A stretch of DNA of 64,000 nt from Pseudomonas sp. B6002 (GTDB lineage: Bacteria; Pseudomonadota; Gammaproteobacteria; Pseudomonadales; Pseudomonadaceae): positions 1-64,000 of the forward strand of contig NZ_JACAOY010000014.1 of NCBI RefSeq assembly GCF_013385985.1. The letters run 5' to 3'. The notes beneath the pieces are model-generated. The model ran no database searches. It worked only from the letters and a program-made list of their open reading frames with translations, and was not told the DNA's origin. A program made the translations under genes and the position numbers. Of this stretch, positions 1 through 64,000 are shown in pieces; the stretch's first letter is position 1, and the number at the start of each line of letters is the position of its first letter.

Positions 1-130
1 ACAGGCCCATGGTTACTTTTGGGGCTCTTTTCCAAAAGTGACCCGCCGTAAGGGCGGAACCAATACAAGCCATCACCAAAAAAATGGATATGTACCCAGC
101 CTCCAACCCCAACCCCCTACAGATATCCAC
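1..130. repeat. Intergenic hairpin-rich element, repeat-like
   Basis: The gap before the chemoreceptor holds two adjacent inverted repeats. One has arms CTTTTGG and CCAAAAG (about 17-40); the other has arms CCGCC and GGCGG (about 45-57). No gene is visible. From memory, similar text recurs between genes in fluorescent Pseudomonas genomes, so I treat it as a dispersed repeat. Only one copy is in this window, so its repetitive nature cannot be shown here. Confidence 0.4.
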
Positions 131-179
131 CCACTGGCCGTTAACCTCTCATAGTCGCCACTAATAAGAGAGAAAAGCC

Positions 180-1859
180 ATGCGTCTGAGCCTCAAGGCC
201 AAAGTCCTGTCCCTGGCTATCGTGCCGGTGTTGCTGTTTGCCGTGGTCATCAGCCTGACCACCGTGTGGATTCTCCAGGGCCAGGCGCGCAATGAGGTGG
301 AAGAAACCCGCCAGCGCCTGCTCAACGACGCCAAGGCCACCCTGCAAAGTTATGTCGAAGTGGCGATGACCACCATCAAGCCGCTCTACGACGCCGCCGC
401 CCCCGGCGACACTGCAGCTCGGGCGCAGGTGGTCAAGCTCTTGTCGAATACCAGCTACGGCAAGGACGGCTACTTCTTCGGCTACGACTCCGAGACCATC
501 CGCCTGTTCAAGGGCAACAGCCCCGACGGCGTCGGCAAGAGCTTCAAGGACAACCGCGACCCCAACGGCGTCTACGTCAACCGCGACCTGGTCAAGGTCG
601 GCAAGGACGGCACCCACTACCTGCAATACAGCTCGACCCAGCCCGGGCAGACCGAACTGGTGCCCAAGCTCGGCTACACCGAATACCTGCCCAAGTGGGA
701 CATGGTGATCGGTACGTCGGTGAACCTCGATGGCATCGAAGCCCAGGTGGCGGTGGTCGAGGCCAAGGTTGAGAAGCGCATGGAAGGCGTGTTGCTGAGC
801 ATCCTCGGCGTGGCCGTGGTGGTGCTGCTGGTGATTGCCGCCGTGGGCATGGTGGTGGCCAACACCATTTTGCGTCCGCTGAACCTGATGAAAGCCAACC
901 TTGACGACATCGCCGCCGGTGAAGGCGACCTGACCCGCCGCCTGGCCATTACCAGCCAGGATGAGTTGGGTGACCTGGCCGGCGCGTTCAACCGCTTTGT
1001 CGACAAGATCCACGGCCTGGTGCGCCAGATCACCGAGATGACCACGCAGCTCACCGGCCTGGTGAGCCAGGTGTCCGACCAGGCCCAGCGCTCCGAGCAG
1101 GCCATGGAGCGCCAGCGCCATGAGACCGACCAGGTCGCCACCGCGATCAACCAGATGTCGTCGGCCGCCCACGAAGTGGCGCGCAGTGCCCAGGGCGCTG
1201 CCGTGGCCGCGCAACAGACCGATGCCGAAGGCCAGGCCGCCAAGCGCGTGGTGGATGGCAGCATCGCGCAGATCCATGCGCTGGTGAACGACATCCGCAG
1301 CAGCGGCGTGTCCCTCGACAGCCTGCAGCAGGACGTGTCGTCGATCGTCAGCGTGCTGGGGGTGATCCGCTCGATTGCCGAGCAGACCAACCTGCTGGCG
1401 CTCAACGCCGCCATTGAAGCCGCGCGGGCAGGGGAGGCCGGGCGCGGGTTTGCGGTGGTGGCCGACGAAGTGCGCGCGCTGGCCAGCCGCACCCAGACCA
1501 GCACCCAGGAAATCCAGGGCATGATCGACCGCCTGCAAAAAGGCACCGAGGCGGCGGTGGACGCCATGCGCCGCTCCAGCGATGCCGGTGACGGCACCTC
1601 GGCCCAGGCCAACGAAGCCGGGGCGTCCCTGGACACCATGGCGCAGCTGATCGGCACCATCAATTCGATGAACGCACAGATCGCCAGCGCCGCCGAGGAG
1701 CAGACCGCCGTGGCCGAAGAGATCAACCGCAGCGTGCACCAGATTGCCGTGGCGGTGGACAGCGTGGCCGATGAGACTCAGTTGGGCGCCCAGACCTCCC
1801 GCAGCCTGGCCGATCTTGGCCAGCGTCTGGGGCAGTTGGTGGGGCAGTTCCGCATCTGA
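180..1859 (+). CDS. Methyl-accepting chemotaxis protein with single Cache sensor
   Basis: This 559-residue transmembrane chemoreceptor relays periplasmic ligand binding to CheA/CheW. Visible in order: membrane segment about 8-30; periplasmic sensor about 32-185 of single-Cache type (motifs [10 protein letters not shown] and GTHYLQYSS, ending [11 protein letters not shown]); second membrane segment about 205-228; HAMP about 229-282; long coiled-coil signalling domain. The hairpin tip carries [19 protein letters not shown] followed by [15 protein letters not shown]. The ATG is preceded by GAGAG at suitable spacing. No C-terminal CheR/CheB tether pentapeptide is seen. Single-Cache receptors often sense small organic acids, but the ligand cannot be read from the sequence. 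It is monocistronic, about 100 nt ahead of the RraA operon. Confidence 0.95.
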
Positions 1860-1931
1860 TCAACCATAGCTTTGGCGTATGTTGGCCTAACGTTAATACG
1901 AATATACCTATCACAGCCCCTCAGTGAGACT

Positions 1932-1957
1932 TGAGCCCCAACCACAACAGGGGCTCA
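1932..1957 (+). promoter_or_regulatory. Hairpin sequestering the ribosome binding site of the first RraA gene
   Basis: The perfect 8-base inverted repeat TGAGCCCC / GGGGCTCA has a 10-nt loop. Its right arm contains the AGGGG Shine-Dalgarno element of the gene starting at 1962, so the folded mRNA would occlude ribosome entry. There is no T run, so it does not look like a terminator. A translational switch is inference. Confidence 0.45.
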
Positions 1958-1961
1958 TCTC

Positions 1962-2630
1962 ATGCCGCTTCCCGACCCGCTTCAGCGCCTGGCTGAACTC
2001 GACACCAACACCGTCTCCGACGCCCTGGACTTCCTGCAACTGCCGGGCGCCGTGGTCGGCATTCGCCCGCTGTGGGACTGCCCCAAGGTGGTGGGCCGCG
2101 CCAGCACGGTCAAGCTGGCGCCCAAGACCGACGCGGCGCCTGGCGTGCACCTGATCTCGCCAGTGATCGACGCGATCACCACCGACGACCGCGTGCTGGT
2201 GATTGCCGGCGGCATCGAAGGCATTTCCTGCTGGGGCGACATCATCGCCAACGCCGCTGTGGCCAAGAAGATCCGCGGCTCGGTGATCGACGGTTTCAGC
2301 CGTGACATCGACGGCAGCGCCTCCATCGGCTACCCGGTGTACGGCCGTGGCGTGACCATGATCAGCGCCCGCAACCGTGTGGTGCAGGTGGATTCCGGCG
2401 TGACCCTGCGCGTCGGCGGTGTGGCGGTGTCGGAAGACGACTACGTGATCGCCGACCGCTGCGGCAGCGTGTTCATCCCCGCCGCTGTGATCGAACAGGT
2501 ACTCGACCTGAGCGAGCGCATCGCCGCCCGTGAAGCCGGCATGGTCGAGGCGGTACGCAGTGGCCGTTCGGTCGCCGATGTGATGCATGACAGCCAATTC
2601 GAAGCCATCCGCGTGGAGCCTGCCCGATGA
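1962..2630 (+). CDS. RraA family protein, HMG/CHA aldolase-like (first copy)
   Basis: This 222-residue protein has the RraA fold shared by class II 4-hydroxy-4-methyl-2-oxoglutarate (HMG) and related pyruvate aldolases and by the RNase E inhibitor RraA. The sequence shows the family core WGDIIANAAVAKKIRG and the Arg-Asp pair in VIDGFSRDIDG that aldolase members need for metal-dependent catalysis. An aldolase is therefore more likely than an RNase regulator. The stop overlaps the next start (ATGA at 2627-2630), so the two RraA genes are translationally coupled and followed by an aminotransferase. That suggests a catabolic route ending in pyruvate and a second keto acid. The substrate is unknown. 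Confidence 0.85.
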   Translation: MPLPDPLQRLAELDTNTVSDALDFLQLPGAVVGIRPLWDCPKVVGRASTVKLAPKTDAAPGVHLISPVIDAITTDDRVLVIAGGIEGISCWGDIIANAAVAKKIRGSVIDGFSRDIDGSASIGYPVYGRGVTMISARNRVVQVDSGVTLRVGGVAVSEDDYVIADRCGSVFIPAAVIEQVLDLSERIAAREAGMVEAVRSGRSVADVMHDSQFEAIRVEPAR

Positions 2631-3286
2631 ACGATCAACAGTTAGTCGCCCTGTTTGCAGGCCTCGACACCCCCGGCGTTTCCGACGCCATGGACAAACT
2701 CGGCATCCCCGGCCAGTGCCTGGGCATTGCCCCGCTGGATAACTACCACGGCACCGTAGTGGGCCCGGCGTTCACCGTGCAGTACGTGCCTGCCAACACG
2801 CCACCGGGTTCGGTGGGGGACTTTATCGAAGACGTGCAACCCGGTGACGTGGTGGTGATCGCGAACGCCGGCCGTACCGACTGCACGGTGTGGGGCGACA
2901 TCATGACCCAGTACGCCGGGGCTCGCGGGATTGCGGGCACCGTGATCGACGGCGTGTGCCGCGACGTGAGCAAAGCCTTGGGCGACGGCTACCCGCTGTT
3001 CACCCGGGGCCGCTACATGCGCACTGGCAAGGACCGTGTGGAAGTGCTGTCGGTGAACCAACCGGTGGCCATCAGCGAGACCCGTGTGTGTGCCCGCGAC
3101 ATCGTGGTGGCCGATGCCAATGGCGTGTTGGTGGTGCCTCGCGCCCGTGCCGCCGAAGTGGCGCAGGTCGCGCGGCAGATCGAAGCCGTGGAAGCGCAGA
3201 TCCGCGCACAGATCGAAGCGGGCAAGACTCTCAAGGAAGCGCGGGCGTCCCTGGGTTATCACACCCTGCAGAGGAAGCCTTCGTGA
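2627..3286 (+). CDS. RraA family protein, HMG/CHA aldolase-like (second copy)
   Basis: This 219-residue paralogue of the preceding gene keeps the Arg-Asp pair (VIDGVCRDVSKAL) and the WGDIMTQYA segment. Its C-terminal helix (EAVEAQIRAQIEAGKTLKEA) is typical of oligomeric aldolase members. It begins in the ATGA overlap with the first copy and ends in a GTGA overlap with the aminotransferase, so the three genes form one coupled operon. Two adjacent, divergent RraA proteins could be hetero-oligomer subunits or act on different substrates; the sequence does not decide. Confidence 0.85.
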   Translation: MNDQQLVALFAGLDTPGVSDAMDKLGIPGQCLGIAPLDNYHGTVVGPAFTVQYVPANTPPGSVGDFIEDVQPGDVVVIANAGRTDCTVWGDIMTQYAGARGIAGTVIDGVCRDVSKALGDGYPLFTRGRYMRTGKDRVEVLSVNQPVAISETRVCARDIVVADANGVLVVPRARAAEVAQVARQIEAVEAQIRAQIEAGKTLKEARASLGYHTLQRKPS

Positions 3287-4485
3287 CTATTCTGAACAAG
3301 CGCCTGGCCCAGGCCCAGCCGTCCGCCACATACCGCATCATCGACCGCGTGGCCGAGCGCCGCGCCCAGGGAGCGAAGATCATCTCGCTGTGTGCTGGCG
3401 AGCCGGATTTCGACACCCCGGCGCATATCCGCCAGGCGGGCATCGATGCGATCCGCGACGGCCATACGCGTTACACCCAGGTGGCCGGGGTGCGTGCGTT
3501 GCGAGAAGCAGTGGCCGAGAAGTTCCGCAACGAAAACGGCCTGGACGTCACCTGGCAGGACACGCTGGTCAGCAACGGCGGCAAGCACGTGATCTACAAC
3601 GCCCTGGCCGCCACCCTCAATGAAGGCGATGAGGTGATCGTGCCCGCGCCGTACTGGGTCAGCTACCCGGAAATGGTCGAGCTGTGCGGCGGTACGGCGA
3701 AGGTGCTGGCCTGCGGTGCGGAGGATGGCTTCAAGCTGACGCCTGCGGCCCTCGACGAGGCGATCACGCCGAACACCCGCTGGCTGATCCTCAATTCGCC
3801 GTCCAATCCTACAGGTGCGGTGTACAGCCTGCAGGAGCTGCAAGGGTTGGCCGAGGTGTTGCTCAGGCACCCACAGGTGCTGGTGCTGGCGGACGACATC
3901 TACGAACACCTGCTGTTCGACAACCAGCGTTTCTACACCCTGGCCCAGGTCGAGCCGCGCCTGGCCCCACGGGTGCTGACCATGAACGGCGTGTCCAAGG
4001 CCTATGCCATGACCGGCTGGCGCATCGGCTTTGCCACCGGCCCGCGCTGGTTGCTGGAGGCGATGGAAAAACTCCAGGGCCAGCAGACCTCGGGCGCCAG
4101 TGCGATTTCCCAGCACGCGGCGATCGCCGCCTTGAGCGGCCCGCAGGACTTTGTGCAGGCCTCGCGGGCAGTGTTCCAGCGCCGTCGTGATCTGGTGGTG
4201 TCGCTGCTTAACGCCACGCCGGGGCTGACGTGCGCGAACCCGTCCGGCGCGTTCTACGCCTTTGCCTCTTGCGCAGGCTTGTTGGGACGCACCTCGCCGG
4301 CTGGCACGCTGCTGCAAACCGACGAAGACGTGGCCCACGCCTTGCTCGATGAGGCCAATGTGGCGGTGGTGCACGGCAGCGCATTCGGCTTGGCGCCGTA
4401 CTTGCGCATCGCCTATGCCTTGGACGACGAGGCGTTGCGCAAGGCGTGCGAGGCGATCCACCGGTTCTGCGCCGCGACCCGCTAG
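3283..4485 (+). CDS. Class I/II pyridoxal-phosphate aminotransferase, aspartate-aminotransferase-like
   Basis: This 400-residue fold-type I aminotransferase has the substrate-binding segment SLCAGEPDFDTPAHIR, PAPYWVSYPEM, the NSPSNPTGAVYS block and the cofactor-lysine segment MNGVSKAYAMTGWRIGF. The start is GTG at 3283, overlapping the upstream stop; an ATG-initiated open frame reaching further upstream runs through the RraA gene in another frame and is not credible. Aspartate, tyrosine or another amino donor is possible. Coupling with two aldolase-like genes suggests it makes or consumes the keto acid they handle, for example a 4-substituted glutamate; that is inference. Its 3' end overlaps the convergent U32 gene by four bases. 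Confidence 0.9.
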   Translation: MTILNKRLAQAQPSATYRIIDRVAERRAQGAKIISLCAGEPDFDTPAHIRQAGIDAIRDGHTRYTQVAGVRALREAVAEKFRNENGLDVTWQDTLVSNGGKHVIYNALAATLNEGDEVIVPAPYWVSYPEMVELCGGTAKVLACGAEDGFKLTPAALDEAITPNTRWLILNSPSNPTGAVYSLQELQGLAEVLLRHPQVLVLADDIYEHLLFDNQRFYTLAQVEPRLAPRVLTMNGVSKAYAMTGWRIGFATGPRWLLEAMEKLQGQQTSGASAISQHAAIAALSGPQDFVQASRAVFQRRRDLVVSLLNATPGLTCANPSGAFYAFASCAGLLGRTSPAGTLLQTDEDVAHALLDEANVAVVHGSAFGLAPYLRIAYALDDEALRKACEAIHRFCAATR

Positions 4486-5795
4486 AGGTCGCGCATCAGC
4501 AGGCCGAAACGCAGGTCCATCGTGGTAGGGAGCGGCACATACACCGTGTGCCCGTCTCCCGGCGCCACTTCGATAGCCTCGCCCCGGGTGTTGTGCAGGG
4601 TGGTCAGGTCAAAGTGGAAATTGCCGGTGGGAGTCATCAACTCCAGGTGGTTGCCCACGGCGAAGCGGTTCTTCACCTTGACCTCGGCCAACTCGCCTCG
4701 GCGTTCGCCAGTCAACTCGCCGACGAACTGTTGGCGCTCGGAGACCGAGCTGCCGTTCTGGTAGTTCTGGTATTCGTCGTGTACGTGGCGGCGCAGGAAA
4801 CCCTCGGTGTAGCCACGTTGGGCCAGGGACTCAAGGTCGGTCATCAGGGTGCGATCGAACGCGCGACCGGCCACCGCATCATCGATTGCCTGGCGATACA
4901 CCTGGGTGGTGCGTGCGCAATAGAAGTGGGATTTGGTGCGGCCTTCGATCTTCAGCGAATGCACGCCCATGTGGGTCAGGCGCTCCACATGCTGCACGGC
5001 ACGCAGGTCCTTGGCGTTCATGATGTAGGTGCCGTGTTCGTCTTCGAACGCCGGCATCTGTTCGTCCGGGCGGTTGGCTTCCTGCAACAGGAAGACCTGG
5101 TCGGTGGGGGCGCCAATCCCCAGCGTGGGTTCAACCTGCTGGACGATATCTCCGGTGGCGTTTTCCACCGCGGGGGTAGCCTGGTATTTCCAGCGACACG
5201 CATTGGTGCAGGTGCCCTGGTTGGCGTCGCGCTTGTTCATGTAGCCCGAGAGCAGGCAGCGCCCGGAATAAGCCATGCACAACGCACCGTGCACAAACAC
5301 TTCCAGCTCCATGGCCGGTACCTGCTGGCGGATTTCGCCGATCTCTTCCAGTGACAACTCCCGCGACAGGATCACCCGGCAGATCCCTTGCTGCTGCCAG
5401 AACTCCACGCTGGCCCAGTTCACCGTGTTGGCCTGCACCGACAAGTGAATCGGCATCTGCGGGAAGTGCCGACGCACCAGCATGATCAGCCCCGGGTCGG
5501 ACATGATCAGCGCGTCCGGGCCCATGGCGATCACCGGGGCCAGGTCCTTGAGGAAGGTCTTCAGCTTGGCGTTGTGCGGCGCGATGTTCACCACCACGTA
5601 GAAGCGCTTGCCCAGCACATGGGCTTCCTGGATGCCCAGCGCCAGGTTGGCGTGGTCGAACTCGTTGTTGCGCACTCGCAGGCTGTAGCGCGGCTGGCCG
5701 GCGTAGACCGCATCGGCCCCGTAGGCGAAGGCGTAGCGCATGTTTTTCAGGGTGCCGGCAGGGGCGAGCAGTTCGGGGGCGATGACTGGGGGCAT
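4482..5795 (-). CDS. trhP: U32 family peptidase, tRNA hydroxylation protein TrhP/YegQ-like
   Basis: This 437-residue protein resembles E. coli YegQ/TrhP, which is needed for prephenate-dependent 5-hydroxyuridine formation at the tRNA wobble base. Visible: the N-terminal U32 start MPPVIAPELLAPAGTLKN, YGADAVYAGQPRYSLR, the U32 signature EVFVHGALCMAYSGRCLLS, and a cysteine-rich stretch with GTCTNACRWKY consistent with an iron-sulfur site. The frame is open upstream to 6110, but homology begins at the ATG at 5795, which gives near-family length (about 450). It is monocistronic and convergent with the aminotransferase. Confidence 0.88.
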   Translation of the reverse strand: MPPVIAPELLAPAGTLKNMRYAFAYGADAVYAGQPRYSLRVRNNEFDHANLALGIQEAHVLGKRFYVVVNIAPHNAKLKTFLKDLAPVIAMGPDALIMSDPGLIMLVRRHFPQMPIHLSVQANTVNWASVEFWQQQGICRVILSRELSLEEIGEIRQQVPAMELEVFVHGALCMAYSGRCLLSGYMNKRDANQGTCTNACRWKYQATPAVENATGDIVQQVEPTLGIGAPTDQVFLLQEANRPDEQMPAFEDEHGTYIMNAKDLRAVQHVERLTHMGVHSLKIEGRTKSHFYCARTTQVYRQAIDDAVAGRAFDRTLMTDLESLAQRGYTEGFLRRHVHDEYQNYQNGSSVSERQQFVGELTGERRGELAEVKVKNRFAVGNHLELMTPTGNFHFDLTTLHNTRGEAIEVAPGDGHTVYVPLPTTMDLRFGLLMRDL

Positions 5796-6019
5796 GGGCG
5801 TGGGTCGCAAAAAAGGCGCGAGGGTAGACCAGGCGCAGAGGCGTTTTATTGATCCAGGTCGTGTTGCGGGCTTTTTGTATCGCTGTGTATCGACAGGCAC
5901 TTGGGATACGTAGCGATCACTGCGCGGGTTTTTTCGACACAGGCGCGATACGTCACGGGCTTCTAATGGCTTCCAACGAGGCACACCGCCTCCAACCCCG
6001 AGCACTGGAGCCCATCGCC

Positions 6020-6283
6020 ATGAACACCAAAGCCATCTTCGCCGCCTGCCTGTTTGCTGCCCTGAACATCTGCACCTTGTCGGCCCGTGCCGAAGCCACC
6101 GCCGTTGCACACACCTACACCTACGGCACCCATCTGGACGTCAAGCAAGTGCTGTCGATGACCCAGGACGCCAGCCCCGCCTGCGGCGTGGTGAATGCCC
6201 GCATGACCTACCTGGACTCCCACGACCAGACCCAGGTCCTGGACTACCTCAAGTTCGGCGACGGCTGCGTTGGCGATAACTGA
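6020..6283 (+). CDS. DUF2790 small secreted protein
   Basis: This 87-residue protein has a signal peptide (about 1-24, cleaving after ARA) and the DUF2790 pattern common in Pseudomonas: HTYTYGTHLDVKQVLSM, then CGVVNARMTYLDSHDQTQVLDYLKFGDGC. Two cysteines remain in the mature part and could form one disulfide. Function is unknown; some family members respond to copper or other metals (family knowledge, not visible here). It stands 42 nt before another small secreted cysteine protein and then DipZ, so it may be a substrate of that thiol-redox system. Confidence 0.8.
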   Translation: MNTKAIFAACLFAALNICTLSARAEATAVAHTYTYGTHLDVKQVLSMTQDASPACGVVNARMTYLDSHDQTQVLDYLKFGDGCVGDN

Positions 6284-6325
6284 GTACCTCACCTTTACCT
6301 CTTTCCCTGATACAGGAGCACCGCC

Positions 6326-6538
6326 ATGAACCACCTGACCCGCTTTTTGACCGCCAGCGCCTTCGCCCTTGCCGGCACGGCCGTACACGCCAATGCCGCT
6401 GTGGAAAAAGCCAGCCCCCCCTGCAGCACCTGCTTCCAACTGACCCCGGTGAATCAGCCGGCCGGCCATGACCTGCTGGTGGAGGACGGCAGTCGCCGCA
6501 CGCCGCTGGGCCAGGCGCTGGACAACCAGACGGCCTGA
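6326..6538 (+). CDS. Small secreted protein with CxxC motif
   Basis: This 70-residue protein has a signal peptide about 1-24 (ALAGTAVHANA) followed by a mature part of about 45 residues with one CSTC motif. I do not recognise a family. An upstream AGGAG supports the ATG. Its place 33 nt before a DipZ-type thiol reductase, together with the CxxC pair, suggests a periplasmic redox partner or substrate (inference). The rest looks disordered. Confidence 0.6.
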   Translation: MNHLTRFLTASAFALAGTAVHANAAVEKASPPCSTCFQLTPVNQPAGHDLLVEDGSRRTPLGQALDNQTA

Positions 6539-6571
6539 CCGGTCGTCCTCTCAACCCCTAAGGTGATAACC

Positions 6572-7780
6572 ATGCTACTCATCGCGTTCCTGGGCGGCAT
6601 CCTGACCGTCCTCAGCCCTTGTATCCTGCCGGTGGTGCCGTTTCTGTTCGCCGGCGTCGACCGCAGCCGTCGCTCGATCCTGCTGACCCTCGCCGGCATG
6701 GTCCTGACCTTTGCCCTGATCGCCAGCCTGGCGGTGGTCAGCAGCGCGTGGGTGGTGCAGGCCAACAACACCGGCCGCCATGTGGCCCTCATCGTGATGG
6801 TGCTGTTTGCACTGTCGCTGATCAGCGCACGCCTGGGCAGTTGGCTGGCGCGGCCGTTCGTGCTGCTGGGCAACCGCATCGATCCGGGCACCCGGGCCTT
6901 GTCCGGGCCGCTCAAGTCGCTGTCGATCGGTGTGGCCACCGGCCTGCTGTGGGCGCCGTGCGCCGGGCCGATCCTGGGGGTGATCCTCAGCGGCGCGATG
7001 CTGCAGGGCGCCAATGCGGGCACCAGCCTGCTGCTACTGGCGTATGGCTTGGGCAGTGCGCTGTCCCTGGGCACCTTGATCTTCGCCGGACGTGGCCTGG
7101 TCAACCGGCTCAAGGCGTCGATCCCGGTCACCGGCTGGTTGCGTCGTGGGGCAGGGGGGGCGGTACTCGCCGCTGCGCTGGTGATCTCGACCGGCGCCGA
7201 TAAAACCCTGTTGGCGGGGACATCATCCGAAGGTGTCAGCCGCCTCGAACAAGGCGTGCTGCAGACCGTGCCCAAGGTGGTGGATTACGTGGTGAGCAAG
7301 GTCAAGGCCGAGCCGTTGGCAGCCAGTAGCCAGGGCGCCATGCCTTCTCTGGCCGGGGCGGTGGAATGGCTCAACGGCACCGAGCTGACCCGTGAATCGC
7401 TCAAAGGCAAAGTGGTTTTGGTGGATTTCTGGACCTACGACTGCATCAACTGCCAGCACACCTTACCGTATGTGAAAGAGTGGGCGCGCAAGTATGAAAA
7501 GGACGGCCTGGTGGTGATCGGCGTGCATACCCCGGAATACGGCTATGAACGCATCATCGGTAACGTGCGCGACCAGGTGCGCAAGCTGGGTATCACCTAC
7601 CCGGTGGCCATCGACAACAACTATGCGATCTGGCGCCGCTTCGACAACCAGTACTGGCCTGCCCACTACCTGGTCGACGCCAAGGGGCAAGTGCGCTACA
7701 CCCACTTTGGCGAAGGCCGTTATGACGAGCAGGAAAAGATGATCCAGTCGCTGTTGCAGGAAGCCAAAACCGCCGGCTGA
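6572..7780 (+). CDS. dipZ: DipZ-like protein: CcdA-type membrane domain fused to periplasmic thioredoxin
   Basis: The roughly 402-residue protein carries electrons across the inner membrane to periplasmic thiols. Residues 1-210 hold six or so membrane segments with both CcdA half-site motifs, LSPCILPVVPF and WAPCAGPILGV. The C-terminal part is a thioredoxin/redoxin domain with active site DCINCQ (cysteines about 291 and 294), GVHTPEYGYE and the cis-proline region. The ATG at 6572 follows AAGGTG at good spacing; GTG at 6563 would sit inside that ribosome binding site. It is shorter than many DipZ proteins, which add a C-terminal beta domain lacking here. It probably shares a transcript with the two small secreted genes upstream and abuts the convergent response regulator. 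Confidence 0.88.
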   Translation: MLLIAFLGGILTVLSPCILPVVPFLFAGVDRSRRSILLTLAGMVLTFALIASLAVVSSAWVVQANNTGRHVALIVMVLFALSLISARLGSWLARPFVLLGNRIDPGTRALSGPLKSLSIGVATGLLWAPCAGPILGVILSGAMLQGANAGTSLLLLAYGLGSALSLGTLIFAGRGLVNRLKASIPVTGWLRRGAGGAVLAAALVISTGADKTLLAGTSSEGVSRLEQGVLQTVPKVVDYVVSKVKAEPLAASSQGAMPSLAGAVEWLNGTELTRESLKGKVVLVDFWTYDCINCQHTLPYVKEWARKYEKDGLVVIGVHTPEYGYERIIGNVRDQVRKLGITYPVAIDNNYAIWRRFDNQYWPAHYLVDAKGQVRYTHFGEGRYDEQEKMIQSLLQEAKTAG

Positions 7781-7781
7781 G

Positions 7782-8447
7782 TCAATTGAGCGGCTTTGCC
7801 AGCAAGGCCGCCATCTTCACCAGGTCCGCCAACGAGCGGGCCTTCATCTTTCGCATGGCTTTGCCGCGATGGGCCTTGACCGTGATCTCGCTGATATCCA
7901 GGTCCGCTGCAATCACCTTGTTCATATGGCCGGCGACCACCATGGCCATCACTTCCTGCTCCCGGGGCGTCAGGCTGGCGTACGCAGTTTGCAGAAGGCG
8001 CAGGTGATCCTGCTGGGCCAGGGCGGCGCGGCTGCGCTGCAGGGCATCGGCGATGGCTTGGAGCAATACATCGTCATTGAACGGCTTGGTCAGGAACTCC
8101 ACAGCCCCGGCTTTCATGGCGCGCACGGTGAGGGGGATGTCGCCGTAGCCGGTGATGAAAATGATCGGCGTGTCGGGGCGTTCGTTGGCGATGGCCGCTT
8201 GCAGGTCCAGGCCGTTGAGGTCGGGCAGGTTGATGTCCAGCACCAGGCAACTGGGCACCTGTGTGCGCGGTTGGGCGAGAAACTCCTGGGCCGACTCGAA
8301 CAGGCGCGGCTGCCATTGGGCGTAGCGAATCAACAGTTCCAGAGACTCGCGCACGGAAATGTCATCGTCTACCACGAACACGATGGGAGAGGTGTCAGTC
8401 ATCGGCGCAGCTCTGCGTTCATGGGCCATCAGGTGGGTTGAGTGCAT
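7782..8447 (-). CDS. FixJ-family response regulator (receiver plus LuxR-type HTH)
   Basis: The 221-residue regulator has a receiver domain about 20-140 with acidic pocket VVDDD, phosphoacceptor D71 (CLVLDINLPDLNG) and lysine in FLTKPF. Its C-terminal LuxR/FixJ HTH includes LTPREQEVMAMVVAGHMNKVIA and ISEITVKAHRGKAM. The start at 8447 has a perfect AGGAGG 7 nt upstream; an internal ATG (16 codons in) is less supported. It lies 25 nt after the stand-alone receiver in an operon with the PAS kinase, so phosphorylation by that kinase is expected. I infer that it binds the shared operator found upstream of this operon and five nearby genes. Confidence 0.93.
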   Translation of the reverse strand: MHSTHLMAHERRAAPMTDTSPIVFVVDDDISVRESLELLIRYAQWQPRLFESAQEFLAQPRTQVPSCLVLDINLPDLNGLDLQAAIANERPDTPIIFITGYGDIPLTVRAMKAGAVEFLTKPFNDDVLLQAIADALQRSRAALAQQDHLRLLQTAYASLTPREQEVMAMVVAGHMNKVIAADLDISEITVKAHRGKAMRKMKARSLADLVKMAALLAKPLN

Positions 8448-8472
8448 CAGGATACCTCCTTGGTGGGCGGGC

Positions 8473-8844
8473 TCAATCAAGTGGAATGGCCGCACTCAGT
8501 GCCCTGAGCAATTGTGCTTCGCTGAAGGGCTTCATCAGACAATCCACGGCGCCTGAGGCCAGCAGCCCAGGGCGGTCGCCGGCATCACCATGGGCGGTGA
8601 TGAACACCACCGGAATGGCATGGCCGCGCCGTTTGAGGGCTGCGTGCAGGTCCGGACCAGACATGCCCGGCATTGCCACATCCAGAATCAGGCAGCGGGT
8701 CAGCGCCACACACGGCGAGTCGAGAAATGCCTGGCCGGACGAAAACGCTTCGACGGCAAACCCGAACTCCTTGAGTAGGTCCGGCAAGGATTCACGTACT
8801 GACTCGTCATCATCGACGACGGCCACGAGTAAAGGCCTTTGCAT
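8473..8844 (-). CDS. Stand-alone receiver domain response regulator
   Basis: This 123-residue protein is essentially one CheY-like receiver: acidic pocket VVDDDESVRESL, phosphoacceptor D55 (CLILDVAMPGMSG), FITAHGD and lysine in LMKPF. No output domain follows. The ATG overlaps the stop of the upstream kinase gene (TGATG), so production is coupled. It may compete with the FixJ-like regulator for phosphate or relay it; kinase genes of this soluble PAS type often come with two regulators. Its own target cannot be read from the sequence. Confidence 0.9.
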   Translation of the reverse strand: MQRPLLVAVVDDDESVRESLPDLLKEFGFAVEAFSSGQAFLDSPCVALTRCLILDVAMPGMSGPDLHAALKRRGHAIPVVFITAHGDAGDRPGLLASGAVDCLMKPFSEAQLLRALSAAIPLD

Positions 8845-10763
8845 CAACTCCCCTCCCTGGTCGCTTCGGCAGCCGGGCCCGCTGCCGGTGGAATCGTAAA
8901 TTGGAACGTGGCGCCCGGCCCGTCATTGAGCGTGGCCGAGAGCACGCCCGCATGCCGCTCGATGATGGAGCGGCTGATGGACAGGCCAATGCCCATGCCC
9001 GCGCTCTTGGTGGTGTAGAACGCATTGAACAGGCGCTCGGCATCCAGGGGTTCGAAACCGCTGCCGTTGTCCTTTACGGCAAGGTAAACGTCCTGGTGTG
9101 CGTCCAGGCCGGTGCTGACGTGCAGATACCGCGCGCGGCCAGTCATGGTGTTCATTGCCTCGGTGGCATTGAGGATCAAGTTGAGGATCACCTGCTGCAA
9201 CTGCACGCGATCACCCCTGACCGTGGGCAGGTCATCGGTGAAGTCCGGGTGCAATGCAACACCGTTGCGTTGCAATTCGCCCAGCAGCATGGCGATGACT
9301 TCCCGCGCCGCCTCATTCAGGTCGACGTCTTCGATGGTGATGCTTTTCTTCGAAAACAAGGCGCGCAGGCGGTTGATTACGTCGGCGGCACGGTTGCCGT
9401 CGCGGATGGTGCGGCGAGCGGTTTCCAGGGCGCCAGCCACGTTCGGCGGGTCGGCGCCCAGCATGCGCAGGCAGGTGCTGGCATTGGTGATGATGCCAGC
9501 CAGTGGCTGGTTGACCTCATGGGCTATGGACGCCGTGACCGCGCTGAGGCTGGCCACGCGGGCCAGGTGCGCCAGTTCCGAGCGCACCTTGCCCAGGGTT
9601 TCCTCCGACTGCTGGCGTTCGATGGCGATGCTGGCCGCAAGCATCTCGGCTTGCTTGCGGTCTTCGATATCGGTGTTTTCGCCGTACCAGCGCACCACGG
9701 CACCCCATTCGTCACGCTGGGGGACGGCACGTACCAGGAACCAGCGGTAGTGGCCGTCGAAGCGTCGCAAGCGTGCCTCGTACTCGCCGGCCTCGCCGGA
9801 CTGCAACAGCGCGTTCCAGTAGCGGGCCAGGTGCTCGGCGTCGTCGGGGTGTACCGAGCGCGCCCACCCGATGCCGCAGGCTTGCTCCAGGGTCATGCCG
9901 GTGTAGTCGCACCAGCGTTGGTTGACGAAGCCGACACTGCCGTCGGGGGCCGCGCTCCACACAAACCCGGGAATGGCGTTGATGATGGTGCTCAGGCGAT
10001 CCTCCGAAGCGCTGACTTCGGCCAGTGCGTGGGCGATCAGGGCCTTGTCGCGTTTTTGTTCGTCGATATCGACGCTGATCAGCACCCAGCGCGTGACGGT
10101 GCCCTGGGCATCGCGCATCGGCAGCGCCCGGGCGGCAAACCAGTGGTAGGCCCCGTCGGCGCGACGCAGGCGCAGTTCATTGCGATAGGGTTCTTCGGTG
10201 CGCACCGCGTGCATCCACGCGTTGATCACGCCGGGCAGGTCGTCGGGATGCACGGTTGCACCCACGGTCCATTGCTGGAGTTCTTCGAGGGTGGCGCCCA
10301 GGTAGTCGAGGTTGTGGCAATTGACACATTCCAGGGCGCCCTCGGGGGTCATCAAGGCCACCAGCGCAGGGATGCAGTCGATGATGGTGCGCAGGTCCAG
10401 ATCGATTGGCGCAGGCGTGGCGCCGCTTCGGTAGTCGTCGATGTCGGTGAACAGCCCGCACCATTGGTCCTGCGCCAGCGGGTTCATGCGCAGGACGCAC
10501 CAGCGGTACACCCCATCGAAGCGCAGCAGGCGGGCGTGTATATCCACGGCCTTGGCGCCGCAGACCGTCGCGTTCCAGTGCACGATCAGGCCCGGCAGGT
10601 CTTGCGGATGCACGGCCGAATGCCAGCCGGTGCCATGGGCCTCGGCGCAGTTGCGCCCGGTGTAGGCGTTCCAGCCCTGGTTGACGAAGTCGGCACGACC
10701 ATCGCTCTGTGCGGTGAACGCCACGCCAGGCAATGCATCGACGACGCTGAGTTGATTCGACAT
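8844..10763 (-). CDS. Soluble triple-PAS sensor histidine kinase (FixL-like)
   Basis: The 639-residue kinase has no membrane segment, so it senses a cytoplasmic signal. Three PAS/PAC units run about 8-110, 125-240 and 255-375, each with the VNQxW.DYTG / HP.D pattern. HisKA follows with ASIAHEVNQPLAGIITNAST (phosphorylated His near residue 420), then the ATPase domain with NLILNATEAMN, DNGSGFE and GMGIGLSISRSIIE. Nothing proves a cofactor; PAS units of this kind can bind haem, flavin or small molecules. It leads an operon with the single receiver and the FixJ-like regulator and is divergent from ohr, sharing an intergenic region with two copies of the predicted operator. Confidence 0.93.
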   Translation of the reverse strand: MSNQLSVVDALPGVAFTAQSDGRADFVNQGWNAYTGRNCAEAHGTGWHSAVHPQDLPGLIVHWNATVCGAKAVDIHARLLRFDGVYRWCVLRMNPLAQDQWCGLFTDIDDYRSGATPAPIDLDLRTIIDCIPALVALMTPEGALECVNCHNLDYLGATLEELQQWTVGATVHPDDLPGVINAWMHAVRTEEPYRNELRLRRADGAYHWFAARALPMRDAQGTVTRWVLISVDIDEQKRDKALIAHALAEVSASEDRLSTIINAIPGFVWSAAPDGSVGFVNQRWCDYTGMTLEQACGIGWARSVHPDDAEHLARYWNALLQSGEAGEYEARLRRFDGHYRWFLVRAVPQRDEWGAVVRWYGENTDIEDRKQAEMLAASIAIERQQSEETLGKVRSELAHLARVASLSAVTASIAHEVNQPLAGIITNASTCLRMLGADPPNVAGALETARRTIRDGNRAADVINRLRALFSKKSITIEDVDLNEAAREVIAMLLGELQRNGVALHPDFTDDLPTVRGDRVQLQQVILNLILNATEAMNTMTGRARYLHVSTGLDAHQDVYLAVKDNGSGFEPLDAERLFNAFYTTKSAGMGIGLSISRSIIERHAGVLSATLNDGPGATFQFTIPPAAGPAAEATREGS

Positions 10764-10821
10764 ACCGGTTCTCTATCTACAGGCGCCGTGTAACGAGAAT
10801 GCCCTGTCGCGCGGCGCTCGC

Positions 10822-10841
10822 CCATCATACTTAGGTGTCAG
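10822..10841 (-). promoter_or_regulatory. Predicted FixJ-type operator for the histidine kinase operon
   Basis: On the gene strand this site matches about 14 of 20 positions of YCGAYACCTACGTGCAATCG, and its core ACACCTAAGTATGA closely resembles the MFS site at 13765-13784. It ends 58 nt before the kinase start codon in the same orientation as the other copies, which points to autoregulation (inference). Confidence 0.5.
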
Positions 10842-10863
10842 ATGGCGGCCCGGCGAGGGGCGA

Positions 10864-10883
10864 GCGATACCATCGTGTAATCG
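10864..10883 (+). promoter_or_regulatory. Predicted FixJ-type operator for ohr
   Basis: The sequence GCGATACCATCGTGTAATCG matches 16 of 20 consensus positions and lies 76 nt upstream of the Ohr start, facing the gene. It sits back-to-back with the kinase-operon site 22 nt away in the same divergent intergenic region. Confidence 0.5.
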
Positions 10884-10959
10884 ATGGCAGGCCCGGCGCC
10901 GTGCTGTGATGGCGCTACGCATCTGGCATGCGTATTCCCTCATCCTCTGGAGCTGTTCC

Positions 10960-11376
10960 ATGACTGCCAAGAAAATACTCTATACCGCCAAAGTCCACAC
11001 CACCGGCGCACGCGATGGCGGCACCTCGCGCAGCGACGACGGGCGCCTGGATATCCTGCATTCGCTGCCGGGTTCCAAGGGCAGCGGCACCAACCCCGAG
11101 CAGCTGTTCGCTGCTGGCTGGTCTGCCTGCTTCGACGGTGCCCTGGGGTTGGCGGCGCGCACCTTGAAGGTGGCGCTGCCGGCCGGTGTCGCGATCGATG
11201 CAGAGGTGGATCTGTGCACCGAAGGCGACGCCTACTTCCTGCGTGCGCGCTTGAATATCAGCCTGCCGGGGTTGGAGCGCCACGTGGCGCTGGCGCTGAT
11301 CGAGACGGCCCACCAGACCTGCCCGTACTCCAAGGCGGTACGCGGCAATATCGACGTGGTGCTCAACCTGGTCTGA
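10960..11376 (+). CDS. ohr: Organic hydroperoxide resistance protein (Ohr/OsmC family)
   Basis: This 138-residue thiol peroxidase reduces organic hydroperoxides, with lipoylated proteins or other dithiols as reductants in characterised members. The peroxidatic cysteine is C57 (FAAGWSACFDGAL), the resolving cysteine lies in HQTCPYSKAVRGN, and the catalytic Arg and Glu are in TGARDGG and NPEQLF. The length is normal for Ohr. No MarR-type OhrR gene lies nearby, so the usual Ohr regulator is not local; instead a predicted FixJ-type operator lies upstream. The quinone oxidoreductase 148 nt downstream could be cotranscribed. Confidence 0.92.
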   Translation: MTAKKILYTAKVHTTGARDGGTSRSDDGRLDILHSLPGSKGSGTNPEQLFAAGWSACFDGALGLAARTLKVALPAGVAIDAEVDLCTEGDAYFLRARLNISLPGLERHVALALIETAHQTCPYSKAVRGNIDVVLNLV

Positions 11377-11524
11377 ATGTAAGCCACTGTATCCCGGGCT
11401 GTTTGCGTTACACAGCCATTCAAACAGCCTGCCTGCCGACATGCCGCAGATACATGCGCTGCCCAGCATGACGGCAGGTTTCGGCGCCGTCCGGCGTCGA
11501 ACGATCTTGCAGGCTGTGAAACCT

Positions 11525-12496
11525 ATGAAAGCCGTAGTGGTAAACGCATTTGGAGGCCCTGAGGCATTGGTGGTGAACGACGTTGCACCGGGCCGGCCGG
11601 GGCTCGGGCAAGCGCTGGTACGGGTCATGGCGGCTGGCGTCAATTTTATGGACACCGGCATCCGGCGCGGCCTGGGGCAAGCCAACCCCTTGCCCCTTAC
11701 CCCCGGCGTGGAAGGCGCGGGGGTGATTGCCGCGGTGGGGCCGGGTGTCACCGAGCTGTCTGTTGGCGACCGCGTGGCCTGGCAGTACGTCCCCGGCAGC
11801 TATGCCGAGCAGGTCGTCGCCCCGGTCAGTCAGTTGGTACCGCTGCCGGACGATATCAGCTTCGAAACCGCCGCAGGCCTGATGATGCAGGGCCTGACGG
11901 CCAGCAACCTGGTGCTCCAGGTGCATGCCGTGCAGAAGGGCGACACTGCCTTTGTCCACGCTGCTGCCGGTGGGGTAGGGTTGATGCTCACGCAGATGAT
12001 CAAGTTGCTCGGTGGCAAGGTGATCGGCCGGGTTTCCCATGCCGACAAGGTGGACGCGGTGCTGGCGGCCGGCGCCGATTACGTGGTGATCGGCCGGGCC
12101 CGGGGTATCGCCCGTCAGGTCGAGCGCCTGGTCGGTGAGCACGCGGTGAACGTGGTGTACGACGGCACCGGTGCCGAGGGCTTTGACGAGTCGGTCCGCC
12201 TGCTGGATTACTTTGGCACCCTGGCGTTGTACGGGCCCTTCATGAACCCCCTGGCCCCCATCGATGTCTTCGCCACACCGCGTAGCATCAAGCTCACCTA
12301 TCCCTCGGTCATGCACCATGTGCGCACCCGTGAAGCCCTGCTGGCGCATTCCCGGCAGCTGTTTACCTGGGTGCGCACCGGGCGGCTCACGGTCAAGGTC
12401 GGCCAGCGCTATGCCTTGGCCCAGGCGCACCAGGCCCACCGGGATATCGAGTCACGGCGCAGCATCGGCAAGCTGATCATCCTGACCCAGGAATAA
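11525..12496 (+). CDS. Zinc-independent quinone oxidoreductase (MDR family)
   Basis: The 323-residue NADPH-dependent quinone reductase is of the QOR/zeta-crystallin type. Visible: N-terminal GroES-like fold with GVNFMDTGIRRG, PGVEGAGVIAAVGPGV, and the nucleotide-binding HAAAGGVGLMLTQMIKLLG with the AXXGXXG-type turn. Zinc-ligand cysteines of alcohol dehydrogenases are absent. I start at ATG 11525 (MKAVVVNAFGG), where homology begins; the longer open frame from 11441 lacks support. It follows ohr in the same direction, which fits a role in electrophile or quinone detoxification. Its 3' end overlaps the convergent MFS gene by 20 bases. Confidence 0.9.
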   Translation: MKAVVVNAFGGPEALVVNDVAPGRPGLGQALVRVMAAGVNFMDTGIRRGLGQANPLPLTPGVEGAGVIAAVGPGVTELSVGDRVAWQYVPGSYAEQVVAPVSQLVPLPDDISFETAAGLMMQGLTASNLVLQVHAVQKGDTAFVHAAAGGVGLMLTQMIKLLGGKVIGRVSHADKVDAVLAAGADYVVIGRARGIARQVERLVGEHAVNVVYDGTGAEGFDESVRLLDYFGTLALYGPFMNPLAPIDVFATPRSIKLTYPSVMHHVRTREALLAHSRQLFTWVRTGRLTVKVGQRYALAQAHQAHRDIESRRSIGKLIILTQE

Positions 12497-13706
12497 GCCT
12501 GCGCATGGGACGGTAGCCGCGCCAGATCAGCAGGGCCGCCAGCAACTGGCTGCCGGCATAGAAGGTGAACAGGTCCTGAGGGCGCCAATGCGCGTCGAGC
12601 AGCACACCGGCAACGGTCGGCGACACAATCGCCCCCAGCCGTCCGGTGGCCAGCACCAGGCCCACGCCGCGAGTGCGTACCGGCGTGGCAAACGCCTGAG
12701 GCGCCATCACGAAGAGTGCCGCAATGGCCCCGTAGAGCAACAACCCGGCCACGAAACCTACCGTCGCCGCCAGCGCCGGGTTACGCGTGGCAGTCACCAT
12801 CAGTAGAAGCAGAAGGGCCTCCAGCAACAGGCAGGCCAGCAACAGCCGGTGGCAGCCGCACCGATTGGCCGCCAGCCCCACCAACAAGGCGCCGAGCATG
12901 CCGCCGACCGTGAGCAACAGGCCGCCCGTGACGCCATGGTGTTCGGAAAAGCCGCCCTGGGTCAGCAGTATCGGGGTCCAGCTCATCACGAAGTAAAAGC
13001 CGAACATCAGCAAAAAACACACCGTTGCCAACGACAAGGTCCAGAGCCAATGCCCCTGCTGGAACAGATGCCGATAAGCCAGGCGATGGCGGCCCGGTTT
13101 CAGCGACGGCGACTCCCGCAGCCACAGCACGCCAGCCGAGCCGGCGGTCAGGGTCAGCCCGCCGCCGGCCAGGAACACGTAGCGCCAACCCACGCTGTCA
13201 TTGAGCCCATGAGCCAGTGCCCCACCCAGGGTCGCGCCCAAGGCAAACGCCACCGATTGCAAGGCGATTGCCAGGCCGCGCCGGTGGGGCGGGGCGTATT
13301 CATGGGTCAGCACATTGGCGCTCACCAGCACCGCGCCAACGCCGATGCCGGTGAGTACTCGCCAGCACACCAGGCTGCACAGACCCTGGCTCCAGAACGA
13401 CAGCAGCATGGCCACGCCGCTGAGCAGCAAACTGGCGAGCAGCACCGGCCTGCGCCCATGGCGGTCGGCCAACGGCGCCGCAAACAGTGAGCCACAGGCC
13501 ATGCCCACCAGGCTGGCGCTGAGCAGCAGGCCGACCTGTGCGCCATTGAGTGCCCACTGCGCCGCCACCCGGCTGACCGTGAACGCCATGGCCATCGCAT
13601 CCAGGCCATCGATCACGTTGAACAACATGCACAATCCAATCACGGCCCATGCTGCGTGCGCCGTCGCAATGCTGTGGGTGCCCTGGCTGATTGCCTGCTC
13701 ATTCAT
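12477..13706 (-). CDS. MFS transporter, aromatic-acid/H+ symporter-like
   Basis: The 409-residue inner-membrane carrier has 12 predicted helices, the MFS loop motif APLADRHGRRPVLLASLL after helix 2 and an FNVIDGLDAMAMAFTVS first helix typical of the AAHS (aromatic acid:H+ symporter) branch, where helix 1 carries a conserved acidic pair. Uptake of an aromatic acid or export of a drug-like compound are both possible. It is divergent from the epoxide-hydrolase gene, and the two predicted operators in the shared gap abut, so both genes are expected to be controlled together. Confidence 0.85.
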   Translation of the reverse strand: MNEQAISQGTHSIATAHAAWAVIGLCMLFNVIDGLDAMAMAFTVSRVAAQWALNGAQVGLLLSASLVGMACGSLFAAPLADRHGRRPVLLASLLLSGVAMLLSFWSQGLCSLVCWRVLTGIGVGAVLVSANVLTHEYAPPHRRGLAIALQSVAFALGATLGGALAHGLNDSVGWRYVFLAGGGLTLTAGSAGVLWLRESPSLKPGRHRLAYRHLFQQGHWLWTLSLATVCFLLMFGFYFVMSWTPILLTQGGFSEHHGVTGGLLLTVGGMLGALLVGLAANRCGCHRLLLACLLLEALLLLLMVTATRNPALAATVGFVAGLLLYGAIAALFVMAPQAFATPVRTRGVGLVLATGRLGAIVSPTVAGVLLDAHWRPQDLFTFYAGSQLLAALLIWRGYRPMRRLIPGSG

Positions 13707-13764
13707 GGTGGTCTGTTCCCGCGGTTATCGATTGCAAATGGCAGCATTCGCCGGGTGCCCTGGC

Positions 13765-13784
13765 AAGTCATACATAGGTATCGA
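13765..13784 (-). promoter_or_regulatory. Predicted FixJ-type operator for the MFS gene
   Basis: On the gene strand the core TCGATACCTATGTATGA matches the left half of the consensus fully and the kinase-operon site strongly. It ends 58 nt before the MFS start, exactly the spacing seen for the kinase operon. It abuts the epoxide-hydrolase site. Confidence 0.5.
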
Positions 13785-13804
13785 CCGACACCTACGTGCA
13801 ATCG
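13785..13804 (+). promoter_or_regulatory. Predicted FixJ-type operator for the epoxide-hydrolase gene
   Basis: CCGACACCTACGTGCAATCG is a full 20/20 match to the consensus. It lies 74 nt before the start codon at 13879 and directly abuts the oppositely oriented site for the MFS gene, forming a composite inverted repeat across 13765-13804. Confidence 0.6.
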
Positions 13805-13878
13805 TCCCGGGGTGCTCCCGGTGGTCTGATCGCTCCCGCATGGGCCGTCTTGGCCTGCTGACCCACAGGAGAATCATC

Positions 13879-15171
13879 ATGCTTGCTGCTTCGTCCGCGT
13901 TTTTCCGGCTGCGTTGCCGGCTTTCAATGTTCGGCCTTGCCCTGCTTGCCGGCAGCGCAGGTGCCTGGGCCGATTCCAATGCCATTCGCCCGTACCGCAT
14001 TCACGTGGACGAGGCGCAACTGGCCGACCTGCACAAACGTATCGCCGCCACCCGCTGGCCCGACAAAGAGACGGTCAACGACACGTCCCAAGGCGTGCAA
14101 CTGGCCCAGGTACAGGCGCTGGTCAAGTATTGGGGTAACGGCTACGACTGGCGCAAGGCCGAGGCCAGGCTCAACGCGTTGCCGGAGTACATCACCACCA
14201 TTGACGGCGTGGAGATCCAGTTCATTCACGTACGCTCGCGCAACCCCAATGCCATGCCGCTGATTCTGACCCACGGCTGGCCGGGGTCACAATTCGAGTT
14301 CCTCAAGACCATCGGCCCGCTCACCGACCCCGTAGCCTATGGTGGCCGCATCGAAGACTCGTTCGATGTGGTGATCCCCTCGATCCCCGGCCATGGTTTT
14401 TCCGGCAAACCCACCGAGCTGGGCTGGGGCCCCGACCGAGTGGCCAAGGCCTGGGATGTGCTGATGAAGCGCCTGGGCTACCGTCACTATGTGTCCCAGG
14501 GCGGTGACCATGGTTCGGTGATCTCCGATGCGCTGGGCCGCCTGTCGCCGCCCGGCCTGCTGGGGATCCACCTGAACATGCCGGCCACCGTGCCACCGGA
14601 ACTGGTCAAGCCGATCAACAGCGGCGAACCGGCCCCGGCCACGCTGACCGATGCCGAGCGCACGGCTTACACCGCACTGAGTACCTTCTTTGGGCGCAAC
14701 GCCGCCTATGGCGCGATGATGGTGACCCGTCCGCAAACCATCGGCTACCTGCTGGCCGATTCGCCCGCCGGCACGGCAGCCTGGATGTACGAGAAATTTG
14801 CTGCCTGGACCGACAGTGACGGCCAGCCCGAACGCGTGCTCAGCCGTGATGAGATGCTCGACGACATCAGCCTGTACTGGCTGACCAATACCGGCGCGTC
14901 CTCCTCACGGTTCTACTGGGAAAACAACAACAATAATTTCAGCGCCGCGGCGCAGAAGACCGACACCATCAAGGTGCCGGTGGGCATCACCGTGTTTCCC
15001 CACGAGATCTACCAGGCGCCGAAAACCTGGGCGCAGCGCGCGTATCCGTCGTTGTCCTACTACAGCCAGGTCAGCAAGGGCGGGCACTTCGCCGCGTGGG
15101 AACAGCCGCAGTTGTTCAGCGAAGAGTTGCGCGAGGCGTTCCGCCCCTTGCGTGCTGCGGCTAAGCCGTAA
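13879..15171 (+). CDS. Secreted epoxide-hydrolase-family alpha/beta hydrolase
   Basis: The 430-residue protein has a signal-like N-terminus (about 1-34, ending GAWA), the EHN domain of microsomal-type epoxide hydrolases (IRPYRIHVDEAQLADLHKRI) and the alpha/beta core. Visible catalytic elements: oxyanion-hole THGWPGS, nucleophile Asp about 210 in SQGGDHGSV, general-base His about 403 in KGGHFAAWEQP. Family members open epoxides by an Asp-ester mechanism. Its start follows AGGAGAATC. A periplasmic location is unusual for the cytosolic bacterial relatives but is common in this subfamily. A strong predicted operator lies upstream and the 3' end overlaps the convergent regulator gene by 11 bases. 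Confidence 0.88.
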   Translation: MLAASSAFFRLRCRLSMFGLALLAGSAGAWADSNAIRPYRIHVDEAQLADLHKRIAATRWPDKETVNDTSQGVQLAQVQALVKYWGNGYDWRKAEARLNALPEYITTIDGVEIQFIHVRSRNPNAMPLILTHGWPGSQFEFLKTIGPLTDPVAYGGRIEDSFDVVIPSIPGHGFSGKPTELGWGPDRVAKAWDVLMKRLGYRHYVSQGGDHGSVISDALGRLSPPGLLGIHLNMPATVPPELVKPINSGEPAPATLTDAERTAYTALSTFFGRNAAYGAMMVTRPQTIGYLLADSPAGTAAWMYEKFAAWTDSDGQPERVLSRDEMLDDISLYWLTNTGASSSRFYWENNNNNFSAAAQKTDTIKVPVGITVFPHEIYQAPKTWAQRAYPSLSYYSQVSKGGHFAAWEQPQLFSEELREAFRPLRAAAKP

Positions 15172-18010
15172 CCTCACCCAGGCGTGCCTGTAGCTGGCGC
15201 AAGTCCTGGGTGTCGAATCCCTCTGAAAATTGCTCGCGGCACTGGTTCAGCAACTGTTGGGCCTCGATGCCGCGACCTTGTTTGTGCCACAGCGCAGCCA
15301 AGTCCATCGCGCTGCGCAGCGTCCAACTGCGTGAGCCCTGTTGTTGGCTCAGTGCCAGGGATTCTTCCAGCAGGGCCTCGGGGCTGGCGTGAATACTGGC
15401 CTGGATACGCAACAGCTCGGGCAAGGCAAACGCATCGCCGCTGTGACGGCAATGCGCAATGGTGGCCTCGACCTGCGCCCGTGCCTTATCGAACTGACCG
15501 CCGAGGATCAGGCCTTCGACCAGGGCCATTTCCAGGGTTGTGGTCAGTAACTCGTAACGCATGGTGTGCAGACGTGCCAGTGTTTCTTCCAGCACGTTGA
15601 CGGCATCGCCCGGTTGCCCTTTGCGAATATCGATGGCGGCGCCGATCCCCATGGCGGCCGCGACATACGGGCCGAATGCATTGGCCTGGGCGATAGACCG
15701 GAAGGTTTCCAGACCGTCGACGGCCCTTTCCAGGTCGCCGGTCCAGATGTAGATCTGCAGGGTCCACACCAACGCGATGCAGTAGGTGGCCGCATGGTCG
15801 AGGGTGGCGGCTTGCGCCTCGACCTGTTGTGCGCCCAGTCGGGCCTGATCGGGGAACCCCATCAGCCACAGCGTGCGGGCCAGGGCCAGGCCGGTGCGGT
15901 TGCGGTGGTCGAAACCATAGTGAATGGTGAGGCTGCGCTCCGATGGCAAGCTGTTGCGCAGCGAGTGCTCCAGTGCCTGGCGTGCGCGTGTCTGGTCGCC
16001 CAGCAGGTGATAGGCAATGCCGGCCAGGGAGGCGGCCACGGCAATAGCTTCGGGCCGGTCGATCAGCGCGCCGACCTCCACCGCACGTTCGGCCCAGGCC
16101 AGTGAGCTGGCAAAGTCGCCGATGCGTTCATAGAAGATCTGCAAACGCCCCAACAGCCGCAGTTGAGAGGCGTGGTCGTCCAGGTTCACGGCAATGTCCA
16201 AGGCGCGCAGCAAGGCTTTTTCCGCCGTTGCGCTGTTGCCTTTGGTGAACATCAGCACCAGGCCCAGCGCGGCTTGCAGTTCCATTTCGGTTGGGGTGCC
16301 GAAGTAACCGAGCTCCAGCAGTTCAATGGCGCGGTTGCACCAGGTGCGGCATTCCACCAGCAGGGAAAAATGCAGGAACAGCTGCGCACTGGCGGCTGCC
16401 AGCGGCAAGGCCAGGCCGGGGTCGCCCTGGGGGCCGAAGCTCCATTCCAGGGCACTGCGAATATTGCCCAACTGACAGCCCAGTCGTGCCGAACTGGCGA
16501 AGATCTGGTGGGGGGTGTCGCCCAGGTGCTTGAGTTGCTCCACGTGGTAGGCCGCGTGGCGAAAGGCCAGGGCGTGTACTTCCTGGGGACCGCGCAGCTG
16601 CAGTTTTTCCCGGGCATAGGCACGGGTCATTTCCAGCAGGCGGTAAGAGGCCGGGAAACTGTCGCGATTGACCGTGACCAACCCTTTGGTGGCCAGCTCA
16701 TCAAGGGTGGCGGCCACTGTGATCGGGTCGATCCAGTCGTCGGCGGTGATCTGGGAAGCGCCGTCGAGGCCAAACGGCCCGACAAACACCGCCAGGCGAT
16801 CAAACACCAGGCGTTCGTCGGTGGACAGCAGGTCGTAGCTCCAATCGAGCATGGAGCGCAGGGTCTGGTGCCGGGGCGAGGCCGTCCGCCGGCCGGCCCA
16901 GCCCAGGGAAAAGCGCTCGCCGAGCAGGGCGTGGGTGGCATGCAGGCCATGCACGGCCACACGCACCGCCGCCAGTTCGATGGGCAGCGCCATGCCTTCC
17001 AGGCGTTGGCACATATCGGCAATCAGGTGCGCATCGCCCGGCGCGAGGGCCAGGGCGGCATTGCTCGACGACATGCGTTCGACAAACAGTTGCACGGCTG
17101 GAAAACTGAGCAGTTGTTCGCCGTTCAGATCCCGCAACTCGGCAGGGAACGCCAGCGGGCTGAGCCGGTGCACGTGCTCACCACGGGCCCGCAGCGGTTC
17201 GCGGCTGGTGGCGAGGATCGCGACCGCCGGGGCGGCGTCCCGGATCTGCTCGACGATGGCGCAGACCGCGTCCACCAGGTGTTCGCAGTTGTCGAGGATC
17301 AGCAGCAACTGCTGCGAGTGCAGGTGCGCGAGCAGCACGAACATCGGCTCTTCGGCTTGCACCGCAATGCCCAGGGAACTGGCGAGGGCAAAAGGCACCA
17401 GGTCGGCATCTTCAACCTGGGCCAGATCGACGAAATGCACGGCGCCTTTCCCGTCGTGGCAGTGGCCGACCTCCACCGCCAGGCTGGTCTTGCCTACGCC
17501 ACCGGGGCCGACGATGGTAAACAGCTTGGGCGGCTGCAGGCGTTCCATCACCAGGGCCACGTCGACGTCGCGCCCGATCAGGCTTGGGCGCGGCGGCAGG
17601 CCGCCGACGGTGCTGGTGACGCGTCTGGTTTTGTGCGGGGCGGGTAGGGCGAGGGGCGAGCGCTCGATCGGCGCGACGAAGGCGTAGCCCACGCCCACTT
17701 GGGTATTGATGTAGCGTGCGCCGTTTTCGCCATCCCCCAGGATGCGGCGCAACCCGGTCATGTGAAAGCGCAGGCTGCCTTCCTCGACGACTATATCGGG
17801 CCACACCAGGTTGATCAGTTCGCGCTTGGACACCACGCGTCCCGGGCGTTCGAGCAGGGCGATCAGCAGGTCGAGGGCACGGCCGCCGATCTCTACGGCC
17901 ACGCCCTGGCAGGTGAGCAACCGCTCAGCAGGCATCACACGGAACGGGCCGAAGGCAAAGTACAGCGTCACGGGGTCGTGCAGGTCGTCAGGGGCGGACG
18001 CCACGGTCAT
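15161..18010 (-). CDS. Winged-helix NTPase transcriptional regulator (AfsR/LAL-like, 949 aa)
   Basis: Residues about 15-115 form an OmpR/PhoB-type winged helix (FGPFRVMPAERLLT, then GRALDLLIALLERPGRVVSK and RYINTQVGVGYAF). A STAND/NB-ARC-like ATPase follows, with Walker A GPGGVGKTSLAVEV and Walker B LLLILDNCEHLVD. The C-terminal half, about 480-940, is alpha-helical and TPR-like. Such proteins act as ATP-gated transcription switches. The ATG at 18010 is used; the alternative GTG one codon upstream is equivalent. It is convergent with the epoxide-hydrolase gene and is the only long regulator between the two operator-bearing clusters. Its ligand and targets are unknown. A weak ACACCTA motif sits about 40 nt upstream. 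Confidence 0.88.
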   Translation of the reverse strand: MTVASAPDDLHDPVTLYFAFGPFRVMPAERLLTCQGVAVEIGGRALDLLIALLERPGRVVSKRELINLVWPDIVVEEGSLRFHMTGLRRILGDGENGARYINTQVGVGYAFVAPIERSPLALPAPHKTRRVTSTVGGLPPRPSLIGRDVDVALVMERLQPPKLFTIVGPGGVGKTSLAVEVGHCHDGKGAVHFVDLAQVEDADLVPFALASSLGIAVQAEEPMFVLLAHLHSQQLLLILDNCEHLVDAVCAIVEQIRDAAPAVAILATSREPLRARGEHVHRLSPLAFPAELRDLNGEQLLSFPAVQLFVERMSSSNAALALAPGDAHLIADMCQRLEGMALPIELAAVRVAVHGLHATHALLGERFSLGWAGRRTASPRHQTLRSMLDWSYDLLSTDERLVFDRLAVFVGPFGLDGASQITADDWIDPITVAATLDELATKGLVTVNRDSFPASYRLLEMTRAYAREKLQLRGPQEVHALAFRHAAYHVEQLKHLGDTPHQIFASSARLGCQLGNIRSALEWSFGPQGDPGLALPLAAASAQLFLHFSLLVECRTWCNRAIELLELGYFGTPTEMELQAALGLVLMFTKGNSATAEKALLRALDIAVNLDDHASQLRLLGRLQIFYERIGDFASSLAWAERAVEVGALIDRPEAIAVAASLAGIAYHLLGDQTRARQALEHSLRNSLPSERSLTIHYGFDHRNRTGLALARTLWLMGFPDQARLGAQQVEAQAATLDHAATYCIALVWTLQIYIWTGDLERAVDGLETFRSIAQANAFGPYVAAAMGIGAAIDIRKGQPGDAVNVLEETLARLHTMRYELLTTTLEMALVEGLILGGQFDKARAQVEATIAHCRHSGDAFALPELLRIQASIHASPEALLEESLALSQQQGSRSWTLRSAMDLAALWHKQGRGIEAQQLLNQCREQFSEGFDTQDLRQLQARLGEVTA

Positions 18011-18072
18011 CACGCTCTCGAAAAGGCAGGGGGGGTGGGGGTTTCAGCATGATAGGTGTTTTAACGCTCCGT

Positions 18073-19287
18073 TCAAGTCGCGACAATCTCGCGGGCGGCG
18101 ACTGCGCTGCGGGTTGCGGGCTTGAGGGCGGGGGTCAGGCACAGCATCAACACCAGCACGGCAAAGAGCATCGCGTAAGCCAGGTTGTAGTTGCCGGTGT
18201 AGTCGCGCAGGGCGCCAAAGCTCAGCGGGCCGAGTGCGGCAATCAGGTAGCCGATAAACAGCATGAACACGGTCCAGGCGCCGGCTTCTGCCGGGGAGTT
18301 GGCGTTGTCCAGGGGCAACGTCATGCCCACGGTGAACGCCATGCCCAGGCCGGTGGACACCAGCAGCACATACAGAGTGGGCCAAGCGCCGGGAGCGAAC
18401 GCCATGCCGGCGGTGCCCAGCAGGGCCAGCAGGGTGCACAGCGCCAACAGGCCACGACGGTCATGGGCTTTGCCTGGGATCATGCCAGCACCGGCGCTGG
18501 CTACCGCAAACACGGCGGTAAACAAGCCCAGCAGGGCTCCGGCGGGCAAGGTCGTCACGGCGGTCTCGGTGGCCGCCGGCGCCAGCCAGGCGAAGAGGGC
18601 ATACACCACAAACTGGCTGGCGCCGAAGTACAGCGCTACCCACCAGGCCTGGGGGTTACACCACGGTAACGGTACCGAGCGAGCGGGGTGTGAGCCGGCG
18701 TTGGCGGTGCTGCCTGCAAAGCGTCGGGCCATCCACCGCCAACTGATCACGGCTGTGATACACAACAGGCTCCACACCCCGGCCCCCACGCGCCAGCTCT
18801 GGGCAAGCTCGGTAATGGGGGCGGTCAGCAATGCAGACAGGGTAGCCCCTACACTGAGGCCTGCGGCATAAATACCCATGAAAAACGCTGGCCGGTGGGG
18901 GAAATGCGCTTTGATCCAGCCGCCGATCAGGGCGCCGGCGATGGCAATGCCAACACTGACCAAAAAGGTGCTGAGCAGCAGGTACGTGGCACTCGGCGAC
19001 ACTGCGCGCAGCAGGCACGCAGCCCCCAGCAACACCAGCGCGGCAATCACACAGCGGTCGGTGCCGAAGCGCCGGCTCAGGTCTGGGGCCAGCAACGCCA
19101 GGACACCCATGCAGACATCCGGGATGGAAGTCAGCAGCGCCGCCTGGGTGAAGCTCAGGTCATAGTGATCCTGGATCAACAGCAGGATCGGGCCCAAGGA
19201 CACGATCGCCGGACGTAAGGCGATGGACAGCACCAGCAGGCCGATGATGGCTGCCAGGCTGTGTTTGTCGGTCTCGGTGGAGGTCAT
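18073..19287 (-). CDS. nimT: CynX/NimT family MFS transporter
   Basis: This 404-residue, 12-helix carrier of the cyanate/nitroimidazole (CynX/NimT) branch has the N-terminal LVLSIALRPAIVSLGPILLLIQ typical of that branch and the loop APDLSRRFGTDRCV. The frame is open far upstream, but homology and hydrophobicity begin at ATG 19287. It is divergent from an AraC-type gene. In E. coli the divergent pair NimR/NimT controls and performs export of 2-nitroimidazole; the same arrangement here supports the name, though the substrate may differ. Confidence 0.82.
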   Translation of the reverse strand: MTSTETDKHSLAAIIGLLVLSIALRPAIVSLGPILLLIQDHYDLSFTQAALLTSIPDVCMGVLALLAPDLSRRFGTDRCVIAALVLLGAACLLRAVSPSATYLLLSTFLVSVGIAIAGALIGGWIKAHFPHRPAFFMGIYAAGLSVGATLSALLTAPITELAQSWRVGAGVWSLLCITAVISWRWMARRFAGSTANAGSHPARSVPLPWCNPQAWWVALYFGASQFVVYALFAWLAPAATETAVTTLPAGALLGLFTAVFAVASAGAGMIPGKAHDRRGLLALCTLLALLGTAGMAFAPGAWPTLYVLLVSTGLGMAFTVGMTLPLDNANSPAEAGAWTVFMLFIGYLIAALGPLSFGALRDYTGNYNLAYAMLFAVLVLMLCLTPALKPATRSAVAAREIVAT

Positions 19288-19389
19288 ATCGGTGTGCCCT
19301 TGAATCGTGGAGTCAGGGCGATCGTAGCAATGTAAAATAACCGACAAATGCCAGCTTCTATCGACAAAGTGACAACCTGAGGCGCCACC

Positions 19390-20205
19390 ATGAAGCACGA
19401 CGCACGCACTGTCGGCGCACCCACCGACCTGAACGGCCGCAGCGAGGATTACCTCGACTACCAGGACGTGCCTCGCGTCATGACGGCGCTGGTGCGCAAC
19501 CAGGCGAGCGGCGAATACAACCCGCCTCATACCCACCACCATGGCCAGTTGTTGTATGCGATCAGTGGGGTGATGCGTGCGCAAGCCGATGGCAGCCTGT
19601 GGTTCTTGCCGCCCAAGCGCGCGTTGTGGATTCCGGCGGGAGTAGTGCATGACCAATTGATGCTGACATCGGTGCAGATGCGCTCGATCTACATCCAGGC
19701 CGATGCCGCCGCCCGCTTCGGGGGGAGCTGTCGGGTGGTGGATGTTTCGTTGTTACTGCGCGAGCTGATCCTGGTGCTGGCCAGTGAGCCGATTGAGTAC
19801 TGCCTGGAGGGTCGCAATGCCCATGTGGTGGCCTTGATTCTGAGCGAACTGGCCGCCGCACGTACGTTGCCGCTGCAGATTCCCTGGCCGCTGGACCGCC
19901 GGTTGCTGGCGGTGTGCAACGCGATACTTGACGCTCCGGGGCAAAGCCATCGGGTTGAATACTGGGCCGACAAGGTGGGGGCCAGTTCGCGGACGTTGAT
20001 CCGCCTGTTCCTCAAGGAAACTGGCCTGACGTACCGTCAGTGGGTGCAGCAGGTGCGTCTGGCCTGTGCCTTGGAGCGTCTGGAAAAGGGCGAGTCCGTT
20101 GGCCGGATCGCCCGGGAGTTGGGTTATGTGAGTGCCAGCGCGTTCAGTGCGATGTTTCGCCGGGCCACGGGCGCCTCACCGCGGGAGTTTGTGGGGGGCG
20201 ACTGA
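19390..20205 (+). CDS. nimR: AraC-family regulator, NimR-like
   Basis: The 271-residue protein has an N-terminal cupin-like domain (YNPPHTHHHGQLLYAISG, LPPKRALWIPAGVVH) and a C-terminal AraC double HTH about 170-268 (WADKVGASSRTLIRLFLKETG and [28 protein letters not shown]). The HTHHHGQ signature is typical of the YeaM/NimR group. It is divergent from the NimT-like transporter, separated by 102 nt, so local control of the transporter is likely. Its 3' end overlaps the convergent histidine kinase gene by 30 bases. Confidence 0.88.
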   Translation: MKHDARTVGAPTDLNGRSEDYLDYQDVPRVMTALVRNQASGEYNPPHTHHHGQLLYAISGVMRAQADGSLWFLPPKRALWIPAGVVHDQLMLTSVQMRSIYIQADAAARFGGSCRVVDVSLLLRELILVLASEPIEYCLEGRNAHVVALILSELAAARTLPLQIPWPLDRRLLAVCNAILDAPGQSHRVEYWADKVGASSRTLIRLFLKETGLTYRQWVQQVRLACALERLEKGESVGRIARELGYVSASAFSAMFRRATGASPREFVGGD

Positions 20206-21069
20206 TTGTGGCAGCGCCAGTTGCGCACACAGGCCCCCGCCAGCGCGGTTGGACAGGGTCAAGGCGCCTTGCAGGCTCTGCGCCAGTTGTTGCGAGATCG
20301 CCAGGCCCAAACCTGTGCCTTTGGTGCTGCGACTGCGGGCGTTATCCAGGCGGTAGAACGGTTTGATCACCTCGGGCAACTGCGCTTCGGGAATGCCGGG
20401 GCCACGGTCAAGGACCTGGATCACCAGGCGTTCGTCTACCAGGGGTTCGACGTTGACCGTGACCTCGCTGCCGAACTTCAGCGCGTTGTCCACCAGGTTG
20501 ACCAGCACCCGGCGCAGGGCATGGGGGCGGGTGTCGATAATGGTGCCGAGTTGCGCCCTCAGTACCACGCTTTGCCCGACATCCTGGTAGTCGAACACCA
20601 GGCTGTCGAGGAACGAATGCAGGTCCACACGGCAACTGGCTTCGACCGTGCCGTCCAGGCTGCGGGCATAGGCCACGCCTTCCTGGACCAGGTGCTGCAT
20701 CTCGCACAGGTCGTTGCACAGCTTGTCCCGCTCCACCGATTCTTCCATGAATTCGGCACGCAGTTTCATGCGGGTGATCGGAGTTTGCAGGTCATGGGAG
20801 ATCGCGGCCAGTAACTGCAGGCGCTCCTGCAAACCGTTGCCGGGCGCGTCGGCCGGCGCGTTGTCAGGAGGCGACGGGCGCAATCCCAGCCAAAGGCAGC
20901 CGAACAGCAATGCCAGTTGCACCATCAATAACGGCGTCAGCCACAGTGACTCGGCCAACGCACTGATTTCAATCGCGAACGCCAGCCCCTGTGCGATCAC
21001 CAGGCAGGCCAGATAGATCAGCGTCAGGGTGCGCGGCCAGCGCGGCGGCTTGAGTTCCATGTGGCTCAC
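20176..21069 (-). CDS. Membrane sensor histidine kinase coupled to catalase
   Basis: The 297-residue kinase has two closely spaced membrane helices (about 14-32 and 43-63) with almost no periplasmic loop and no HAMP domain. HisKA ([22 protein letters not shown]) follows, then an ATPase with [18 protein letters not shown] and [13 protein letters not shown]. It starts at GTG 21069, in a GTGA overlap with the catalase stop, so the two are translationally coupled. No response regulator is adjacent, making it an orphan. A membrane-embedded or thiol/redox signal is conceivable but not shown. Confidence 0.9.
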
Positions 21070-22499
21070 CCCAGTCGTTCGATGGCTTGGGCAACACCTG
21101 CGCCGTACGCCGGATCGGCGAGGGTGCAGTGCTGGATATGACGTGTCTTGGCGTCGGCGCTGGCGCCCTGGATCGAGCGTGCCGTGTTGGCAAACAGCAG
21201 CTGTTGTTGCGCCGGACTCATCAGGCGGAACAGCGCACCGGGCTGGGAGAAATAATCGTCATCTTCCCGGTGGTTCCAGTGCGCGGCGCTGCCTTGCAGG
21301 GCCAACGGAGGCTCGCGAAAATCCGCTTGTTCGGCCCACTGGGCCTGGCTGTTGGGCTCGTAGCCCGGGATGCTGCCGGCGTTACCGTCGGTGCGCATCT
21401 GCCCGTCGCGGTGATAGCTGTTTACCGGGCAGCGCGGCGCATTCACCGGGATCTGGTGGTGGTTCACGCCCACGCGGTAGCGCTGTGCGTCGCCATAGGC
21501 AAACAGGCGCGCCTGGAGCATTTTGTCAGGCGAGAAACTGATGCCCGGCACTACGTTGGCGGGGTTGAAGGCGGCTTGTTCGACGTCGGCGAAGTAGTTG
21601 TCGGGGTTGCGATTAAGCTCCAGCAGGCCCACTTCGATCAGTGGGTAATCCCGGTGCGGCCAGACCTTGGTCAGGTCGAAGGGGTTGATCGGGCAGTGGG
21701 CTGCATCGGCCTCGGGCATGACCTGCACATAGAGCTTCCACCGTGGGAAGCGGCCCTCCTCGATGCTGGTATAGAGGTCGCGTTGGGCGCTTTCGCGGTC
21801 CTGTCCGATCACGGCGCTGGCTTGTTCATCGGTGAGGTTGTGGATGCCTTGTTCGGTTCTCCAGGTGAACTTCACCCAGAATCGCTGGTTTGCCGGGCTG
21901 ATGAAGCTGAACGTATGGCTGCCGAAACCATGCATGTGCCGGTAGGACTGCGGCACGCCTCGGTCGCTCATCACAATCGTGACCTGGTGCAGGGCTTCGG
22001 GCAGCAGGGTCCAGAAGTCCCAATTATTGCGGGCGCTGCGCATGTGGGTGCGAGGGTCGCGTTTGACCGCGTGATTGAGGTCGGGGAATTTCAAGGGGTC
22101 GCGCAGGAAGAACACCGGGGTGTTATTGCCCACCAGGTCCCAGTTGCCTTGGGCAGTGTAGAACTTGATGGCAAAGCCGCGGATATCACGCTCGGCATCC
22201 GCCGCCCCGCGCTCGCCCGCCACTGTGGAAAAACGCACGAACACTTCTGTGGTCTTGCCGATGTGCGAGAACAGGTCGGCCTTGGTGAAGTGGCTGATGT
22301 CATGGGTGACGGTGAACGTGCCGAACGCGCCGGAGCCCTTGGCGTGCATGCGGCGCTCCGGAATCACCTCGCGGTCGAAGTGGGCGAGTTTTTCCAGCAA
22401 CCACACGTCCTGCAACAACACGGGGCCGCGGGGGCCGGCAGTCTGCGAGTGGTTGTTGTCGACCACCGGTGCGCCGGCGGCTGTGGTCAGTTTTTTCAT
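21066..22499 (-). CDS. Monofunctional haem catalase, small-subunit type
   Basis: The 477-residue enzyme dismutates hydrogen peroxide. Visible: catalytic-His region [15 protein letters not shown] (His about 52), the distal-Asn region [13 protein letters not shown], and the proximal haem-tyrosine motif [14 protein letters not shown]. No secretion signal is present, so it is cytoplasmic. Length fits small-subunit (clade 3) catalases. It overlaps the downstream histidine kinase by four bases and has a 20/20 predicted operator 60 nt upstream, unlike typical OxyR-governed catalase genes, where an OxyR gene or site would be expected. OxyR control is not excluded. Confidence 0.95.
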
Positions 22500-22559
22500 G
22501 CGCGAGTCCCCTGATGTCTGGTTGTTGTGTCACATCAAAACAGAGCACCCGGGGCAGGG

Positions 22560-22579
22560 CGATTGCACGTAGGTATCGA
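22560..22579 (-). promoter_or_regulatory. Predicted FixJ-type operator for catalase
   Basis: The gene strand reads TCGATACCTACGTGCAATCG, a full match to the consensus and nearly identical to the site before the epoxide-hydrolase gene 8.8 kb away. It ends 60 nt before the catalase start codon and lies between catalase and the upstream ohr-like gene. Confidence 0.6.
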
Positions 22580-22590
22580 CTGACGCACCT

Positions 22591-23007
22591 TCAGGCGAGC
22601 GTAAAGCTGACCTCGATGTTGCGACGGGTGGCTTTGGAGTAAGGGCAGTTCTGGTGAGCGGCTTCGATCAATTGCTGGGCGGTGTCCGCTTCGATGTCAG
22701 GCAATGAAACGTTGATGCGCGCTTGCAGGAAAAAGCCTTGCTCACCGTGCAACAAATCAACGTGAGCGTCCACGGCCGCCGTGGCCGGGAAACTGATCTT
22801 GCGGGCGTTGCAGGCGTGGCGCAGGGCGCCCAGGAATGAGGCCGACCAGCACACCGCGAACAGTTGCTCGGGGTTGGTGCCGTTGCCGGGCGCCCCAGGC
22901 GGCGACAGTTTGACCCGCAGCCGGCCATCATCGCTTTGGCCGCTGCCCTCACGACCGCCGGTGGTGCGGGTGTGGCCGGAGTAAAGAACTTTTTCGATGC
23001 TCAACAT
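22591..23007 (-). CDS. Ohr/OsmC-family protein with Cys-to-Ser change at the peroxidatic position
   Basis: The 138-residue paralogue of the Ohr at 10960 shares the same fold, NPEQLF glutamate (E47), GGREG arginine (R19) and C-terminal cysteine C121 in HQNCPYSKATRRN. At the peroxidatic position it reads VCWSASFLGAL: residue 57 is serine (codon TCA), and a cysteine appears four residues earlier (C53). Peroxidase activity is therefore doubtful unless C53 substitutes. It lies between catalase and the sigma-like gene on the same strand. Sensing, chaperone-like or altered chemistry are possibilities; none is shown. Confidence 0.85.
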   Translation of the reverse strand: MLSIEKVLYSGHTRTTGGREGSGQSDDGRLRVKLSPPGAPGNGTNPEQLFAVCWSASFLGALRHACNARKISFPATAAVDAHVDLLHGEQGFFLQARINVSLPDIEADTAQQLIEAAHQNCPYSKATRRNIEVSFTLA

Positions 23008-23043
23008 GGACTGTCCTGGAAGCTGGCGGCGTTGGGGGTGGGG

Positions 23044-23415
23044 TCAGATAGCCCACAGGATGTCGGGCGGGTTCAACAGAGGGACGACGGTGTTGGCATG
23101 CAGATGGCTGAGCAAGGTGCCGCGCGCGATATCCAGCAACCAGGCGCGAAAGGGCAGACCGGGGTTGTAGTGGGCACGGTTTTCCAGGAGTGTCTTGAAG
23201 GCGTGTTGGACCAGGTACTCGACCTGTTCCGGGCGAACTCTTCCCGCTTGCACCTGACCCTCATAAAACGCGCTGAGCAGCGGCGTGACCTGGGTGGACA
23301 GTCGCCGCGAAGCACCGCGGTCACCGTTGACGACATTCGCCATCAAGGTGCGCAGCGCTTCATTGGCGAGTCGATCAACCTTGCACAGGCAACTGGCGCG
23401 ATACCCTTCGGTCAT
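23044..23415 (-). CDS. Sigma-70 region-2-like small protein without region 4
   Basis: The 123-residue protein resembles the region 2 core of ECF sigma factors: PLLSAFYEG, then VEYLVQHAFKTLLENRAHYNP and PFRAWLLDIARGTLLSHLH, the pattern used for core-polymerase and -10 contact. It ends right after this block, so the region 4 HTH that reads -35 elements is absent. A GAGGG element precedes the ATG. It could be a degenerate sigma, a core-binding modulator or a regulator acting through other proteins. It lies 37 nt upstream of the ohr-like gene and downstream of the creatininase gene on the same strand. Confidence 0.65.
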   Translation of the reverse strand: MTEGYRASCLCKVDRLANEALRTLMANVVNGDRGASRRLSTQVTPLLSAFYEGQVQAGRVRPEQVEYLVQHAFKTLLENRAHYNPGLPFRAWLLDIARGTLLSHLHANTVVPLLNPPDILWAI

Positions 23416-23494
23416 GATGGCATCCCTCTTGAATGCTGACGGTGGTGAGCCTCAAGGGTGATGCCTTGCCGGTGATACGGCCAGTTATGTGCTG

Positions 23495-24274
23495 TTAGCA
23501 GTTGTTAGTCGAACCGCTGGCCGCGCCGAACGGTGCCGTTTCCCGACTGAATGCCTCCAGCTCCTTGACCAGCCCGAGGGCTGCGAGCAGGACCAGTTCG
23601 CGGCCTTTATCCGGCGTTGCCTGGCCCGGGTCGGAGCCCATGCGGCCATCCGGGAAGCGCGAGCGGAAGTCGTGAGCCTCGCGGATCGGACCGGAGTTGG
23701 CGATTTTCGGCGAATACTCTGCCGACTTGATCGCGTCTGGATAAGCCCACTGCGTCACGGCAATTTCCGAAGGCGTGGCATGAATGCCATGCCCGCTAGG
23801 GAATTGCTGGTTGGCCAGTGCGCCCACGCCTTCCAGGTCCCACCAGTTCGTCAGTTTCAAGGCAAACCCGGCAGGCCGCCTGGCGAAGCTGGCTTCGGCA
23901 TACAGCTGGGAAAACGCGGCCTCAATCGACGCGATATTGCCGCCGTGGCCATTGAGGAAATAGATCTTCTCGAAGCCGTGTGCCACCAGCGAGCGGGTCC
24001 AGTCTTCGATGGCGGCAATAAAGGTCGAGGGGCGCAGCGTGATGGTGCCGGGAAAGCCGAGGTGATGCTGTGCCATGCCGATGTTGAAAGTGGGGGCGAT
24101 CAGGATATCGGCGGATTCCTGGGCGTGATGCGCAATGATCTGCGGGCACATCCAGTCGGTGCCCAGCAGGCCGATGGGGCCGTGCTGTTCGTTGGAGCCG
24201 ATGGGGATGACGATGGTACGGCTGCGCTGCAGGAATGTCTCGATTTCAGACCAGGTCGACAGATGTAAAAGCAT
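23495..24274 (-). CDS. Creatininase family amidohydrolase
   Basis: The 259-residue protein belongs to the creatininase/MftE/ArfB metal-dependent hydrolase family. Metal-binding motifs: GSNEQHGPIGLLGTDW near the N-terminus, LNGHGGN in the middle and HATPSEIA. The family hydrolyses cyclic amides or formamides or trims peptides. No creatine-pathway genes or mycofactocin genes are nearby, so the substrate is open. It has a strong predicted operator 72 nt upstream, placing it in the detoxification set. Confidence 0.85.
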   Translation of the reverse strand: MLLHLSTWSEIETFLQRSRTIVIPIGSNEQHGPIGLLGTDWMCPQIIAHHAQESADILIAPTFNIGMAQHHLGFPGTITLRPSTFIAAIEDWTRSLVAHGFEKIYFLNGHGGNIASIEAAFSQLYAEASFARRPAGFALKLTNWWDLEGVGALANQQFPSGHGIHATPSEIAVTQWAYPDAIKSAEYSPKIANSGPIREAHDFRSRFPDGRMGSDPGQATPDKGRELVLLAALGLVKELEAFSRETAPFGAASGSTNNC

Positions 24275-24346
24275 GGTGAGGCCTCACGGTTCAGTGATGG
24301 AACATCAAGTGTGCGTGGGCATCACATCACGGGGTTTCGCAAGGCG

Positions 24347-24366
24347 ACATTGCACGTAGGTGTCGA
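24347..24366 (-). promoter_or_regulatory. Predicted FixJ-type operator for the creatininase-family gene
   Basis: On the gene strand TCGACACCTACGTGCAATGT matches 18 of 20 consensus positions and ends 72 nt before the start codon. It lies in the divergent gap shared with the AI-2E-family transporter at 24447 but faces the creatininase gene. Confidence 0.57.
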
Positions 24367-24446
24367 TCAAGGGCACTCGCCGCTGCTGGCGCGGACTAAA
24401 CAACAGGGCGCACACACGCGTCCTGTTTTTCTGACATGGACCGGAC

Positions 24447-25514
24447 ATGAACCCTACCAACCTGCAATTCAAGACCCTGCTGTTACTGCTGGCCCTGGTC
24501 ACCATCGCCTTTATCTGGATATTGCTGCCGTTTTACGGCGCAGTGTTCTGGGCGGTGATCCTGGGCATCATCTTTGCACCGATGCAACGCCGGCTGCACA
24601 TGAAATTTGGCTGGAACCGCAACCTGACCTCGCTGGCCACCCTGACGGTGTGCCTGGTGATCGCCATTTTGCCGGTGATCATCACCAGTGCTTTGTTGGT
24701 GCAGGAGGGTGCGACACTCTACAAGAACATCGAAAGCGGCAAATTGGACGTGGCGGGGTATATCGAGCAGTTCAAAAACATCTTGCCGCCGTACTTCCAG
24801 CACCTGCTGGATCGCTTCGGCATGGGCAACCTGGAAGGCTTGCGGGAGAAGATCGTCAAGAGTGCGATGCAGGGCAGCCAGTTCTTTGCGTCCCAGGCGT
24901 TCAGCTTTGGCCAGGGCACGTTTGATTTCCTGGTGAGCTTTTTCATCATGCTGTATTTGCTGTTTTTCCTGCTGCGCGATGGCCCGGAGCTGGTGCGCAA
25001 AGTGCGCACGGCGGTACCGCTGGCCGAACCGCAGAAGCGCCGGTTGCAGCTCAAGTTCAACCGGGTGGTGCGGGCCACGGTCAAGGGCAACGTACTGGTG
25101 GCCGTGACCCAGGGTGCGTTAGGTGGTTTGATCTTCTGGTTTTTGGACATCCCCAGTGCGTTGCTCTGGGCGGTGTTGATGGCGTTTCTGTCGCTGCTGC
25201 CGGCAGTCGGTGCAGGGATTGTGTGGGGGCCGGTGGCCGCTTACTTCCTGTTAAGCGGTTCGATCTGGCAGGGGGTGGTGCTGGGGTTGTTCGGGGTGTT
25301 TGTGATTGGCCTGGTGGACAACGTGCTGCGGCCGATCCTGGTGGGCAAGGACACCAAGATGCCGGACTACCTGATCCTGATTTCAACCCTGGGCGGCCTG
25401 TCGGTGTTCGGCCTGAACGGGTTTGTGATCGGGCCGTTGGTGGCGGCGTTGTTCATGTCAAGCTGGGCGTTGTTTGTGGAAAGCAAACCGCGGGTCAAGC
25501 TGCCGTTACCGTAA
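24447..25514 (+). CDS. AI-2E family transporter (YdiK/PerM-like)
   Basis: The 355-residue integral membrane protein has about eight helices, beginning with paired N-terminal helices (LLLLLALVTIAFIWILLPF, GAVFWAVILGIIFAP). A central soluble stretch follows, and then the family-typical PAVGAGIVWGPVAAYFL and GLVDNVLRPILVGKDTKMPDYLILISTLGGL. Members include TqsA (AI-2 export) and Na+/H+ antiporters, so the substrate is not determined by the family. It is divergent from the creatininase-family gene. Confidence 0.88.
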   Translation: MNPTNLQFKTLLLLLALVTIAFIWILLPFYGAVFWAVILGIIFAPMQRRLHMKFGWNRNLTSLATLTVCLVIAILPVIITSALLVQEGATLYKNIESGKLDVAGYIEQFKNILPPYFQHLLDRFGMGNLEGLREKIVKSAMQGSQFFASQAFSFGQGTFDFLVSFFIMLYLLFFLLRDGPELVRKVRTAVPLAEPQKRRLQLKFNRVVRATVKGNVLVAVTQGALGGLIFWFLDIPSALLWAVLMAFLSLLPAVGAGIVWGPVAAYFLLSGSIWQGVVLGLFGVFVIGLVDNVLRPILVGKDTKMPDYLILISTLGGLSVFGLNGFVIGPLVAALFMSSWALFVESKPRVKLPLP

Positions 25515-25517
25515 TTG

Positions 25518-25700
25518 TCAGGCGTGGAGCCTGAAGTTCGAGGCGGTTTGCAGCTGTTTTTCGGCGGCGGACAGCGACGTGAGTGGGCCGCTGATGGTTT
25601 CGCCATCGCGTACCACGTACCAGCAAGCCAGTAGCCCAAGCTCCCGGAGAGGGGCGGGGACGGCGCTGCCGATGACGGACATGATGTGAGCAGTGGGCAT
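25518..25700 (-). CDS. Small GYF_2-like hypothetical protein
   Basis: The 60-residue protein has CWYVVRDGETISGPLTSLSAAEKQL, reminiscent of the short GYF_2 fold (WY...G...GP). It starts at ATG 25700, which has GGAGGT 5 nt upstream. There is no signal peptide. It is convergent with the AI-2E-family transporter, three bases apart. Function is not known. Confidence 0.6.
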   Translation of the reverse strand: MPTAHIMSVIGSAVPAPLRELGLLACWYVVRDGETISGPLTSLSAAEKQLQTASNFRLHA

Positions 25701-25791
25701 ACGTACCTCCAATCGTTATGGAGGTCACCTTACGGGGCTGCGGCCCCGGGGAAAAATCACCTGTCTCGATAGTCGACATCAACGCCAAGCG

Positions 25792-25986
25792 TCAATCCAC
25801 CACCTGGTCGAGCATGATCACCACTTCCTGTTCACTGAGCAGGCCCTTGCGCACCAGGTTTTCTGCCAGCAGGGCCAGGAACTTGGCACTGCGGTGGCCT
25901 TCGAGATGCTTGAGTTCGGTCAGGGCGCTGTAGACCTTGCTGGACGTACACAGGCCTGCGGTGCGGTGTGGGTTTTGCGTGGGCAT
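25792..25986 (-). CDS. Small conserved-looking hypothetical protein
   Basis: This 64-residue, mostly helical, cytoplasmic protein (ALTELKHLEGHRSAKFLALLAENLVRKGLLSEQEVVIMLDQVVD) is preceded by AAGGA at suitable spacing. I recognise no family. The short helical C-terminal half with acidic and hydrophobic periodicity suggests a protein-protein interaction module. Confidence 0.55.
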   Translation of the reverse strand: MPTQNPHRTAGLCTSSKVYSALTELKHLEGHRSAKFLALLAENLVRKGLLSEQEVVIMLDQVVD

Positions 25987-26166
25987 GGTCGGTCGTCCTT
26001 AGTTGTTATTGGGTGGACAGGGTCGATAGTGAGACTGTTGCGTGACGCAAACATGACAGTGCTAGCCGTGTCCGGGCAAGTAGACATTGCCATCAATCAT
26101 GTGCGATTACGCCCCGGGCATTGTTCTGACAGCGACCTTGGCACGATGAATCCGGACTTTACAGGC

Positions 26167-26194
26167 AAAAAAAAGCCTCGCGTGTGGGCGAGGC
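26167..26194 (-). terminator. Rho-independent terminator for the Tyr/Pro-rich gene region
   Basis: The 7-base stem GCCTCGC / GCGAGGC is followed on the minus strand by eight T residues, about 27 nt past the stop of the minus-strand gene at 26221. The rest of the gap 25987-26166 shows no gene or repeat. Confidence 0.8.
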
Positions 26195-26220
26195 CTGTTC
26201 CTGTCGTGTCAACTCACGTA

Positions 26221-26571
26221 TTACCAGCCGCGGCCATAGTAGCCGTGGGGAGGGCCGTAATAACCGCGCGGTGGGCCGTAGTAGACCGGCGCCGGGCGGT
26301 AGTAAACCTGTTGCTGCACATACACCGGTGGTGGCGGTGCGTAGTAGACCGGTGGCGGCGCGGCATAAACCGGTTGCGGCTGCACATACACGGGTTGTTG
26401 CTGCACGTAGACCGGCTGGGACTGGCTGGCCACCACGGAGCCGACAACGGCTGCGCCGATCAAACCACCCAATATGGCCGGGCCACCCCAGCCACCACCG
26501 TGGGCGGAGGCTTGGCCTGCCATAGCGAGTGCGCCGATAAGCAAGGCGATCTTGGGGATTTTACGAATCAT
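26221..26571 (-). CDS. Secreted Pro/Tyr/Gly-rich repeat protein
   Basis: The 116-residue protein has a signal peptide about 1-23 (ending ASA), a glycine-rich hydrophobic stretch (GGWGGPAILGGLIGAAVVGSVVAS) that may span or insert in membrane, and then repeats of PVYVQQ, PVYYAPP and GYYGPPHGYYGRGW. Low-complexity tails of this kind occur in Pseudomonas surface and cell-envelope proteins. ATG 26571 is chosen because GAGGA lies 6 nt upstream; ATG 26577 would be too close to it. Function is unknown. Confidence 0.7.
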   Translation of the reverse strand: MIRKIPKIALLIGALAMAGQASAHGGGWGGPAILGGLIGAAVVGSVVASQSQPVYVQQQPVYVQPQPVYAAPPPVYYAPPPPVYVQQQVYYRPAPVYYGPPRGYYGPPHGYYGRGW

Positions 26572-26733
26572 GGTCATTCCTCGGTTAGCCCCTGCGCTTG
26601 TGGTCTGCAATCAATAGACTCAAGTAATGTCGCGGGGATACTTTTAAGACAACGTATTTCTGAAAAACAGCACGGCCGATAGGTAAAGGTTGTGTAAGGT
26701 CTGTACCGGTTTGCTTACTCAAAGGAGTTATTC

Positions 26734-27552
26734 ATGCAGATGCACCCCAACAAAGACACCCAACTGTGCATGTCATTGTCGGCGCGTCCCGGGAATTTTG
26801 GCTTGCGTTTCCATAACCACCTGTACGAACAGCTGGGTCTGAACTTCTACTATAAAGCGTTCAGCAGCCGGGATTTGCTCGGCGCGATCGGCGGTATCCG
26901 GGCGCTGGGTGTGCGTGGTTGCGGGGTTTCGATGCCGTTCAAGGAAGCGGCCATTGCCCTGGTGGACGAACTGGATGAGTCGGTCCAGGCCATCGACTCC
27001 CTGAACACCATCGTCAACACCGACGGCCACCTCAAGGCCTACAACACCGACTACATCGCCATCGAGCAACTGCTGAAGAAGCACGCAGTGCCCAAGGCAT
27101 CGACGTTCGCCCTGCGCGGCAGCGGTGGCATGGCCAAAGCCGTGGCCAGTGCCTTGCGGGACGGCGGGTATGCCAATGGCGTGATCGTGGCGCGCAACGA
27201 AGTGGCGGGCCGCGCGCTGGCGCAGAACCTGGAGTATGAGTGGCAGGCCGAACTCGGCGAGTTGCGTCCGCAGATGCTGATCAACGTCACGCCGATCGGC
27301 ATGACCGGCGGGCCCGAGGCGGACGCGCTGGCGTTTGAGGCTGATGCGATTGAGCGTGCAGAGACTGTGTTTGATGTGGTGGCGATCCCCGCCGAAACGC
27401 CGTTGATCGTGCGCGGTCGTGCCCAGGGTAAGCGGGTGATCACTGGGTTGGAGGTGGTTGCTATCCAGGCGTTGGAGCAGTTCGTGCTCTATACCGGGGT
27501 GCGGCCGACGCAGGAGCAGTTCCAGGCGGCAGTGGATTTTGCCCGAGGTTAA
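26734..27552 (+). CDS. Shikimate 5-dehydrogenase family protein
   Basis: The 272-residue oxidoreductase is of the AroE/YdiB fold. The substrate domain has LSARPGNFGLRFHNHLYEQLGL, catalytic Lys in VSMPFKEAAIAL and Asp in AYNTDYIA. The Rossmann part has RGSGGMAKAVASAL, slightly degenerate compared with GxGGA. MLINVTPIGM is the family NxTPxGM box. The N-terminus differs from housekeeping AroE (usual SPxxHN block replaced), so it may act on quinate or another cyclic acid. It ends before a REPIN. Confidence 0.85.
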   Translation: MQMHPNKDTQLCMSLSARPGNFGLRFHNHLYEQLGLNFYYKAFSSRDLLGAIGGIRALGVRGCGVSMPFKEAAIALVDELDESVQAIDSLNTIVNTDGHLKAYNTDYIAIEQLLKKHAVPKASTFALRGSGGMAKAVASALRDGGYANGVIVARNEVAGRALAQNLEYEWQAELGELRPQMLINVTPIGMTGGPEADALAFEADAIERAETVFDVVAIPAETPLIVRGRAQGKRVITGLEVVAIQALEQFVLYTGVRPTQEQFQAAVDFARG

Positions 27553-27570
27553 CGGGCACTGGAGAGCCCC

Positions 27571-27659
27571 TGTGGGAGCTGGCTTGCCTGCGATAGCGAT
27601 ATAACAGGTTAACTATCTGTGACTGAAACACCGCTATCGCAGGCAAGCCAGCTCCTACA
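27571..27659. repeat. REPIN (paired inverted REP sequences)
   Basis: TGTGGGAGCTGGCTTGCC and its inverted partner flank a short spacer with further complementarity (GCGATAGC and GCTATCGC). Located between convergent genes; may also terminate transcription. Confidence 0.85.
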
Positions 27660-27671
27660 TTTTGTACTGTG

Positions 27672-28322
27672 TCAGGCCTGTTCCAGCTGGGCCAGGCGCT
27701 CTTCCAGCGCTGCAATCCGCGCTTCCAGCTCTTCGATGCGCTCGACCGAAACACCCCCCGTCCCACGCTCCACCGGATTCCCCCGTGCAGACAGTATCGC
27801 CTCGATATCCGCCGGATCCCCCAGCGCATGGGTGTAGCGATCTTCCCGCTGCCCGGCCTGACGCGGCACCAGCAGCGCCAGCCCGCGTGCAATCAAGCGC
27901 TCAAGCTGGTGCACCACCTGCTCGGCATCTTCAAAGTCATGCATGCGCCCGCTGCGGGTCAGCAGCTCGTTGACGGTTTGCGGCCCGCGCAGGAACAGCA
28001 GCCCGATCAGGATCACCTGGGCCGGCACCAGTTCCAGCGCCTTGTCCACGCGATGCTCCCAGCGATCGGCACGGCTGCCCATTACCAAGCGGGTAAATCC
28101 CTGGCCTTCCAGCGCCCGCAGGCTCTGGCCGACCTGGCCCTGGCTGAGGTTGGTCACGGGCTCGCGGCTGGTTTTCTGGTTGCAGGCCAGCACCAGGGCG
28201 TTGAGGGTCAGGGGGTAGGTTTCCGGGTTGGTCGCCTGTTTCTCGATCAGGCAGCCCAGGATGCGGATTTCCGTGCTGTTCAGGCGCGGCTCAGGGGTGT
28301 CGGTGTCGTGCTCGGCGGTCAT
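27672..28322 (-). CDS. YceH family protein (DUF480)
   Basis: The 216-residue cytoplasmic protein has two winged-helix repeats in the YceH/DUF480 family: [51 protein letters not shown] and [23 protein letters not shown]-terminal coiled coil ([21 protein letters not shown]) is visible. Function is undetermined; the fold suggests nucleic-acid or protein binding. Confidence 0.9.
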
Positions 28323-28371
28323 CGCGCTTTCCCTATGCAGTGAAGTGCCTAGCGTAAGCCGGAAAAAATAA

Positions 28372-28398
28372 AAGACAAGCGACGGGCCGGTCTATAAT
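28372..28398 (+). promoter_or_regulatory. Candidate sigma-70 promoter for the DUF1993 gene
   Basis: AAGACA and TATAAT are spaced 15 nt apart; the -10 is perfect but the -35 and spacing are weak. It lies 41 nt before the start at 28439. Confidence 0.4.
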
Positions 28399-28438
28399 CG
28401 TCGCCTGTTCAAACCGTGCCATCACCCATGAGACTGCC

Positions 28439-28948
28439 ATGACTATTTCCCTGTACGCCGCTTCCATTCCGGTCTTCAAGCAAATGCTCACCGCCCTGAG
28501 CGGTGTGTTGACCAAAGCTGAAGCCCACGCCACTGCCAAGAACATCGAGCCCAATGCCCTGCTGCAAGCGCGTCTGTTCCCGGACATGTTCCAGCTGGTG
28601 CGCCAGGTACAGATCGCCGTCGACTTCGCCAAGGGCGTTTCGGCGCGCCTGGCCGAGATCGAAGTGCCTAAATACGATGACAGCGAAGTGACCTTCGCCG
28701 ACCTGCAGGCGCTGATCGCCAAGGTGCTGTCGTTTGTCGACACTATCCAGCCTGAGCAAATCGACGGCAAGGAAGGCATCGAAATCATCACCCGCCCAGG
28801 CACTCCTAAAGAGAAGCGCTTCAGCGGCCAGTCCTACCTGCTGACCTACGGCCTGCCGCAGTTCTTCTTCCACGTCACCACCGCGTACGCCTTGCTGCGT
28901 CACAACGGTGTGGAAGTGGGCAAACGCGACTACATGGGCGCGTTCTAA
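28439..28948 (+). CDS. DUF1993 domain protein
   Basis: The 169-residue cytoplasmic helical protein matches the DUF1993 pattern: SIPVFKQMLTALSGVL, ARLFPDMFQLVRQVQIAVDFAKG and PQFFFHVTTAYALLRHNGVEVGKRDYMG. The helical-bundle fold resembles DinB-like proteins. Monocistronic, with its own promoter and a strong terminator. Function unknown. Confidence 0.9.
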   Translation: MTISLYAASIPVFKQMLTALSGVLTKAEAHATAKNIEPNALLQARLFPDMFQLVRQVQIAVDFAKGVSARLAEIEVPKYDDSEVTFADLQALIAKVLSFVDTIQPEQIDGKEGIEIITRPGTPKEKRFSGQSYLLTYGLPQFFFHVTTAYALLRHNGVEVGKRDYMGAF

Positions 28949-28962
28949 GCCTTGATGCGTCG

Positions 28963-29000
28963 AAGCCCGGTGTGTGCCAGCAGGCACCACCGGGCTTTTT
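28963..29000 (+). terminator. Rho-independent terminator after the DUF1993 gene
   Basis: A long GC stem (AAGCCCGGTG with its partner CACCGGGCTT, extended by GTGCC/GGCAC) is followed by five T residues, beginning 15 nt after the stop codon. Confidence 0.85.
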
Positions 29001-29106
29001 CATGGGCTGCATTCGACACACTCTGTTAAGATTCGACATCCCTTTATCACTCTATCTTTCAGCGAACCCTCGGGTTGTCGTTGATGTTGTCGTTTCTGGA
29101 GTTTTC

Positions 29107-30264
29107 ATGTTGTTCCCTATCCTGCTGTTGTCGGCTGCCGGTTTTACCGTGCTGACCACAGAGTTTGTGATTGTCGGCCTGCTGCCCTCTATTGCGCGGG
29201 ACCTGAACGTCAGCGTGCCCCAGGCGGGGCTGCTGGTGACGTTATTCGCGTTTACCGTCGCGGCATTCGGCCCGTTTCTCACGGCGTATTTCGCGCGATT
29301 CCAGCGCAAGCGACTGTTTATCGTCATCCTGGTCCTGTTTGGCATAGCCAATACCGTGGCGGCGCTGGCGCCGAATATCTGGGTAATGGCATTGGCGCGG
29401 TTGATCCCGGCCCTGGGGTTGCCAGTGTTCTGGGCCTTGGCCAGTGAAACGGCGGTGGACATCGTCGGCCCCGAATACGCCGGGCGTGCCATCGAGAAGA
29501 TCGGTTTTGGCATTGTCTGCGCCACGGTGTTCGGGATTCCCGTGGGCACGCTGATTTCCGACATGTTCGGCTGGCGCACAGCGTTTGCGATCCTCGCCGT
29601 GGTGGCCTTGGCCAAGGCCTTGCTGCTGTTCATCTACCTGCCGGTGACGAAGCCGAAGAACGACCAAGTGACCTTGCGCGCGCAGTTCAAGATCCTGCGC
29701 AGCCCGCTGATGCAGGGGCATATCCTGCTGTCGATCCTGGTGTTCTGCGGCATGTTCACCGCCTATACCTACCTGGCGGACATCCTCGAGCGCCTGGCCG
29801 GGTTCGACGGCACGCTGGTGGGCTGGTGCCTGATGGGCTTCGGCGCCGTCGGGCTGATCGGCAATGCGTTGGGCGGCCGTGCGGTGGATCGCCACCCTCT
29901 GATTGCGTCGATGGTGTTCTGCGCGTTCATGATTGCCGGTATGGTGGCGCTGGTGCCCGCGATTCACTCCACCCTTGGTCTGGCCGCTGCGATGGCGGTG
30001 TGGGGCGTGACCCAGGCCGCGATGTTTCTGGTCAGCCACGTGCGTCTGATGAAGGCAGCACCCCATGCGCCAGCGTTTGCCGCGTCGTTGAACATTGCCG
30101 GGGGCAACCTGGGGATTGGCTTGGGCGCCATGGTTGGCGGGCATGTGATCGACAACCTGGGCCTGGGTAGCCTGGGGTTTGCGGCGTCCGGGTTTATCTT
30201 CGTATCGATCCTGCTGGCCCTGTGGCTGATGACCGCCAGGCAACCAGACACCGCGGGCGCCTGA
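29107..30264 (+). CDS. MFS efflux transporter (AraJ/YdhP-like)
   Basis: The 385-residue, 12-helix drug:H+ antiporter-like protein begins LFPILLLSAAGFTVLTTEFVIVGLLPSIARDLNVS, with motif A-like YFARFQRKRLFIVILV and motif C-like GIVCATVFGIPVGTLISDMFGWR. The open frame extends 45 codons upstream, but that part is not homologous-looking and ATG 29107 begins the first helix. It is convergent with the NhaR-like regulator. Substrate not known. Confidence 0.88.
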   Translation: MLFPILLLSAAGFTVLTTEFVIVGLLPSIARDLNVSVPQAGLLVTLFAFTVAAFGPFLTAYFARFQRKRLFIVILVLFGIANTVAALAPNIWVMALARLIPALGLPVFWALASETAVDIVGPEYAGRAIEKIGFGIVCATVFGIPVGTLISDMFGWRTAFAILAVVALAKALLLFIYLPVTKPKNDQVTLRAQFKILRSPLMQGHILLSILVFCGMFTAYTYLADILERLAGFDGTLVGWCLMGFGAVGLIGNALGGRAVDRHPLIASMVFCAFMIAGMVALVPAIHSTLGLAAAMAVWGVTQAAMFLVSHVRLMKAAPHAPAFAASLNIAGGNLGIGLGAMVGGHVIDNLGLGSLGFAASGFIFVSILLALWLMTARQPDTAGA

Positions 30265-30268
30265 ATAG

Positions 30269-31183
30269 TCAGGGCAGGGCGGTAAACAACTCCCGTCGAG
30301 CGCCTTCGGTAATCGCCACGATGCCGGGGTGCTTGACCTTGCGCTCCACCGAGATCGCGTAGAACGACTCGGTCACCGCGTCGGTCTGGCCAATCAGCGC
30401 CACGCCGTATTGGCGCACTACCTCATCGGCAATCACGCTGGGGGCGATGAATATCCCGCTGCCGGATTGGCCGAAAGCCTGCATCAACGCGCTGTCGTCG
30501 AATTCACCGATGATCTTCGGCTGGATCTGCTGCTCTGCAAACCAGCGCTGCAAACGGCTGCGCACTACCGTCTCTGCGCCAGGAATCAACAGCGGCGCAC
30601 CCTGCAGACAGTGTGGGAAATCGCCGCCGTACCGGTCAGCCAACGCCTGGGTGGCGAAAAAGCTGATGCCGCATTCCCCGAGTTTCTGGCTGTAACCCTT
30701 GATGTCCAAGTGAGAGGGCATGGGGCTGTCGGAAATCACCAGGTCCAGGCGCTGGATCGCCAGGTCGGCCAACAAGCGTTCCAGTTTGTCCTCACGACAG
30801 GTGATGCGGATCGGTTCACTGAGCTCCATGGTCGGGGCGATCAGCCGGTAGACGATGGATTTGGGCACCACATCCGCCACGCCGACGCGAAACAGGATCT
30901 GCTGTTCATTGGGCTGGGCGCGCAACATCGCCTCCAGCTCGTTGCCGGTCTGGAACATTTGCTCTGCGTAGGGCAGGGCCTGGCGCCCGGCCTCGGTCAG
31001 TTCAAGCTGGCGGCCGACACGTTGGAACAATGCAACGCCAAAGGTTTGCTCGAGCAGGCTGATCTGCCCGCTGATGGTCTGGGGCGTGAGGTTCAGTTGC
31101 TCACAGGCGCGCACGATGCTGCCGGTCTTGGCCACGACCCAGAAGTAATGCAGTTGTCGGTAATTGAGCACGATGGCAATCAC
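30269..31183 (-). CDS. nhaR: LysR-family regulator, NhaR-like
   Basis: The 304-residue regulator has an N-terminal HTH nearly colinear with NhaR: LNYRQLHYFWVVAKTGSIVRACEQLNLTPQTISGQISLLEQ. NhaR activates the Na+/H+ antiporter gene nhaA in response to sodium; no nhaA is visible here, so targets lie elsewhere. It probably starts at GTG 31183, although GTG 31171 is equally plausible and neither has a strong ribosome binding site. It is divergent from a small lipoprotein gene 122 nt away. Confidence 0.85.
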   Translation of the reverse strand: MIAIVLNYRQLHYFWVVAKTGSIVRACEQLNLTPQTISGQISLLEQTFGVALFQRVGRQLELTEAGRQALPYAEQMFQTGNELEAMLRAQPNEQQILFRVGVADVVPKSIVYRLIAPTMELSEPIRITCREDKLERLLADLAIQRLDLVISDSPMPSHLDIKGYSQKLGECGISFFATQALADRYGGDFPHCLQGAPLLIPGAETVVRSRLQRWFAEQQIQPKIIGEFDDSALMQAFGQSGSGIFIAPSVIADEVVRQYGVALIGQTDAVTESFYAISVERKVKHPGIVAITEGARRELFTALP

Positions 31184-31305
31184 TTCGTGAAAACCGAAGT
31201 ATACGCGAGAAAAATACGAATTTTCCTGAAGTGTCCGCCTGCATAGAATGCCTCGCTATCGAGGGGCCACTACTTGGACCCAATGGTTCTAACGAGGAAT
31301 ACATC

Positions 31306-31551
31306 ATGAAACTCAATTCCCTGGGCGCCGCGTCGTTGCTTGCGCTTTCATTGGTAGTGGTCAGTGGCTGCGATCAGGTTGAGAAGAGCGCCCAGCAAGT
31401 GCTGGGCAAGGCGACCGAATCGGCCAGGCAAGCGATCGACGACACCCACAAGGCTGCCGAGCAGGCGTTGAGTGAAGCAACCCAGGGGCTGATCAAGCCT
31501 GAGAAGCCGGAAAAAGAAGCCGAAGACGCTTCCGACACCAAAGAAACCTAA
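31306..31551 (+). CDS. Small lipoprotein
   Basis: The 81-residue protein has a signal peptide with lipobox LVVVSGC (lipidated Cys 22). The mature part is helical and charged, with an apolipoprotein-like pattern (QVLGKATESARQAIDDTHKAAEQAL). It is preceded by GAGGA. It lies 31 nt upstream of the TerC gene on the same strand and may be cotranscribed. Confidence 0.75.
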   Translation: MKLNSLGAASLLALSLVVVSGCDQVEKSAQQVLGKATESARQAIDDTHKAAEQALSEATQGLIKPEKPEKEAEDASDTKET

Positions 31552-31582
31552 TTCCCCAGCATTACCACGTCAGGACTGACCT

Positions 31583-32335
31583 ATGGACTACCTTTTACAA
31601 CTGGCCGCCAGCCCCACCGCCTGGGTTGCACTGGCGACCTTGATCGTCATGGAAATCGTGCTGGGCATCGATAACCTGATCTTTATCTCGATCCTCACCA
31701 ACAAATTGCCAGAGAAGCATCGGGCCAAGGCCCGGCGCATCGGTATCAGCATGGCGTTGGTCTTGCGCCTGGGCCTGTTGAGTACCATCGCGTTCATCGT
31801 GCAACTGACGGCGCCGGTGTTCGAGATCTTCGGCCAGGCGTTTTCGTGGAAAGACATGATCCTGATCGCCGGTGGCCTGTTCCTGGTGTGGAAGGCGACC
31901 ACCGAAATCCATCACAGCATGGACCCGGAGCCGGAAGAGAAAGAAACCAGTGCTGGCAACGTCGTGGCGATCGGCTTTGCTGCGGCCATCGGGCAGATCC
32001 TGTTGCTCGACCTGGTGTTCTCCATCGACAGCATCATCACGGCTGTTGGCATGACCGAACACTTGCCGATCATGATCATTGCCGTGGTGACGTCGGTGAT
32101 CGTGATGCTGGTGGCGGCCGAGCCGTTGGCCAAGTTCATCAACGACAACCCGACCGTGGTCATGCTGGCCCTGGGCTTTTTGATCATGATCGGTATGACG
32201 CTGATCGCCGAAGGCTTCGGCGCCCATGTGCCAAAAGGCTACGTGTATGCCGCCATGGCGTTCTCCGCCGTGATCGAGTGCCTGAACATCGCACGACGCA
32301 ACCGCCACAAGCGCTTGCTCGCCGCCCGCCAATAA
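31583..32335 (+). CDS. TerC family integral membrane protein
   Basis: The 250-residue, seven-helix protein has the paired acidic membrane motifs [16 protein letters not shown] and [16 protein letters not shown]. This family (TerC, Alx, MeeF/MeeY) is linked to manganese export and tellurite resistance; the metal here is not determined. Upstream of a bidirectional terminator. Confidence 0.9.
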
Positions 32336-32340
32336 AAAAA

Positions 32341-32373
32341 CGCCGCATTCTGCTGGTCAGAATGCGGCGTTTT
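32341..32373 (+). terminator. Bidirectional rho-independent terminator
   Basis: CGCCGCATTCTG pairs with AGAATGCGGCG, with an A run before and TTTT after, serving both the TerC gene and the convergent phosphatase gene. Confidence 0.9.
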
Positions 32374-32387
32374 CAGTGTGCGGCCCA

Positions 32388-33089
32388 TTACAATTCGGCG
32401 CTGACCTGGGTGGGTTCAGGGCAATTCTGGCCGCCGTTGTCCAGGCCTTGCTTGTAGTTACGGCTCAGCAGCGAAGCCTTGCCGTTGTGCCAGGTCAATG
32501 TCAGTACGTACAGCGTATCGTAGTCGCTGCCCGACCAATCCTGGGTAATCGTGTGCTTTTCGCCCGAGGCTTCACTGGCCACCTTGTTGATCAGCTCCGG
32601 CAGGTAGCCGTGTGACCAGGCGGTGTAAATGATCGCGTTGTGATACTTGTCTTCCACCAGTTCGTCGGCCAGGGCACTGGTGTCATTTGCCGAGAACTTG
32701 ATGTTCACCGGCAGGCCCAGCTTGATGGCGCTGGGGCTGATGGTCATCAGGGGGCGAATATAGCTGTATGAATTGTCCTTCTCGCCTTCCTCGACATTGC
32801 GCGTCGGGTTGGCGGCAAACACGAAATTGGCCTTGCCGAATTTTTCCGGCAATACGGTGGCCAGGTTCATCGCGCGGTTCAGGCCCTGGCAGTTGAGCTG
32901 GCCGAGGCCGCCGCTGGGTTTTTCACCGTGGCGCAGGAAAACCAGGGTTTGCACGCCGTCCACCTGTTCGGCCTTGCTCAACGGGGATTCGAGCGTCAGC
33001 CCGATGGCGCCGCCCAGCAACAGCAGCGACGGCAAGATGTAGGTATAGCGTTTGAGGCGTTGCGCAAGGCACAGAGGCTTGATTGTCAT
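32388..33089 (-). CDS. Membrane-anchored histidine phosphatase family protein
   Basis: The 233-residue protein has one N-terminal membrane segment (about 14-32) and a branch 1 histidine-phosphatase-like core with the catalytic RHG motif in VFLRHGEKPSGG and a second His in YTAWSHGYLPEL. The core would be periplasmic. The substrate is unknown. The 228-nt gap upstream (33090-33317) shows no gene. Confidence 0.8.
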   Translation of the reverse strand: MTIKPLCLAQRLKRYTYILPSLLLLGGAIGLTLESPLSKAEQVDGVQTLVFLRHGEKPSGGLGQLNCQGLNRAMNLATVLPEKFGKANFVFAANPTRNVEEGEKDNSYSYIRPLMTISPSAIKLGLPVNIKFSANDTSALADELVEDKYHNAIIYTAWSHGYLPELINKVASEASGEKHTITQDWSGSDYDTLYVLTLTWHNGKASLLSRNYKQGLDNGGQNCPEPTQVSAEL

Positions 33090-33317
33090 TGTAGGTTCGA
33101 GTCTTCGTGCTTCGGATTAAGGCGGATGGGCCCGCTGTGGTTTTCCTTGTCGTTGTACGAGGTGTCTCCTTTCACCGTGTGGGCGCACGTATGAGTCCGC
33201 ATTGACGCTTTGGTTCGCCTGCGCCGCAGATTAGCGTGGGTATGTTGCGCATTGATGACCCATGCACAGTGGCGCTCAGGTGACTATCATGGGGGCTTTC
33301 TGCCCAGGGATTTCCCG

Positions 33318-34016
33318 ATGAACGCACTCGCCGCTTTCCCGATCAACAGCAAATGGCCGGCCCAGCACCCAGAACGTTTGCAGCTGTATTCGTTGCCCAC
33401 GCCCAACGGCGTCAAGGTGTCGATCATGCTCGAGGAACTGGGCCTGCCCTATGAAGCGCACAAAGTCAGTTTCGAGACCCAGGACCAACTGTCACCCGAG
33501 TTCCTGTCCCTGAACCCCAACAACAAGATCCCGGCGATCATCGACCCCAATGGCCCGAGCGGGCAGCCGTTGGCGCTGTTCGAGTCCGGCGCGATCCTGA
33601 TTTACCTGGCGGAAAAAACCAGCCAACTGCTGTCCGAAGACCCGGCCACCCGCTACGAAACCCTCCAGTGGCTGATGTTCCAGATGGGCGGTATCGGCCC
33701 GATGTTTGGCCAATTGGGCTTTTTCAACAAATTCGCCGGCAAGGCCTACGAAGACAAGCGCCCCCGCGACCGCTACGCCGCCGAATCCCGACGCCTGCTG
33801 GATGTGCTGGAAAAACGCCTGCTGGGCCGCACCTGGATCATGGGTGATGACTACAGCATCGCCGACATTGCCACCTTCCCGTGGATCCGCAACCTGATCG
33901 GCTTCTATGAGTCTGGCGACTTGGTGGGCATCGCTGATTTCCCCAACGTGCTGCGTGCGCTGGACGGTTTTGTCGCACGCCCGGCCGTGATCCGTGGCCT
34001 GAACATTCCGAGTTGA
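33318..34016 (+). CDS. Glutathione S-transferase, YfcG/Ure2p-like
   Basis: The 232-residue enzyme begins QLYSLPTPNGVKVSIMLEELGLPYE, the TPNG motif of the nu-class YfcG/YghU group, which has strong glutathione-disulfide reductase activity. The GSH site NPNNKIPAIID and ESGAILIYLAE follow, then the helical C-terminal domain. Only three bases separate it from the PhzF gene, so they form an operon. Confidence 0.92.
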   Translation: MNALAAFPINSKWPAQHPERLQLYSLPTPNGVKVSIMLEELGLPYEAHKVSFETQDQLSPEFLSLNPNNKIPAIIDPNGPSGQPLALFESGAILIYLAEKTSQLLSEDPATRYETLQWLMFQMGGIGPMFGQLGFFNKFAGKAYEDKRPRDRYAAESRRLLDVLEKRLLGRTWIMGDDYSIADIATFPWIRNLIGFYESGDLVGIADFPNVLRALDGFVARPAVIRGLNIPS

Positions 34017-34019
34017 CGC

Positions 34020-34862
34020 ATGCCGACCTTCGATTTCAAGCAGCTGGATGTCTTTAGCCGCGTCGCGCTCAAGGGCAACCCGCTGGCGGTGGTACTGGGG
34101 GCCGACAGCCTCACTGACCAACAGATGGCCGATTTCGCCAAGTGGACCAACCTCAGCGAAACCACGTTTTTGCTGACCCCGCGTGACCCGAAGGCCGACT
34201 ACCGGGTGAGAATTTTCACCACCCTCAAGGAGCTGCCGTTCGCCGGCCACCCCACACTGGGCAGTTGCCACGCGTGGCTGCAGGCGGGGGGCATCCCCAA
34301 AGGTGAAGAGATCATCCAGGAATGCGAAATCGGCCTGGTGCGTATCCGCCGCCAAGGGGATGAACTGGCCTTTATCACGCCGCCGCTGATACGTTCCGGC
34401 GCGGTGGAGGCGCCGTTGCTGGAGCGCGTACGCCTGGGGTTGGGTTTGGCGCCCGAAGTGATCCTGCGCAGCCAGTGGGTCGACAATGGCGCGGGTTGGC
34501 TGGCGCTGATGCTGGCTGATCGCGAGCAGGTGCTGGGTTTACAGCCAGACTACTCGCAACTGCTGGGCCTGGCAGTGGGCGTGATCGCCGCCTGCGACCC
34601 TGTGCGCGATGCCGTGGATGCGCAATTCGAAGTGCGCGCCTTTATTGCCGGTGACGGCGCCCAGGAAGACCCGGCCACCGGCAGCCTGAACGCGGGCGTT
34701 GCCCAATGGCTGCTGGGGGAGGGCCTGGCGCCTGAGCGCTATGTCGTCAGCCAGGGCACGGCAATGGGGCGGGCGGGGCGCATTCGCATCGAGCGCCACG
34801 GCCCTGAAATATGGGTGGGCGGTGCGGTTGCGGTGTGCATCGACGGGCGCCTGCAGCTCTAG
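34020..34862 (+). CDS. PhzF family isomerase-like protein
   Basis: The 280-residue protein shares the PhzF/diaminopimelate-epimerase fold: QLDVFSRVALKGNPLAVVL, catalytic Glu about 47 in NLSETTFLL, RIFTTLKELPFAGHPTLGS and EDPATGSLNAGVA. No other phenazine gene is present, so a general isomerase role is more likely than phenazine synthesis. Cotranscribed with the GST. Confidence 0.9.
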   Translation: MPTFDFKQLDVFSRVALKGNPLAVVLGADSLTDQQMADFAKWTNLSETTFLLTPRDPKADYRVRIFTTLKELPFAGHPTLGSCHAWLQAGGIPKGEEIIQECEIGLVRIRRQGDELAFITPPLIRSGAVEAPLLERVRLGLGLAPEVILRSQWVDNGAGWLALMLADREQVLGLQPDYSQLLGLAVGVIAACDPVRDAVDAQFEVRAFIAGDGAQEDPATGSLNAGVAQWLLGEGLAPERYVVSQGTAMGRAGRIRIERHGPEIWVGGAVAVCIDGRLQL

Positions 34863-34989
34863 ATCAATACATTGTTACAGGCCTCGCAATACACTGTTGG
34901 TCCCCGCGCGTTTGTGCCGTGGGGGCCTAGGGGCATAAGCTTTCGCCCCAAATATGTATGCCTTTACCGTTTTGGAAGCCAGGAAAGCC

Positions 34990-35964
34990 ATGACCAGCCA
35001 GTTCCCCCAAGCCCGCCCACGCCGCCTGCGCCGCTCCCCGGAGCTGCGTGGCTTGTTCCAGGAAACCGAGTTCACCCTGAACGACCTGGTGCTGCCGATC
35101 TTCGTCGAAGAAGAAATCGACGACTTCGTACCGATCACCAGCATGCCGGGCGTGCAGCGCATCCCTGAGAAAAAACTCGCCGCCGAAATCGAGCGTTATG
35201 CCCGTGCCGGCATCAAGTCGGTCATGACCTTCGGCGTGTCCCACCACCTGGACGCCAGCGGCAGCGACACCTGGAAAGAACGCGGCCTGGTCTCACGCAT
35301 GTCCTCGATCATCAAGGACGCCGTACCGGAAATGGTCGTGATGTCCGACACCTGCTTCTGCGAATACACCGACCACGGCCATTGTGGCGTGATGCACGGC
35401 GTCCACGTCGACAACGATGCAACCCTGGTCAACCTCGGCAAACAAGCCGTGGCGGCCGCTCGCGCCGGTGCCGATGTCATCGCACCGTCCGCCGCCATGG
35501 ACGGCCAGGTCCAGGCGATCCGCCGCGCACTGGATGACGCCGGCTTCACCCACATCCCGATAATGGCCTACTCCACCAAATTCGCCTCGGCCCTCTACGG
35601 CCCGTTCCGCGAAGCTGGCGGCAGCGCCCTCAAGGGCGATCGCAAAAGCTACCAGATGAACCCGATGAACCGCCGCGAAGCCGTGCGCGAATCGCTGCTG
35701 GACGAACAGGAAGGCGCGGACGCACTGATGGTCAAGCCGGCCGGCGCCTACCTCGACATCATCCGCGACATCCGCGAAGCCTCACACCTGCCGGTGGCGG
35801 CGTACCAGGTGAGCGGCGAGTACGCGATGATCAAGTTCGGCGCCCAGGCGGGCGCGATTGACGAGGCGCGGGTGGTGCGCGAGACGTTGGGATCGATCAA
35901 GCGCGCGGGGGCGGATTTGATTTTTACGTATTTTGCGATGGATTTGGCGTTGGCGGGGATCTAA
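34990..35964 (+). CDS. hemB: Delta-aminolevulinic acid dehydratase, zinc-type
   Basis: The 324-residue enzyme joins two 5-aminolevulinate molecules to porphobilinogen. The active-site lysines lie in [16 protein letters not shown] and [12 protein letters not shown]. The metal-site segment reads [15 protein letters not shown], the three-cysteine zinc form found in E. coli, not the aspartate-based magnesium form of P. aeruginosa HemB. AGGAAAG precedes the ATG at 34990; ATG 34954 is less likely. It suggests a second, zinc-dependent HemB in this genome. Confidence 0.93.
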
Positions 35965-35983
35965 CACTCACGGCAATTCCAGA

Positions 35984-36075
35984 TGTGGGAGGGGGCTTGC
36001 CCCCGATAGTGGTATATCAGTCACTGGGGATGTTGGCTGATGCATCGCCGTCGGGAGCAAACTCGCTCTCTACGG
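35984..36075. repeat. Degenerate REPIN
   Basis: A good REP (TGTGGGAGGGGGCTTGCCC) is paired with a poorly matching, seemingly heterologous right arm (GGGAGCAAACTCGCTCTCTA). It separates hemB from the Rhs immunity genes. Confidence 0.7.
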
Positions 36076-36432
36076 TCAGTTTTTTGCTGATAAGCACTTG
36101 TAAATTCTTAGTCGACTCAGAAGAGTTTGTATGAACTTTTTCTGGTCAATTACAGGCTCGCTGAAATACGTCGTCATCGTTTTGAAAACTGCATCGAAGG
36201 TATTGTCAGCTGACAGGAAGTGTTCGATTGAGCCGATGAACCATTCTTGATCGGGCTCTGTGTATAATAGAAATTCCGGCTTCGTCAGCTCATCGAAAAG
36301 CTCAGTAAGTTCTTTTTCGTCGTTTACGTTTTTTGAGGAGATTAATCGCTCCCTTTCTAAGTCGTCTGTATTTTCTATGTCATATGTGAAGAGTAGACCA
36401 CGGATTATTGACATACTTGGGGCGATCTTCAT
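36076..36432 (-). CDS. Putative immunity protein, second copy (Rhs-associated)
   Basis: The 118-residue cytoplasmic protein is clearly paralogous to the next gene: both begin MK.xPS.SIIxGLLFTY..EN and share LTKPEF and a following acidic helix with HFL. Low GC against its surroundings suggests transfer. Tandem immunity paralogues downstream of an Rhs toxin commonly guard against related toxin tips carried by neighbours. No recognised immunity family is evident to me. It lies 29 nt downstream of the first copy. Confidence 0.65.
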   Translation of the reverse strand: MKIAPSMSIIRGLLFTYDIENTDDLERERLISSKNVNDEKELTELFDELTKPEFLLYTEPDQEWFIGSIEHFLSADNTFDAVFKTMTTYFSEPVIDQKKFIQTLLSRLRIYKCLSAKN

Positions 36433-36461
36433 GTTCCTGGCTCCCTGTTATCTGAAAAAGC

Positions 36462-36875
36462 TCACTGTCTCCTTGCCCGAAAGCATGAAAGGATACTTAT
36501 GTTTTTTTTTCGTATGGAATCGATGGTGGTTGCTTCTTTGTCATATGTTAAAAGCGATTCAAGCAAGGTTTTCATAAATTTTCTTTTTTCTAAAATTTCA
36601 TCGTTGAAGTGTGTATCGAATAGATGGAACACCGATTCGAAATTTTCCTCTGTTGCCAGAAAGTGTTCGAGCGTTTCGATGTGCCAATGCCTTTCTTCGT
36701 GTTTGTATTTCATGAATTCAGGCTTGGTTAGTTTTTCAAAAAGCTCTTTAAGTTCTTGTTCGTTGTTAACGTTTATTGAAGTAATGAGCGCTTCTTTTAC
36801 CGGGTCGTGCAGATTTTCTGTGCAGTAAGTAAATAGGAGGCCTTGGATTATGGACAGGCTTGGTTTAAATTTCAT
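36462..36875 (-). CDS. Putative cognate immunity protein of the Rhs toxin
   Basis: The 137-residue, low-GC, acidic, probably cytoplasmic protein begins MKFKPSLSIIQGLLFTYCTEN. Its start overlaps the stop of the Rhs gene by one base (TAATG), so synthesis is coupled to the toxin, as expected for an immunity gene. I cannot assign a family. The position immediately after the toxin tip is the main evidence. Confidence 0.7.
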   Translation of the reverse strand: MKFKPSLSIIQGLLFTYCTENLHDPVKEALITSINVNNEQELKELFEKLTKPEFMKYKHEERHWHIETLEHFLATEENFESVFHLFDTHFNDEILEKRKFMKTLLESLLTYDKEATTIDSIRKKNISILSCFRARRQ

Positions 36876-39800
36876 TAAAGATCTCCGTATGCGGTTATAG
36901 GCTGTCCGTCTTCTGTTAAAAAGACTCTAGCTTTTGCTGTTTTTCCATATTCATAGTTTTCTCTCTTGTATCCCTCAGCTATTACTTTTCCCATGTCCAT
37001 CGGTTTTTGGGACGCCGTCAAGTTTATCTGTTTGAAGATTAGCTGTGCGCGGTAAATAGCATTGAGTTGATCCCGGTGGCTTAGAAAATGTGTAGCTGCA
37101 CTAGGTGGCCGAGGCTCTCCTATGTGCGGGCCACTTACATATCTCTCTATTTCTCCGGTCGTGGGATTTTTAGCGGTCTGTACTCTCTCAAGCTGCGACG
37201 CTAACGACGTTTGGGTTCCGTGCTTTTCCAAGAAGTGTGCTCGGGGGTTTGACGCCTCAAGTTCTGCTAACCGCCGGTGAGCATTTGCTTCCGCAAGCTC
37301 ATCAATTCTTGCCTGTCGCTGCGCACGCGTCAGTTGCGGTAGCGCAGGTTCTCCGTGATTAACACTTTCCGTGGGGGGGTGATTTGTGGTGCTTGGCTTG
37401 CAGCCATCTCCTCCAGGACATGTGCTTAAACCCAACGGATCCACCCATCCCGTAGGATTGGGCACGTACCGGTACGCATTGATCCCACCCGCCAGCTTCA
37501 CCGGGTCCGGAGTCAGGTAGCGACCAATATCCGGATTGTAGTAGCGATGCCGGTTGTAGTGCAGCCCGCTTTCCTGATCGAAGTACTGGCCCTGGAAGCG
37601 CAGCGGGTTGTCGATTTTTCCGACGTCCAGGCGGCTGATTTCGCCGTAGGCGCGGTAATGGGCGGACCAAACGATTTCGCCGTTGGGGGCGGTGAGTTCT
37701 TGTGGGGTGCCCAGGTGGTCGAGTTGGTAGTGGTAGGGCTTGGTTTGTTTGGGGCCAAAGCCTTCCAGTAAAGCCAAGGGCCTGAAGCTACCGGGTTCGT
37801 AGAGGTAGCTGCGATGGCGGTCTTTGTGATGCTCGGCAATCAGCTTGTCGCCCTGCCAGAAAAACTCCGTGGTTATGTCATCAACGGTTTTGCTGATCCG
37901 CCGCCCAAACGGATCGTAACGGTAACTGGCCGTCTGCCCGTTGGGTTGGGTGATACCGATCAGCCGATGCTGACAGTCGTAACGGTACTCGGTGACGAGC
38001 AGGTGACCTTTGCCACGCCGCTCACGGATCAGATTGCCGAACGCGTCATAGTCGTAATGCCGGTCTCCTTGGATCATCAGCCGATTACCCGCGACGATGT
38101 CCGGGCCGGGGCGGTTTTGCATGAGCAGGTTGCCGGCCGGGTCGTGGGCGAAGCGTTCTTGCAGGTCCTGGGAGTGGTCGGCGCGGGTGAGGCGATTCAG
38201 TGGGTCGTAGGTGTAATCGTGCTGGCCCTTGCGGGTGTCGAGCAGGCGGGTGAGGTTGCCGGATTTGTCGTAGGTATAGTGGCGTGCGTAGAGATGGTGT
38301 TCCTGCTGGGTGATGGTGTGAGCGTGCAGGCGTTGTTGGTCGTCGTAGTGGTAGTGGCTAAGGAGCTGGCCTTGTTGGCGTTGGTGTTCCTGGCCGGCTT
38401 TGAACAGGTGCGAGGTGAGGATTTCGCCATTGAGTTCGACGGTGGCGAGGTGGCCGCCTTTGGCGTGATTAAAAACAAGACGGTTGTTGTCGGGCAGTCG
38501 CAAGTTTTGCAACTGGCCGCAGGCGTCGTAGCCGTAGCGCAAGGTGCCCCAGCCCTGGTGTTCGGCGGTGAGGCGGTTTTGGCTGTCGTACTCGTAGGCT
38601 AAAGCCCAGTGACCGTCCTCGACACCGAGGAGGTTGCCTTGGCGGTCGTAGGTGTAGTCGACGGTTTTGCCGTCGGGGAGGGTTTTTCTTACGAGGCGCC
38701 CGGCAGGATCGCGCTGGTATTTAGTAACCAACTGACTGCCGTCGTCGCCGTGTTCGGTCTTTTCCTGCAGATTGCCGTTGAGGTCGTAGACGTAGGCCGT
38801 GCGCTGTCCATCGAACCCAACTTCCTGCTGGATCAAGCCGTTTAGGTGGTAATCGAGTTTGTAGGTCTCGCCAACCTCGTTTTCGATCTCAGTCAGCAAT
38901 AACCGCGCATTGTCGTAGCGATACTTGACCTGGGTGCCATCCGCATTGATGCGCCGACTGATCAGGTGCAGCCCATCGGCATACTCGTAGCGGGTAACGC
39001 GGCCTAACTCATCCCGCTCAGACGTGATTTTTCCATAAGGGTTGTAGCTGTATTCCCGCGCTGCACCCCCCGGCAACACCACCCGAACCAGTCGCCCCAC
39101 GCTGTCCCACTGGTACTGGGTCAGCGCGCCATGCTCATCCTCCCGCGCCACCTGCCGGCCAAGGTCGTCATAGCGATACCGCTTGATCCCACCCTCCGGC
39201 AGATGCTCCTCAAGCAACTGCCCCCGCTCATTCCACACCAGCCGCTGACAACTGTTATCCGGGAACCAAACCCCCGTCAGTTGCCCATATTTGTTGTAGC
39301 TGTAGTCGGTGCTGTGGCCCTCAGGATCAATCCTGCGGGTGATATCGCCCCTGTCATTACGCTCATATTTCCAGACAGCCTGACCGCGCCTTACAACCCG
39401 TACGAACCCATTGTCATGCTCGTAGGACGTCGGCTCATCGTCCCCCGGAAACAACGCCACCAAGCGTCCAGCGTCGTCGTACTGATAGGCCGTGATCGCG
39501 CCCAGCGGATCCTGCTCAACCGTCAGCCGGCCTTTGTCGTCGTAGGATTTGAAGTGCTCGGCGCCGTCCGGATCAACACGCTGCACCAGCCGCGCACGCT
39601 CGTCATGCACATAGACTTCCTGGCTTCCATCGGCGTTAAACACCGTGACCTGGCCGTTGTCATCCCAGGCATAGCGCGTGTCCATCTGCGAAAAGCTGGC
39701 CCAGTGCCGGACGCAGCGCGCGGCCTTGCCAGATCTTTCCCACTCCCAGTAGAAACTCGCCCCACCGGCCAACTGGCGTTCGAGAATGACGTGCTGATCG

Positions 39801-41722
39801 TCGTAGCGATAAACCTCACTTTCACCGACAGCATTGGTCGCGCTAACAATCCGGCCAAGGTTGTCATAGGCGTAGGAAACGACGGTGTACTCGGTAACCC
39901 AGACAAACTCACCCGGCCCTTCAGCCCGGTGAATCTGGTAGTCCACGCCAACGATGCGGCCAGACGAGTAGCGCAAAAACAGCGACCGCCCGACGCCGTT
40001 ATCCACCCGCTCAATACGCCCCCTGAAATCTCGGGAGATACGCAGCCGGTTGTCATACGCATCGCTGATCGCCGTCAGAAAACCATTAACGAAATGGTAG
40101 AAACGCGAGCCTTGCGCCAGCACTAATTCATCGGGCAAGGCCCCCAGATAAATCGCCGCTTCGGCCAAGCTGTTGGTGATCGCGGGGCGAGCGGCAGTGG
40201 GCAGTGGAAACTCAGTCGAGCGGTTCTCATGATCCGTCCACACCACCGAATCACCAGAAACTTCCAGCCGATGCGCCAGCGCATGGCTCCAACCAAACCC
40301 CAACCCGCAATCCACTTCCACCGCGCTGGTGCGATACAGCCGCGTCCACTCGAACGGCAATATCCCATCGAGCGTGCCGTCGGTAAGGGTGAGCAACTCC
40401 TCGCCGGTGACCATCGACACCGGACAACCGTTAGTACACGTAGTCGCCGAGCAGGTCGCCGCATCGCCGTTCTGGTTTTTCCCCGACGCCGGCACGTCAT
40501 CGACCTGTTCCTGCCTGACCAACACCGTGCGTTGTGCCTTTTCGCGCACCACCGGGACGGGGTTTGAAACCAGATTGCCCCCGGCCTTCAACGGCACATC
40601 GGGGATCATCTTGATCGGCGTTCCAGTCCCACCCAGCCATATCGGTTTGCCCATCTCGAGATGGTCATCTACCCGAGCTTTTCCGAATTGCTTGGCCATG
40701 TGGTTCAGCCAAGTGCGGGCAGCTTTCGACTTGACGCCCGCCAGCACCTTCGAACTCAAGCGGATCGCTGTGCCCATTCCGGCCGTAGCGAGCATAAGCA
40801 CCAGGTTGATCAGCACTTCAAAGCTGATTTCACCCAGCAATTCGTTCATGTACGGAGGTGGCAACATCCGCATCCAACTGACCATTGCGGCCAAGTAGAT
40901 AAACAGCAGCGGTTCATCGCTGAGTACCAGCAAACCCTTTGCGATGGCGTCGGTGTCGAGCTTTAACAGGTTTTCAAACTCAACCTGGGACAGGTAATGC
41001 AGCAGTTGTTCGGCATGGACCAGCGGAGCTGACAGCCATTGGAGCACTTGTTTCAGGTTGTCCCAGAGCGAGTACAGCGCCTCGTTGAATCCGCGGACAT
41101 AGGCTTGATAAAGCGAGAGGTAGCGATTGAGAAAGTTGGCTTCGGAGTAGTCCCTCCAAAGCGGCTCGAAGGTGTCGCGCCATTCCTTGCGCAGCCAGCC
41201 TTCCAGGGGGGTGATGACCGCTTGATAAGAGGCATACAGCGCCTTGAAATGTGTGGCGGAAACATTAGGGTAGAAGTTGACCCGGTATTGCTGGTTACGG
41301 TCGCACTCTCTGACTTCGAGTATGCCGCTGGGCCCGATGGTTTTATGGATGGGGTCGCCCAGCGGGCCACCGTCTGGGTCGATGCGTTGCAGCACCACCG
41401 GCGTATTGCCAATGGGCACGAACCGTGAGCTCTGGAACATGTGCACCAGGGTCAGCGTGCCGTTCGCCTGGCAGGTTACGGTGGTGCTGCTGGGCAGGAT
41501 GGAGCGGTTGATCGGCGCAACAAGCGCTACTTCATCACCGACTTTGAAGACCTGCTCGATATCCAGGGCGGAAAAGCTGAAAAAACTCTCGGCCCAGGCG
41601 TCGTAGGCATTCAGGCAGCGCTTGAAGTCGCTGATAACGGATTCGACGTCGCGCGTCTTTGAATCCATGGCCGTCAATACCAGAAAGCCAATGGTTTGGC
41701 TGGTAAGGGCGATCAAGAGCAT
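36875..41722 (-). CDS. Rhs polymorphic toxin with variable C-terminal tip
   Basis: The 1615-residue protein has an N-terminal region (1-390) with two hydrophobic segments about 265-320 and no PAAR motif. After the DUF6531-like entry (NGCPVSMVTGEELLTLTDG) about 30 YD repeats form the Rhs cocoon, ending in the core marker NPTGWVDPLGLS near residue 1425. The remaining roughly 185 residues are the variable toxin tip. It has lower GC and a motif pair HFLEKHG and THFLSHRDQLNAI, which recalls small RNase toxins of the CdiA/RNase A-like kind (weak recognition). Delivery by a type VI secretion system is usual for Rhs but no T6SS gene is near. The start is uncertain: 41722 or 41668. Confidence 0.9.
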   Translation of the reverse strand: MLLIALTSQTIGFLVLTAMDSKTRDVESVISDFKRCLNAYDAWAESFFSFSALDIEQVFKVGDEVALVAPINRSILPSSTTVTCQANGTLTLVHMFQSSRFVPIGNTPVVLQRIDPDGGPLGDPIHKTIGPSGILEVRECDRNQQYRVNFYPNVSATHFKALYASYQAVITPLEGWLRKEWRDTFEPLWRDYSEANFLNRYLSLYQAYVRGFNEALYSLWDNLKQVLQWLSAPLVHAEQLLHYLSQVEFENLLKLDTDAIAKGLLVLSDEPLLFIYLAAMVSWMRMLPPPYMNELLGEISFEVLINLVLMLATAGMGTAIRLSSKVLAGVKSKAARTWLNHMAKQFGKARVDDHLEMGKPIWLGGTGTPIKMIPDVPLKAGGNLVSNPVPVVREKAQRTVLVRQEQVDDVPASGKNQNGDAATCSATTCTNGCPVSMVTGEELLTLTDGTLDGILPFEWTRLYRTSAVEVDCGLGFGWSHALAHRLEVSGDSVVWTDHENRSTEFPLPTAARPAITNSLAEAAIYLGALPDELVLAQGSRFYHFVNGFLTAISDAYDNRLRISRDFRGRIERVDNGVGRSLFLRYSSGRIVGVDYQIHRAEGPGEFVWVTEYTVVSYAYDNLGRIVSATNAVGESEVYRYDDQHVILERQLAGGASFYWEWERSGKAARCVRHWASFSQMDTRYAWDDNGQVTVFNADGSQEVYVHDERARLVQRVDPDGAEHFKSYDDKGRLTVEQDPLGAITAYQYDDAGRLVALFPGDDEPTSYEHDNGFVRVVRRGQAVWKYERNDRGDITRRIDPEGHSTDYSYNKYGQLTGVWFPDNSCQRLVWNERGQLLEEHLPEGGIKRYRYDDLGRQVAREDEHGALTQYQWDSVGRLVRVVLPGGAAREYSYNPYGKITSERDELGRVTRYEYADGLHLISRRINADGTQVKYRYDNARLLLTEIENEVGETYKLDYHLNGLIQQEVGFDGQRTAYVYDLNGNLQEKTEHGDDGSQLVTKYQRDPAGRLVRKTLPDGKTVDYTYDRQGNLLGVEDGHWALAYEYDSQNRLTAEHQGWGTLRYGYDACGQLQNLRLPDNNRLVFNHAKGGHLATVELNGEILTSHLFKAGQEHQRQQGQLLSHYHYDDQQRLHAHTITQQEHHLYARHYTYDKSGNLTRLLDTRKGQHDYTYDPLNRLTRADHSQDLQERFAHDPAGNLLMQNRPGPDIVAGNRLMIQGDRHYDYDAFGNLIRERRGKGHLLVTEYRYDCQHRLIGITQPNGQTASYRYDPFGRRISKTVDDITTEFFWQGDKLIAEHHKDRHRSYLYEPGSFRPLALLEGFGPKQTKPYHYQLDHLGTPQELTAPNGEIVWSAHYRAYGEISRLDVGKIDNPLRFQGQYFDQESGLHYNRHRYYNPDIGRYLTPDPVKLAGGINAYRYVPNPTGWVDPLGLSTCPGGDGCKPSTTNHPPTESVNHGEPALPQLTRAQRQARIDELAEANAHRRLAELEASNPRAHFLEKHGTQTSLASQLERVQTAKNPTTGEIERYVSGPHIGEPRPPSAATHFLSHRDQLNAIYRAQLIFKQINLTASQKPMDMGKVIAEGYKRENYEYGKTAKARVFLTEDGQPITAYGDL

Positions 41723-41994
41723 GCCCCATGAAATGGGGGCTTAATAAATAACGCCATCTGCAATCCCTCGCACTGTGTATTCAGGCGGAAGACTTTGCAG
41801 TGGTTTTTGGGCGATATCTGTAGAGCTTGTCCCGTCATCACGTGGGACACTTCAGCCGTTTGCGTGCTACTTGAGCGGGGGAGGAGCCTGTCATTTTTGG
41901 AAAAGACTCGAAAGCCCAGCAACCCGGCGAACGCCGGTTAGACTTACCGGTCGATATCTGCAATACCCGGCCTGTCGCCTTTCAAGGAAGCCCT

Positions 41995-43080
41995 ATGTTC
42001 CCAAGCCGCCTGATCCTGTGCCTTGCCGCTTTGCTGGTGCTGGCCGGTTGCTCCACAACACGCAACCCGCAGCAGCCGGCGCGCAGCGAAACCGAGGTGA
42101 AGGCGCAAATCGTGCGCCTGCTGCCGGCGACGGTGGCCGACCGCAACGGCTGGGCCCAGGACATCTACACCGCCTTCGATACCCAGAAAATTTACCCGAG
42201 TACCGAGAATATCTGTGCCGTGCTGGCGGTGACCGAGCAGGAGTCCACTTATCAGGTCGACCCGCCCGTGCCGAACATGGGCGAGATCGCCCAGGATGAA
42301 ATCCTGCGGCGTGCGGGGAAAGTCCACGTACCGGCGTTTGTCGTCCGCAGCGCGCTGCAACTGCGCTCGCCCACCGGGAAAACCTACGCCGACCGCCTGA
42401 GCGCCGCGCGCACCGAGAAGGACCTGAGCGGCATTTTCGATGACTTCATCAGCATGGTGCCGTTGGGCAACACCCTGTTTGGCGGCTTCAACCCGGTGCA
42501 CACCGCAGGCCCCATGCAGGTCAGCATCGACTTTGCGCAGAAGCAGGCCCGGGGTTATCCCTACACGGTGGATGGCACCCTCCGACGCGAAGTCTTCACC
42601 CGCCGTGGTGGGATGTATTTCGGTATCGCGCACTTGCTGGGCTACCCGGTCAACTACGACCAGCCGCTGTACCGTTTTGCCGATTTCAACGCCGGCTGGT
42701 ACGCCAGCCGCAATGCCGCGTTCCAGGCTGCGGTCAGCCGAGTGACGGGTACCGAGTTGGCGTTGGATGGTGATCTGATTCGCTACGGTTCATTGCTACC
42801 GGGCACCACCGAGCTGGCGGTGCGCTCTCTGGGGGCAAAGCTGGATATGCGCAACCCCAGCATCCGCAGCCAGCTTGAGGAGGGTGAGAGCTTGGATTTC
42901 GAAGACACCACCCTCTACAAGCGTGTGTTTGCACTGGCCGACAAGGCTGCCGGCAAGCCGATGCCACGGGCGATCCTGCCGGGCATCGTGCTCAAGAGCC
43001 CCAAGATCACCCGTAACCTGACCACGGCGTGGTTTGCCAAGCGGGTGGATGAACGGTACCAGCGTTGTATGAAACGCTGA
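41995..43080 (+). CDS. DUF1615 lipoprotein
   Basis: The 361-residue protein has a signal peptide with lipobox LVLAGC (lipidated Cys 19). The rest matches DUF1615: RNGWAQDIYTAFDTQKIYPSTENICAVLAVTEQESTYQVDP, which resembles a lytic-transglycosylase-like catalytic segment with Glu-Ser, and HTAGPMQVS. A role in peptidoglycan is plausible but unproven. The 272-nt gap upstream (41723-41994) shows no gene. Ends directly against the convergent DUF4349 gene. Confidence 0.85.
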   Translation: MFPSRLILCLAALLVLAGCSTTRNPQQPARSETEVKAQIVRLLPATVADRNGWAQDIYTAFDTQKIYPSTENICAVLAVTEQESTYQVDPPVPNMGEIAQDEILRRAGKVHVPAFVVRSALQLRSPTGKTYADRLSAARTEKDLSGIFDDFISMVPLGNTLFGGFNPVHTAGPMQVSIDFAQKQARGYPYTVDGTLRREVFTRRGGMYFGIAHLLGYPVNYDQPLYRFADFNAGWYASRNAAFQAAVSRVTGTELALDGDLIRYGSLLPGTTELAVRSLGAKLDMRNPSIRSQLEEGESLDFEDTTLYKRVFALADKAAGKPMPRAILPGIVLKSPKITRNLTTAWFAKRVDERYQRCMKR

Positions 43081-43866
43081 TCACGTGCGGCGTTTGACAA
43101 ACCGGCGCCACAACCACACCCAGAGCCACACCACCGGGAACGCCAGGATCACAAACGGCAACACATAACTGGAGCGTTCCAGGGCATCTGCCGTGCCGTT
43201 GACCAGGTTGTCGCCGAGGTTGCTGAACATTCGGCTGAACCGTGATGGCTGGTTCGCACCGTCGGAGGAGCGGAAGTTCAGGGTCACGCGGTTGGTGTCG
43301 AGGCGGCGTTGCTGGCCGGCGGCGACCTGGGCCAGTTCCTGCAGTTCGTTCTCGATGGCCGCTTGTTCTTTGCTCAGGGCAATCAGGTCGCTGACGGTGA
43401 TGTCCTTGCGCTTGGCCAGCTCATCCAGGCGTTGCTGTTGGGCCTGCAGGCGGTCCCGGCGACGACGCACATCAGCGACGGCATCGGCCAGGTCTTCGGC
43501 AGTGGTGGTGCGCTGCCCGAGCTTTCCGCCCTCGGCAGCCATGGCAACCATGGGCTCCACCCCGGCAGGGGCGATGCGCAGGATGATCTCGCCACCGTTG
43601 CCGTTCTCGGTGATGCCCAGGATGTTGCAGGCACCGAAACGCGCGGTCTCACAGGCCTCCCGAGTTTCCTGCATGCGCGGCGCGAGCAGGGCGCCGGGCA
43701 GGGCGAGGGTCAGCTCATGTTCATAAGCCAATTGCGCACCGGCCCGGCTTTGCTCGCCGTTGATCACCCGGGCGCGGGAGTGGTCTTTGGGGGAGCAGCC
43801 CGCAAGGGTCAGCACCGCCAGCAAGCACAGGAGATAAGGGGTTGGTTTGCCGTCCAGATGGCGCAT
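43081..43866 (-). CDS. DUF4349 membrane lipoprotein
   Basis: The 261-residue protein has lipobox LTLAGC, a periplasmic part with a coiled coil about 145-195 (RRRRDRLQAQQQRLDELAKR then LSKEQAAIENELQEL), and a C-terminal membrane helix (YVLPFVILAFPVVWLWVWLW) with a basic cytoplasmic end. That matches DUF4349. Function is unknown. Confidence 0.82.
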   Translation of the reverse strand: MRHLDGKPTPYLLCLLAVLTLAGCSPKDHSRARVINGEQSRAGAQLAYEHELTLALPGALLAPRMQETREACETARFGACNILGITENGNGGEIILRIAPAGVEPMVAMAAEGGKLGQRTTTAEDLADAVADVRRRRDRLQAQQQRLDELAKRKDITVSDLIALSKEQAAIENELQELAQVAAGQQRRLDTNRVTLNFRSSDGANQPSRFSRMFSNLGDNLVNGTADALERSSYVLPFVILAFPVVWLWVWLWRRFVKRRT

Positions 43867-44023
43867 TGCGGTTCCTTGGGAGGTGCTGGGAAATTTGACG
43901 GCGATTAAACCGGGTCTGGCGCATTAACGCAAAGCATCAACGGGGATTTGCGCGGCTGATGGTGATGGCCGACGGAGGTGGCCAGGCGTACACCTCAAGC
44001 CTGACTCCAAGGAAGAACTCGCC

Positions 44024-44440
44024 ATGATCGCTCACACTGTGCCAGAAGGTTTTGTCTCGTTGCCACGCAGCAGTCCACTGCTCGATTTATTGGGCCCGGC
44101 CTACTGCCGGGGTGAGGGTTTACATTTGGAGATAGGCTTGCGTGCCGATAACCGCCATGCCAATGGACGCGGCACGGTACACGGTGGGGTGCTGGCGACC
44201 CTGGCGGACGTCGGCATGGGCTATGCGATGGCGTTTTCCAGTGAGCCGCCGCTGCCGTTGATCACGGCGAGCATGACCCTGGACTACCTCGGGGCCGTGC
44301 AAGTGGGGGAGTGGATTGTGGTGCGGTTGGAGCATCACAAGCGAGGGCGGCAGATGGCGTTTGCCACGGTGAGCCTGCAGGTCGGGGAGAAGGTAGTGGC
44401 GCGTGCGAACGCGGTGTTTGCCGTGCCCCGTACCGACTGA
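44024..44440 (+). CDS. PaaI-type hotdog thioesterase
   Basis: The 138-residue protein has a hotdog fold with the PaaI-type signature NGRGTVHGGVLATLADVGMGYAM (HGG plus catalytic acid), SMTLDYLGAVQVGEW and RQMAFATVSLQVGEKVVARANAVFAV. It probably hydrolyses acyl-CoA; the substrate is not determined. Monocistronic; followed by a REPIN and a terminator. Confidence 0.85.
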   Translation: MIAHTVPEGFVSLPRSSPLLDLLGPAYCRGEGLHLEIGLRADNRHANGRGTVHGGVLATLADVGMGYAMAFSSEPPLPLITASMTLDYLGAVQVGEWIVVRLEHHKRGRQMAFATVSLQVGEKVVARANAVFAVPRTD

Positions 44441-44453
44441 CAACAACGATCCT

Positions 44454-44542
44454 TGTAGGAGCCGGCTTGCCGGCGATCGCGGTGGGTCAGGTTATTCAAT
44501 GGGTACGGGCATATCGTTATCGCAGGCAAGCCAGCTCCCACA
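44454..44542. repeat. REPIN
   Basis: TGTAGGAGCCGGCTTGCC pairs with an inverted right arm of the GGCAAGCCAGCTCCCACA type. The arms belong to two slightly different REP variants, so the element is chimeric or diverged. Confidence 0.8.
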
Positions 44543-44580
44543 TGTTGACGGTGTTTTTTCAGGAGAGGCGAGAAAAAGAA

Positions 44581-44612
44581 AAGGCCCGGTTTTCGTGGAA
44601 CCGGGCCTTTTC
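44581..44612. terminator. Bidirectional rho-independent terminator
   Basis: AAGGCCCGGTT pairs with AACCGGGCCTT; TTTT follows on the plus strand and a T-rich stretch on the minus strand. It sits between the thioesterase and the convergent thiolase gene. Confidence 0.88.
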
Positions 44613-44628
44613 CATGTTGCTCTTTGGA

Positions 44629-45810
44629 TCAGCTGCGTTCGAGGGCGAGGGCTACGCCTTGGCCACCACCGATGCACAGCGTTGCCAGGCCTTTCTTGGC
44701 GTCGCGCTTGATCATTTCATGCAGCAGGGTCACCAGCACGCGGCAGCCCGAAGCGCCGATCGGGTGGCCAATGGCAATGGCGCCGCCATTGACGTTGACC
44801 TTGCCCGCGTCCCACTCCAACTCTTTGCCCACCGCCAGGGATTGCGCGGCGAAGGCTTCGTTGGCTTCGATCAGGTCCAGGTCGCACAGGCTCCAACCGG
44901 CCTTGTCCAGGCAGCGGCGGGTGGCCGACACCGGGCCGATGCCCATGATGGCCGGGTCGACGCCTGCGTTGGCGTAGCTGGCAATGCGCGCCAACACGGG
45001 CAGGCCGAGGGCCTTGGCCTTGTCCGCACTCATCAGCAGCACGGCGGCGGCGCCGTCATTAAGGCTGGAGGCGTTGCCGGCGGTGACGCTGCCGTCTTTC
45101 TTGAACGCCGGTTTCAGCTTGGCCAGGGATTCGGCAGTGGTGCCGGCGCGGGGCTGTTCATCCACCGCGAACGCCACCGGGTCGCCTTTGCGCTGCGGGA
45201 TCAGGATCGGTGTGATTTCATCCACAAACCGCCCGGCTTCGATAGCCGCAGCAGCTTTTTGCTGGGAGGCTGCGGCGAACGCATCCTGGGCTTCACGGCT
45301 GATGCCGTACTTGTCCACCAGGTTCTCGGCGGTGATGCCCATGTGGTAATCGTTGAACGCATCCCACAGGCCGTCGGTGATCATGCTGTCGATCATCTTG
45401 GCGTGGCCCATGCGCAAACCGGTGCGCGCCGCTGGCAGTACGTAGGGGGCCAGGCTCATGTTTTCCATGCCGCCGGCGATGATCACTTCGGCATCGCCGC
45501 AACGGATGGCCTGGGCGCCAAGGTGCAAGGCCTTGAGGCCAGAACCGCAGACCTTGTTCAACGTCAGGCTCGGCACCGCGTGGGGCAGGCCGGCGAGGAT
45601 CGAGGCTTGGCGCGCCGGGTTCTGGCCGCTGCCTGCGGTAAGCACCTGGCCGAGGATCACTTCATCGACCTGGGCCGGGTCCAGGCCGGTTTGTTCCAAC
45701 AGGCGACGGATCACGGCGGCGCCCAGTTCCGGTGCCGGGATATTTGCCAGCGAACCCTGGAAGCTGCCCACGGCGGTGCGGGTGGCAGCAACAATCACGA
45801 CGTCTTGCAT
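44629..45810 (-). CDS. atoB: Acetyl-CoA acetyltransferase (thiolase)
   Basis: The 393-residue biosynthetic/degradative thiolase has nucleophile C88 in [10 protein letters not shown], the His in [15 protein letters not shown] and the second Cys in [12 protein letters not shown]. It cleaves acetoacetyl-CoA to two acetyl-CoA. It starts at ATG 45810, 11 nt after the CoA-transferase B stop, making the third gene of an acetoacetate-use operon. Confidence 0.94.
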
Positions 45811-45821
45811 GGAATCTGTCC

Positions 45822-46481
45822 TCACTGGAAGTGCATTTCTGGAACGTGGTCCGGGACGATCAGTTTACCGGCCGTCTTGCTCACAATCTCTTCAACGCTG
45901 ACGCCAGGTGCGCGTTCCTTGAGGACAAAAGCGCCATTTTCGATTTCCAGGTACGCCAGGTCCGTCAGTACGCGCTTGATGCAGTTGGCACCGGTCAGCG
46001 GCAGGCTGCATTGGCTGAGCAGCTTGGACTCACCGTCCTTGGACGCGTGGGTCATGATCACGATGATGTTTTCTGCGCCGGCCACCAGGTCCATGGCGCC
46101 GCCCATGCCCTTGACCAGCTTGCCGGGGATCATCCACGAGGCGATGTTGCCTTGTACGTCCACTTCGAAGGCGCCAAGCACGGTAAGGTCGACGTGGCCG
46201 CCACGGATCATTGCGAAAGATTCGGCGGAGGAAAAAATCGAAGCGCCGATGCGTGCGGTCACCGTCTGTTTGCCGGCGTTGATCATGTCGGCATCGATGG
46301 TTTCTTCAGTAGGAAACGGTCCCATGCCCAGCAGGCCGTTTTCCGATTGCAGCATCACTTCCATGCCTTCGGGAATGTAGTTGGCCACCAGTGTCGGAAT
46401 GCCGATGCCCAGGTTGACGTAGAAACCGTCCTGCATTTCGCGGGCGACGCGTTGAGCCATTTGTTCGCGGGTAAGCGCCAT
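45822..46481 (-). CDS. scoB: 3-oxoacid CoA-transferase subunit B
   Basis: The 219-residue beta subunit is recognised by [17 protein letters not shown] and the catalytic-Glu motif [14 protein letters not shown]. It works with subunit A to move CoA from succinyl-CoA (or acetyl-CoA) to acetoacetate. It is 35 nt after subunit A and 11 nt before thiolase. AtoA-type naming is also possible. Confidence 0.93.
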
Positions 46482-46516
46482 GTGTGTTTCCTCTTATTAT
46501 TCGGGCTGGGGGCGGA

Positions 46517-47215
46517 TTATTTGCGCACGGTGCGCTGTTCAATGCGCTTCTCGAACGTGCCGCAGATGATCCGGTCGACGTAGATGCCAGGGGTGTGGAT
46601 CTGCGCCGGGTCCAGCTCGCCCGGTTCGACGATTTCCTCGACCTCAACCACGGTGATCTTGCCAGCGGTGGCGGCCAGCGGGTTGAAGTTCTGGGCGGTG
46701 TGGCGGTAGATCACGTTGCCGAAATGGTCGGCTTTCCAGCCTTTGACAATGGCGAAGTCGCCCGTGATGGACTCTTCCATCAGGTACGGGCGGCCATTGA
46801 ATTCACGGGTTTCCTTGCCTTCGGCCACGGGGGTGCCGACGCCGGTCGCGGTGAAGAAGGCCGGAATGCCGGCACCGCCTGCGCGCATTTTTTCGGCCAG
46901 GGTGCCTTGAGGGGTCAGCACCACTTCGATTTCGCCGCTGAGCAATTGCTTCTCGAACAGAGCGTTTTCACCGACGTAGGAGGCGATCACCTTGCTGATT
47001 TGTTTTTCTTCGAGCAGCACGCCCAGGCCAAAACCATCGACGCCGCAGTTGTTGGAAACCACAGTCAGGTCGCGGGTGCCTTTGCGCTTGATCTCGGCGA
47101 TGAGGTTTTCTGGAATGCCGCACAGGCCAAAACCACCGGAGAGGACGGTCATGCCGTCTTCCAGGCCTGCCAGCGCTTCTTCATAGGACGCTACGCGTTT
47201 ATCGAAACCTGCCAT
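46517..47215 (-). CDS. scoA: 3-oxoacid CoA-transferase subunit A
   Basis: The 232-residue alpha subunit has the CoA-binding [13 protein letters not shown] motif, [13 protein letters not shown] and the [22 protein letters not shown] stretch typical of SCOT. The start at ATG 47215 has GAGGT just upstream. It opens the scoA-scoB-thiolase operon, divergent from a LysR gene. Confidence 0.94.
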
Positions 47216-47286
47216 ATGCACCTCTTTTATTGTTTGTGGTCCAGCCAGTGATCCGAGTGTTGCGCTGACGGATTGATTTGTTAAGT

Positions 47287-47317
47287 TGTTTTTTAGGGAT
47301 GATTGATTTAAAAAACA
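47287..47317. promoter_or_regulatory. Inverted repeat in the LysR / scoA intergenic region
   Basis: TGTTTTTTA and TAAAAAACA are perfect 9-base arms with a 13-nt spacer, centred between the divergent scoA and LysR start codons. This fits a LysR-type binding site controlling both genes. Confidence 0.5.
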
Positions 47318-47348
47318 GCATAGTCGCCCAGCCGCCCGGAGCAGCCTC

Positions 47349-48248
47349 ATGACCGTTAAACAGATGCGGGCCTTTCTCGCAGTGGCCCAATCCCTGAGTT
47401 TCGCCGCCGCCTGCGAGCGTCTGCACCTTTCCCAATCGGCGTTGAGCCTGACCATCAAGGGCCTGGAAGAAGGCTTGGGCGGGCGTTTGTTCAGCCGCAA
47501 CACCCGCAACGTGGCCCTTACCCCTGAAGGCGAATCGCTGTTGCCCCTGGCGCGCCGGCTGATCGCCGATTGGGACAATGCCGAAGACGAACTGCGCCAG
47601 CGCTTCACCTTGCAACGCGGCCGGGTGACTGTGGCGGCGATGCCATCATTTGCGGGCAACTTGCTGCCGCCAATCCTGAAGATATTCCGCGCACGTTACC
47701 CCCAGGTGAACGTGACGGTGCATGACCTGATCAACGAGCAGGTCATGGAGATGGTCCGCGACCGCCAGGTCGAACTGGGTGTGGCGTTCGAACCGTCGGA
47801 GGGTTCATCGCTGGCGTTCACACCGTTGTACCTGGACCGCTTCATTGCGGTCGTACCCGGCGATTCACCACTTGCGCAGCGCGATGATATCGACTGGAAG
47901 ACTCTGTTGGAGCAACCGTTCATTACCCTGCAACGGCCTTCCACGGTGCGGGTGATGCTGGAGGAGCACCTGGGTGCCCTGCAGATGAAGCTGCCGGTTG
48001 CGCTGGAAAGCCATCAGTTGGCGACAGTAGGCAAAATGGTTGCCAGCGGTCTGGGCGTCAGCGCAGTCCCGGCGTTGTGCGCGCAACAGATGGAAGAGGC
48101 GGGCGCCCATTGCATCACCCTGGGCGACCCCGTGATCGAACGGCCGATTGGTGTGTTGACCAAGCCAGGGCATGAACTGTCGGCGGCGGCGCAGGTGTTG
48201 TTCGACATTTTTCGTGATGAAGCCGTGAAAGGCCGGTTCCCACTCTGA
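47349..48248 (+). CDS. LysR-family regulator divergent from the CoA-transferase operon
   Basis: The 299-residue regulator has an N-terminal HTH ([41 protein letters not shown]) and a substrate-binding co-inducer domain. It probably activates the divergent scoA-scoB-atoB operon through the inverted repeat in the gap; the effector is likely an acetoacetate-pathway compound, which is inference. Confidence 0.9.
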
Positions 48249-48252
48249 ACTG

Positions 48253-48318
48253 TGTAGGAGCCGGCTTGCCGGCGATGGCGATCTCAAGGCCGCTATCGCC
48301 GGCAAGCCGGCTCCTACA
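48253..48318. repeat. Compact REPIN
   Basis: TGTAGGAGCCGGCTTGCCGG pairs perfectly with its inverted partner over a very short spacer, giving a nearly continuous hairpin; it may also end LysR transcription. Confidence 0.85.
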
Positions 48319-48356
48319 GGTTTTGTGGTGGTATTAAAACGTCAGGGCAATAAAAA

Positions 48357-48382
48357 AGTCCGCTCGGTTAGCCGGGCGGACT
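48357..48382 (-). terminator. Rho-independent terminator for the 48401 gene
   Basis: AGTCCGC / GCGGACT with extended CGG/CCG pairing is followed on the minus strand by six T residues. Confidence 0.82.
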
Positions 48383-48400
48383 TAGTGTGCTAACTAATAG

Positions 48401-48730
48401 TTAGTAGTAACGGTCGATCACTTTAACTTGCGAGCTGTCCTTGAAAGATGCCCAGGCATTGTTAAGTGTCTCGAATACATGTTCGATAAAGTTGCGATCG
48501 GCCGCGGCCTTCTTGCCGACATAACCCTGGCCACGGCGGTACATCTTCAGGCGCGCCGCCAGTTCACGGTTATTGCGGTCAAACTCAGCTTCTTCGGTAT
48601 GGGGCGCCAGGCAGTCAATTTGGACTTCGCCCGATTTACCCACCCAAAGGATATGGTCGTCGAGAGTGTCTTTCTGCGCTGCGAACATCTCAGCCAATTC
48701 ATCGATAGTTGGTTGGTTGTTCAGATTCAT
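48401..48730 (-). CDS. Conserved-looking hypothetical protein
   Basis: The 109-residue cytoplasmic protein (TIDELAEMFAAQKDTLDDHILWVGKSGEVQIDCLAPHTEEAEF, then ARLKMYRRGQGYVGKKAAAD) is mixed acidic/basic. I do not recognise the family. AAGGGG lies 7 nt before the ATG and a terminator follows the stop, so it is a real gene with its own transcript. Confidence 0.65.
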   Translation of the reverse strand: MNLNNQPTIDELAEMFAAQKDTLDDHILWVGKSGEVQIDCLAPHTEEAEFDRNNRELAARLKMYRRGQGYVGKKAAADRNFIEHVFETLNNAWASFKDSSQVKVIDRYY

Positions 48731-49218
48731 GTGTAAGCCCCTTGACCAGTTGGCGATCTATCAATTGATACATGGTTAGTTGTCTCCGGTTCCGAAAACC
48801 GGGCGTCAGCGACGGTCTGCCGAATACGGGCAGGGTCTTGAACCTGATGCATGTAGTCTTGCTGATGAACTGCTACGCAATGGTTTCATAACGAAGACAA
48901 GCCGCATTTGAGCGCCTTGTACCGAGCCCTCCGGGCCGGTCAGCTTCATCAATCTGCCTTGTGGGCAGTGCACATCCGGAAAAAACAGCTCGGCGGTCAG
49001 ACGAGCTCTTTCAAAACGCTTGTTGCCAACGCTCCCGATCCGGGAGACGTCTCGATAATGCAAGGACAAAAGGGTTACGTCAACGATTATGTAGTGATTA
49101 TTTTTTAGCACTACATAAATTGCTGTAGGGACGGGAGAATGCGGAAAAACGTGACCTGTGCGTCATTTTTCGTGCGGTTTGGTCGCGGTGCCCAGTGGCC
49201 AAATTGAACACAGAATCC
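48731..49218. other. Long intergenic stretch without a convincing gene
   Basis: About 490 nt between the 48401 gene and the REPIN. Both strands show short open frames (for example minus 48806-49111 and plus 48908-49108) that lack ribosome binding sites, family signals and typical codon use. An AT-rich segment around 49080-49130 could be a promoter. A small RNA or long 5' leader of the 48401 gene is possible but not shown. Confidence 0.5.
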
Positions 49219-49322
49219 TGTAGGAGCTGGCTTGTCGAATCGTCGCACCGCGGCGATAGCGGTGTGTCAGCGACGAATGTGTTAACTGACAGTCCGTAAT
49301 CGCCGGCAAGCCGGCTCCTACA
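49219..49322. repeat. REPIN, diverged left arm
   Basis: Left arm TGTAGGAGCTGGCTTG is followed by diverged sequence; the right arm CGGCAAGCCGGCTCCTACA is intact. Located just after the sirtuin stop. Confidence 0.78.
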
Positions 49323-49328
49323 GGGGAT

Positions 49329-50174
49329 CTAATTCAGCCGTTCGGCGAGTAACGGCAATAATTGCTCGCACGAAGCCTCGATCTTCACCTGCAACAGCTC
49401 ATCCCCACGGGTCTTGCCGAGGTTGATGGCGATCACCGGTTTGCCTTGCTCGACCATGGCCTTGCACAGGCGAAACGCTGAATAGGCCATCAGCGATGAA
49501 CCCACCACCAGCAGGCCCTCGGCCTGTTCCACCGCCGCCATGGCGTTGGCGGCCGTGGCCTGGGCGACGTTTTCGCCAAAAAAGACCACATCCGGCTTGA
49601 GCCGTTGGCCGTTGCAATAGGGGCAATGGGGCGTCTGGAAGCGTTCTTCGAAGGCTGGATCAAGCAAGGTGTCGCCGTCAGGAGCCTGTACGGCGTCGAC
49701 GCCAGCGAGGTAGGGGTTCTCATCTTCCATCAGCCGCTGGATCACATCGCGCTCGCTGCGCCGCAGGCAATCCAGGCAGAGCACACGGTGCAGGCTGCCG
49801 TGTAACTCGATCACACCCTGGCTACCGGCCTGATCATGCAGGGTGTCGACGTTTTGCGTGATCAGCCCATTGATGCGCTCACGTTGTTGCAGCGTCGCCA
49901 GTGCCCGATGCGCTTGGTTCGGCTGTGCAATGCGTACCCGTGGCCACCCCAGCATTGCCCGGGCCCAGTACCGGCGCCGCGCCTGTGGGGTGGCCAGGAA
50001 CTCCTGGTACATCATCGGCGCCTTGCCCCGGCGCACGCCTTCGCTGTCGCGGTAATCGGGAATGCCTGATGACGTGCTGATGCCTGCACCGGTCAACACC
50101 AGAAAACGCCGTTCGGCCATGGCGCGATACAACGTGTCGAGGTGGTCTTCCAGATGTTCCTGCGTGCCTGGCAT
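49329..50174 (-). CDS. SIR2-family NAD-dependent deacylase
   Basis: The 281-residue sirtuin has the NAD site GAGISTSSGIPDYRD, the catalytic segment TQNVDTLHDQAGS, ELHGSLHRV, and two zinc CxxC pairs (CLDC and CPYC). The zinc ribbon is separated by a longer insert than in CobB. Substrate is undetermined. Eight bases separate it from the CBS gene, which is likely cotranscribed upstream. Confidence 0.92.
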   Translation of the reverse strand: MPGTQEHLEDHLDTLYRAMAERRFLVLTGAGISTSSGIPDYRDSEGVRRGKAPMMYQEFLATPQARRRYWARAMLGWPRVRIAQPNQAHRALATLQQRERINGLITQNVDTLHDQAGSQGVIELHGSLHRVLCLDCLRRSERDVIQRLMEDENPYLAGVDAVQAPDGDTLLDPAFEERFQTPHCPYCNGQRLKPDVVFFGENVAQATAANAMAAVEQAEGLLVVGSSLMAYSAFRLCKAMVEQGKPVIAINLGKTRGDELLQVKIEASCEQLLPLLAERLN

Positions 50175-50182
50175 GGGTTCCC

Positions 50183-50623
50183 CTATTCGCCGCGAATGTA
50201 CTGCTCCAACTGTTTGATCAGGTCAGCCTGGTCGGCAATGGCTTCCTTCACCAGGTCACCGATGGACAGCAGGCCCAGCAGTTTGCCGTCTTCGACCACG
50301 GGCAGGTGGCGCAGATGACTGTCGGTCATGATGTTCATGCATTCGTCGACCTTTTTATGGGTGTCGACGGTGATCACCGGAGAGCTCATCACCTCATGGA
50401 CTTTGGTGGTGACCGATGACAGCCCCTTGAGCATGATTTTGCGCGCGTAGTCACGCTCACTGATGATGCCTACCACTACACCATCCTGGACCACCGGCAA
50501 GGCCCCGACGTTCTTCTCTGACATCCGCACCAGCGCTTCAAACACGGTATGGTCGTGCTTGATGGTGTGGACATCCTGGTTTTTCTGGTCCTTGGCTTTG
50601 AGCACTTGTGCGACGGTTTTCAT
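50183..50623 (-). CDS. Tandem CBS-domain protein
   Basis: The 146-residue protein consists of two CBS motifs (ALPVVQDGVVVGIISERDYARKI and HLPVVEDGKLLGLLSIGDLVKEA), a Bateman module that senses adenine nucleotides. No catalytic domain is present, so it is a regulatory adaptor. ATG 50623 is preferred, as GGAGTG lies just upstream. Confidence 0.9.
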   Translation of the reverse strand: MKTVAQVLKAKDQKNQDVHTIKHDHTVFEALVRMSEKNVGALPVVQDGVVVGIISERDYARKIMLKGLSSVTTKVHEVMSSPVITVDTHKKVDECMNIMTDSHLRHLPVVEDGKLLGLLSIGDLVKEAIADQADLIKQLEQYIRGE

Positions 50624-50754
50624 GGCGGCCACTCCGATGTTGTTGTTAGTGGGTCAGGGTCCCCCTACAGAATCCTAGACGGCCCACGCCGTCGCAAGGT
50701 CCAAAGCGGCGTCAAACCCGTCGAAAAACGTCATTCCCCGGATTTTTTTGCGGT

Positions 50755-52704
50755 TTACCCCGCAGTTGTCGGCTTTTTCGCCCGTTTCGGGCCCGCTGCT
50801 GCCTTGCGTGGGGCACTCTTGCGTTTCTTCTTCCAGGGTGTGGCGCTTCGGCCTGCGGGGGGGGCCGGGGCGGTGATGGTCATGCGCATCCCGTTGCAGC
50901 GTGCCACCTGCTTGCTCATCCAGGCCGCCTGTTTGGCAACGAATTCCTCCAGGCTCATTTCACCGCTTTGCACCATGTCCAGTGCCTGCTCCCAGATGGC
51001 GGTGGTGCCCGGGTCGGCGATGGCGCGGGGCACTGCGTCGATCAAGCTGAACGCCGCCGCTGTGGCTGACAAGGCCTTGCCGTTTTTCACCAGGTAACCG
51101 CGATCCAGCAGCCCCTGGATAATTCCGGCACGGGTGGCCTCGGTGCCGATGCCGGTGGTGTCCTTGAGCTTCTGCTTGAGCAGTGGGTCTTCCACCAGCT
51201 TGGCGACGTTTTTCATCGCCTTGATCAGGTCCCCTTCGGTAAAGGGCTTGGGCGGCTGGGTCCACAGGTCTTTCAGGTTGACCTTTGCCACTGCGTAGTA
51301 CTGGCCCTGCACCAAGGTCGGCAGCGCTTGAGGCGCCGGTGCTTCACGCCCCTTGGCCGGGGCCAGCGCTTCGGGCAATGCGCGTTTCCAGCCTGGCTCG
51401 ATCACCACCTTGCCCACCGCGCGCAACGCAAAGCCTGCGCAGTCGAAATCCGCCTGGGTGCGATCGTATTCATGGTTGGGCAGGAACTGCGCCAGGTAGC
51501 GGGCACGAATCAGCGTGTACACCGCGCGGTGCTTGCCGGTGAGTTGGCTCGCATCCTTGCCGGCGCCGGTGGGGATGATGCCGTGGTGCGCGCTGACCTT
51601 GGCGTCGTTCCACGCCCGTGAACGGCGCTGGGCATCGAGATGCGGCATCAGCTCATTGACGGCCGCGTCTGCGCGCCCGAGTGCTGCGAGGATCTTCGGT
51701 GCTTCGCTGTGCTGGCTCACCGGCAGATAGCCGCAATCGCTTCGGGGGTAAGTGATGGCTTTGTGGGTTTCGTAGAGCGACTGGGCGATATCCAGGGTTT
51801 CCTGGGCGCCGAGGCCCAGTTTCTTGGAGCAGATTTCCTGCAGGGTGCCCAGGTCGAAGGGCAGGGGAGCCACTTCGCGCATGCGCTCGGTACGCAGCTT
51901 GACCAGCCGTGCACCGGCGGCGTTGCTCATCGCGTCTGCGGCTTCCCGCGCCAGTTGCGGGTTGAGGCAGCGGCCCTGGTCATCACAGGCATCCTCGGCG
52001 GCGCGCCACTGGGCGGTGAAGGTCATATGTTCATGTCGCAGGTCGACGTCGATGGCCCAGTAGGCCACCGGCACAAAGTCGGCAATGCTGCGATCGCGGT
52101 CCACCACCAAGCGCAAAGTCGGCGTTTGTACGCGGCCCACGGGCAGCACACCCTGATACCCGGACTGGCGCCCGAGCAAGGTGAACAGGCGGCTCATGTT
52201 CATGCCGATCAGCCAGTCGGCGCGGGAACGGCCGAGGGCCGAGTGATACAGGCTGAAGGTCTCCGCCCCTGGCTTGAGTGCGGCGAGGGCCTTGCGGATG
52301 GAGGCGTCATCGAGTGCCGACAGCCACAGGCGCTGGATAGGCCCGCGATAACGGCAGTGCTCCACCAGCTCACGGGCGATCATCTCGCCTTCGCGGTCGG
52401 CGTCGGTAGCGATCACCAGTTCCTGGGCTTCCCCCAACAGGCGCTTGACCGCCTTGAATTGGCTGGCGGTCTTGGGCTTGACCCGCATCTTCCATTTTTC
52501 CGGGATGATCGGCAGGTCGGCCAGCACCCAGCGTTTGTACTTCTCGTCGTAGGCATCGGGCGGGGCAGTTTCCAGCAGGTGGCCGATGCACCAGGTGACG
52601 GTAACCCCGGTGCCCAGCCAGCACCCGTCGCCACGGCGGCTGGCGCCGAGCGCGGCCGCAATGTCTTTGGCCTGGGAGGGTTTTTCACAGAGGTACAGCC
52701 GCAT
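50755..52704 (-). CDS. topB: DNA topoisomerase III
   Basis: The 649-residue type IA topoisomerase starts with the TOPRIM motif MRLYLCEKPSQAKDIA and ATDADREGEMIARELVEHCR. It has the catalytic-Tyr segment AITYPRSDCGYLP and the GIGTEATRAGIIQGLLDRGYL motif. The C-terminus is a basic tail (KKKRKSAPRKAAAGPKRAKKP) in place of zinc fingers. It decatenates DNA. Length fits TopB. Confidence 0.95.
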   Translation of the reverse strand: MRLYLCEKPSQAKDIAAALGASRRGDGCWLGTGVTVTWCIGHLLETAPPDAYDEKYKRWVLADLPIIPEKWKMRVKPKTASQFKAVKRLLGEAQELVIATDADREGEMIARELVEHCRYRGPIQRLWLSALDDASIRKALAALKPGAETFSLYHSALGRSRADWLIGMNMSRLFTLLGRQSGYQGVLPVGRVQTPTLRLVVDRDRSIADFVPVAYWAIDVDLRHEHMTFTAQWRAAEDACDDQGRCLNPQLAREAADAMSNAAGARLVKLRTERMREVAPLPFDLGTLQEICSKKLGLGAQETLDIAQSLYETHKAITYPRSDCGYLPVSQHSEAPKILAALGRADAAVNELMPHLDAQRRSRAWNDAKVSAHHGIIPTGAGKDASQLTGKHRAVYTLIRARYLAQFLPNHEYDRTQADFDCAGFALRAVGKVVIEPGWKRALPEALAPAKGREAPAPQALPTLVQGQYYAVAKVNLKDLWTQPPKPFTEGDLIKAMKNVAKLVEDPLLKQKLKDTTGIGTEATRAGIIQGLLDRGYLVKNGKALSATAAAFSLIDAVPRAIADPGTTAIWEQALDMVQSGEMSLEEFVAKQAAWMSKQVARCNGMRMTITAPAPPAGRSATPWKKKRKSAPRKAAAGPKRAKKPTTAG

Positions 52705-52819
52705 GGTCAGCCCATTCGTTACACAGTTGAATGGGGAGCAGGATGGGCAAAAGAAGGGATTTGATCAACCATTATCTGGATGGATATACAGCAATTTGTG
52801 TGTCGATCCCCAAACCAAA

Positions 52820-52908
52820 TGTGGGAGCGGGCTTGCTCGCGAAGGCGGTGGGTCAGTCAACTCGTCTGTGACTGATGCACCGAATTCGCGAGCAAGCCCG
52901 CTCCCACA
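52820..52908. repeat. REPIN
   Basis: TGTGGGAGCGGGCTTGCTCGCG and its inverted partner. The REP variant carries GCTCGCGA, distinct from the CTGCGAT variant elsewhere in the window. It lies between topB and the MHS transporter. Confidence 0.85.
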
Positions 52909-52931
52909 GGGTATCTCCAGTGTGTGGACGA

Positions 52932-54554
52932 TCAGTTGTTGTCGATATCCACGTTGCGCGTTTCCTTGAGGCAGAACAGCCCCACGATCAGGCTCACCCC
53001 AGTCACGGCCACCGGGTACCACAAGCCGTAGAAGATATCGCCGGTGTACACCACCAGGGCAAACGACACGGTGGGCAGGAACCCACCGAACCAGCCGTTA
53101 CCAATGTGGTAAGGCAGCGACATCGAGGTGTAGCGGATACGCGTCGGGAACAGTTCTACCATCAGCGCCGCCAGCGGGCCGTAGCACATGGCCGCGATCA
53201 GGATGAGCGCCACGATCAGCACCACCACCATGGTCTTGTTGACCTGGGCCACATCCGCCGAAGTCGGGTAGCCGGCCAGGGTCACGGCGCCGCGCAGGGC
53301 GGCTTCGTCGAAGCCATCAATACGTACTTCGCCCACGCTCACCTGTACCGGGCTGCCGGCCGGTGCGGCGGCGCTGCTGTAGGGCAGGCCCTGCTTGACC
53401 AGGAACGTCTTGACCTTGTCGCACGGGCTGTCGAATTTGGCCTTGCCCACCGGATCGAACTGGAAGGTGCAGGTGGCCGGATCGGCCGTCACGGTGATCG
53501 GCGCCTGGTGGCTGGCCTGGTCCATGGCGGGGTTGGTGTAGTGCGCCAGGCCCTTGAAGATCGGGAAGTACAGCGCGGTCGCCAGCAACAGGCCGAGCAT
53601 CAGCACCGGCTTGCGCCCGATCTTGTCCGACAGCCAGCCGAAGAAGATAAAGAACGGCGCGCCGATCACCACGCTGATGATCAACAGCATGTTGGCCAGG
53701 GCCGGGTCCATCTTCAGGAATTGCGTGAGGAAGAACAGCACGTAGAACTGCGCCGCGTAGAAGGTCACCGCCTGCCCGCCGTTGATGCTGAACAGCGCAA
53801 TCAGCACGATCTTGAGGTTTTCCCATTTACCGAACGAGTCGCGGATCGGCGATTTGCTGGCCTTGCCTTCCTCTTTCATTTTCAGGAAGGCCGGCGACTC
53901 ATGCAGGCTCATGCGGATCCAGGTAGAGATACCCAGCAGCACGATGGAGAACAGGAACGGAATACGCCAGCCCCACACCTCGAACTGGTCACCAGTGAAG
54001 TAACGGCAGGCCAGTACCACCAGCAGCGACAGCAGCAGGCCGAGGGTGGCGGTGGATTGAATCCAGCTGGTGTGGAAACCGCGCTTGCCGGCCGGTGCGT
54101 GCTCGGCGACGTAGGTCGCTGCACCGCCGTATTCGCCGCCCAACGCCAGGCCTTGCAACATGCGCAGCACGATCAGGATGATCGGCGCCGCAATGCCAAT
54201 GCTGGCGTAGGTGGGCAGCAGGCCGACGCAGAAGGTTGCCACGCCCATCAGGATGATGGTCACCAGGAAGGTGTACTTGCGCCCGATCATGTCCCCCAGG
54301 CGGCCAAACACCAGCGCGCCAAAGGGGCGCACCACAAAGCCTGCAGCAAACGCCATGAGGGCAAAGATGAAAGCTGTGGTGTCGTTGACCCCGGCAAAGA
54401 ACTGCTTGCTGATCACCGCCGCGAGGGCGCCATAGAGGAAAAAGTCATACCACTCGAACACCGTCCCCAGGGACGAGGCGAAGATGACTTTCTTGGAGTC
54501 GTTGCCGGCGCTGGCGGTCACCGCCGAGCCCAGGGGTTGAGCATGTTCTGACAT
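52932..54554 (-). CDS. MHS-family MFS transporter (ShiA/ProP-like) with a large loop insertion
   Basis: The 540-residue carrier has the metabolite:H+ symporter signatures FEWYDFFLYGALAAVI, FGRLGDMIGRKYTFL and GLALGGEYGGAATYVAEHAP. Compared with the usual 430-450 residues it has about 90 extra residues between helices 8 and 9, with ATCTFQFDPVGKAKFDSPC (two cysteines) and VSVGEVRIDG, probably a periplasmic domain. Substrate unknown; shikimate, proline/betaine or alpha-ketoglutarate types are relatives. Confidence 0.88.
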   Translation of the reverse strand: MSEHAQPLGSAVTASAGNDSKKVIFASSLGTVFEWYDFFLYGALAAVISKQFFAGVNDTTAFIFALMAFAAGFVVRPFGALVFGRLGDMIGRKYTFLVTIILMGVATFCVGLLPTYASIGIAAPIILIVLRMLQGLALGGEYGGAATYVAEHAPAGKRGFHTSWIQSTATLGLLLSLLVVLACRYFTGDQFEVWGWRIPFLFSIVLLGISTWIRMSLHESPAFLKMKEEGKASKSPIRDSFGKWENLKIVLIALFSINGGQAVTFYAAQFYVLFFLTQFLKMDPALANMLLIISVVIGAPFFIFFGWLSDKIGRKPVLMLGLLLATALYFPIFKGLAHYTNPAMDQASHQAPITVTADPATCTFQFDPVGKAKFDSPCDKVKTFLVKQGLPYSSAAAPAGSPVQVSVGEVRIDGFDEAALRGAVTLAGYPTSADVAQVNKTMVVVLIVALILIAAMCYGPLAALMVELFPTRIRYTSMSLPYHIGNGWFGGFLPTVSFALVVYTGDIFYGLWYPVAVTGVSLIVGLFCLKETRNVDIDNN

Positions 54555-54625
54555 CGGGTAGCCCTCACAGTGATTATTTATTGTTGTTCCACTGTCGGCG
54601 CCAACTTCAGCGCCGGTCGTCCTTA

Positions 54626-54712
54626 TGTAGGAGCCCGGCTTGCCGACGATGGCGCCCTCAAGTCAAACGCAAATCCAGAGGGTGCAATCGCCGGCAAGCC
54701 GGACGCCTGCAG
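54626..54712. repeat. Degenerate REPIN
   Basis: Left arm TGTAGGAGCCCGGCTTGCC, right arm CGGCAAGCCGG with a damaged end. It lies between the MHS transporter and the GMC gene, which might nevertheless be cotranscribed. Confidence 0.75.
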
Positions 54713-54713
54713 G

Positions 54714-56360
54714 TCACGCGGGTGTGGCGATTGTTTTCTCGGGAGCAAGGTTCCTTGTATTCGGCGAAAGGATCAGCTGTGCGGCTTTCTCCGCAATCAT
54801 CAGCGTAGGTGAACAGGTGTTGCCGGACGTGATGCGCGGCATGATCGAGGCGTCGGCGATGCGCAGGCCTGGCACGCCATGCACGCGCAGTTGCGCATCC
54901 ACCACCGCATCCGGGTCATCGCCCATGCGGCAGGTGCCCACTGGATGGAAGATAGTCGTACCGATACGGGCCGCCGCTTCGTGCAGTTCTTCTTCGGTTT
55001 GCAGCGAATCGCCAGGCAGATATTCCACCGGCTTGAACTGGCTCAGGGCAGGCGCGGCGACAATGCGGCGCGTCAGGCGGATCGCGTCGGCGGCTACGCG
55101 CAAGTCTTCGGGATGGCTTAGGTAATTGGGGCGAATCAACGGCGCATCCGCAGGGTCGGCCGAGCGAATATCAATGCGCCCGCGACTCTGTGGGCGCAGG
55201 TCGCAGACCGACGCGGTAAACGCCGGGAACCCGTGCAGCGGTTCGCCAAAGCGCTCCAGGGACAGCGGCTGCACGTGGTATTCAAGGTTGGCCGACGTCT
55301 GCTCGGGGCCTGAACGGGCGAACGCCCCCAGTTGGCTGGGCGCCATCGACAGCGGGCCGCTGCGGTCATACAGGTACTGCAGGCCCATGCCCATCTTGCC
55401 CCATACGGAACCGGCGATCTGGTTCAGGGTGCGGGCGTTTTCCAGCTTGTAGATCAGCCGCAGTTGCAGGTGGTCCTGCAGGTTGCCGCCCACGCCGGGC
55501 AGTTCGCGCAACACCTCGATGCCCAAGGGTTTGAGCACGTTGGACGGGCCGATGCCCGAGCGTTGCAGAATGCCTGGTGAACCCACGGAGCCGGCACACA
55601 ACACGATTTCCTTGCGTGCCTTCCAGCTCACCTGCTGGCCATGCTGGCGTGCGATGACCTGCGAAGCGCGGCCGTTTTCCAGCAGCACGCGGTCGACGTC
55701 CACATCCGTCAGTACCGTGAGATTAGGCCGCTGGCGAACCGGCTTGAGAAACGCCTTTGCCGCGTTCCAGCGCACACCGGCTTTCTGGTTGACCTGGAAG
55801 TAGCCGCAGCCTTCGTTATCGCCAGTGTTGAAGTCGCTGATCGGCGCGATGCCGCTTTGCGCCGCGGCATCCCGGAAGGCGTCCAGGATCGGCCAGTGCA
55901 GGCGCTGTTGTTCCACGCGCCATTCACCACCATCGCTGTGGAAGTCCGAGCCGCCGGCAAAGTGGTTTTCGCTGTGCTTGAACAGCGGGAGCACGTCGTT
56001 CCAGGCCCAGCCCGGGTTGCCCAGGGCCGCCCAGCCGTCGTAGTCCTGGGCCTGGCCACGCATGTAGATCATGCCGTTGATGGAGGAGCAGCCGCCCAAT
56101 ACTTTGCCGCGCGGATAACTCAGCGCACGGCCTTGCAGGCCTTCCTGGGCTTCGGTCTTGAAGCACCAGTCGGTGCGCGGGTTGCCGATGCAGAACAGAT
56201 AGCCGACGGGGATGTGGATCCAGGGGTAATTATCGCGGCCACCGGCTTCCAGTAGCAGCACGCGGTGGGCGGGGTTGGCGGACAGTCGATTGGCCAGCAG
56301 GCAGCCTGCGGGGCCGGCGCCTACGACGATGTAATCGTATTCAGCAGTTGCAATGGGCAT
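54714..56360 (-). CDS. GMC oxidoreductase (choline-dehydrogenase-like)
   Basis: The 548-residue FAD-dependent alcohol dehydrogenase-like enzyme has N-terminal dinucleotide fold YDYIVVGAGPAGCLLANRLS, the GMC signature GKVLGGCSSINGMIYMRGQ, and catalytic His in IFHPVGTCRMG, followed by the NTCSPTLMIAEKAAQLI tail. Whether the substrate is choline, a polyol or an aliphatic alcohol is open. It is divergent from a LysR gene that probably regulates it. Confidence 0.92.
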   Translation of the reverse strand: MPIATAEYDYIVVGAGPAGCLLANRLSANPAHRVLLLEAGGRDNYPWIHIPVGYLFCIGNPRTDWCFKTEAQEGLQGRALSYPRGKVLGGCSSINGMIYMRGQAQDYDGWAALGNPGWAWNDVLPLFKHSENHFAGGSDFHSDGGEWRVEQQRLHWPILDAFRDAAAQSGIAPISDFNTGDNEGCGYFQVNQKAGVRWNAAKAFLKPVRQRPNLTVLTDVDVDRVLLENGRASQVIARQHGQQVSWKARKEIVLCAGSVGSPGILQRSGIGPSNVLKPLGIEVLRELPGVGGNLQDHLQLRLIYKLENARTLNQIAGSVWGKMGMGLQYLYDRSGPLSMAPSQLGAFARSGPEQTSANLEYHVQPLSLERFGEPLHGFPAFTASVCDLRPQSRGRIDIRSADPADAPLIRPNYLSHPEDLRVAADAIRLTRRIVAAPALSQFKPVEYLPGDSLQTEEELHEAAARIGTTIFHPVGTCRMGDDPDAVVDAQLRVHGVPGLRIADASIMPRITSGNTCSPTLMIAEKAAQLILSPNTRNLAPEKTIATPA

Positions 56361-56402
56361 CTGAAGGTCTCGCTTGTTTTTCTTATGCGTTCCATCCTAG
56401 TT

Positions 56403-56432
56403 GTTAGTTTTCGTCTTAAAAATGTTAGTTTT
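56403..56432. promoter_or_regulatory. Direct repeat GTTAGTTTT, 21-base period
   Basis: GTTAGTTTT occurs twice, starting at 56403 and 56424, about two helical turns apart, inside the LysR/GMC divergent gap. A cooperative binding site for the LysR protein is a reasonable guess. Confidence 0.45.
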
Positions 56433-56490
56433 TACCCAGCTGCTGTGCGTTTTTAAACAGCGCGGCCGGAGTTCATGCAATGGAGGCGAC

Positions 56491-57381
56491 ATGTTCGACT
56501 GGAATGACTTGCGATATTTTCTTGAGTTGCAACGCAGCGGCCGCCTGCTCACCGCCGCGCAGCGCCTGAAAACCACCCACGCCACCGTGGCGCGGCATAT
56601 CGAAGCCATCGAAAAAAGCCTCGGCACCGCGTTGTTCGTGCAGCACGCCCAGGGCTACGAACTCACCCCTGCGGGCGAGGCCCTGCTCAAGCACGCCGAA
56701 GCCATGGAAAACGTCGCGCTGCTGGCCGAAGACGAACTCACCCATAGCGCCGCGCCCCTGGGCAAGATCCGTCTTGGCGTCGCCGAAGGCCTGGGCGTGA
56801 TGTTCCTCGCCAGCCGCATGGGAGGGTTGTTCGAACGCTACCCGGGGCTGGAGGTGGAGCTGGTGGCGGTGCCGCGCTTTGTCAGCATCCTCAACCGCGA
56901 AGCGGAAATCAGCATCCACCTCGAACGCCCCAGCGTCGACCAACTCGTCACCCGCAAGCTCACCGACTACCGCCTGGCGCTCTACGCCAGCCGTGCCTAC
57001 CTGGACCGCAACCCGCCGATCGAAAAACGCGAAGACCTCGCCGCCCATGCCTGGATCGATTACGTGGACGACCTGCTGTTCAGCCAGGAGCTCAAATTCC
57101 TCAGCAGTTTCTGCCGCAACCCCAAGGTGGTGTTCCACAGCACCAGCGTCATCGCCCAGCACCAGGCCGCGCGCTCGGGGCTAGGCATTGCGGTGCTGCC
57201 GTGCTTCATGGCCGCCGGCGACCCGGACCTGGTGCCGTTGCTGCCGGGGGAGGGCATCCAGCGCAGCTACTGGATCAGCTCGCGCAGGGAGCTGCACAAG
57301 TCAGTGCGGCTGCGGGTGTTGTGGGATTACGTGGTGGAGTTGTGTGCGCGGGAGCAGGGCTTGTTGCTGGGTGAAACCTGA
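56491..57381 (+). CDS. LysR-family regulator divergent from the GMC gene
   Basis: The 296-residue regulator starts MFDWNDLRYFLELQRSGRLLTAAQRLKTTHATVARHIEAIEK, the HTH, followed by a LysR substrate-binding domain. The ATG is preceded by GGAGG. It is expected to control the divergent GMC gene. The co-inducer is not known. Confidence 0.92.
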   Translation: MFDWNDLRYFLELQRSGRLLTAAQRLKTTHATVARHIEAIEKSLGTALFVQHAQGYELTPAGEALLKHAEAMENVALLAEDELTHSAAPLGKIRLGVAEGLGVMFLASRMGGLFERYPGLEVELVAVPRFVSILNREAEISIHLERPSVDQLVTRKLTDYRLALYASRAYLDRNPPIEKREDLAAHAWIDYVDDLLFSQELKFLSSFCRNPKVVFHSTSVIAQHQAARSGLGIAVLPCFMAAGDPDLVPLLPGEGIQRSYWISSRRELHKSVRLRVLWDYVVELCAREQGLLLGET

Positions 57382-57402
57382 CTGAATACACCGGATCAAA
57401 CC

Positions 57403-57491
57403 TGTGGGAGCTGGCTTGCCTGCGATGGCGGTGGATCAGTCACCAGATTTATCAACTGACACACCCCATCGCAGGCAAGCCAGCTCCCACA
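57403..57491. repeat. REPIN
   Basis: TGTGGGAGCTGGCTTGCC with the CTGCGATGG extension and a precise inverted partner (CCATCGCAGGCAAGCCAGC), between convergent genes. Confidence 0.87.
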
Positions 57492-57519
57492 TTTGACCGG
57501 TGGTGTTGCTTGAGCCGCG

Positions 57520-58617
57520 TCAGGCACGCAACTCAAACTCCACACTCCCCAACCGTTCCCCATTCACCAACACATGCACCACATGCCGGCCGGGGTAGTG
57601 CTTGCGCGTGGTCATGTCGCGAATGTGCTGTTCGCGCCGAACGTGCTGCTGCTCGCCGGCGCCCAGGCTGAAGGCCTTGAGCTTGAACACCTTGTTTGCA
57701 CTGTGGCCGGCGCTTTTCACGTAGTCGATGGCGTAGTCGACCACCAGCTTCTGTGGCGCAGCAGCGATGGATTCCAGGCTGAAGGACAGATTGATGCGCT
57801 CGCCGAGGTTGATCACTGCCGGCGTGACCTTCAGGTGGTGAAGCTTCACCTCGGCCTTGGCCCCGGCACCCATGATCGTCAGTGCGCGGGTGTTGCCTTG
57901 CTTGATCAGGCTGCGCAGGGCGTGGCGGGCGATCCAGGCGGTGTGGGGGTTCTCCAGGTTCCAGCCTTCGATCAGGCCGAGTACCCAGTCGGGGTGGTCC
58001 TTGGTGATGTCGTTGAGGTGGTTGGCCACCGATTTGCGCACGTACAGGCTGGGGTCAGCCTTGAGGTTGTCGAGGAGCGATGCGCACAGCTCGGGGTTGG
58101 CCTGCACGTCGGTCAAGCGGAATGACCAGGGCAGGCGCGGGCGCGAACCTTCGCTGGCCAGGCGGCGCACGTGTTCGTTGTCATCCAGCGACCAGGCTTG
58201 CATCACCGCCAGCGTGCGCGGGAAGTCGTGCAGCAGAAAGTGGCGGATGGCGAATTCGGCGGAGCCAAAGGTGGTGAAGTACTTGAGCGCGGCCATGGAG
58301 CGCTTGAAATCATCCAGCCCGTAGCTCGCCACATAGTGCGGCAGGAACAGGCTGACAAACGAACTGTTCAAGCGCGGCGCCAGGGCATAAAGCAGTTCAA
58401 GGCTCTGCGGGTAATCCAGTGGGATCACCGCGTGGAGGCTCTCGCTGACCCGCGCCATGCGCTGCATCACCGACAGCTCGGCCAGCCCGTCCTTGGCGTG
58501 TTTGAGAAACCCCTTGGCGTCGAACGCCGGGTACACCGCTGTCATCTCGGTGGCGATGTGTTGCAGGCGTTCGACGTTGAAGATTTCCTTGAGGGCCGGG
58601 GCGCTTTGGTCGGTCAT
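57520..58617 (-). CDS. DNA alkylation repair protein (AlkD-like, HEAT repeats)
   Basis: The roughly 365-residue alpha-helical protein has HEAT-like repeats (SFRLTDVQANPELCASLLDNLKADPSLYVRKSVANHLNDITKDHP is an example region; repeats about 125-240) and a C-terminal beta domain (about 260-365). AlkD members excise bulky or cationic alkylated bases by flipping without intercalation. The C-terminal beta extension is longer than in compact AlkD (about 230). Start chosen at 58617, with GGAATC upstream; 58629 is the alternative. Confidence 0.82.
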   Translation of the reverse strand: MTDQSAPALKEIFNVERLQHIATEMTAVYPAFDAKGFLKHAKDGLAELSVMQRMARVSESLHAVIPLDYPQSLELLYALAPRLNSSFVSLFLPHYVASYGLDDFKRSMAALKYFTTFGSAEFAIRHFLLHDFPRTLAVMQAWSLDDNEHVRRLASEGSRPRLPWSFRLTDVQANPELCASLLDNLKADPSLYVRKSVANHLNDITKDHPDWVLGLIEGWNLENPHTAWIARHALRSLIKQGNTRALTIMGAGAKAEVKLHHLKVTPAVINLGERINLSFSLESIAAAPQKLVVDYAIDYVKSAGHSANKVFKLKAFSLGAGEQQHVRREQHIRDMTTRKHYPGRHVVHVLVNGERLGSVEFELRA

Positions 58618-58638
58618 CGGTGATTCCATAGGGTGGGG

Positions 58639-59985
58639 TCAGAGAAACCAGCGGTATTCCCGCGCATGAATCTCTTGCTGGAAGGCCAAGTGGTCCTGGC
58701 GTTTGTTCTCGCAGTACACGTCGACAAATTCGGCACCCAGCTTATCGCGCAATACCGGTTGGTGTTGCATTGCGCGCACGGCCTCGAGCATTTCCAGGGG
58801 GAAGTCGGTGCCGCTGCTGCGGTCCTCGTTCAGCGGGGCGATGGGATCGCGCTTGGCTTCAAGACCATGCTCCAGGCCGACCAGGATCGCCGCCAACACC
58901 AGGTACGGGTTGGCGTCGGCGCTGGCCAGGCGGTGCTCGATGCGCAGGTTGCGTGGGTCGGACTCGGGGATACGCACGCACGCGTCGCGGTCTTCAAAGC
59001 CCCAACTGGCGCGAGTCGCCGCATTCACCGTGCCGCCCAGGCGGCGGAAGGCGTTGCTGTTGGGCGAGAAGATCGGCATGCAATGCGGCAGCAATTCCAG
59101 GCACCCGGCCACCGCGTGACGCAGCGGTTGTTGCTGGTGCGCGGCCAACAGATTATTGCCCGCGCCGTCATACAGGCTGACGTGCACGTGCATGCCGCTG
59201 CCGGGATATTGCAGGTACGGCTTGGCCATGAAGCTGGCGCGGTAACCGTGCTTGAGCGCCACGCCCCGGGTGCTGCGGCAGAACAGGGCGGCCCAGTCAG
59301 CGGCGCGCAGGCCGTCGTCCAAATGGCCGAAGTTGATCTCGAACTGGCCGGGGCCGATCTCGGCAGTGATCACCGTGATGTCGATGCCCTGGTCTTTGGC
59401 GGTCTGCGCCATGTCATCCAGCACTTCACTGAACCGTGAAAGCCGCTCGATGTGCAGGTTGGGCTGGTCATCGGCGTCATCGCTCAGCGGGTCGCGTGGG
59501 AACTGCGGCAGGCCGTTGTCGAGTTTTTTGTCGAACAGGTAGAACTCCAGCTCGAACGCCACCACCGGGTGAATGCCCTTGTGTTGCAGGCGCTCCAGTA
59601 CCTTGGCCAGCACTTCACGGGGTTCGAACTCGATCGGTGCCTCGGTGCCGTCGGAGGTGATCAGCATCTGGCCCAACGGCTGTGATTCCCAGCTCACTGG
59701 CTTGAGCGTGCCGGGTACCAGCCGACGGTTGGCGTCCGGGTCGCCGTCGTTGAAGCAGTAGTCACCAATCTTGAACAGCCCGCCCTGAGCCCCCAGCAGC
59801 ACAGCGTTCTGCGGCAGCTTCAAAGGGCTGCCAGCGGCGACTTTTTCCAGCATCTCGATGGGGTAGCGCTTGCCGTAGAAGTGCCCGGGAATGTCCAGGG
59901 CGATCAAGTCGACATAACGCACATCGGGATGGTTCTGGCGAAAGGTCCGTACTTCGGCCAGTAACGTGGAGGCATGGCTTTTCAC
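58639..59985 (-). CDS. Glutamine-synthetase family protein (PuuA-like)
   Basis: The 448-residue enzyme is of the GlnA fold. Visible: metal/glutamate site VVAFELEFYLFD, EIGPGQFEINFGH, GSGMHVHVSLYDGAGNNLL, FSPNSNAFRRLGG, and the active-site ASADANPYLVLAAILVGLEHGL. The adenylylation tyrosine region of housekeeping GlnA is absent, so a gamma-glutamylation of an amine (putrescine or other) is more likely than glutamine synthesis. It starts at GTG 59985 after AGGAG; the XRE-cupin regulator is just upstream in the operon. Confidence 0.9.
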   Translation of the reverse strand: MKSHASTLLAEVRTFRQNHPDVRYVDLIALDIPGHFYGKRYPIEMLEKVAAGSPLKLPQNAVLLGAQGGLFKIGDYCFNDGDPDANRRLVPGTLKPVSWESQPLGQMLITSDGTEAPIEFEPREVLAKVLERLQHKGIHPVVAFELEFYLFDKKLDNGLPQFPRDPLSDDADDQPNLHIERLSRFSEVLDDMAQTAKDQGIDITVITAEIGPGQFEINFGHLDDGLRAADWAALFCRSTRGVALKHGYRASFMAKPYLQYPGSGMHVHVSLYDGAGNNLLAAHQQQPLRHAVAGCLELLPHCMPIFSPNSNAFRRLGGTVNAATRASWGFEDRDACVRIPESDPRNLRIEHRLASADANPYLVLAAILVGLEHGLEAKRDPIAPLNEDRSSGTDFPLEMLEAVRAMQHQPVLRDKLGAEFVDVYCENKRQDHLAFQQEIHAREYRWFL

Positions 59986-59996
59986 GGGTGCAACTC

Positions 59997-60554
59997 CTAG
60001 TTGTAAACCCACAATACGCGGGCGGGCAGATCAGTCAGGTTGGCGTAGCGGCAATGGGCAAAACTGGCCAGGTGGAAGCTGTCGCCCGGGCCGAGGGTGA
60101 CCGAATCGGCTTCGCCCTCCACCCACAGCGTCAACTCACCTTCCAGCACGAAGCCGGCCTGTTCGGCGCGATCGCTCATGGTTTGCTCGCCGCTGTTGGC
60201 GCCGGGGGCGAGCAGGCTGTCGAGCATCGAAAAGGCGCCGTTCATGCTCGGCGAGACGAGGATGTCGGTGATGCCATTGGCGTAGTACACCGTGCGCCGT
60301 TCGTTGGGACGAGTGATCCAGTCCACCGCCTTGGGTTTGGGCTGGCTGTAGAAATAGGTGGTGGGCACGTCGAGGGCGTGGCTGATGGCCGTGAGGTCCG
60401 CCACGGTCGGGCGCGACAGGCCGCGTTCAACCTGGGACAGGAAACCTACCGAGCGCTCGATCTTGTGTGCGAGCTGGGCCAGTGTGAGCCTCTTGTGCTT
60501 GCGCAGGTCGTGGATCAGCGCGGCGAGGGTGGCGAGTTCTTCTTGTGGCGTCAT
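59997..60554 (-). CDS. XRE-cupin transcriptional regulator (PuuR-like)
   Basis: The 185-residue regulator has an N-terminal XRE HTH (LTLAQLAHKIERSVGFLSQVERGLSRPTVADLTAISHALDV) and a C-terminal cupin (GFVLEGELTLWVEGEADSVTLGPGDSFHLASFAH). It precedes the PuuA-like gene by 11 nt. Starts at 60554 or 60578 are possible; neither has a Shine-Dalgarno element, and 60554 is preferred by homology. A long palindrome covers this start, implying autorepression. Confidence 0.88.
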   Translation of the reverse strand: MTPQEELATLAALIHDLRKHKRLTLAQLAHKIERSVGFLSQVERGLSRPTVADLTAISHALDVPTTYFYSQPKPKAVDWITRPNERRTVYYANGITDILVSPSMNGAFSMLDSLLAPGANSGEQTMSDRAEQAGFVLEGELTLWVEGEADSVTLGPGDSFHLASFAHCRYANLTDLPARVLWVYN

Positions 60555-60580
60555 GAAATTTATTTCGATAAATTTCATGA
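60551..60580. promoter_or_regulatory. Perfect 13-base-arm inverted repeat at the XRE-cupin start
   Basis: TCATGAAATTTAT and ATAAATTTCATGA flank TTCG, forming a perfect palindrome over 30 bases that overlaps the predicted start codon. The outer TCATGAAA half-site recurs at about 60575-60582 and inverted at 60597-60604, giving four half-sites in 54 bases. This fits autoregulation and coupled control of the glutamine-synthetase-like gene. Confidence 0.7.
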
Positions 60581-60687
60581 AAAATTACAGGAATTATTTC
60601 ATGAGCGCAACGAGGCCATTTGGGTTGAATGATCGTTTGCACCAGCGGTCCGAACCTGGGTAAGCCCCCATCATTGAAGGAGCATCC

Positions 60688-60996
60688 ATGAAATCCAACT
60701 CCCTGATCGCCTGCCTGTTGGTTGCCACGGGCTTGTCCACTGCCAGTTTTGTCGTACAGGCCGGTGATACACCCCAGGAAACCGTGCAGCCTTCCACTAT
60801 CAACACCCGTGATTTGAAAGAGGGCGACCGCGCCCCGGATATTCTGATGCGCAAGGAATCAGCTATCAGTGATTGGAAAAAACGTGGCCTCAAGCAGCCA
60901 GAGGCCGATAGCCAATGGGCGCGGGTGGGCGATAAATTCGTCCTGCTCAAGACCACCAACGGCACGATTCTGGAGATCACTCCGGTAAAAAAATAA
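60688..60996 (+). CDS. RcnB-like small periplasmic protein
   Basis: The 102-residue protein has a signal peptide (about 1-26, ending VQA) and a mature region resembling RcnB: RDLKEGDRAPDILMRKESAISDWKKRGLKQPEADSQWARVGDKFVLLKTTNGTILEI. RcnB modulates nickel/cobalt export in E. coli. Here no rcnA is adjacent. GAAGGAG precedes the ATG. Confidence 0.8.
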   Translation: MKSNSLIACLLVATGLSTASFVVQAGDTPQETVQPSTINTRDLKEGDRAPDILMRKESAISDWKKRGLKQPEADSQWARVGDKFVLLKTTNGTILEITPVKK

Positions 60997-61015
60997 TTGC
61001 CAAATCGCGGCGCCG

Positions 61016-61035
61016 CCCCACGCGATGACGTGGGG
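61016..61035. terminator. Weak convergent hairpin
   Basis: CCCCACG / CGTGGGG with a six-base loop lies between the RcnB-like gene and the convergent large gene; no T run follows, so termination is only possible. Confidence 0.35.
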
Positions 61036-61047
61036 TGGCAGGTTGAG

Positions 61048-64000
61048 TCACGGCATGAAAATGTAAGGTGTCGCAAGGTGTGTTCTGCGATCTGTATGTA
61101 TCACCCCTATCAAGGGAATGAAGTCGCCCTGGGCATGTGCTTGGGACGCGATTGCCCGGATCGCTGGCGGCAGGTTTTGAAAGCTGTTTCGCTGTGGGCT
61201 GGGGTCTATGTAGTTTCGGTAAGCGAGGTGGGTTGACTGCGTTCTGCGCAGCGTCAGCCAATAGACGGTGGGAAGCCCGGTGCGCCTGAAAATAAGATGA
61301 TTGAGGGCCGTAGTCTCAAACACCTCATACCCACTGCTCCTCAATACGGTGCTCATCAATGTGCGGGTAGTTGCATCGTTTTGTTGCAGGGATGCTTGGG
61401 CTGCCAGGTTTCCCGGTATACGGGAAGTGTTTATTTCCAACAACGTGAAAGATTCCGGACGAGCGCTTAATGTCCAAAAGTTCTGGTTGTGCGCCAACGG
61501 GTGGCGAGAGAGCAATAGCAAGGGGTCGCTTAGTGTGATGGATGGCCTGGTAGGCCAACTTCTCCAGTCGCGCAGGGTATTCCACAAGCGTGTGTAGCCG
61601 TCGGTGCTCAATCCTGCGGGGTTGGTATTGATGAACAGCGCTTGGGCAATGTGCCTGGCGGTTTGAGCGCTGAATAAAGGAAAAGCCGCTTCAATGTATC
61701 GTACCAGCGGTCGCTGAAAGGTTACGAGGCTGATCATCCATCTGGCGAGCGACTCACTGTATTGCACCCATCGTGGCTGATCGAACAGGTTGTAATGAAG
61801 AATGTCTTCGAACTCGTTGAAGCTGGAATAGCGACGGTTGTTCGGCACGATCACGGCCCCGGTTTCTGCACTTCCACCCGGCAGTGTTGCGTAATGGCGC
61901 TCCCCGAGTTGAATGTACTCGGGCGCACCCAGGCCTGAGTCGGCGGTTGAGCTGCGCCAGAACAGCGGGCGGTCCTGGGTTGGCCTGTGTGTGGTCGAGT
62001 CCAGGGTTTGCCCCCACTCCAAAAAGCGTTGCTCCATGGGCGGTGGGCTTCTGTCGGGAGCGGGAGGCCGTACCGAGCGACTTGGACCGGGAACCGGTTC
62101 TACGGGGCTGGGCGTCAGTGAGCTCGACAGGCGTTGCCCTCTGATCAACGCGTCGAACTGCTGAGGTGTCGATAGGAGGTATTGATGAAATGCTGGCGGC
62201 AAGGCCAGCGAGGTTCTCAAGTGGTGTACCAGTGACGTCTCCAATTCCCGTGCACGCTCCAGGGGAAATACGAACAAATCGAACACCCGTTGAGCCTGCT
62301 GTTGATCAAGGTACGGGAACAGGTCCATCAACGCTCTTTCGGTCGCGGTGGGTGTGGGAGCCCCGCCCATTAAGCCCAGGCCTTCGCCCCTTGAGCCTGG
62401 CGAGCGAATTTCCCATTTGCCCTGGCTATTGCGAAAGAGGGGATCGCCTTTGTAGGCCTGGTTAGGGCGCCGGGGGTCTTTGAGTCGCCATACCAAGGTA
62501 TCGCTGTCGCGGCGTATGGAATACCAGCGGTTTTTTTCCAGAAGAAAGTGCTGGGGCGCTTGCAACGTGTCTTTTTGTGCAGCGACATGGCGCACGTAGA
62601 GGTTATGCGTTTCCCACCCCTCAAGGGGCGTTATGCCTTCTGGCTTTTTCGCCAGCGACAGCTTCGGGTCAAGCCCTGTGCTCGCCAGGCGCTGTGCGCC
62701 TTTCCAACTCGAGCTGCCGGCCCCGACGGCCCCGTCGATCACGGCGCCCAGCAGTTCGGCGAATGCGCGCACGATAGAGCGAGCAGCTGTGGCGCGATCA
62801 CCCACCTGGGCTGCGTCCACGGCATCGATCACCGACAGAATGCTTCTGCTCAATCCAATCGGCAGCATGATTTTGATCGGCAGGAACATCGAGACGAGAT
62901 CCAGCGCGACCGTCACGATGGTGAGAGAGGCATCGAGGTTGGACTCCTGGGTACTCGTTGATTGCGCGTTCGCTTCGTTGATGGCTGCTGAGGCTTCGAT
63001 CAGATAAGCCTCTTCAAGGAAGTTGTCGGCGATTCTGCTCAGGGCGATGACCGCCGGCCCGGCACCTGTCGCGAGGACGCTACGGATTCTGGGGCGTGCA
63101 CTCACTTCGACGCGTGCGATCAGGTATTCACGCCAGGCACTGTGGTTGATGAAGTCGCGGTGCATGCTTGGTGCGTCGACGTATTCGTGGAGCACGCGAC
63201 CACCGCTCGCTTGCGGTGTATACACCACCTGCGAGCCAACACTTTGTGAACCCGTGGAAAATACCAGCACGCCACGGACCCGCTCGCCACGCAGCTTCAA
63301 GCTGCTGACAATGATCCGGTGTTCTTCGACCTTGGGGCGCTTGTCGTCATCGAGAGGCCCGGCGAGCACGCTCATGACCCAGTTGAAACCGCGGTTCAGC
63401 CTGTCTGGTAGGAAGTCACCGGCAATTTTTGCCTCAATTGCATCGACGCGCAGTTGCAGGGCCATAATCTGCGTGTAGTGGGACTGTTCGATTTTTGCCG
63501 CGTCGCCGGTTACAAGACGCTCCTTCAAAAATTGCTCGTAGCTGTCGCCAATGTTGATCTTGCGAACCAGCTCTTTGACCTGCGTGACGGACAGCGCTGT
63601 GTACGGCGCCTGCTTCGCGTCGGTCAGCCTGGAGAAGTTGATGAAGTTGAGGTCCAGCCATTCCACGTTATCCAGGGCTAGCTCAGTCAAGGTTCGCTGC
63701 CGAGCATCGAATACCCTGGCACCCGGTTCGGAGGGGTGAGGTTTGCCCCCTGTCACGTAGGCGCCTGCTTGCCGTGTCACGTAGGTTTTGGTGTGGACAA
63801 TGATTTCATCCGGGTTGGCGATCAAGCCGTACTCAGCTTCCAGTACCCTGCTCAGTTGTTCATTGCTATAGGCCAGCAATGTACTTTTGTCGCTGTACTG
63901 TGCCAGCGATGGCAGCCCGTCTGGCGCTGAAAACTCAAGCAGTTTATCGCTGTAATCGCGCACGGCGGCCTCCCACTCCTGCTTTTCGCTGGGGGAGGCG
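61048..64000 (-). CDS. Large toxin-like protein (DUF6543/dermonecrotic-type), 3' part, 5' end beyond the window
   Basis: At least 983 codons remain open to the window edge, so the GTG at 63963 is probably internal. The visible part is long, mostly soluble, with a hydrophobic region about 345-400 from that GTG (ASLTIVTVALDLVSMFLPIKIMLPIG), a proline-rich linker (SLTPSPVEPVPGPSRSVRPPAPDRSPPP) and a C-terminal domain. The first half resembles the DUF6543 / dermonecrotic-toxin domain found in large Pseudomonas toxins: RVFDARQRTLTELALDNV and LTDAKQAPYTALSVTQVKELVRKINIGDSYEQF. The function is not established; toxin or effector is family-based inference. Confidence 0.7.
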   Translation of the reverse strand, partial: ASPSEKQEWEAAVRDYSDKLLEFSAPDGLPSLAQYSDKSTLLAYSNEQLSRVLEAEYGLIANPDEIIVHTKTYVTRQAGAYVTGGKPHPSEPGARVFDARQRTLTELALDNVEWLDLNFINFSRLTDAKQAPYTALSVTQVKELVRKINIGDSYEQFLKERLVTGDAAKIEQSHYTQIMALQLRVDAIEAKIAGDFLPDRLNRGFNWVMSVLAGPLDDDKRPKVEEHRIIVSSLKLRGERVRGVLVFSTGSQSVGSQVVYTPQASGGRVLHEYVDAPSMHRDFINHSAWREYLIARVEVSARPRIRSVLATGAGPAVIALSRIADNFLEEAYLIEASAAINEANAQSTSTQESNLDASLTIVTVALDLVSMFLPIKIMLPIGLSRSILSVIDAVDAAQVGDRATAARSIVRAFAELLGAVIDGAVGAGSSSWKGAQRLASTGLDPKLSLAKKPEGITPLEGWETHNLYVRHVAAQKDTLQAPQHFLLEKNRWYSIRRDSDTLVWRLKDPRRPNQAYKGDPLFRNSQGKWEIRSPGSRGEGLGLMGGAPTPTATERALMDLFPYLDQQQAQRVFDLFVFPLERARELETSLVHHLRTSLALPPAFHQYLLSTPQQFDALIRGQRLSSSLTPSPVEPVPGPSRSVRPPAPDRSPPPMEQRFLEWGQTLDSTTHRPTQDRPLFWRSSTADSGLGAPEYIQLGERHYATLPGGSAETGAVIVPNNRRYSSFNEFEDILHYNLFDQPRWVQYSESLARWMISLVTFQRPLVRYIEAAFPLFSAQTARHIAQALFINTNPAGLSTDGYTRLWNTLRDWRSWPTRPSITLSDPLLLLSRHPLAHNQNFWTLSARPESFTLLEINTSRIPGNLAAQASLQQNDATTRTLMSTVLRSSGYEVFETTALNHLIFRRTGLPTVYWLTLRRTQSTHLAYRNYIDPSPQRNSFQNLPPAIRAIASQAHAQGDFIPLIGVIHTDRRTHLATPYIFMP

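Follow-up and report, generated by a model that had tools for sequence, protein, structure and literature searches.

A candidate StyR/TodT-like operator associated with a FixJ-like regulator ahead of epoxide- and peroxide-handling genes in Pseudomonas

A 64,000-nucleotide stretch of the Pseudomonas sp. B6002 genome (here called the window) carries six similar 20-mers ahead of the genes of one cluster, raising the question whether they are operators of a single regulon and which protein would read them. All six were found in the window sequence at the positions and on the strands reported in the initial annotation, and also its counts of matches to YCGAYACCTACGTGCAATCG and its distances from site to start codon were reproduced:

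10822..10841, minus strand: candidate operator of the kinase–REC–fixJ operon, GACACCWARGTATSAT type; 14/20 matches, 58 nt to start codon, 18.7 bits (20.0 with the matrix from outside Pseudomonas)
10864..10883, plus strand: candidate operator of ohr1; 16/20, 76 nt, 29.9 bits
13765..13784, minus strand: weak mfs-facing site, the upstream palindrome of the EHN tandem operator; 13/20, 58 nt, 5.7 bits
13785..13804, plus strand: main candidate operator of EHN; 20/20, 74 nt, 32.7 bits
22560..22579, minus strand: candidate operator of catalase; 20/20, 60 nt, 31.1 bits
24347..24366, minus strand: candidate operator of the creatininase-family gene and those that follow; 18/20, 72 nt, 29.5 bits

At up to three mismatches, three matches were observed in the window against 0.02 expected from shuffled sequence. 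In the whole 6.68-Mb genome, CGAYACCTACGTGCAATC occurred three times with at most one mismatch, every time inside the cluster, and 16 further places, the ohr site among them, matched at exactly three mismatches. GAYACCWWNGTRYVATSG gave five genome occurrences with at most one mismatch, all inside the cluster, while its backwards control gave two matches. The genome-wide scatter that had been named as evidence against a regulon was not seen, the matches to the relaxed pattern being confined to the cluster. When a position weight matrix (PWM) built from 151 sites in non-Pseudomonas loci (consensus NCGANACCATCGTNCAATNG) was run over the window, five of the six sites took ranks 1–5 (28.3, 27.3, 26.8, 22.9 and 20.0 bits), the next-best match reached 11.8 bits, and the mfs site ranked ninth with 5.7 bits. 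The PWM was refined on the same loci, sites in divergent regions entered it twice, and it also served to find the sites outside Pseudomonas, so that the letters of the operator consensus are partly circular. A strong palindrome match at 62489, within the large reading frame 61048–63963, was taken as chance.

Comparison of Pseudomonas relatives that have the FixJ-like gene showed that the sites precede the EHN, ohr, catalase, creatininase-family and kinase genes despite changes in gene order, which backs the proposal of a shared operator upstream of the cluster genes. The footprint scores were bimodal, with 18.9–32.9 bits ahead of most target genes and at most 1.0 bit ahead of the AraC, MFS18073 (second MFS gene), fixJ, ohr2, qor, sigma-like and SARP-like genes of these relatives. 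The motif was present in 16 of the 17 FixJ-bearing Pseudomonas genomes versus 8 of the 382 other Pseudomonas genomes. On inspection, four of these eight matches, all in genomes without a FixJ orthologue, apparently fall in one orthologous coding stretch (G061, G325, G354, G377). Of the other four, one (G215) lies inside a 486-codon open frame, and the remaining three (G124, G173, G290) are EHN operators. One genome with fixJ, G134, weighs against regulation by FixJ: its locus has a single diverged site, and none of the target genes was mapped there. Genome G002 at first seemed to have an unlinked target, an idea that was discarded: MFS18073 and AraC stand at the end of contig C6, which carries EHN, and catalase at the beginning of contig C45, which carries fixJ. 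With genes of the same cluster at their ends, these contigs are probably adjacent parts of it. No unlinked target was shown in the genomes analysed, so co-inheritance of the cluster and the regulator could conceivably account for the co-occurrence. Two loci with one-mismatch matches, L021 and L024, had no EHN, ohr, catalase, creatininase or kinase relative alongside. A weak AraC match is present alongside in L024.

The main EHN operator lies between two divergent genes:

12477..13706, minus strand: MFS transporter, aromatic acid/H+ symporter-like (MFS_1 7.3e-48; best NCBIfam match TIGR00895, below its cut-off)
13879..15171, plus strand: EHN-family epoxide hydrolase (PF06441 6.3e-39; PF00561 1.1e-7)

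The latter is predicted to be an EHN-type enzyme on the basis of its EHN domain, its alpha/beta-hydrolase fold and its resemblance to solved enzymes (nearest PDB entries 5f4z, 2.5e-102, and 4i19, 3.6e-100), and its N-terminus suggests a likely signal peptide. The site was present ahead of 16/16 EHN orthologues where FixJ is present in Pseudomonas, of 3/7 where it is absent, and of none of the seven diverged paralogues examined, these being the ones with loci taken, of 17 listed. The tandem operator consists of palindromes 18 bp apart, centre to centre (manual count). By inspection, a GATACCWWGGTATC-type palindrome with a few changes adjoins the EHN operator in all 19 operator-bearing EHN upstreams, and it is kept even where the divergent neighbour is not mfs (e.g. 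L056, L059, L088, L089). The site assigned to the MFS gene exists and is footprinted, but it is weak, and it may serve chiefly as the upstream part of a double operator for EHN.

Further genes of the cluster flank this pair on both sides:

10960..11376, plus strand: ohr1, Ohr-family peroxiredoxin (TIGR03561, 149.5 bits, above the cut-off of 88.85)
11441..12496, plus strand: qor, NADPH:quinone-reductase-like oxidoreductase (below NCBIfam cut-offs)
21066..22499, minus strand: catalase (PF00199 6.8e-191)
22591..23007, minus strand: ohr2, second Ohr homologue (TIGR03561, 144 bits)
23044..23415, minus strand: small gene similar to sigma-70 region 2, between creatininase and ohr2 (PF04542 8.7e-6)
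23495..24274, minus strand: creatininase-family amidohydrolase (PF02633 1.2e-61)

The site was found ahead of 10/10 ohr1 homologues examined and in 11/14 catalase upstreams; in the other three (L056, L060, L063) catalase lies directly behind a site-bearing ohr. Creatininase upstreams exceeded 18 bits in 11 of 12 cases, four of these (18.9) by way of one diverged site type. Located behind creatininase and the sigma-like gene, ohr2 has no site of its own, and neither has qor (0/10 upstreams), which is perhaps co-transcribed with ohr1. Quinone handling, earlier included in the regulon, had as its sole basis the position of qor 64 nt behind ohr, and the proposal was not supported. In peroxide regulons, ohr and catalase would be controlled by OhrR or OxyR. 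Scans of the 17 cluster proteins gave no MarR- or LysR-type family matches, and unlike in OhrR/OxyR regulons the shared operators here tie ohr and catalase to the presence of FixJ.

The candidate reader is encoded in a presumed operon of three genes:

7782..8402, minus strand: fixJ-like response regulator, REC and GerE/LuxR HTH (Pfam Response_reg 4.1e-27, GerE 7e-22)
8473..8847, minus strand: receiver-only response regulator, between kinase and fixJ (Pfam Response_reg 6.9e-25)
8844..10763, minus strand: sensor histidine kinase, three PAS stretches, HisKA and HATPase (Pfam)

Relatives begin to align near the ATG at 8402, taken as the start of the fixJ-like gene; a GTG at 8495 could lengthen the frame. 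With a receiver holding the phospho-Asp (D56 in 100/101 and K106 in 100/101 clade rows) and a GerE HTH, the protein is of the NarL/FixJ type. The receiver-only gene and the kinase gene overlap by 4 nt, and a receiver-like match adjoins fixJ in 20 of the 21 mapped loci, L064 being the exception. No transmembrane segment was evident in the kinase (maximum 19-aa hydropathy 1.48). Ahead of the kinase operon GACACCWARGTATSAT was exact in 23 of the 27 sources scanned, of which L112 repeats L062. At the level of sequence the postulated autoregulation holds, the operon bearing the operator of its own targets. Outside Pseudomonas an oriented site was close by in 4/37 kinase relatives, a poor test for kinases, the figure within Pseudomonas being 2/8.

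Beyond Pseudomonas, the 80 named loci scanned were those kept among at least 508 FixJ relatives, and eight named loci (L107, L109, L110, L112, L114, L120, L127, L139) are apparently the same contigs as genomes bearing G numbers. Altogether 173 sites were detected in 67 of the 80 loci; 20 column-permuted PWMs gave a mean of 0.4 sites and at most 2 on the same loci. In the FixJ tree a branch with SH-aLRT 100 parted 101 rows (87 with sites) from 19 rows (none with sites). The latter, the other FixJ group (49–56%), had no site at 18 bits in any of its 19 loci (358 kb scanned). At the same threshold 14 of the 101 clade loci were without a site, five of them on contigs shorter than 10 kb, which weighs against the FixJ-like protein as the reader. 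The HTH position 177, aligned to the proposed DNA contact Val176 of StyR, is Ala in 98/101 clade rows and Ile in 17/19 rows of the other group. Gemmatimonadota, Verrucomicrobiota, Armatimonadota, Vulcanimicrobiota and Actinomycetota are each represented by a single locus in which the operator is recognisable. The Pfam counts are approximate, the ORFs having come from a simple longest-frame rule; the scans took in 150 of the 160 downstream ORFs and later 75 of the 93 remaining ORFs. Judged from the sites, peroxide genes are predicted targets in Pseudomonas, and elsewhere EHN is the commonest predicted enzyme target. Outside the genus, no catalase or creatininase relatives were found in the named loci, and one of six ohr relatives had a site.

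A -10-like hexamer often begins 21–22 bp after the operator, a position that suggests class II activation; such hexamers occur beyond the Pseudomonas and Rhodanobacter lineage as well. The form TGnTnTGAT was present at +18 or +19 in 23 of the 52 non-redundant sites, a frequency that weighs against such activation. The elements in the window are the following:

10796..10801, minus strand: possible -10 CATTCT of the kinase operon, +21 to +26 (GCATNCT-like block conserved in relatives; putative -10 role)
10905..10910, plus strand: -10-like TGTGAT of ohr1, +22 after the site, TGC before the hexamer
13825..13830, plus strand: -10-like TCTGAT of EHN, +21, TGG before the hexamer
22534..22539, minus strand: -10-like TTTGAT of catalase, +21, TGT before the hexamer
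24321..24326, minus strand: -10-like TGTGAT of creatininase, +21, TGA before the hexamer

Among solved structures, the FixJ-like protein matched best 1yio (1.8e-51), labelled 'response regulatory protein' in the database, which we take to be StyR; the solved FixJ 5xso scored lower. As in the FixL/FixJ system of rhizobia, the regulator is of the REC–GerE kind and the NCBIfam FixJ model is its best match, and the kinase core best matches FixL chimeras. The score against NF006900 (FixJ equivalog), 209.2 bits, is below the cut-off of 255 and leaves the protein outside that family, and unlike in rhizobia neither fixK nor nifA was found among the cluster genes scanned. In the excerpt of PMC4999443, FixJ binding sites are of the GTAMGTAG or TAAGTAATTTCCCTTA type, and the present consensus agrees with neither. 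The ACGTAG core earlier likened to GTAMGTAG is one variant only, since the central bases vary (WWS), and the likeness was rejected in favour of a dyad fitting the StyR/TodT layout. The putative operator is a StyR/TodT-like inverted repeat, GAYACC-WW-SGTRY, unlike the FixJ GTAMGTAG box. As excerpted from PMC5874301, the StyR/TodT-type operator is ATAAACN4GTTTAT; the GAYAC-N4-GTRY found here has the same AC-N4-GT layout as in StyS/StyR (styrene, Pseudomonas fluorescens ST), TodS/TodT and TmoS/TmoT (toluene), whereas the half-sites differ (GAYAC/GTRY vs ATAAAC/GTTTAT), placing it outside the StyR/TodT operators as given there. According to the excerpt of PMC2442086, phosphorylated StyR works as an activator at STY2, near -40 relative to the start, and has a further site upstream; the STY2 position resembles the -43 deduced here.

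Other features set the system apart from StyR and TodT. The proposed StyR contacts Lys175, Val176 and His179 are not conserved as a set, the clade rows having Lys (101/101), Ala (98/101) and Gly (97/101) in a manual alignment; the change from His179 to Gly is common to the other FixJ group as well. The kinase has one HisKA and one HATPase and no receiver, differing from a TodS-like arrangement of two transmitters and a receiver, and unlike in StyS/StyR and TodS/TodT a receiver-only gene stands between kinase and regulator. No styrene or toluene catabolic genes were recognised among the cluster genes scanned.

Taken together, the co-occurrence across genomes and the restriction to one FixJ clade point to the FixJ-like protein as the most likely reader, as first suggested. 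We consider it probable that the six sites are operators of the regulator encoded at 7782–8402 and form a kinase-activated class II regulon that includes its own operon. The PAS kinase (8844–10763) would phosphorylate the FixJ-like protein, with the receiver-only protein perhaps serving as a phosphate sink or shuttle, and the phosphorylated dimer would bind the GAYACC-WW-SGTRY inverted repeat. With its centre about 43 bp before the transcription start, beside a weak -10 (often TGnTnTGAT), the operator would support class II activation, at EHN by way of two adjacent dyads. Further targets would be ohr (perhaps together with qor), catalase, creatininase with the sigma-like gene and ohr2 in a presumed operon, and the MFS gene, and activation of the kinase–REC–fixJ operon would give positive feedback. 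We infer the sign of regulation and the inducer, whereas the presence, conservation and geometry of the sites and their co-occurrence with the regulator were observed; the system would probably meet a lipophilic reactive compound, an epoxide or aromatic for instance, and the accompanying peroxides with hydrolysis, reduction and export.

Repression of some promoters by FixJ, notably of its own operon in negative feedback, is unlikely but has some points in common with the data. The kinase and mfs sites hold TATGAT or TATGAC, a potential -10 where bound FixJ would block the polymerase, GTATSAT is kept in kinase operators vs GTGYAAT in most enzyme operators, and StyR can act as activator or as repressor depending on the site (excerpt of PMC2442086). 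The GCATNCT-like block, however, is conserved past the kinase site at +21 to +26, the same distance as the hexamer of the enzyme promoters. It is distinctly improbable that another regulator of the FixJ/StyR-like family reads the operator, or that several do and the local fixJ is one of them. Such a reader would fit G124, G173 and G290, where an orphan EHN, alone in the stretches fetched, keeps the full tandem operator in genomes with no close FixJ orthologue and only paralogues of 47–53%, a finding that weighs against the local regulator. Yet the sites are found in the FixJ clade of the window and not in the 49–56% group, and no site precedes the other four EHN orthologues from genomes lacking a close FixJ, even though three of these four genomes have paralogues of up to 53%. 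That the motif is a promoter of an alternative sigma factor, or a general promoter element, instead of an operator, is very hard to sustain: the orientation is fixed, the distance to the start codon roughly so, and a sigma-like gene lies within the cluster, but the site is a dyad often followed by a separate -10-like element at +21, the two adjacent EHN copies face opposite ways, site presence tracks FixJ, and several motif-bearing stretches (e.g. L056, L059, L060, L062, L063) yielded no sigma-like gene.

The circuit had been called undescribed, and the literature search, mostly limited to abstract openings, found no description; the sites point to a widespread and apparently undescribed control circuit for epoxide- and peroxide-handling enzymes. 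Tentatively, and with slightly more to be said against it than for it, the regulator may represent a StyR-related subfamily whose own operator has stayed recognisable from Pseudomonas and Rhizobium through Acidobacteriota. It would govern a response of ancient origin to reactive epoxides or aromatics, with EHN as the commonest enzyme target and local additions. These additions would be peroxide enzymes in pseudomonads, and SDRs and glyoxalase-like proteins elsewhere. If FixJ control is right, the EHN orthologues of about 90% identity, with the operator in 16/16 with and 3/7 without the regulator, would be a case of operator–regulator co-evolution, and the inducer would be directly testable with an operator-bearing reporter. 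A single operator sequence would then suffice to list what an uncharacterised two-component system controls in several phyla, and EHN hydrolases, creatininase-like proteins and SDRs, whose roles are unassigned, would gain a shared physiological setting.

The six 20-bp sites located 5' of the kinase, ohr1, mfs, epoxide hydrolase (EHN), catalase and creatininase-family genes are probably the operators of a two-component regulon of the FixJ-like response regulator (FixJ), whose putative binding would activate these genes. The shared sites reported in the initial annotation were confirmed, as a direct check of the window found the six 20-mers at the positions and with the match counts claimed, and the measured distances from site to start codon were likewise 58, 76, 58, 74, 60 and 72 nt. 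Three window matches were found at three or fewer mismatches versus 0.02 in shuffled sequences. The genome-wide scan, proposed as the refuting test, did not reveal scatter: with at most one mismatch, CGAYACCTACGTGCAATC was present at three places in the 6.68-Mb genome and the relaxed pattern GAYACCWWNGTRYVATSG, derived from the sites of relatives, at five, all three and all five of them within this cluster; the backwards control gave two. A GATACC palindrome at window position 62489 lies within a 971-codon open frame (61048–63963) at the window edge and was taken as chance.

For the phylogenetic footprinting also proposed there, the flanks of FixJ loci were fetched and mapped, and a PWM was refined on the sequences 5' of genes in 21 loci. 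The gene order varied among the Pseudomonas loci and the motif remained with particular genes. Scores above 18 bits were obtained in 17 of 18 EHN upstream regions (the 18th, locus L063, has a 20/20 site farther upstream), 10/10 of ohr1, 11/12 of the creatininase and 11/14 of the catalase, which in the remaining three lies immediately behind a site-bearing ohr. The kinase operator GACACCWARGTATSAT, seemingly weak with 14/20 in the window, was yet strongly conserved, being exact in 23 of the 27 sources scanned and at one mismatch in L122 (L112 duplicates L062). The sites were thus kept 5' of EHN, ohr1, catalase, creatininase and kinase despite the rearrangements. In the same 21-locus footprinting, upstream regions of AraC, MFS18073, the second kinase, fixJ, ohr2, qor, sigma-like and SARP-like genes scored at most 1.0 bit; with qor among these, the inclusion of quinone handling in the regulon was too wide a claim.

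A FixJ orthologue (at least 73% identity) was present in 17 of 399 Pseudomonas genomes, and 20 of 399 passed E 1e-60. The exact pattern GAYACCWWSGTGYAATC was found in 16 of these 17 genomes versus 8 of the 382 without the orthologue. Five of the eight were apparently coding-sequence matches and three EHN operators. Among EHN orthologues (at least 88% identity) the site was present in 16/16 with FixJ versus 3/7 without, a hypergeometric probability of 35/8855 (about 0.004) when genomes are treated as independent and kinship is ignored. EHN paralogues of 58–67% had the site in 0/7 examined. Overall, the interpretation in the initial annotation largely stood for regulator and regulon, not for the FixJ box or the quinones.

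The 80 named loci of FixJ relatives included 173 sites of at least 18 bits, distributed among 67 loci, while 20 column-permuted PWMs gave a mean of 0.4 sites and a maximum of 2 on the same loci. Other FixJ proteins (49–56%; 19 loci, 358 kb) had zero sites at 18 bits. In a quick tree of 120 FixJ protein rows, of which 112 differ, 101 rows (87 site-bearing, 14 site-free) are set apart from a site-free group of 19 by a branch of SH-aLRT 100. The site-bearing rows were chiefly of Pseudomonadota and Acidobacteriota, with one locus each from Gemmatimonadota, Verrucomicrobiota (one of three loci), Armatimonadota, Vulcanimicrobiota and Actinomycetota. The taxonomy is less certain beyond Pseudomonadota, where many of the loci are from metagenome bins. 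L114, named Pantoea sp. Ap-967, has a FixJ equal to that of G134, filed in the window's genus, and its species label looks doubtful. Five Rhizobium-type loci (L169, L172, L173, L174, L176) carry two opposed operators just 5' of fixJ at approximately 9.72–9.79 kb, suggesting direct fixJ autoregulation in these loci.

The wider reading, an ancient epoxide/aromatic response of a StyR-related subfamily with its own operator across several phyla, is held tentatively, at slightly less than an even chance. Genomes G124, G173 and G290 (loci L272, L273, L274) have EHN with a complete tandem operator, but no close FixJ orthologue anywhere in the genome and no other cluster gene in the 20 kb fetched; these orphan operators may have another reader or may be relics. 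No relatives of ohr, catalase, creatininase or mfs were found in the 20 kb around EHN in any of the seven FixJ-less genomes. Genome G002 was dropped as an unlinked target, its two contigs probably being neighbours within one cluster, after which the loci examined included no unlinked target with the operator. Confidence in both the FixJ regulon and its wider reading was slightly reduced by the loss of the G002 case and by the isolated position of the orphan EHN operators.

In the named loci, 150 of the 160 ORFs lying 3' of a site were analysed with Pfam, which detected alpha/beta hydrolase (25), EHN (22), PAS domains (16), response regulators (14), SDR (10), MEDS (5), OsmC (4), glyoxalase-like (4), creatininase (3) and cytochrome P460 (3). 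Outside Pseudomonas, an oriented site within 260 nt, expected for about 1.6% of random starts by arithmetic from the 80-locus scan, was present at 14/26 EHN genes, 1/6 ohr relatives and 4/37 kinase relatives, the last a poor test as estimated starts recover only 2/8 in Pseudomonas. No catalase or creatininase relatives passed the cut-offs in the named loci there. On these counts EHN, the protein of which matches solved epoxide hydrolases over its length, is the commonest enzyme target, and the peroxide arm appears largely confined to Pseudomonas; regulators are often 3' of sites.

A PWM from 151 sites outside Pseudomonas gave the consensus NCGANACCATCGTNCAATNG, and with it five of the six window sites took ranks 1 to 5. 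The agreement is not fully independent, as the 151 sites were found using the Pseudomonas PWM. The core is the dyad GAYACC-WW-SGTRY, and the suggested resemblance to a FixJ box proved wrong, the FixJ-site test being negative. Of 52 non-redundant Pseudomonas/Rhodanobacteraceae sites, 20 have TGnTnTGAT starting at +18 and three at +19, with no other position in the 60 nt examined; 133 sites of other loci showed A at +22 (0.53), T at +23 (0.53) and T at +26 (0.73). A predicted -10-like element is thus often at a fixed distance 3' of the operator, with the following hexamers in the window:

Predicted -10-like hexamers 3' of the six window sites
ohr1: TGTGAT
EHN: TCTGAT
catalase: TTTGAT
creatininase: TGTGAT
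mfs: TGCCAT
kinase: CATTCT

Assuming transcription to start about 12 nt past the first base of the hexamer, the dyad centre falls near -43, a position suggestive of class II activation, in which the FixJ-like protein would act from a dyad about 43 bp before the start.

The mfs site is weak by itself, matching at 13/20 and scoring 5.7 bits against the PWM of the non-Pseudomonas sites. In relatives a GATACCWWGGTATC-type palindrome occupies its position directly 5' of the EHN operator, the two centres being 18 bp apart; it is present in 19/19 operator-bearing EHN upstream regions and retained without a divergent mfs neighbour in L056, L059, L088 and L089. Towards mfs, TGCTGCCAT lies the usual distance from the site, in the window as well as in L049 to L052. 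From this arrangement we read the mfs site as one of two halves of a tandem EHN operator, the 5' one, which may also serve mfs.

The kinase, receiver-only and FixJ genes have the same direction, with a 4-nt overlap between the kinase and receiver-only genes. The receiver-only response regulator (8473–8847) lies between kinase and fixJ, and a gene similar to it adjoins fixJ in 20 of 21 mapped loci. Relatives of a large regulator (15161–18013; winged helix, ATPase-like, TPR) adjoin fixJ in many mapped Pseudomonas loci, with the operator in 0/8 of the upstream regions examined. Behind the creatininase and sigma-like genes, ohr2 (22591–23007) has WSAS versus WSAC in ohr1, Ser replacing the first Cys, the reactive Cys of Ohr. 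The sigma-like gene (23044–23415), a small protein similar to sigma-70 region 2 alone, is kept between creatininase and ohr2 in the close relatives L049 to L052.

The best solved relative of the FixJ-like protein was 1yio (1.8e-51), which we take to be StyR, above FixJ 5xso (2.3e-41); the protein was below the FixJ cut-off. According to PMC5874301, the operator of StyR/TodT is ATAAACN4GTTTAT, and StyR has its putative contacts at Lys175, Val176 and His179. In the alignment to 1yio, these positions are Lys, Ala and Gly in the window protein. Ala at the Val176 position was found in 98 of 101 clade rows versus Ile in 17/19 of the other group, while Gly at the His179 position (97/101 and 19/19) does not distinguish the groups. 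The window system differs from StyR/TodT in operator, contact residues and kinase architecture, all three tests being negative. The likeness is in the way of working, as StyR-P, according to PMC2442086, activates from a site near -40, with another site upstream. By analogy with TodS, our guess is that the PAS ligand of the kinase would be of an aromatic or epoxide type. No description of such a circuit was found in the open-licence literature. We would class the proposed circuit as a new member of the StyR-like two-component regulons, and the surprise is an operator conserved beyond one phylum.
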